Virus record (IMG/VR): IMGVR_UViG_3300009370_000184
Span: 1-22,561 of that record
DNA: 22,561 bases
Reading direction: 5' to 3' (one strand)
Source: a virus
Shown piece by piece: positions 1-22,561 of this stretch. The position numbers were made by a program, and so were the translations under genes. Below the pieces are notes generated by a model. That model was given only the letters and a program-made list of their open reading frames with translations, was not told the DNA's origin and did no database searches. The number at the start of each line of letters is the position of its first letter. Positions within the stretch are counted from its first letter, which is position 1.

Positions 1-131
1 TATCTGGGACAGGATGGATAAAAGAAGGTATAGTCAGAAAAGTTATGAAAATTAATAATGAATTCGTTGATGCGGCAGTATATGGTATGTTAAAAGACGA
101 ATGTAAATGGATAAAAGGATATAAAAAATAA
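1..131 (+). CDS. Probable terminase large subunit, C-terminal fragment
   Basis: An open frame enters from the left edge (first full codon at 3) and stops with TAA at 129-131, giving the last 42 residues of a protein. The tail contains INNEFVDAAVYGMLK, which resembles the 'NE.lDc.vYa.aa' C-terminal signature of GpA-type phage terminase large subunits. Its position directly upstream of the portal gene also fits a terminase, the ATPase/nuclease motor that packages DNA through the portal. The catalytic domains lie outside the window, so the call rests on a short motif and on gene order. Another late protein cannot be excluded. The next gene starts 1 nt after this stop. Confidence 0.42.
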   Translation, partial: SGTGWIKEGIVRKVMKINNEFVDAAVYGMLKDECKWIKGYKK

Positions 132-132
132 T

Positions 133-345
133 ATGGGCGGAAAAGCACAACCACAAATGCCACCACCAGTAGATACTAGAGTAGAAGATGCGGCGGCTAA
201 AGCTGAAGCTAAATTAGCGGCTGAAAAGAAAAAAATGATTGATACAAAGAAAAAAGGTATGGGTTCTACTATTTTAAATACAGGTGAAGGTATAGAAGAA
301 GAAGCAACAACTTCAACTTCATTATTAGGTGGTAAAAAATATTAA
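133..345 (+). CDS. Small portal-adjacent protein, hypothetical
   Basis: A 70-residue protein with a Pro-rich N-terminus (QPQMPPPVD), a charged Ala/Lys/Glu helix at about residues 18-42, and a C-terminal stretch GMGSTILNTGEG followed by SLLGG. Small proteins of this layout ('...r.STiLt...g......tLLG') are recurrent between terminase and portal genes in podoviruses. Their function is not established; some are virion-associated. The helix is probably amphipathic or coiled. Its TAA stop overlaps the portal ATG by one base (TAATG at 343-347), so the two are probably translationally coupled. The gene is real by context and conserved layout, but no biochemical role can be read from it. Confidence 0.6.
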   Translation: MGGKAQPQMPPPVDTRVEDAAAKAEAKLAAEKKKMIDTKKKGMGSTILNTGEGIEEEATTSTSLLGGKKY

Positions 346-2030
346 TGGCAACTACATTTGAATATATTAAAAAAAGATGTTCTGCATTAGAATCTGACCG
401 ACAAACTTGGGAAGATCATTGGCAAGATATTTTAGATTATGTAATGCCAAGAAAAGCAGATGTTACTTTTGTTCGTGCTAAAGGAACAAAACGAACAGAA
501 GTATTATTTGATTCAACAGCTATCACAGCAAATAATTTATTAGCCGCAAGTTTACAAGGAACACTTACATCACCTTCATTACCTTGGTTTCATTTAAAGT
601 TAAGAGATAAAGAATTAAATGAAAATAGAGATGTTCAATTATGGTTAGAAGATTCAGCAAGAAGAATGTATGATACATTTAATGAATCTAATTTTAATAC
701 AGAAGTACATGAATTATATTTAGATTTATGTTCAGTTGGAACAGGCTCTATGTTTGTAGAAGAAGGTAATAATGGATTTGCAAATGATGGAATACATTTT
801 AATACACTACATATTGCAGAATATTTTATTCAAGAAAATATAAATGGACAAGTAGATACACTTTACAGAAAATATAAACTTACTGCAAGACAAGCAATTG
901 AAGAATTTGGTGAAGATAATTTAGGTGAAAAAATAATAGAAGCATCAAAAAATAAACCAGATAAAAATTTTAATTTTATTCATGCTATAGAACCTACAAA
1001 AGATTATGAAAGAGCATTAGGAAAAGCATCAACTAAATTACCATTTCATTCTTGCCATGTTTGTGTTGAAGATAAAATGGTTGTTCGTACAGGCGGCTAT
1101 AATGAATTTCCTTATTTAGTTCCTAGATGGGCAAAAGCAACAGGGGAAATTTTTGGAAGATCGCCTTCTTATAATGCATTACCAGATATTAAAACTTTAA
1201 ATAAAGCAGTTGAAATAGGATTAAAGGCTTGGGCAAAAGCTATTGATCCACCATTACTTGTTCAAGATGATGGTGTAATTGGTAGAGTTAGAATGACACC
1301 TGCTGGAATTACAGTAGTTAGATCAGATGGTGCGATTAAACCATTACAAATTGGTTCTAATTGGCAAATAACTGATATGAAAGAAACTCAATTAAGAACA
1401 GCAATTAGACAAGCATATTATTCAGATCAATTACAATTACAAGAAGGCCCACAAATGACGGCAACAGAAGTACAAGTTAGATATGAATTAATGCAAAGAC
1501 TTCTTGGCCCAACATTAGGGAGATTTCAAAGTGAATTTTTAAATCCATTAATTGAAAGAACATTTGGTATTATGTTAAGAGCAGGTGCATTAATGCCAGA
1601 ACCAGATGTAATTAAAGGACAACAAATAGATGTAGAGTATGTTGGCCCACTTGCTCGTTCTCAAAGAATGGAAGAATCTGTTGCTATTGAAAGATTATAT
1701 GGATTAGCAATGAATGTTGTACAAGTTGATCCATCAATTATGGATAATATTAATCATGATGAAGCTATTAGATTAAGAGCAACTCTTTTAGGTGTTCCTA
1801 AAACTGTTTTAAGAGGTAGAGATGAAGTAACAGAATTAAGAGAAGAAAGAGCAGAACAACAACAACAAATGGCATTAGCACAACAACAACAAGCGGCAGG
1901 TGATGCAATGCAATCACAAGCTAAAGCGGCTAAAGATATGGCTGATCCTAGAGTACAGCAAATGATGGAAGAAACGCAAGAAGATATGGGTGTATCACCA
2001 GAAACTTTAGCTGAAAGTGTACAACAGTAA
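345..2030 (+). CDS. Portal (head-to-tail connector) protein
   Basis: A 561-residue protein of the T7 gp8-like head-to-tail connecting family (T7 gp8 is 536 residues). The N-terminus FEYIKKRCSALESDRQTWED and the following YVMPRK segment match the helical start of this family. The middle has the typical RWAKATGEIFGRSPSYNALP and KAWAKAIDPPLLV stretches, and LLGPTLGRFQSEFLNPLIER is the conserved helical region before the crown. The last 65 or so residues are Gln/Ala-rich (QQQQ runs), as is common for portal C-termini. Twelve copies would form the ring at the capsid vertex through which DNA is packaged and ejected. A weak AGGTGG lies at 327-332, and the gene overlaps both neighbours by one base in TAATG junctions. 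Confidence 0.93.
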   Translation: MATTFEYIKKRCSALESDRQTWEDHWQDILDYVMPRKADVTFVRAKGTKRTEVLFDSTAITANNLLAASLQGTLTSPSLPWFHLKLRDKELNENRDVQLWLEDSARRMYDTFNESNFNTEVHELYLDLCSVGTGSMFVEEGNNGFANDGIHFNTLHIAEYFIQENINGQVDTLYRKYKLTARQAIEEFGEDNLGEKIIEASKNKPDKNFNFIHAIEPTKDYERALGKASTKLPFHSCHVCVEDKMVVRTGGYNEFPYLVPRWAKATGEIFGRSPSYNALPDIKTLNKAVEIGLKAWAKAIDPPLLVQDDGVIGRVRMTPAGITVVRSDGAIKPLQIGSNWQITDMKETQLRTAIRQAYYSDQLQLQEGPQMTATEVQVRYELMQRLLGPTLGRFQSEFLNPLIERTFGIMLRAGALMPEPDVIKGQQIDVEYVGPLARSQRMEESVAIERLYGLAMNVVQVDPSIMDNINHDEAIRLRATLLGVPKTVLRGRDEVTELREERAEQQQQMALAQQQQAAGDAMQSQAKAAKDMADPRVQQMMEETQEDMGVSPETLAESVQQ

Positions 2031-2248
2031 TGCCTTCTGATGAAGACATATTAAAACAATTAAAACAAGATTACAGAATTACTTTTTCATCTAAAGAAGG
2101 TGAAAGAGTATTAGCTGATATTCAATCAGCTTATTATCATAGAGGTTCATTTATAAAAAATGATCCCCATGAAACTTCATACCGAGAAGGTCAAAGATCG
2201 GTAATAATCAGAATAATAAATCTAATGAAGGAGGATAAAAATGTCTGA
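2030..2248 (+). CDS. Bbp19-like small head protein
   Basis: A 72-residue protein with the pattern of the Bbp19 family of small podovirus proteins: an ITFSSKEGERVLADI segment (F.t.eG..vL.di), then SFIKNDPHETSYREGQRSV (f..dp..ta..eG.RsV) and a hydrophobic helix IIRIINLM. Members usually sit between portal and scaffold or capsid genes. They are presumed head components or assembly helpers, but the role is not firmly known. The start overlaps the portal stop (TAATG, 2028-2032) with no Shine-Dalgarno sequence, which suggests coupled translation. Its last codons contain the AGGAGG (2229-2234) that serves the next gene, so the two reading frames overlap by 8 nt. Confidence 0.72.
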   Translation: MPSDEDILKQLKQDYRITFSSKEGERVLADIQSAYYHRGSFIKNDPHETSYREGQRSVIIRIINLMKEDKNV

Positions 2249-3062
2249 TACGACCACTCAAAACGACAATCCTGTACAGGAATCTACTGTATTAGGATCG
2301 CAAGTAAGTGATAATCAATCTGAAGATTGGAGATCATCCTTACCAGATGAATTAAAAGCAGATGCTACTTTAAGTAATATTAAAGATTTAGAATCTGCGG
2401 CTAAAACATTAATTCATCAACAAAAAATGTTAGGTAGTAGAATACCATTACCTAAAACAGATGAAGAAAGGTCTGAACTTTATACAAAGTTAGGAAGACC
2501 AGAAAATGCATCTGGATATAAAGTTGAAATACCACAATCACATCAAGGGTATTTTAAAGAAGATCAAGTAAATGAGTTTAGAAATGTTGCTCATCAAATT
2601 GGTTTAAATAATGAACAAGTTAATGCTTTAATTAATTATCAAATGAAAAGTATTGACAATGATGTAAATAATGAACCAAGTAGATTAGCTATAGCTAAAC
2701 AAGAAACTGAAAATGCTTTAAAACAAGAATGGGGTTTAGAATATGATAAGAATATTCGTTCTGCACAAAGAGCATTAGATGTATATGGTGATCCTGAAAT
2801 GAAAGAATTAATGAATGGAGAAGCAGGTAATCATCCTGCTGTAATTCGTTTATTTTCAAGATTAGGTAAAGAAGTTACTGAAGAAATGGCTAAAAATACA
2901 CAAAATAATACATTAGCTGTATCACCTTTAGATGCTAAAACTGAAATTGATAGTATTTATGCTAATGCAAATCATCCTTATCATAAGCCACAAGATAAGG
3001 AACATAAGAATGCAGTAGAACATATGCGTCAATTACATGAAAAAGTATTTGGAAAATCATAA
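2241..3062 (+). CDS. Capsid assembly scaffolding protein
   Basis: A 273-residue acidic, Gln/Asn-rich, mostly helical protein. The N-terminal third carries the podovirus scaffold signature: WRSSLPDELKAD, then a helix with LESAAKTLIHQQKMLGSRIP, then LYTKLGRPENASGYKVE. The remainder is predicted helix with no enzyme motif. The C-terminus (EHMRQLHEKVFGKS) is basic, as expected for the capsid-binding tail of scaffolds such as those of T7 gp9 and P22. It would template procapsid assembly and leave before or during packaging. The gene lies directly before the major capsid gene, the same place as T7 gene 9. A strong AGGAGG at 2229-2234, 6 nt upstream, sets the start. The -35 of the predicted capsid promoter lies inside its last codons. 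Confidence 0.87.
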   Translation: MSDTTTQNDNPVQESTVLGSQVSDNQSEDWRSSLPDELKADATLSNIKDLESAAKTLIHQQKMLGSRIPLPKTDEERSELYTKLGRPENASGYKVEIPQSHQGYFKEDQVNEFRNVAHQIGLNNEQVNALINYQMKSIDNDVNNEPSRLAIAKQETENALKQEWGLEYDKNIRSAQRALDVYGDPEMKELMNGEAGNHPAVIRLFSRLGKEVTEEMAKNTQNNTLAVSPLDAKTEIDSIYANANHPYHKPQDKEHKNAVEHMRQLHEKVFGKS

Positions 3063-3077
3063 GATTTTTGTTATAAT
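3049..3077 (+). promoter_or_regulatory. Sigma70-like promoter for the capsid unit
   Basis: TTGGAA at 3049-3054 (4 of 6 to the -35 consensus) is followed by a 17-nt spacer and a perfect TATAAT at 3072-3077. TG at 3069-3070 supplies an extended -10. Transcription would start near 3084, about 11 nt before the first stem of the leader RNA. In an AT-rich window TATAAT alone is weak evidence. The correct spacing, the TG and the position between scaffold and capsid genes raise it. If the phage has its own RNA polymerase, a different promoter could act instead. Confidence 0.55.
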
Positions 3078-3090
3078 CTAAATATCTAAT

Positions 3091-3260
3091 TCGCCCTAGT
3101 TTTGGATAACGAATGGGTAGCCGTGATTGGCTTTAAACTTCCGAATGATCGTATCGTTTACGATAAGGTTTCCCGCAAGGATAAAAGCCGATTAACGGAA
3201 TATGGTAAAATACCAATGTGGTACTTACCCCCTATTCTATAACAAGTAAAAACTAGGAAA
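3091..3260 (+). ncRNA. Structured 5' leader RNA of the capsid gene, possible cis-regulator
   Basis: No open frame fills this gap, which is about 40% G+C (67 of 167 bases in 3091-3257) and richer than its surroundings. Nested complementarity is extensive. P1: 3095-3103 with 3249-3257, nine perfect pairs. P2: 3111-3119 with 3226-3230 and 3234-3237, nine pairs around a 3-nt bulge. P3: 3124-3134 with 3184-3194, eleven pairs including two G-U. Hairpin P4: TATCG 3152-3156 with CGATA 3161-3165 and a TTTA loop. Hairpin P5: 3203-3207 with 3211-3215. UUCCG at 3139-3143 also matches CGGAA at 3196-3200, crossing P3 as a pseudoknot. The 3' strand of P1 contains the capsid Shine-Dalgarno sequence. I do not recognise a named RNA family. 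It could be a regulatory leader, an mRNA-stabilising or processing element, or a ribozyme. Confidence 0.7.
3255..3258 (+). promoter_or_regulatory. Capsid gene ribosome-binding site inside leader stem P1
   Basis: AGGA lies 7 nt before the capsid ATG at 3266 and is the only Shine-Dalgarno-like sequence near that start. Its first three bases (3255-3257) are paired with CCU (3095-3097) in the outermost stem of the leader, so the fold would hide it from ribosomes. Confidence 0.6.
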
Positions 3261-3265
3261 AAAAT

Positions 3266-4126
3266 ATGTCAACTCAAATTACTACAGCTTTTGTTGAACA
3301 GTATAAGAGTAATGTATTTCATCTAGCACAGCAAAAAGGTTCTCGTTTAAGAGATGCTGTTAGAAGCGAAACTGTAACAGGGAAGGCACACTTCTTTGAA
3401 AGAATCGGCTCTACTGCGGCTCAAAAAAGAACTTCACGACATTCAGACACTCCAAGAATGGACACTCCACATAGTAGAAGAAAAGTTACTATGGATGACT
3501 ACGATTGGGCAGACTTGATTGATAATGAAGACAAAGTGAGAATGCTTATTTCTCCACAATCTGAATATGCACTAGCAGGTGCATACGCAATGGGGAGAGC
3601 AATGGATGATGCGATCATATCAGCGGCGACAGGCAATGCTTATGGCGGAGTAAGTGGTGGTACTACAGTAGCACTACCTTCTGCACAGAAGATTGTTCAT
3701 GGATCAGCGAATCTTACAATAGCTAAACTATTAGAAGCTAAAAAGATTCTTGATGCGGCTGAAGTTGATCCAGATGAAGCAAGGTTTTTGATTTGTTCAG
3801 CAGATCAAATTCAAGACTTTCTAAATATAGCGGAAGTTAAATCATCTGATTACAATACTATCAAAGCACTAGCACAAGGACAAATTGACACCTATTTAGG
3901 TTTCAAATTTATCCGTAGTGAGAGATTAGGGACAGATGCAACACCATCAAGACAGGTTCTAGCATTTACTAAATCAGCAATAGGTTTAGCTGTGGGTGCA
4001 GATATTCAAACAAAAATATCTGAAAGAGCAGATAAAAACTATGCAACGCAAGTATTTCTATCTATGACAATCGGGGCAACTCGTATTGAAGACGAAAAAA
4101 TGGTAGAGATTGCTTGTAACGAGTAA
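3266..4126 (+). CDS. Major capsid protein
   Basis: A 286-residue protein that forms the icosahedral shell. The N-terminus (TTAFVEQYKSNVFHLAQQKG), the central TPRMDTPHSRRKVTMDDYDWAD, and the ALAGAYAMGRAMDDAI helix are the hallmarks of the phage capsid family found in many non-T7 podoviruses. These proteins are expected to have the HK97 fold. The SERADKNYATQVFLSMTIGATRIEDEKMV tail is the usual C-terminal strand region with the conserved 'GA.r.edekvv'. It is shorter than T7 gp10A (345 residues) but normal for this family. Codon use is somewhat less AT-rich than in neighbouring genes, which fits high expression. Translation starts at the ATG 7 nt after AGGA in the structured leader, so output may be controlled by that RNA. 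Confidence 0.92.
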   Translation: MSTQITTAFVEQYKSNVFHLAQQKGSRLRDAVRSETVTGKAHFFERIGSTAAQKRTSRHSDTPRMDTPHSRRKVTMDDYDWADLIDNEDKVRMLISPQSEYALAGAYAMGRAMDDAIISAATGNAYGGVSGGTTVALPSAQKIVHGSANLTIAKLLEAKKILDAAEVDPDEARFLICSADQIQDFLNIAEVKSSDYNTIKALAQGQIDTYLGFKFIRSERLGTDATPSRQVLAFTKSAIGLAVGADIQTKISERADKNYATQVFLSMTIGATRIEDEKMVEIACNE

Positions 4127-4142
4127 TAGGAGGATTATATAA

Positions 4143-4595
4143 ATGGCTTATTCAGTACAAAAAACAAAATGGTCACAAAATAATCCAACTGAAAGGGTAA
4201 AAACGAATGAATTTGCTGGTAGAGTTAGAATTGCATACGCAACTTACGAAGCGAGTGCAGAACAATCTACTATTGAAATGTTCAATTTACCTAACGGTGC
4301 GAGAATTATTCGTGGCTATTTAGGACATGATGCTTTAGGATCATCTACTACATTATCGGTAGGGTATGCGGCACACACATCTTCAGCAGGGGCAACAGTT
4401 GCCGCTGATGTTGATGAGTATAAAACTGCGGCGGCTTCTACTTCTGATGCAGTTACAGCACTTCCAGCAACTATGGCACTTGGTGCTTTTAGTGAATTGG
4501 ATGCAGATGCTACAGGTGTTCCAGTTACAGTTACTCTTGCAGGTGCTAATGGTACAGGTACTATTAGTCTTGCTATGGAGTATGTAACAGACTAA
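4143..4595 (+). CDS. Capsid-associated structural protein, possible decoration protein
   Basis: A 150-residue beta- and Ala/Thr-rich protein without membrane segments or enzyme motifs. Residues 46-75 (MFNLPNGARIIRGYLGHDAL followed by SSTTLSVGYAA) match a recurring podovirus pattern, 'LP.GA.i......DaLG.sttl.vG', in small structural proteins encoded next to the capsid gene. The C-terminal third (VPVTVTLAGANGTGTISLAMEYV) reads as beta strands of a jelly-roll-like domain. It lies between the capsid stop and a terminator, has a good AGGAGG (4128-4133, 9 nt before ATG), and should be co-transcribed with the capsid. That suggests an abundant head protein such as a decoration or minor capsid protein. 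The specific function is inferred from position. Confidence 0.55.
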   Translation: MAYSVQKTKWSQNNPTERVKTNEFAGRVRIAYATYEASAEQSTIEMFNLPNGARIIRGYLGHDALGSSTTLSVGYAAHTSSAGATVAADVDEYKTAAASTSDAVTALPATMALGAFSELDADATGVPVTVTLAGANGTGTISLAMEYVTD

Positions 4596-4615
4596 TCATC
4601 AAACTAACAAACAAA

Positions 4616-4661
4616 GCATAGGCGATATAGATTGATTTCTTGTCGCCTATGTGATATTTTT
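4616..4661 (+). terminator. Rho-independent terminator after the capsid unit
   Basis: CATAGGCGA (4617-4625) pairs perfectly with TCGCCTATG (4643-4651), and a G-U pair (4616/4652) extends the stem to ten. The 17-nt loop is AT-rich. Five T (4657-4661) follow after a short gap, TGATA. The T-tract is not directly against the stem, so termination may be partial, or the hairpin may be a processing site. Its position between capsid genes and tail tubular protein A is that of Tphi in T7. Confidence 0.62.
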
Positions 4662-4669
4662 ACATAATT

Positions 4670-5251
4670 ATGGCTACAGAAGTTTCTATTTGTTCAAACG
4701 CATTAAGAAGATTAGGTGATGATCCAATTACATCCCTAACTGATGATACAGAAAGAGCAAGATTATGTAATTCCTTTTACATAGATGCACGAGATGCAGT
4801 TTTAAGATGTCATCCGTGGAATTTCGCTATAACAAGGGCATCTTTAGCCCAATTATCTGATACACCTTCCTATGGTTTTGCATATCAATATGCTTTACCT
4901 ACAAGTCCATATTGTTTAAGAGTTTTAGGAATGGAATATGCTGATTACATATTCAAAGTAGAAAACTATTCTACTCATGGAAGGGTTTTATTAACAGATG
5001 AGAGTACAGCTAAAATTTTATATATTGCTAGGATTACAGATACTGCACAATTTGATCCAATGTTTACGGATGTTCTCACAGCAAAATTAGCTGTAGATTT
5101 AGCTTATCCAATAACAAATAGTGCTTCATTACAAACACAAATGCAGAAACTGTATCAAACTAAACTTTCCGAAGCCAGAAGTATTGATGGACAAGAGGGA
5201 TTTCAAGATGATCTTGTTTCTGATACATTTACTGACTTTAGGAAAGATTAA
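4670..5251 (+). CDS. Tail tubular protein A (gp11-like)
   Basis: A 193-residue protein nearly equal in length to T7 gp11 (196). The family signature is clear: EVSICSNALRRLGDDPITSL at the start, ARLCNSFYIDARDAVLRCHPWNFA, FAYQYALPTSPYCLRVLG, then DPMFTDVLTAKLAVDLAYPI. The protein forms the dodecameric gatekeeper ring under the portal and joins it to the nozzle. No Shine-Dalgarno precedes the ATG, which sits 9 nt after the T-tract of the terminator hairpin. Read-through transcripts would therefore carry the hairpin just upstream of the start. The stop overlaps the next ATG (TAATG, 5249-5253), so A and B are probably translated together. Confidence 0.94.
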   Translation: MATEVSICSNALRRLGDDPITSLTDDTERARLCNSFYIDARDAVLRCHPWNFAITRASLAQLSDTPSYGFAYQYALPTSPYCLRVLGMEYADYIFKVENYSTHGRVLLTDESTAKILYIARITDTAQFDPMFTDVLTAKLAVDLAYPITNSASLQTQMQKLYQTKLSEARSIDGQEGFQDDLVSDTFTDFRKD

Positions 5252-7692
5252 TGGCACGAGTACATCCTTTTCAAACAAATTTTACTGCTGGAGAATTAAC
5301 ACCAAAACTTGCTGGTCAAGTTGATTTTAAAAAATATAATAATGGTGTTGAAACTATGGAAAATCTTACTGTTTTTCCACAAGGTGGTTGTCAAAGAAGA
5401 AGTGGTAGTAAATTTGTATGTGAAGTAAAAGATTCAACAACAAATGTAAGATTAATACCTTTTGAATTTAATATTACACAAGCATATGTTTTAGAATTCG
5501 GAAATAATTATATAAGATTTTTTAAAGATAACGGACAAATAACTGAAGCAGATAAAGCTATAACAGGTATTACAAAAGCAAATCCTGCTGTAGTAACATC
5601 TGCATCACATGGTTTTTCAAATGGAGATCATGTATGGATTAATAGTGTTGGTGGAATGACACGATTAAATGGAAGAAAATTTATAGTAGATAATGTAACA
5701 ACAAATACTTTTGAATTAACAGGTGAAAATTCTACAAGTTATGATACTTATACATCTAGTGGATATGCTTCTAAAGTTTATGAAATAGCTACAACATACA
5801 CAACAACTCAAATATTTGAAATTCAATATACACAATCAGCAGATGTTATGTATATTGTACACCCAGATCATAAACCAAGAAAATTAGAAAGAACAGGTCA
5901 TACATCTTGGACTTTAACAGATGTAGATTTTAAACGAGGGCCTTATTTAGATTCAAATACAGGATCAACAACAATGACACCAAGTGGTACTTCTGGTTCT
6001 GTAACAATTACAGCATCTACAAGTACATTTGTTGCAGGTGATGTAGGTAGATTAATAAAAATAAAAGATGGACACGCAAAGATTACAGCTTATAGTTCTG
6101 GTACATCTGTAACAGCAACAACAACAGATGATTTTGCTAGTACAAGTGCAGAAACAGATTGGGCTTTAGGTTCTTGGAGTAGTACATTAGGTTATCCTAA
6201 AACAGTATCATTTTTTGAACAAAGATTAGTATTTGGTGGATCAACAAGTTATCCCCAAACAGTATGGGCTAGTGAATCTGGATTATATGAAGAATTTGAT
6301 GCTGGAGATGCAAGTGCCGCAGATGCTTTTATTTATACGATTGCCGCTAATAGAGTTAATGTAATTAGATGGTTAGCACCTGCTAGAGATTTAATTGTTG
6401 GAACTGTAGGCGGTGAATTTAAAGTTGGAAGACCAACAGGTGAACCTTTAAAACCAGATAATGTTAATATTGCACAGCAAACAACATTTGGTGCTTATAC
6501 AACAGCACCTATTCAAATAGGTAATGCAGTTTTATTTGTACAAAGACAACAAAGAAAAGTTAGAGAATTTTCATACAGATTTGAAGATGATGCTTATTTA
6601 GCACCAGATATGACTTTATTAGCAGAACATATAACTGATACAGGAATTATAGATGTTGATTATGCACAAGAACCAGATTCTATTTATTGGGCTGTTAGAA
6701 CTGATGGCACATTAATAGGAATGACATACCAAAGAGAAGAAGATGTTATAGCTTGGCATAGACATATTTTTGGTGGATCAAATAAATTTACATTTAATGG
6801 TGCAAGTGATGTAACAGATTATACTACTGATGCTAATAATAATGGATATGTAACAATTTCATCTCATGGATTATCTACAGGTGATGAAGTAGTTTATAGT
6901 GCTGGTGGCGGAACAAAAATACCAGAATTAGAAGAAGGTGAAACTTATTATGTATATCGTAGAGATGCTAATACATTAGAATTTGCAGATACATATGACC
7001 AAGCTATTGATAGAACAATAAGACAAATAGCAGATGGTGCAGGTGCTAGTCATACTCTTACAGTAAAAGCTAAAATTAAATCAGTTACATCTATAAATCA
7101 AACAGAAGAAAATCAAGTATGGTTAGTAGTAGAAAGAAGAATTAATGGTTCAATGGTAAAGTATATTGAATATCTTGATAAAAAACTTAATATGGATTGT
7201 ACATTACCAGCATTAGTTAATGGTGGAACTACAATAGTAACAGGTTTAAATCATTTAGAAGGTGAATCAGTACAAGTATTAGTAGGAGATGCTGTATTTC
7301 CTAATCAAACAGTATCTGGGGGTTCTATTACAGTAACTTTACCTACAAATGCGGCTTATAAGACTATAGAGATAGGATTAGGCTATACATCTAAAATAAA
7401 AACATTAAAAGTTGAAGCAGGATCACAAGCAGGTACTGCACAAGGGCGAAAAAAAAGGTATAATGAAGTTATGGTAAGATTATTAAAAAGTGTTGGAGTT
7501 ACTATAAATGGGGATCAATTACCATTTAGAACATCTGCTACACCTATGGGACAAGATATTCCAGAATTTACTGGAGATAAACGAGTAAGTAATCTAGGAT
7601 GGGATAGAGAAGGACAAATAGAAATTAAACAAACACAACCCTTACCTATGACAGTTTTGGGTATAACAGGAACAATGGTAACAAGTGATTAA
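5251..7692 (+). CDS. Tail tubular protein B (gp12-like nozzle)
   Basis: An 813-residue protein comparable to T7 gp12 (794). The opening FQTNFTAGELTPKLAGQVDF and the following ENLTVFPQGGCQRRSGSKFV are diagnostic, as are SFFEQRLVFGGSTSYPQTVWAS and LAPARDLIVGTVGGEF in the middle. It forms the nozzle at the end of the short tail. Two small beta domains are inserted: residues about 104-152 (SASHGFSNGDHVWI, GMTRLNGRKF) and about 521-600 (SSHGLSTGDEVVY, then GETYYVYRRDANTLEF). Both share an 'sHGfs.GD.V' pattern and are probably related to each other; they may be surface decorations. AGGA at 5240-5243 gives 7-nt spacing to the ATG. Confidence 0.94.
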   Translation: MARVHPFQTNFTAGELTPKLAGQVDFKKYNNGVETMENLTVFPQGGCQRRSGSKFVCEVKDSTTNVRLIPFEFNITQAYVLEFGNNYIRFFKDNGQITEADKAITGITKANPAVVTSASHGFSNGDHVWINSVGGMTRLNGRKFIVDNVTTNTFELTGENSTSYDTYTSSGYASKVYEIATTYTTTQIFEIQYTQSADVMYIVHPDHKPRKLERTGHTSWTLTDVDFKRGPYLDSNTGSTTMTPSGTSGSVTITASTSTFVAGDVGRLIKIKDGHAKITAYSSGTSVTATTTDDFASTSAETDWALGSWSSTLGYPKTVSFFEQRLVFGGSTSYPQTVWASESGLYEEFDAGDASAADAFIYTIAANRVNVIRWLAPARDLIVGTVGGEFKVGRPTGEPLKPDNVNIAQQTTFGAYTTAPIQIGNAVLFVQRQQRKVREFSYRFEDDAYLAPDMTLLAEHITDTGIIDVDYAQEPDSIYWAVRTDGTLIGMTYQREEDVIAWHRHIFGGSNKFTFNGASDVTDYTTDANNNGYVTISSHGLSTGDEVVYSAGGGTKIPELEEGETYYVYRRDANTLEFADTYDQAIDRTIRQIADGAGASHTLTVKAKIKSVTSINQTEENQVWLVVERRINGSMVKYIEYLDKKLNMDCTLPALVNGGTTIVTGLNHLEGESVQVLVGDAVFPNQTVSGGSITVTLPTNAAYKTIEIGLGYTSKIKTLKVEAGSQAGTAQGRKKRYNEVMVRLLKSVGVTINGDQLPFRTSATPMGQDIPEFTGDKRVSNLGWDREGQIEIKQTQPLPMTVLGITGTMVTSD

Positions 7693-7706
7693 GGAGATTA
7701 AATAAT

Positions 7707-8150
7707 ATGGGATGGTTTATGCCAGTAATGATGGCAGTAAGTACAGGACTTACTGTTATGGGACACAAACAAAATATAAAAAATATAAAAGCAAATTTAG
7801 CTTGGAAAAATTATGAAAGAAAAATTAATGATCTTCATGCAAGAACTGTAGCGGCTAAAAAAGCGGCTAAAACTTTTAGCGAAATGAGAGCAAGTGTTGG
7901 TGGAAGTGGCATTCAATTTACAGGTTCACCTTTAATAGTAGCTAATGCGGATTGGAAAGAATATCAAGAAGATTTAATGTGGATGGATCAAGGTATTTTT
8001 ATTGAGGGAATGAAAGATCAAACAGAAGCAACAAGTTTAATTGCTAGTGAATATTATAAAGCTGGTAATACTTTAATACAAGGAGCAATAGGATATAAAA
8101 ATTATAAGACCAATAAAGCAATAGCCGAAAAAATGGGTATTACTGTTTAG
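7707..8150 (+). CDS. Internal virion protein, gp14-like
   Basis: A 147-residue protein with a short hydrophobic N-terminal helix (MGWFMPVMMAVSTGLTVMG), a basic Lys/Ala helix, and a conserved SVGGSGIQFTGSPLIVANAD motif. Long helices follow (DQTEATSLIASEYYKAGN). This layout is typical of the smallest internal core protein of podoviruses, the counterpart of T7 gp14 (196 residues). That protein is ejected first and inserts in the host outer membrane as part of the DNA channel. The assignment rests on layout and on its place directly after tail tubular protein B and before larger core proteins. A good AAGGAGA lies about 9 nt upstream. The TAG stop shares its last base with the GTG start of the next gene. 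Confidence 0.72.
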   Translation: MGWFMPVMMAVSTGLTVMGHKQNIKNIKANLAWKNYERKINDLHARTVAAKKAAKTFSEMRASVGGSGIQFTGSPLIVANADWKEYQEDLMWMDQGIFIEGMKDQTEATSLIASEYYKAGNTLIQGAIGYKNYKTNKAIAEKMGITV

Positions 8151-8335
8151 TGGTTTTTTTAATAAAAGTATGGGATGGAGAAAGTATGATATTTGAAGGT
8201 TATAGTAAAAAAATACCAAAAGCTGGTCAAGATTTTAAGGCTTGGACAATAACTAAAGATAAAAATGGTACAGTACAACAAGCATCATTTAGTCCAGCTA
8301 GATATAGGATAACTTATGAAAATAAAGAGATATGA
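8150..8335 (+). CDS. Small hypothetical protein between core protein genes
   Basis: A 61-residue, probably beta-rich protein (FLIKVWDGESMIFEGYSKKI, then DFKAWTITKDKNGTVQQASF). I do not recognise a family. The GTG start overlaps the preceding TAG (TAGTG, 8148-8152) with no Shine-Dalgarno, so expression would rely on coupling. An in-frame ATG at 8186 would yield only 49 residues and lose the conserved-looking start. The end overlaps the next gene by 20 nt and contains that gene's AGGA (8306-8309). The compact overlaps on both sides and a non-random composition support a real gene. It might be a cofactor for core-protein assembly, but nothing in it shows this. Confidence 0.55.
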   Translation: MVFLIKVWDGESMIFEGYSKKIPKAGQDFKAWTITKDKNGTVQQASFSPARYRITYENKEI

Positions 8336-10154
8336 GAGTGTAGGCGGTACTAAAATCCAAAGCAATCGTTCTTTATCAACAGGAACGGCTGGAAGTAATG
8401 CTATTGCACAAATAGGAACACAAGCAATTAGTAGTGTCTTGCAATATGGTGCTTCACAAAATGCTTTAACAGCAAAATTAAGAAGATTAGAAATCCAAAC
8501 TAATATTGAAAATGGAACTACAGGTATAACTAATGATACACAAATATTTTTAGATGGAACAAAAGAAAGTAAGTTTTGGTCAACACCAGATGTATGGTTA
8601 AAAGAGTATGAAAAAAATAAACCTAAATGGGAAAAGAAATATAAAGAATCTATGGATGAACAATCTTGGAAAGAATTTGAACCTTTTTATAATAGAAAAG
8701 TATTTGAACAAGAAGCAAAATTAAGAGAATTAGTATTTGACCAAAAAGTAAATAATGGTGTTACTGCTTTAGAACAATCATCAGTAAGATATGACAATGA
8801 TTTAGCTACTGCTACATCTAAAATAGCAATAAAATCAGCTTATGAAAATTTTACAAAAATAACATTACCTAGATTTAGTAATCTTTTAATAGGTACAGAA
8901 CAATATACAGATGCAATAGCTACTGCTGAAAATAAAGCTAATAGTGCATTAATATATTTAACAGCATCAGATGGTGTTATAACAACTGATCCAAACGGAA
9001 GAACAGTTAAAGATCATAAAGCTATATTAGCTAACTTAAAAAATCCTAATTATAAAATACTAGATATAAATGGAAAAGAAGTAGGTGTAAAACATCCTGT
9101 ACGACAAAAATTAATAACAAATGAAGGTACTGCCGCAACTAATCAAGATTCTGTATGGAAAAAGGTTAGATCAGAAAATTCTTTAAATGATTATAAAGAA
9201 TTTAACAAAGAATTAGTAGCTTTTTTAAATGGTGATACAACAAATATGGATTCATTTTTAGGTAGAGTAGAAAATAATAAAAATTTAGAACCAGATCAAA
9301 TATCAGCTTTAAGAAACGCATTTAAGACAACACAATCACATATCGCAAGTGGTACATCAACTTGGGACACAGCCGCAGGAATGCAAACAAAAGCTGTTTT
9401 AACTTATTTAGTAAATGCTGGTGTGATTGATACAAAATCTGAAATGCAAGTTATTAATAATGCACAGTTAAATGGTTTATTAAAACCAGAAGATGCTACT
9501 AAATTAATGGATAATGCAAAGAAATATACTAAAGAAAGAAATAAAATAAAATTAACAATGACAAAGAATGCTGTAACTATGGTGTCTAAAGCATTAAATA
9601 TTGATAGTAGTTTTATGGACACATTTGAACAAACAGATAAAACAGGTATGACAGGGGCAGAACAGTTTGGTTTATTAATGTCATTAGCAAATCAATCTAA
9701 AAATCCTAAAGAAGCATATGAAGCATTGTTAAATATTAATCAACTTTTAGCAGATGGAGAAAGAAAAGGTTTTACTTGGAAAGAAATGCTTTTAGATAAA
9801 GGTGGGCCAAATTATATTTTGGATGATATTATTACAGTACATAAAGAAAATATTGATAATGCAAATCTCACAGAATGGACAAAAGGATTAAGTAGTCCAG
9901 AAGAAGATAAAAGTGTTAAAATATTAGGAGATTCTTATTTTATTACAGATGATTACTTTACTAATAAAACATCAACAGTAGAAAAAATTGAAATGCCACA
10001 AAGAAATGAAGGAGAAACTATTTTAGAATACGCAAAAAGAATAGGTACTATACTTCCTAAAGACAATAATCCATTTTTTGCTTCGTGGGTATCTAATGAT
10101 ATGAGTATAGGTGATTTAGATGTTTCTGGTATTTTAATAAAAAGTACAAAATAA
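8316..10154 (+). CDS. Internal virion protein, gp15-like
   Basis: A 612-residue, almost wholly helical, soluble, charged protein. The N-terminus has the pattern of podovirus middle core proteins: a short basic start, then SNAIAQIGTQAISSVLQYG and LRRLEIQTNIENGTTGITND. Later come KWEKKYKESMDEQSWKEFEP and a long series of helices. It is comparable to T7 gp15 (747 residues), which stacks inside the capsid around the DNA and forms the periplasmic part of the ejection channel. Order after the gp14-like gene and before a transglycosylase protein matches T7 14-15-16. AGGA at 8306-8309 with 7-nt spacing supports the ATG at 8316. No catalytic motif is visible. Confidence 0.74.
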   Translation: MKIKRYESVGGTKIQSNRSLSTGTAGSNAIAQIGTQAISSVLQYGASQNALTAKLRRLEIQTNIENGTTGITNDTQIFLDGTKESKFWSTPDVWLKEYEKNKPKWEKKYKESMDEQSWKEFEPFYNRKVFEQEAKLRELVFDQKVNNGVTALEQSSVRYDNDLATATSKIAIKSAYENFTKITLPRFSNLLIGTEQYTDAIATAENKANSALIYLTASDGVITTDPNGRTVKDHKAILANLKNPNYKILDINGKEVGVKHPVRQKLITNEGTAATNQDSVWKKVRSENSLNDYKEFNKELVAFLNGDTTNMDSFLGRVENNKNLEPDQISALRNAFKTTQSHIASGTSTWDTAAGMQTKAVLTYLVNAGVIDTKSEMQVINNAQLNGLLKPEDATKLMDNAKKYTKERNKIKLTMTKNAVTMVSKALNIDSSFMDTFEQTDKTGMTGAEQFGLLMSLANQSKNPKEAYEALLNINQLLADGERKGFTWKEMLLDKGGPNYILDDIITVHKENIDNANLTEWTKGLSSPEEDKSVKILGDSYFITDDYFTNKTSTVEKIEMPQRNEGETILEYAKRIGTILPKDNNPFFASWVSNDMSIGDLDVSGILIKSTK

Positions 10155-10157
10155 ATT

Positions 10158-13100
10158 ATGGCACAATTAACAGCATTACAATTATATCAAGCTGGTTTTT
10201 CTGAAAGTCAAATATTAGGTTTTATAAATGACCAAAGAAAAGCATTAAAAGCGGCTGGTTTTACTGATATAGAAATAAACGAACATTATGGAATAGGACA
10301 AACACATAGTTCCGCTATAAAACCAGAACATCTATCACCCCCTGTAGAAAATATTTATACCCAACATAATGAATTGGGTAAAATGGATCAAGTAACTAAA
10401 AATAATGAAAAGGAAAAAATATTAGATGATAAAGATATCATAGCTAAAAATGCTTTTAATAATGAAAAAATGTTATTTAAGAATTTTGCTATTGAAGATC
10501 AAAGAAATATCTTTGAAATGGCTATGACGGCTAGTAAATTATTTAAAGATGATGAAGATGGAAGATTAGGATTTATGGATAATTGGTTATCTACTGCTTA
10601 TCCATCTTTAGATATAACTAACAAAGATTTTATTAATGATTTAACAGTAGTGGAATCTTCTTTAAATGATATTTACCAAGGTAAAAAAGATAAAGACTTT
10701 CATGCTCGTAGTTTAAAAAATAAAATTCTTATAGGTGAGTACCAAGTTGATAAAGCAGTAAAGGAAAAAGAATTAATTAAAGCACAAAAAGAAAAAGAAT
10801 CAAAAAATCCAGCAATATTACATACTACGGCAACAACAGGTTTTAATACTTATTCATTCTTACAGTTTATGAAAAATGAATATGAAGTAAATGATTTTCA
10901 AATGATTTGGTTTAATGAAGCTGTTAGTTTTATATCAGCTATTGAATCAGATAATAGAAATATAATTAATCCTGATCCAAATAGTTCAGCTTCTGGTTTT
11001 TGGCAAATGAATAAAGATACAATGAAAACTGCTTTAACAGCTTATGCACGAAATATGCAAAAGTATGATTCTAATTGGCAATTTCCAGAATGGATGGAAT
11101 TAGCATTTGAACATTTAGATATGACTAAACTTGATCCAGACCAGCAAAGAGCATTAGTTATAGCTAATTTATATAATAGAAAAGGAACAGATGAATTAAT
11201 TAAACAAATAATGACAGGTGATAGAGAGCAACAATTAAATGCATTAAAAGAATTATATAAAACACATCATTATGCTGGAAAAATATCAAAAAAATTAGAA
11301 GAAAGAATAGAAAAATATTTTAATAGTTGGGGAACACCAGATTATGGATATATGCATGGACAATTAGCATTTTGGCCTTCAACAAATGAAGATGGATTTA
11401 ATAATCCATTTGGTAAAGATAAAGAATTTTTAAAAGAATCATGGAAGTTTTTGACTGATATTCCTTATTATGCCGCAGAAGCCGCAGAAAAATTAGGTAT
11501 TCCATTAAATAGAGGCCATTACAATATTTTTTCTAATGGCTATACTTTATCTGTAAATGGTTTTATAGATAAATTTCATCAAATATTAAATGAAGACCCA
11601 AATATTTCAGTACAAGAAGCCTACCAAAAAGTATTTATGTGGCAAGAACAAAGTTTTGGTAGAGAGATAGCTTCTGGTTTTGTAACAATAGCTAATGATT
11701 TTCCTTGGATGGTAGCAGGATGTGTAGGGGCTAATGTAGCCGCATCTGGTGTATATGCCGCAACAGGTGGTACAGGATTAGTAGCATCACCTATTGTATG
11801 TGGTGCTGGTGCATTTGCTTTACCAGAAGTTATAAGAGATTCTTATATGAGAGCAATAGATGCTGGTGAAGTAGATAATTTTGATGATTTTTTAAAACAC
11901 TTTTTTACTCTTAAAACTGCTTGGACAGGTACTAAATCTGCGGCAGTAGGGGGTGCAACATTAGGAGTAGGTAGTAAAGTTACAAAAGTAGTTGGGCCAA
12001 AATTAGGTGCAGGTACAATAGGAGCAAAAGGTGCATATGTAGCAAATAAAAATGCAAGTATGTTAGCAAAAAGTGGAACATTAACTGCAAGAGTAGGTTC
12101 TGAAGTTACAACAATGGTAACTTTACAAAGTTTATTAAATGGTCATGTTCCTACTAAAAAAGATTTTGCTCATGCGGCTGTTATGATATTTGGTATTCAT
12201 GCAACAGTAAAAGTAGGTAGTAATGCTATGGGTACAATGAAAGGTATCTATAAAAGATTTGGAATACATCCTAAAAATATAGTTGAACTTACTAAAAATA
12301 ATCCAAAAGCAAGAGATCAATTAGCAAATGGTATTGTTCCAGATGAAGTAAATGCTTTAGCTACACAGCTAATGAAAAAAGCAGAAGAAACTACTAATAA
12401 AAAAGTATTACCTATATCTAAATATAAGAATAATGAAAAGGTAACTACAAATAATGGTGAAGAAGTTATTGTTGTTGGTAAAGAAGTGCAGAATGGAAAA
12501 AGTGTTTTAATAGTTAAACAGCCAAATGGATTAAAAACACCTATACTAGAATCAGAAGTAAGAAAAATAAATAATGAAAATATAGAAATCAAAATAAACA
12601 ATAACAAAAAAATAGAAGTTAATGAAACTGTAGATAAAGATTTTGTTAAAAGACAAGAAAATGGTGAATTTAGTAAAGATATTGTTGAAGTAACTAAAGA
12701 TGAAACAGGTATTCATATAAAAGATTTTGATGGAAAGATAAATAAATCTACCCCTTTACAAGCAGTTAATGATGTAGGAGGAAAAATTAAAATTACTTCT
12801 GTAGATAATAAAGCATCTGCTAATCCTTCAATGTTAGTTATTAATAAATACTATCCTAAACTAGCAAAAGTAATTCAATCTTCAAAAGAAACAAGAATGG
12901 AAGGTAAATTTAAAACATCTAAAGATATAATTGACCATGTTTTTAAAGGATTAGATAAATCATATAAAAAAATATCTATTGTTTTTGGTATTAAAAAAGG
13001 TGAGTTAGTTAATGCTGATACTTTAGTAGGAAGAATAGGAAAAGAGTATGTTTCCTTTTCACGAAAAGCATACAATGAATTAATCAAATTTACTGATGTA

Positions 13101-16100
13101 GATGGTAAAGTAAAAAATGCAAAATTAGTAGCTAGTGATCCTAGTAAACCTATAGTGTTTATACATCCTAAATCTAGTGAACCTATCGGTATATTAATGA
13201 CAAGAAAAATTGATGGGGAATTAAAAACACAAGCACATACTTATTTTAGAAATCATAAGATTAAAGAAGATATGGATGGGATGCACTATGATCGTGTTAA
13301 TAGTACAAGAGATGGTAATAATTTTGAAGTACCCCTAGATGAATATACATCTAGTAGAGCAGAACAAGGTTATAAAGATGTAGCTTGGAAAAGAATCTAT
13401 AATAATGCAAAAGGTATAGATTTAGATTCTATGGTAGATTTAGTAGAAATTTTCATAAAAAAATCACCTGAAATTAAAAATCTTTCACCTAGATTAAGAG
13501 GCTTCTTTCAATTTAAAGGTAAAAAAGCACCTAGAGTAGTTATCGCTAGAAAACTACAAGAAATGCCAGAAAAGTTATATATGGTTTTTGCACATGAAAT
13601 TGGGCATATGATAGATTATCTACCTAACAAAACTTTAGCAAGAGGTAACATACTTGGTTCTATGGCTACTCTTAAAAAAATGATGAATGAATGGATAGAT
13701 GGAAAGAATGATGGTGCTAGACCTTTGGATATAAAAGAAATTAATGCTCTTAAAAAGAAAGCAAATGAAATAGCTAAAAAATTAGAGAAGGAAACAAATA
13801 AAGAAATAGGTGAATTAAAAATTACACCAGAAACTATATTAAAAATATTTAATGATGCTAAAGCAAGAGAAAAGATACCACCAGAATTTTATGATGCATT
13901 TGCTAAATTAGGAGAATCTATAAAAAGACAAGTAGTTAAAGATGCTATGAAGGGATTAATGTCCCATCATATGAAAGCAATAGCAGATAAAATTAATGGT
14001 AAGAAAGTTGATCCTAAACTTACTGATGAAGCATACAAAATATTCCAAGAATTATTCCAAAAGGAAATCAAAGAAAGAGGACTTGTAAATAAAGAATGGA
14101 TTATGCAAGAATTAAAATCTTTAACACATAAATGGAAACCTTTTAATCCTAAAGGTGATCCTGTTTATACAAAATACAGATACTCTCCAAGAGAATTATT
14201 TGCAGACTTTATGATGGCTTGGTTATTAAAACCAAAATGGGTTGCTTTGCATACACCTAAATCATTTGAATTATGGGTTAATTTTATTGAAAGAAAACCA
14301 GCACTTAAAAAATTATATGAAGATATACAAATTGATTTGAATGCTGGAAAAGAAACAAAAATATCTAAAATAATAGCTAAAACAACTAAAGAGTTTAGAG
14401 ATTCTAATGAAACTATTATGGACACAATCAAAAATCTTTTTAAAAAGGATTGGGTAGATATATTTCATGGAGAAGTTATTGATACAATGGGTTTCTTTTT
14501 CAGAAGAAATAATGCTATGAAAGGTTGGTATAGTAGATGGCATAGTGAACAAGCTAAAGATTTAAACATATCTATAGAAAGATTTAGATACAGACATTCT
14601 CAATTAAAAAGATACGCAGATGATATGATTTATTATGTACTAGACCCTATTCTAAATCTAGGTCATAATATTAATGAGTTTGGTGTAGGATTATTTTTAA
14701 GAAATCTATATGAAAGTAATCAAAGAAAGAATGTAATTACTAGAAGATTTTTTAAGTTAGATGAAAAAGTAGAAGCTGAATTACTTAAAAAATTTGAAGG
14801 ACAATCAATAGAAGCTGTGTGGGAATACTGGGCAAAACAATATCCAGATTTAATTCCTTTAATGGATAAGTTTTATGAAATAAGACAAGCTAAAATTATA
14901 GCTGAATTAGAAAAATCACAGACATTACCACAAGAAACTATTGATTTAATGAAATCAAATCATCAATATATTACTTATGATGTAGTAAAACATTTATTAA
15001 AAAGATTACAAAAATATGGAATTAATAAAATAGCTACTTCTTTCATTGGTAAAACACAAGGTACATTTAGTATGATTAGAAATCCATTTGAAGCAACAGT
15101 AGAAAAAGATATGATTCTTTTAGCTGAAGCTAAAAAGCATGTTGTTTTACGAGATATGGTTGCATGGTTAAAACAAAATAAAGAAATTTTTGAAACATAT
15201 GAATTTTTAGGACAAGGAAATAAAGCTAGTAAACTTATTGATAAAATGGAAACGAAGTTTCTTTTACCAAAAGATCAAAAAGGTAGAATTATAGTTAAAC
15301 CTACAAAACAACAATTAAGATTAAGAACAAAACCACCAGAAGGTATGGAACAAATATCTTACTTTGATAAAGGTGAATTAACAACTTATTGGGTAAATAA
15401 ACAAGCTACTAGAATGTTTAGAGAAAATCCTTGGCAAATACAATTAGTGGCGGCAGTTATGACTAATCTTACAGGGCCATTTAAAAAATTATTTACAGAA
15501 TATAATCCTGCTTTTTGGCCTGTAAACTTTAGTAGAGATTCTTTTAATACTATAAGATTATTACCTAATGCTAGATTTTTTGATTTTAAAAATGGAGGTA
15601 GAAATTCTTGGTTAAAATATTTAGCAAAAGGTTTTGTACCTACAGTTAAATCTGTTTATGGTAGAGGAACAAAATTTACAAGATGGATGGAACAACAAAA
15701 TATGTTGATTGATATAACAGAAGGTCATAGAGGACAAGCTGGTGAAGCGGCGGCTAAAAGATTTATGGATGCTGAACAGTATCAATTAGAGTTATTTTTG
15801 AGAAAATTTAGATCAAATAAAATGGTATTAAAAACTAAATTTAATAAAAAAGAAGGTACATGGGAAGTAAAACGAGGGACATTATCAGAATTATGGCATG
15901 AAATATTTGGGGATAATGGTTTATTTGGGCATTTAGGTTTAATGGCAAGAATAGCTGAAAGATGGCCAAAAGTAAGTGGTGGTATGTATTTAGTTGATGC
16001 TGTTAAAAGAGGTGAATTAAAAATGGATGTAGGTGAAATGATGATTAGAGTTCAAGAAGATGTAGGTTCACCTTCGTTTTTAAGACAAGGTGGTGCTAAT

Positions 16101-17144
16101 ATGATTGTTAATACAGGTTTAATATATTCAAATGCAATGAAAGAAGGTTGGAGAAGGGAATTTGCAAGATTTAGAGAATCACCTTTTTCTTATATGGGTA
16201 AATTTTTCTTTTATAGTGTAGTACCTAAAGTTATGATGAAGGCTATGCAAATAGGTGCTTTAGGTTCACCATTAGCTTTACTTTATTTAGGTGTTAAACA
16301 ATATGATATGGAAAATTATATTGTTGTTCCTTTAGGCACAACAAATGATGGCAGAACAGTTTATTTAAGAATACCACAAGATGAAACTGCAAGAATGTTA
16401 AGTTCTTTAGTTTGGATGGAAATGAGCCGACATTTAGATGATGAAGATGTAGTAGGAAAAAAAGAACCTTGGACAGCAATGTTAAAATATTTAGCAGGTA
16501 ATTTTCCACAAAAAGCACCTTGGCTAGATTTGATAGGTCAAGTTCTTTCTGCGTGGAAAGGAGTAACACCCCATGATGATTGGTCTGGTCAAAAAGCAGT
16601 TCCATCTGTTATAGATGCTATGAAAGATTTAGATGATAATTCAGTTTATAATAAAGAAATGTTTAAATGGTTTATTAATAGTTATACAGGACAAGGTTTT
16701 TATAAGTTTAAAACTTATGAAGACACAGTTGAAAAGGCAGGTATTGAAACTGAATTAGAAGAATTATTAGGTTTTCCTATTGTTGGAACAATATTAAGTA
16801 GATTTATAAAAATTGGTAATCATGCTGGTTCTGGTAAACTATATAGTGCTTCTACAGCTTATGATGCTTATTCAGCAAAAGTTACTTATGATGCTAAAAT
16901 GGCATTATCAAAAATTTTAAATGATAAAGGACATGAAGTTACAGAAATAGAAATGAAAGCATTAGCTGAAAAAATGCCTGATTGGGGTAAAAATAGTTCA
17001 ATGATGGAAACTTTAATTAGATTAAAAGGTGGAAACGAAATAATTGCACAAATAATAGGAGAAAATGATATAAAAAAAAGAGTATGGCTTGTTAGTAAGT
17101 ATATTGAATGGGCAAGAAAAGTAGGTATAGATGTTCCAGAATAG
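10158..17144 (+). CDS. Giant ejection protein: lytic transglycosylase plus putative zinc metalloprotease
   Basis: A 2328-residue protein, far longer than T7 gp16 (1318), placed as the last core protein. Residues 1-55 hold two 'aGF.d.eI' repeats. Residues about 255-345 form an SLT-type transglycosylase domain: ISAIESDNRN with the likely catalytic E263, then NSSASGFWQMNKDTM; it would cut peptidoglycan during ejection. Residues about 505-700 are Gly/Ala-rich and hydrophobic, possibly membrane-inserting. A HEIGH motif at 1146-1150 (MVFAHEIGHMIDYL) marks a zincin-like domain. E1346 in RELFADFMMAW is a candidate third zinc ligand, although about 196 residues away. From N1783, NPAFWPVNFSRD and, near 2004, ARFRESPFSYMGK resemble domains of large polyvalent phage proteins. 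No Shine-Dalgarno precedes the ATG, 3 nt after the previous stop. The frame is uninterrupted. Substrate and protease activity are unproven. Confidence 0.85.
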   Translation: MAQLTALQLYQAGFSESQILGFINDQRKALKAAGFTDIEINEHYGIGQTHSSAIKPEHLSPPVENIYTQHNELGKMDQVTKNNEKEKILDDKDIIAKNAFNNEKMLFKNFAIEDQRNIFEMAMTASKLFKDDEDGRLGFMDNWLSTAYPSLDITNKDFINDLTVVESSLNDIYQGKKDKDFHARSLKNKILIGEYQVDKAVKEKELIKAQKEKESKNPAILHTTATTGFNTYSFLQFMKNEYEVNDFQMIWFNEAVSFISAIESDNRNIINPDPNSSASGFWQMNKDTMKTALTAYARNMQKYDSNWQFPEWMELAFEHLDMTKLDPDQQRALVIANLYNRKGTDELIKQIMTGDREQQLNALKELYKTHHYAGKISKKLEERIEKYFNSWGTPDYGYMHGQLAFWPSTNEDGFNNPFGKDKEFLKESWKFLTDIPYYAAEAAEKLGIPLNRGHYNIFSNGYTLSVNGFIDKFHQILNEDPNISVQEAYQKVFMWQEQSFGREIASGFVTIANDFPWMVAGCVGANVAASGVYAATGGTGLVASPIVCGAGAFALPEVIRDSYMRAIDAGEVDNFDDFLKHFFTLKTAWTGTKSAAVGGATLGVGSKVTKVVGPKLGAGTIGAKGAYVANKNASMLAKSGTLTARVGSEVTTMVTLQSLLNGHVPTKKDFAHAAVMIFGIHATVKVGSNAMGTMKGIYKRFGIHPKNIVELTKNNPKARDQLANGIVPDEVNALATQLMKKAEETTNKKVLPISKYKNNEKVTTNNGEEVIVVGKEVQNGKSVLIVKQPNGLKTPILESEVRKINNENIEIKINNNKKIEVNETVDKDFVKRQENGEFSKDIVEVTKDETGIHIKDFDGKINKSTPLQAVNDVGGKIKITSVDNKASANPSMLVINKYYPKLAKVIQSSKETRMEGKFKTSKDIIDHVFKGLDKSYKKISIVFGIKKGELVNADTLVGRIGKEYVSFSRKAYNELIKFTDVDGKVKNAKLVASDPSKPIVFIHPKSSEPIGILMTRKIDGELKTQAHTYFRNHKIKEDMDGMHYDRVNSTRDGNNFEVPLDEYTSSRAEQGYKDVAWKRIYNNAKGIDLDSMVDLVEIFIKKSPEIKNLSPRLRGFFQFKGKKAPRVVIARKLQEMPEKLYMVFAHEIGHMIDYLPNKTLARGNILGSMATLKKMMNEWIDGKNDGARPLDIKEINALKKKANEIAKKLEKETNKEIGELKITPETILKIFNDAKAREKIPPEFYDAFAKLGESIKRQVVKDAMKGLMSHHMKAIADKINGKKVDPKLTDEAYKIFQELFQKEIKERGLVNKEWIMQELKSLTHKWKPFNPKGDPVYTKYRYSPRELFADFMMAWLLKPKWVALHTPKSFELWVNFIERKPALKKLYEDIQIDLNAGKETKISKIIAKTTKEFRDSNETIMDTIKNLFKKDWVDIFHGEVIDTMGFFFRRNNAMKGWYSRWHSEQAKDLNISIERFRYRHSQLKRYADDMIYYVLDPILNLGHNINEFGVGLFLRNLYESNQRKNVITRRFFKLDEKVEAELLKKFEGQSIEAVWEYWAKQYPDLIPLMDKFYEIRQAKIIAELEKSQTLPQETIDLMKSNHQYITYDVVKHLLKRLQKYGINKIATSFIGKTQGTFSMIRNPFEATVEKDMILLAEAKKHVVLRDMVAWLKQNKEIFETYEFLGQGNKASKLIDKMETKFLLPKDQKGRIIVKPTKQQLRLRTKPPEGMEQISYFDKGELTTYWVNKQATRMFRENPWQIQLVAAVMTNLTGPFKKLFTEYNPAFWPVNFSRDSFNTIRLLPNARFFDFKNGGRNSWLKYLAKGFVPTVKSVYGRGTKFTRWMEQQNMLIDITEGHRGQAGEAAAKRFMDAEQYQLELFLRKFRSNKMVLKTKFNKKEGTWEVKRGTLSELWHEIFGDNGLFGHLGLMARIAERWPKVSGGMYLVDAVKRGELKMDVGEMMIRVQEDVGSPSFLRQGGANMIVNTGLIYSNAMKEGWRREFARFRESPFSYMGKFFFYSVVPKVMMKAMQIGALGSPLALLYLGVKQYDMENYIVVPLGTTNDGRTVYLRIPQDETARMLSSLVWMEMSRHLDDEDVVGKKEPWTAMLKYLAGNFPQKAPWLDLIGQVLSAWKGVTPHDDWSGQKAVPSVIDAMKDLDDNSVYNKEMFKWFINSYTGQGFYKFKTYEDTVEKAGIETELEELLGFPIVGTILSRFIKIGNHAGSGKLYSASTAYDAYSAKVTYDAKMALSKILNDKGHEVTEIEMKALAEKMPDWGKNSSMMETLIRLKGGNEIIAQIIGENDIKKRVWLVSKYIEWARKVGIDVPE

Positions 17145-17193
17145 AAGAATATTCCTATTGAGAATAAGAAATAACAATGATAATATATAGAAT

Positions 17194-18606
17194 ATGACAA
17201 TATCAACAACAGTAATTAAAAATAGTTATAGTGGTAATGGCAGTAATGATACTTTTGCATATACATTTAAGATTTCAGCAAATGCTGATATGCAAGTTAT
17301 TATCCGTGCATCTACAGGCACAGAAACTGTAAAAAATTTAACTAGCCATTATACAGTAACTGGAGCAGGTAGTGCAAGTGGTGGAAATGTAGTATTTACT
17401 TCTGGTAATATACCAACTGCTACTGAAACAGTAGTATTAAGAAGAAATACAACTCAAACACAAGCAGTAGATTTAGTAGAAAATGATCCTTTTACAGCAG
17501 ATAGTGTTGAAGGTGCATTTGATAAAAATTTATCTATAGCACAAGAATTACAAGAACAAATAGATCGTTCAATTAAAATATCAAGAACAAATACTATGAC
17601 AAGTACAGAATTTACAAATTCTGCTACTGATAGAGCAAGTAAAATTTTAGCATTTGATACTAATGGAGAATTATCGGTAACAAGTGAATTAGGTTCTTAT
17701 AAAGGAGATTGGGCTACAGCTACTGCATTTGCGGCAAGAGATATAGTTAAAGATACATCTAATAATAATATTTATATTTGTAATACAGCACATACATCAA
17801 GTGGTTCACAACCAATATCATCAAATACAGATGTAGCTAAATGGGATTTATTAGTAGATGCGGCATCAGCAACTACATCACAAACTGCGGCGGCATCATC
17901 TGCAACAGCGGCGGCGGCTTCAGCTACTACAGCATCAACACAAGCAACCAATGCTTCAAATTCTGCATCAACAGCATCAACACAAGCAACTAACGCATCT
18001 AATTCAGCATCTGCGGCGGCAACAAGTGCTTCAAATGCTTCTACATCAGAAACTAATGCGGCGAGTAGTTACGATAGTTTTGATGACAGGTATCTTGGTA
18101 GTAAATCATCTAATCCATCTGTAGATAATGACGGAGATGCATTAGCAACAGGTGCTTTATATTGGAATTCATCAACTAATCAAATGTTTAGTTATACAGG
18201 TTCAGCTTGGGTAGCAATTAAACCTACAAGTTCTGAACAAACAGCAATTAACAATGCGGCTACTAATGCTACTAATGCGGCTAATTCAGCAACAGCGGCA
18301 TCAAATAGTGCTACAGCGGCATCTTCTGCACAAACTGCGGCAGAAACAGCTAAAACAGCGGCAGAAACTGCTAAAACTGCGGCAGAAACTGCGGCAGATA
18401 ATTTTGATGATACTTATTTAGGAGCAAAATCTAGTGATCCGTCAGTAGATAATGATGGTGATGCTTTGACAACAGGAGATTTATATTTTAATACATCAAG
18501 TAATAATCTAAAAGTATATACAGGTTCAGCATGGGAAAATGCGGCCATTAGTACAAGTGGTTTTGCAACAACAGGTCTTTCCATTGCAATGGCGGTGGCT
18601 TTATAG
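17194..18606 (+). CDS. Tail fibre protein with T7 gp17-type N-terminal anchor
   Basis: A 470-residue protein. Residues 1-145 match the N-terminal domain of T7-like tail fibres that docks on the tail (SYSGNGSNDTFAYTFKISAN, LRRNTTQTQAVDLVENDPFT, EGAFDKNLSIAQELQEQIDR). Residues about 169-225 (YKGDWATATAFAARDIV, NNIYICNTAHTSS) resemble a small CBM5/12-like beta module. An Ala/Ser/Thr-rich stalk follows, with a 14-residue direct repeat TASTQATNASNSAS at 246-259 and 260-273 and AAETAKT heptads near 385-400. A module beginning FDD.YLG and ending YTGSAW occurs twice (residues 296-342 and 404-450). It lacks a receptor-binding tip, so it probably acts as an anchor for proteins encoded downstream. The 49-nt upstream gap shows no Shine-Dalgarno. 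Confidence 0.85.
   Translation: MTISTTVIKNSYSGNGSNDTFAYTFKISANADMQVIIRASTGTETVKNLTSHYTVTGAGSASGGNVVFTSGNIPTATETVVLRRNTTQTQAVDLVENDPFTADSVEGAFDKNLSIAQELQEQIDRSIKISRTNTMTSTEFTNSATDRASKILAFDTNGELSVTSELGSYKGDWATATAFAARDIVKDTSNNNIYICNTAHTSSGSQPISSNTDVAKWDLLVDAASATTSQTAAASSATAAAASATTASTQATNASNSASTASTQATNASNSASAAATSASNASTSETNAASSYDSFDDRYLGSKSSNPSVDNDGDALATGALYWNSSTNQMFSYTGSAWVAIKPTSSEQTAINNAATNATNAANSATAASNSATAASSAQTAAETAKTAAETAKTAAETAADNFDDTYLGAKSSDPSVDNDGDALTTGDLYFNTSSNNLKVYTGSAWENAAISTSGFATTGLSIAMAVAL
17929..18012 (+). repeat. Tandem 42-bp repeat, two copies, in the fibre stalk
   Basis: Units 17929-17970 and 17971-18012 each encode TASTQATNASNSAS. The first 20 bases of each unit are identical, and later positions differ mainly at synonymous sites. 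This is in-frame stalk expansion. Confidence 0.8.
18079..18543 (+). repeat. Duplicated fibre module flanking an Ala-rich heptad stretch
   Basis: Two copies of an approximately 47-residue module lie at 18079-18219 and 18403-18543. Both begin FDD(R/T)YLG, contain SVDNDGDAL and end YTGSAW. The DNA has diverged more than the protein, pointing to an old duplication or repeated acquisition. Between them lie Ala-rich repeats including AAETAKT. Confidence 0.75.
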
Positions 18607-18634
18607 TAATATGAAAAAAGGAGGGTAAATATAT

Positions 18635-18970
18635 ATGGCACAAAATTTTAGAAATCAATTAACACATACAGCCATAGGTACATCTTATACAGATATACTT
18701 ACACAAGTAGATTCTTATGATACTGTTGTGGGCATTCGTTTAATTAATACACACGCATCTTCTGCTATAACTGTAGATGTAGCTGTAGAAAATAGTAGTA
18801 ATGATACTGAATTAATTAAAAATGCACCTATCCCAAATGGTTCAAGTTTGGAATTAATTGACGGGGGATCAAAAATAATTTTAAAAAGTGGAGATAAAAT
18901 CAAAGCTAAAAGTAATACTGCTAGTTCATTAAAAGCTGTTGTCAGTTATATTGATGCTATTAGTACATAG
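18635..18970 (+). CDS. Small beta-rich structural protein of the fibre cluster
   Basis: A 111-residue protein with alternating strands typical of a beta sandwich (TAIGTSYTDILTQVDSYDTV, VVGIRLINTH, SSAITVDVAV, GGSKIILKSGDKIKAKSN, LKAVVSYIDAIS). Similar short 'sGD.ikakSn...a.aVvSyid' proteins are frequent in fibre and baseplate-proximal clusters of marine phages. There they are annotated only as virion structural proteins. The excellent GGAGGG site, about 9 nt before ATG, predicts strong translation. It could be a fibre or capsid decoration subunit or an adaptor between the fibre anchor and the Gly-rich protein. No enzymatic motif is seen. Confidence 0.62.
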   Translation: MAQNFRNQLTHTAIGTSYTDILTQVDSYDTVVGIRLINTHASSAITVDVAVENSSNDTELIKNAPIPNGSSLELIDGGSKIILKSGDKIKAKSNTASSLKAVVSYIDAIST

Positions 18971-18974
18971 GAGG
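18969..18974 (+). promoter_or_regulatory. Ribosome-binding site that decides a TTG start
   Basis: AGGAGG overlaps the preceding TAG stop and lies 4 nt before TTG at 18979. The absence of a nearby in-frame ATG and the conserved protein start right after TTG (GYLGKQPSAVPL) make this the likely initiation site. Confidence 0.7.
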
Positions 18975-18978
18975 AAAT

Positions 18979-20448
18979 TTGGGATATTTAGGAAAACAAC
19001 CAAGTGCAGTACCTTTAACATCAGATGATATAACAGATAATATCATAACATCATCAAAGATTGTTGATGGTGCTATAACAGGAGATGATATTAATTCTAC
19101 ATTTAATATTGGCTCTAAAACAGTTACATTACCTGCGGCTAGTGTTACAGCACACGCATCAGATTATATTGACTGGCAATCAGTAGTTACTGCTTCAACT
19201 TTAACAGCAGTAGCAGGAAAAGGTTATCCGATTAATACAACATCAAATGCTTGTACTGTTACATTACCTGCTTCAGCTTCAGTTGGAGATACAATTAAAT
19301 TTGTAGATTATGCTAGAAACTGGGGAACTAATGCAGTTACAATAAATCAAAATTCTTTAAACTTTCAAGGATATACAAGTCCAAATCCTGTATATAATAC
19401 AAATGGACAATCAGTAACTCTAACTTATGTAGATGTTACAAAAGGTTGGCTACCAACTGTTGATGATGATGTAACAGATGAAGTACCACAAGTACATACT
19501 GTAGAATGGTTAGTTATCGCTGGAGGTGGAACAGGATCAACAGGTTATCGTTCAGGTGGCGGAGGAGCAGGAGGATATAGAAATTCTTATGCTTCCGAAA
19601 CATCTGGTGGTGGTGGTGCAAGTGAAACAGCTTGGACATTTCCTGAAGGTAGTGGAACAGTTATAACAGTTACAGTAGGAGCTGGTGGTAATAATCCAAC
19701 TACACAACAAATAGATGGTACTAATGGTGGTAATAGTTCAATAGCCGCATCTGGTCAAACAACAGTTACTTCAACAGGCGGTGGAGGTGGCGGTCATCAC
19801 CACAGTTCCGCAGGTGATCCACAATCAGGAACTTGGGGTTCTGGTGGTGGTCGTGGACATAAAGATGCAAATGTAGCTGACCCTAACAATGGAACAACTA
19901 ATCAAGGATATTCTGGTGGTGGAATTGAAAATTATACTGGTTCTTCTCCTCATTATTATGTAGGAGGCGGAGGTGGCGGTTCTGGTTCTATTGGTGTTAA
20001 AGGTGGTGCAGCAAATGTTTATAGTGGAGATGGTGGACAACCCACATCTTCTTCAATAACAGGAACAGCAGTTAAACGAGCAGGAGGCGGAGGTGCTGGT
20101 GGATATTATTCATCTACAACTTACGCAGACGAGGGTAGAGGTGGCGGTACAACTGTAACAGCAGATAAAGGTGGTGCTGGAGATGGAGGTACTGACCATA
20201 CTTCTCCTTTACAAGATGGAGAAAATGCAAGTGCGGCTTCTGATGGATATAATTCTGGTTCTGGTGGCGGTGGTTCTGGTGGAAACACAACTGCTGGTAC
20301 AGGAGATGGAGATGATGGAATTGTTATTTTAAGAGTTCCAACATCAGAATATTCTAGCACAACAAGTGGTTCACCAACAGTTTTAACAGATGGTGCTTAC
20401 AAAGTTTTAGTTTTTCAATCAAGTGGGAGTTACACATTAAGTAGTTAA
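18979..20448 (+). CDS. Gly-rich tail fibre / adhesin protein, TTG start
   Basis: A 489-residue protein. The start GYLGKQPSAVPLTSDDITDN is the classic N-terminus of marine phage fibre proteins ('GyiGkqPs.vpLtsdDi.dg'). Then come DGAITGDDIN and SKTVTLPAASVTAH. Residues about 67-135 form a beta domain with TVTLPASASVGDTIKF. Residues about 175-450 form a glycine-rich domain beginning VEWLVIAGGG and containing many GGGG runs, probably a polyglycine-II-type bundle as in phage adhesin tips, with an HHH cluster. The C-terminus (DGIVILRVPTSEY, then GAYKVLVFQSSGS) is the usual end of such domains. It probably contacts the host receptor. TTG is used as start with AGGAGG 4 nt before. It shares the SKT.TLPAASVTAH module with the last gene of the window. 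Confidence 0.82.
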   Translation: MGYLGKQPSAVPLTSDDITDNIITSSKIVDGAITGDDINSTFNIGSKTVTLPAASVTAHASDYIDWQSVVTASTLTAVAGKGYPINTTSNACTVTLPASASVGDTIKFVDYARNWGTNAVTINQNSLNFQGYTSPNPVYNTNGQSVTLTYVDVTKGWLPTVDDDVTDEVPQVHTVEWLVIAGGGTGSTGYRSGGGGAGGYRNSYASETSGGGGASETAWTFPEGSGTVITVTVGAGGNNPTTQQIDGTNGGNSSIAASGQTTVTSTGGGGGGHHHSSAGDPQSGTWGSGGGRGHKDANVADPNNGTTNQGYSGGGIENYTGSSPHYYVGGGGGGSGSIGVKGGAANVYSGDGGQPTSSSITGTAVKRAGGGGAGGYYSSTTYADEGRGGGTTVTADKGGAGDGGTDHTSPLQDGENASAASDGYNSGSGGGGSGGNTTAGTGDGDDGIVILRVPTSEYSSTTSGSPTVLTDGAYKVLVFQSSGSYTLSS

Positions 20449-20452
20449 TAAT

Positions 20453-20755
20453 ATGGCAAGATTCGCAAAAGTAATAAATAATAAAGTAATAGACATTATA
20501 GTCGCTGAACAAGATTTTATTAATACACTTTCAGATAAAGATTTTTATATTGAATGTGGAATAAACAAAGAATATCCAGCACAAATTGGTGGTATCTATG
20601 ATGGGATTAAAAAGATTTTTATTTTACCTAAACCGCATAATAGTTGGATTTTAAATAATACAACTTCAAAATGGGAAGCACCAACACCAATGCCTGATGA
20701 TGGAAAATCGTATGGTTGGGTTGAAGAAACAACTTCTTGGGAGGAAATAATATAA
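20453..20755 (+). CDS. Small fibre-associated protein, hypothetical
   Basis: A 100-residue protein: FAKVINNKVIDIIVAEQDFI at the N-terminus, an aromatic middle, PKPHNSWILNNTTSKWEAP, then PDDGKSYGWVEETTSWEE. Small proteins with this 'rfAkV..nkV..vivae.efi ... PyPsW.ld....W..P...P.dg..y.WdE....W' layout occur beside fibre genes in many marine myo- and podoviruses. There they may be chaperones or tip components, as small tail fibre assembly proteins are in other phages. No ribosome-binding site is seen; the start lies 4 nt after the previous stop. Its last codons contain the GGGAGG used by the next gene, and its stop overlaps that ATG (TAATG). Confidence 0.65.
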   Translation: MARFAKVINNKVIDIIVAEQDFINTLSDKDFYIECGINKEYPAQIGGIYDGIKKIFILPKPHNSWILNNTTSKWEAPTPMPDDGKSYGWVEETTSWEEII

Positions 20756-22068
20756 TGGCTTTAACAAGAATAGGAAATAGTGCAGTACCTTCTGGAGCAG
20801 TAACACAGCATGTTACAGAAACAGATTTACAACCAGTTAAATCAGATATTTCAGCTTTAGCTTTAAGAGAAGCTACTAATGAAAGTTCTGCGGCTTTTAA
20901 TTTACCAAATCAATTTATAGATACTTTTACAGACGATACGAATTTAGGAACACAAACAAATGTTGATAGAACAAGTGGTTATATTTCTTCTATAATTCCA
21001 GGCACAGGAATTGATAGTAATACTGTATTAATGATTTCATCTAACACGACTGATGGCAGTACAACTTTTACAGATACTTCTCTAAATGCTATGACAGGTT
21101 TTGTTTTAGCTGGGAGTACACATCACGATACAGCTTACAAAAGATTTGGTACAAGTTCTATTAAATTTGTAAGTAATGGAGATAGATTAACTACACCTGA
21201 TTTGGCGGCAAATGACCCACAAGTTACTACTCCAACGACAGGAGATTTTACAGCAGATTTTTGGTTAAGAGGTCAAAGTGGTGCTGGAGATAGAATATTT
21301 AGTATTGGCTTACACAGTAGTAGTTGTCCAAGATTTACTTATGCTTTTAATGGTACTGCTGGTTCAGCTTCTTCAGTAAATTTTTATGGTTACAATGGTT
21401 CATCTTGTACTAATGATACTACATCAGCTTCTACCTATGATAGTCAAAGTGCGACTTATACTGATGGTTGGTCGCATCAATACATAATGAGAAAAGGTAG
21501 TAATATGTATTGGGGACAAGATGGAGTTCAAAAATATATTTTCACTTTTTTAGGTAATCAAGATATGCAGTATGGCACAGGAAAAATTGGATTAGGTTAT
21601 AGGTCAGGAAGTGCTGGAGAAGATTTAACAGGTTGGATTGATGAATTTAGATATTCAAATATTGCAAGATATGGAATAGGAAGTAATGGAGATACAATTT
21701 TTACTCCTGAAACAAGTGCTTATACTGGAGAAGTAGCAAACGCAACAGGTACACTAATTCAATCAGCTAATGCTGTTGGTTCAGCTAAAACAAAAGTTGG
21801 TGGAACAATGCTTTACAAAGACAACGAAGGAACAGCAACTTTAGGAACAGATTTAAAAATATACTTTACTTGTAATGGTGGTTCAAATTGGACAGAAGCA
21901 TCAAGCTATACTGCAATTACACCAGTTTATTCTACAGGAATTAAACAAGTAAGATTAGGAGAAACGACTTGTACTTCAGGTACAGATGTTCGTTACAAAG
22001 CAGTTTGGGCTAATCAAGCAAGTGGTTCAAAAGAAACACAATTACACGGAATAGGAGTTAATTACTAA
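20755..22068 (+). CDS. LamG / concanavalin A-like fibre protein
   Basis: A 437-residue protein starting at ATG 20755. A TTG further upstream at 20737 would add MGGNNI-, but lies before the obvious GGGAGG (20739-20744). Residues 1-65 are a fibre N-terminal segment (LTRIGNSAVPSGAVTQHVTE) followed by a DTFTDDTNLGTQTNVDR linker. Residues about 120-305 form a LamG/ConA-like jelly roll: KRFGTSSIKF, DFTADFWLRGQ, WSHQYIMRKGSNMYWGQDG and GWIDEFRYSNIARY. The C-terminal 130 residues end with QVRLGETTCTSGTDVRYKAV and WANQASGSKETQLHGIGVNY, a widespread marine fibre terminus. The jelly roll probably binds host glycans. The stop overlaps the next ATG (TAATG, 22066-22070). Confidence 0.8.
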   Translation: MALTRIGNSAVPSGAVTQHVTETDLQPVKSDISALALREATNESSAAFNLPNQFIDTFTDDTNLGTQTNVDRTSGYISSIIPGTGIDSNTVLMISSNTTDGSTTFTDTSLNAMTGFVLAGSTHHDTAYKRFGTSSIKFVSNGDRLTTPDLAANDPQVTTPTTGDFTADFWLRGQSGAGDRIFSIGLHSSSCPRFTYAFNGTAGSASSVNFYGYNGSSCTNDTTSASTYDSQSATYTDGWSHQYIMRKGSNMYWGQDGVQKYIFTFLGNQDMQYGTGKIGLGYRSGSAGEDLTGWIDEFRYSNIARYGIGSNGDTIFTPETSAYTGEVANATGTLIQSANAVGSAKTKVGGTMLYKDNEGTATLGTDLKIYFTCNGGSNWTEASSYTAITPVYSTGIKQVRLGETTCTSGTDVRYKAVWANQASGSKETQLHGIGVNY

Positions 22069-22561
22069 TGCCATATGTAGGAAGATCATTAAATACAGGT
22101 GAGTTTAAAGTTATAACATTATCAGAAAGTTTTGATGGTAGTAGAGTTGATTTTACTATGTCAGAATCTGTTGGTAATGTTAATCAATTAATTGTTATAT
22201 TATCGGGTGTAGTTCAACATTGGACAGATGCATTTACTGTATCTGGTACTACTCTTACATTTAGTTCAGCACCAGCTAGTGGAGAAACAATTAAAATATT
22301 AAAATTAGGTGATACAAATGATATAGGTGTACCTTCTGATTCTTCTGTAACAGCAGATAAATTAGCAAGTACATTAAATTTATCTTCTAAAACTTTAACA
22401 TTACCTGCGGCTTCAGTTACAGCTCATGTAACTTCTTATGACGATAACAAATTACAAAGCAATATAGCTTTATTAGGATTTAAAACTGCTGTGAATGGCA
22501 GTTTAGCAAAATACAATTTACAAGACCAAATCATTGATGAATACACAGATGCTACAGGAGT
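22068..22561 (+). CDS. Fibre protein, N-terminal part, runs off the window
   Basis: An open frame from ATG 22068 to the right edge gives 164 residues with no stop. Residues 1-85 form a beta domain with the pattern of fibre N-terminal modules (FKVITLSESFDGSRVDFTM, VNQLIVILSGVVQHW, FTVSGTTLTFSSAPASGETI). Then comes SSVTADKLASTLNLSSKTLTLPAASVTAH, which repeats the module in the Gly-rich protein. Next are NKLQSNIALLGFKTAVNGSL and AKYNLQDQIIDEYTDATG, the usual linker before a LamG domain. It probably continues into a second LamG-type fibre protein. TAATG coupling and the absence of a strong ribosome-binding site suggest translation dependent on the previous gene. Confidence 0.72.
   Translation, partial: MPYVGRSLNTGEFKVITLSESFDGSRVDFTMSESVGNVNQLIVILSGVVQHWTDAFTVSGTTLTFSSAPASGETIKILKLGDTNDIGVPSDSSVTADKLASTLNLSSKTLTLPAASVTAHVTSYDDNKLQSNIALLGFKTAVNGSLAKYNLQDQIIDEYTDATG

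Follow-up and report, generated by a model that had tools for sequence, protein, structure and literature searches.

Coat-protein operators of the MS2/R17 type are small hairpins with invariant unpaired purines that control gene expression in RNA phages, and ribosomal-protein leaders exert autogenous translational control. HTVC010P-like pelagiphages rank among the most abundant marine viruses and, to our knowledge, the timing of their gene expression is largely unknown. Structured RNAs described from marine phages include a glutamine riboswitch at ssrA in Melnitz-like phages (PMC9004378) and the manA, wcaG and PhotoRC-II motifs in cyanophages (PMC2864571).

The leader described here lies ahead of the major capsid protein gene in a fragment of a SAR11 podovirus (IMGVR_UViG_3300009370_000184, positions 1–22,561); the window, that is, the whole stretch of DNA analysed, comprises 22,561 nt. 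Like the RNAs cited, it would be a cis-regulatory RNA of a marine phage, but those accompany metabolic, photosynthetic or tmRNA genes and none of them is described ahead of a capsid gene. The literature yielded marine-phage riboswitches and motifs, none of them described before a capsid gene, an absence which, like that from Rfam, does not constitute proof. The Ocean-VI motif is listed without an Rfam entry (PMC2864571), and the comparison made here is with motifs that have one.

With translational riboswitches the leader shares a conserved 5′ domain and a mutually exclusive helix masking the Shine-Dalgarno (SD) region, both in a 5′ leader, but the gene behind it encodes a structural protein of the phage, no riboswitch family of Rfam matches it, and its ligand is hypothetical. 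It resembles the MS2/R17 operators in its small hairpins with invariant unpaired purines, a works-like analogy only, since the phage is a dsDNA phage, the leader is placed upstream of the capsid gene itself, and twin 1 × 4 internal loops are found instead of one bulged-A hairpin. As in ribosomal-protein leaders, the element occurs in a single operon and is tied to the gene that it would control, but this gene encodes a phage capsid protein and the protein partner is only putative.

Locus and gene context

The 203-nt gap (3063–3265) was confirmed. It separates the capsid ORF (3266–4126) from an ORF of 273 aa which, going by the annotation of Pelagibacter phage Baldr (EXVC032P), probably encodes the capsid assembly protein. 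The product of the capsid ORF is 96.5% identical to the major capsid protein of Baldr, and the capsid ORF is read as the regulated gene; this gene and all features given below are on the + strand. A promoter-like site, TTGGAA-17-TATAAT with an extended -10 TG, was predicted at 3049–3077. It is among the top scorers in positions 1–8400 of the window and the sole 10/12 match with a preceding TG, the total count of promoter-like sites in this region being not above that of shuffled sequences; of the 85 distinct leaders of Baldr type, 77 have a TGnTAnnnT motif upstream. Judging from the end of the match at 3077, the transcript would start at about 3084. No intrinsic terminator-like site was detected on the + strand of positions 1–8400, which include the leader, and this argues for control of translation and against transcription attenuation. 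In the virion-gene region, positions 10158–17144 are occupied by one ORF of 2328 aa, a likely candidate for a very large internal virion protein.

Positions 3091–3260 folded with RNAfold at -50.5 kcal/mol, compared with -34.4 ± 3.9 kcal/mol for 200 dinucleotide shuffles (z -4.1), none of which was as low. Folding well beyond chance expectation agrees with the compact fold that the preliminary description had seen in place of a plain leader, and the minimum free energy (MFE) structure is in essence the nested fold proposed there. The G+C content, which had been described as raised, amounts to 39%; the upstream gene has 30%, the window as a whole 32% and the capsid gene itself likewise 39%. With the covariance models of Rfam 15, no hit in the window reached the gathering threshold, the permissive mode added only chance hits, the best sub-threshold hit among them, and nine homologous loci gave no hits at E ≤ 1.

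The conserved core and its distribution

Homologues were gathered by capsid searches in IMG/VR and by a DNA pattern search. About 90 distinct Baldr-type leaders were obtained, every one directly preceding the same capsid gene, and their architecture was read by anchoring them on an invariant GGANAA. The predicted promoter is directly followed by hairpins in the order P1-P2-(P3)-P4, with P3 optional (fold A). A covariance model (R1), trained on 12 other leaders with the window excluded, matched the window at 3084–3190 (56.8 bits, E 4e-11).

P1 (3089–3114) is built of a lower stem (AUUCG 3089–3093 with CGAAU 3110–3114), a lone unpaired C (C3094) opposite four nucleotides, ANAA, on the 3′ side (AUAA 3106–3109), and a CC...GG tip (CC 3095–3096 with GG 3104–3105). 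P4 (3167–3189) carries the identical 1 × 4 internal loop, with C3172 opposite AUAA 3181–3184, between the lower stem GGUUU 3167–3171/AAGCC 3185–3189 and the apical CC-GCAA-GG (3173–3180). Between them, P2 (3119–3137) pairs AGCC 3119–3122 with GGCU 3129–3132 and is followed by the conserved UUUAAA, U(U/A)UAAA across the family, whereas the optional P3 (3148–3164) has a conserved CG(U) in its loop; changes on both sides were observed in 4/4 pairs of P2 and 5/5 pairs of P3. In a no-gap test of P1, the first four lower pairs were 94–96% paired, with 4–6 pair types at the inner variable positions, and the pairing fractions summed over six positions reached 4.99 against 3.21 ± 0.15 with the strands shuffled. 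The lower stem of P4 is wholly replaced (GACA/UGUC) in one leader (L405). The stems vary freely around nearly unchanging internal-loop residues.

In an alignment of 70 distinct rows made with the model, i.e. fitted to the structure, fold A was 95.6% paired against 79.2% in shuffled controls, 19 of the 23 pairs were altered on both sides (226 such cells against 61.5), and the covariation score was 0.382 against 0.130 and was lost when partners were slid. A MAFFT alignment (A4) agreed with the model-fitted one, and RNAalifold recovered the same helices unaided. The cmscan search and the search for covariation among homologues, both proposed beforehand as checks on the claim that the gap before the capsid gene encodes a new structured RNA, therefore gave no match to a described family and compensatory changes beyond shuffled controls. 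On the evidence of sequence comparison, the leader is a real, conserved and capsid-linked RNA family missing from Rfam. It adds to the known structured RNAs both this family and an internal-loop module conserved down to about 40% capsid identity.

All of the 158 distinct capsid leaders that were examined have the core motif: 85 Baldr-type and 67 HTVC010P-type leaders by pattern (152/158 by the pattern scan alone) and 6 by eye. In HTVC010P, Skadi, Greip, Lederberg and relatives the element is shorter and consists of P2 and P4, without P1; this version covaries independently (8 pairs altered on both sides), including the apical stem of P4. In leaders of this type (L209/L210 and others; alignment A6, columns 33/45), the base in the P2 loop, A or C, goes without exception with one base in the downstream tail, C or G (34/34), which suggests a contact between the P2 loop and the tail.

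Beyond the pelagiphages, viruses from a freshwater spring and related metagenomes, with capsid proteins about 39–43% identical, carry the hairpin about 40–80 nt before the capsid start, e.g. GGC-C-CUGUC-GUAA-GACAG-ACAA-GCC in L300. Since such hairpins were also hit in 0–9% of shuffled leaders, a single distant case is modest evidence and it is the repetition that counts. In three leaders of freshwater and related podoviruses (L299, L306 and L314), a copy with exchanged strands, ANAA on the 5′ side and C on the 3′ side, is situated about 80–110 nt before the capsid start (CUGAGG-AGAA-UC-GCAA-GA-C-CCUCAG in L299, GAAGG-AUAA-CC-GUCA-GG-C-CCUUC in L306); the exchange looks as if the C/ANAA loop were a movable module. 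Hairpins of the form GCGG-ACAA-GUC...GAC-C-CGC in the L316, L317 and L320 leaders resemble a further variant of the motif, with an inexact fit.

The C/ANAA motif was not found in the more distant capsid relatives MEP301, ZP6, VP2 and three further Vibrio/Yersinia phages, none was seen in Hodr, and no convincing copy was present in 385 genomes of Alphaproteobacteria. The one match in these genomes (L298, E 0.004) was judged to be due to chance, having no capsid gene nearby, as was L297, which sits inside an integrase gene. A third candidate bacterial copy (L293) is on contig NHDJ01000148 of the Verrucomicrobia MAG TMED56, together with a pelagiphage capsid gene and the leader RNA; this contig is probably phage sequence binned into a bacterial MAG. 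Additional hairpin copies in the window and in the Baldr, HTVC010P and HTVC028P genomes were rejected, their numbers being near the shuffled background. The element was found only ahead of this capsid family.

Predicted pairing of the Shine-Dalgarno region

The stems proposed in the preliminary description were all recovered in the sequence at the positions given there, and they form the MFE structure in the window lineage (fold B). In the outer stem, CCUAGUUUU (3095–3103) pairs with AAAACUAGG (3249–3257); the former is the loop strand of P1, the conserved 5′ hairpin, and the latter the capsid SD region, predicted to be sequestered in fold B, an identity that the preliminary description had missed. 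The pairing is compensated within the clade. The second stem joins GAAUGGGUA (3111–3119), which overlaps the 3′ strand of P1, to 3226–3237. The inner stem joins 3121–3134, which uses P2 and P4 strands, to 3184–3198, which overlaps the 3′ strand of P4; CCGU 3121–3124 pairs with ACGG 3195–3198 and GAUUGGCUUU 3125–3134 with AAAGCCGAUU 3184–3193, and both strands are paired in this way in the MFE structure of the window. In each of these two stems, own pairs were better than permuted ones (1/5000), and CCGU/ACGG of the inner stem becomes CCAU/AUGG in relatives. A 3′ hairpin, GGUAA..UACCA-AUG-UGGUA..UUACC (3204–3229), is part of the window MFE and has similar counterparts in the clade, being restricted to the extended, window-like subclass.

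Since each of the three stems of fold B (outer, second and inner) takes up strands that P1, P2 or P4 requires, folds A and B cannot coexist. The proposed architecture is the minimum-energy alternative in the window lineage and covaries as well, but the fold conserved in the family is P1-P4, which conflicts with it; the remark that the helices may be alternative states was borne out in this mutual exclusion. The pseudoknot between UUCCG and CGGAA found no support. Where clade members have C changed to U in the CGGAA strand, the change goes with one in the nested partner CCGU/CCAU (3121–3124) and not with one in UUCCG/AUUCG, and in L017 and L019 AUUCG is unchanged while the other strand passes from U to C alongside the change of CCAU to CCGU.

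When window-like relatives were folded one by one, the same alternative fold recurred, its outer stem differing in sequence from one leader to the next (P1 loop strand/SD region: CCUAGUUUU/AAAACUAGG in the window, CCCUUUAUUG/UAAUGAAGGG in L006, CCUUCUAG/CUAGGAGG in L061 and CCAUAGU/ACUAUGG in L019). Eight distinct P1 loops occur in the window clade, each complementary to its own SD region. The mean energy of own-pair duplexes was -9.98 kcal/mol, against -6.41 ± 0.54 kcal/mol for permuted partners (0/5000; 15 sequences, near-duplicates included), and the pairing held across 71 leaders deduplicated by loop and SD (0/5000), in permutations that preserve composition but not phylogeny. A second clade with compact leaders has shorter SD-pairing stems (CCUAUUA/UAAUAGG, CCUUUAA/UUAAAGG). 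The clash of the outer stem with P1 and its absence from the family at large had spoken for its dismissal as lineage noise; this was overturned by its recurrence with varied sequences and by the masking of the SD.

The P4 loop, similar in form to P1 and taken as a control, showed no excess of SD pairing (p 0.99), nor did P1 loops capped by GNRA tetraloops. Neither P4-SD nor P2-SD excess was found in the HTVC010P-type leaders, which are without P1, and masking by the P4 loop or by P2 was consequently rejected, these leaders included. Masking by P1 is a lineage trait, absent from most compact leaders and from GNRA-capped P1s. As it is limited to some lineages, it cannot be the general function of the family; in lineages with a GNRA tetraloop on P1, this hairpin leaves the SD unmasked and the core must act otherwise.

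In the predicted ensembles of the ten clade leaders with the strongest SD pairing, the unpaired fraction of the SD does not exceed 4%. By the nearest-neighbour model, fold B of the window surpasses the core in stability by about 15 kcal/mol, and P1 is almost without probability in the window and reaches 0.16 even in the isolated 5′ segment; fold A would therefore need non-canonical stability of its loops, a ligand or kinetics. An SD-masking helix that excludes the core, as in translational riboswitches, is thus indicated in the window clade by covariation and energy models, on which both folds are based.

Probable function of the leader

Taking the comparative and folding evidence together, we favour, with fair confidence, the reading of the leader as a cis-acting 5′ RNA with translational control over the major capsid protein, exerted by switching between folds A and B; it probably determines when the capsid protein is made. 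Fold B, more stable by about 15 kcal/mol, would be the default OFF state, with the SD masked. An effector recognising the twin C/ANAA loops, or co-transcriptional folding, would hold the RNA in fold A, by which the SD region would be freed and the gene turned ON. As a first guess, suggested by the strict linkage to the capsid gene, the effector would be a virion or assembly protein of the phage, with a small molecule or a host protein ranking behind it. Because masking by P1 is only an elaboration in the wider family, the core must serve a different or broader purpose, of which a putative binding site would be the simplest. More tentatively, the leaders may represent a new class of capsid translational switch in pelagiphages, in which modular, strand-swappable twin C/ANAA loops read a virion or assembly protein, or another signal of the infection stage, and so time capsid synthesis; if true, this would be the DNA-phage counterpart of the RNA-phage coat-protein operators. 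The presence of the element in every distinct capsid leader examined, with the SD-masking alternative in part of the family, offers a testable handle on capsid timing.

It is also quite possible, if short of probable, that the leader is an autogenous or protein-bound operator, to whose twin C/ANAA loops a phage protein (capsid or scaffold) binds, repressing capsid translation or stabilising the mRNA, the SD pairing being secondary. The restriction of the element to this capsid family and the near-invariant loop residues within freely variable stems speak for it, and the strand-swapped freshwater copies (L299, L306) point to recognition of the internal loop itself; such an operator is compatible with the fold A/fold B switch and differs from it chiefly in sign and agent, and its protein partner is putative.

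A small-molecule riboswitch, with the core as aptamer and fold B as expression platform, seems unlikely: the combination of a conserved core and a lineage-variable SD-masking alternative is riboswitch-like, and a glutamine riboswitch is reported from another marine phage group (PMC9004378), but there is no match to the riboswitch classes known in Rfam, the downstream genes are capsid genes only, with no metabolic association, and no copies were found in the 385 genomes of Alphaproteobacteria. Equally improbable is a 5′ stabiliser or processing element without switching, whose hairpins would shield the 5′ end of the capsid mRNA or provide an RNase site. The position of P1 at or near the predicted transcript start would suit it, as would the high yield that is needed of the capsid mRNA, but the near-invariant internal-loop residues and the co-evolution of P1 loop and SD, with its negative P4 control, would be left unexplained. 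An independent trans-acting RNA, ribozyme or packaging RNA placed before the capsid gene by chance is very improbable, since the element, although compact, promoter-led and strongly structured, has no terminator on the + strand of positions 1–8400 and no other genomic location was found for it, and it is tightly linked to the capsid start and complementary to the adjacent SD.

In the annotation of Lederberg (L208), a small ORF is placed inside the structured leader (652–744) and is probably spurious. The locus tags of two records are apparently swapped, as OQ414636 (Baldr) uses EXVC031PHodr and OQ414635 (Hodr) uses EXVC032PBaldr.
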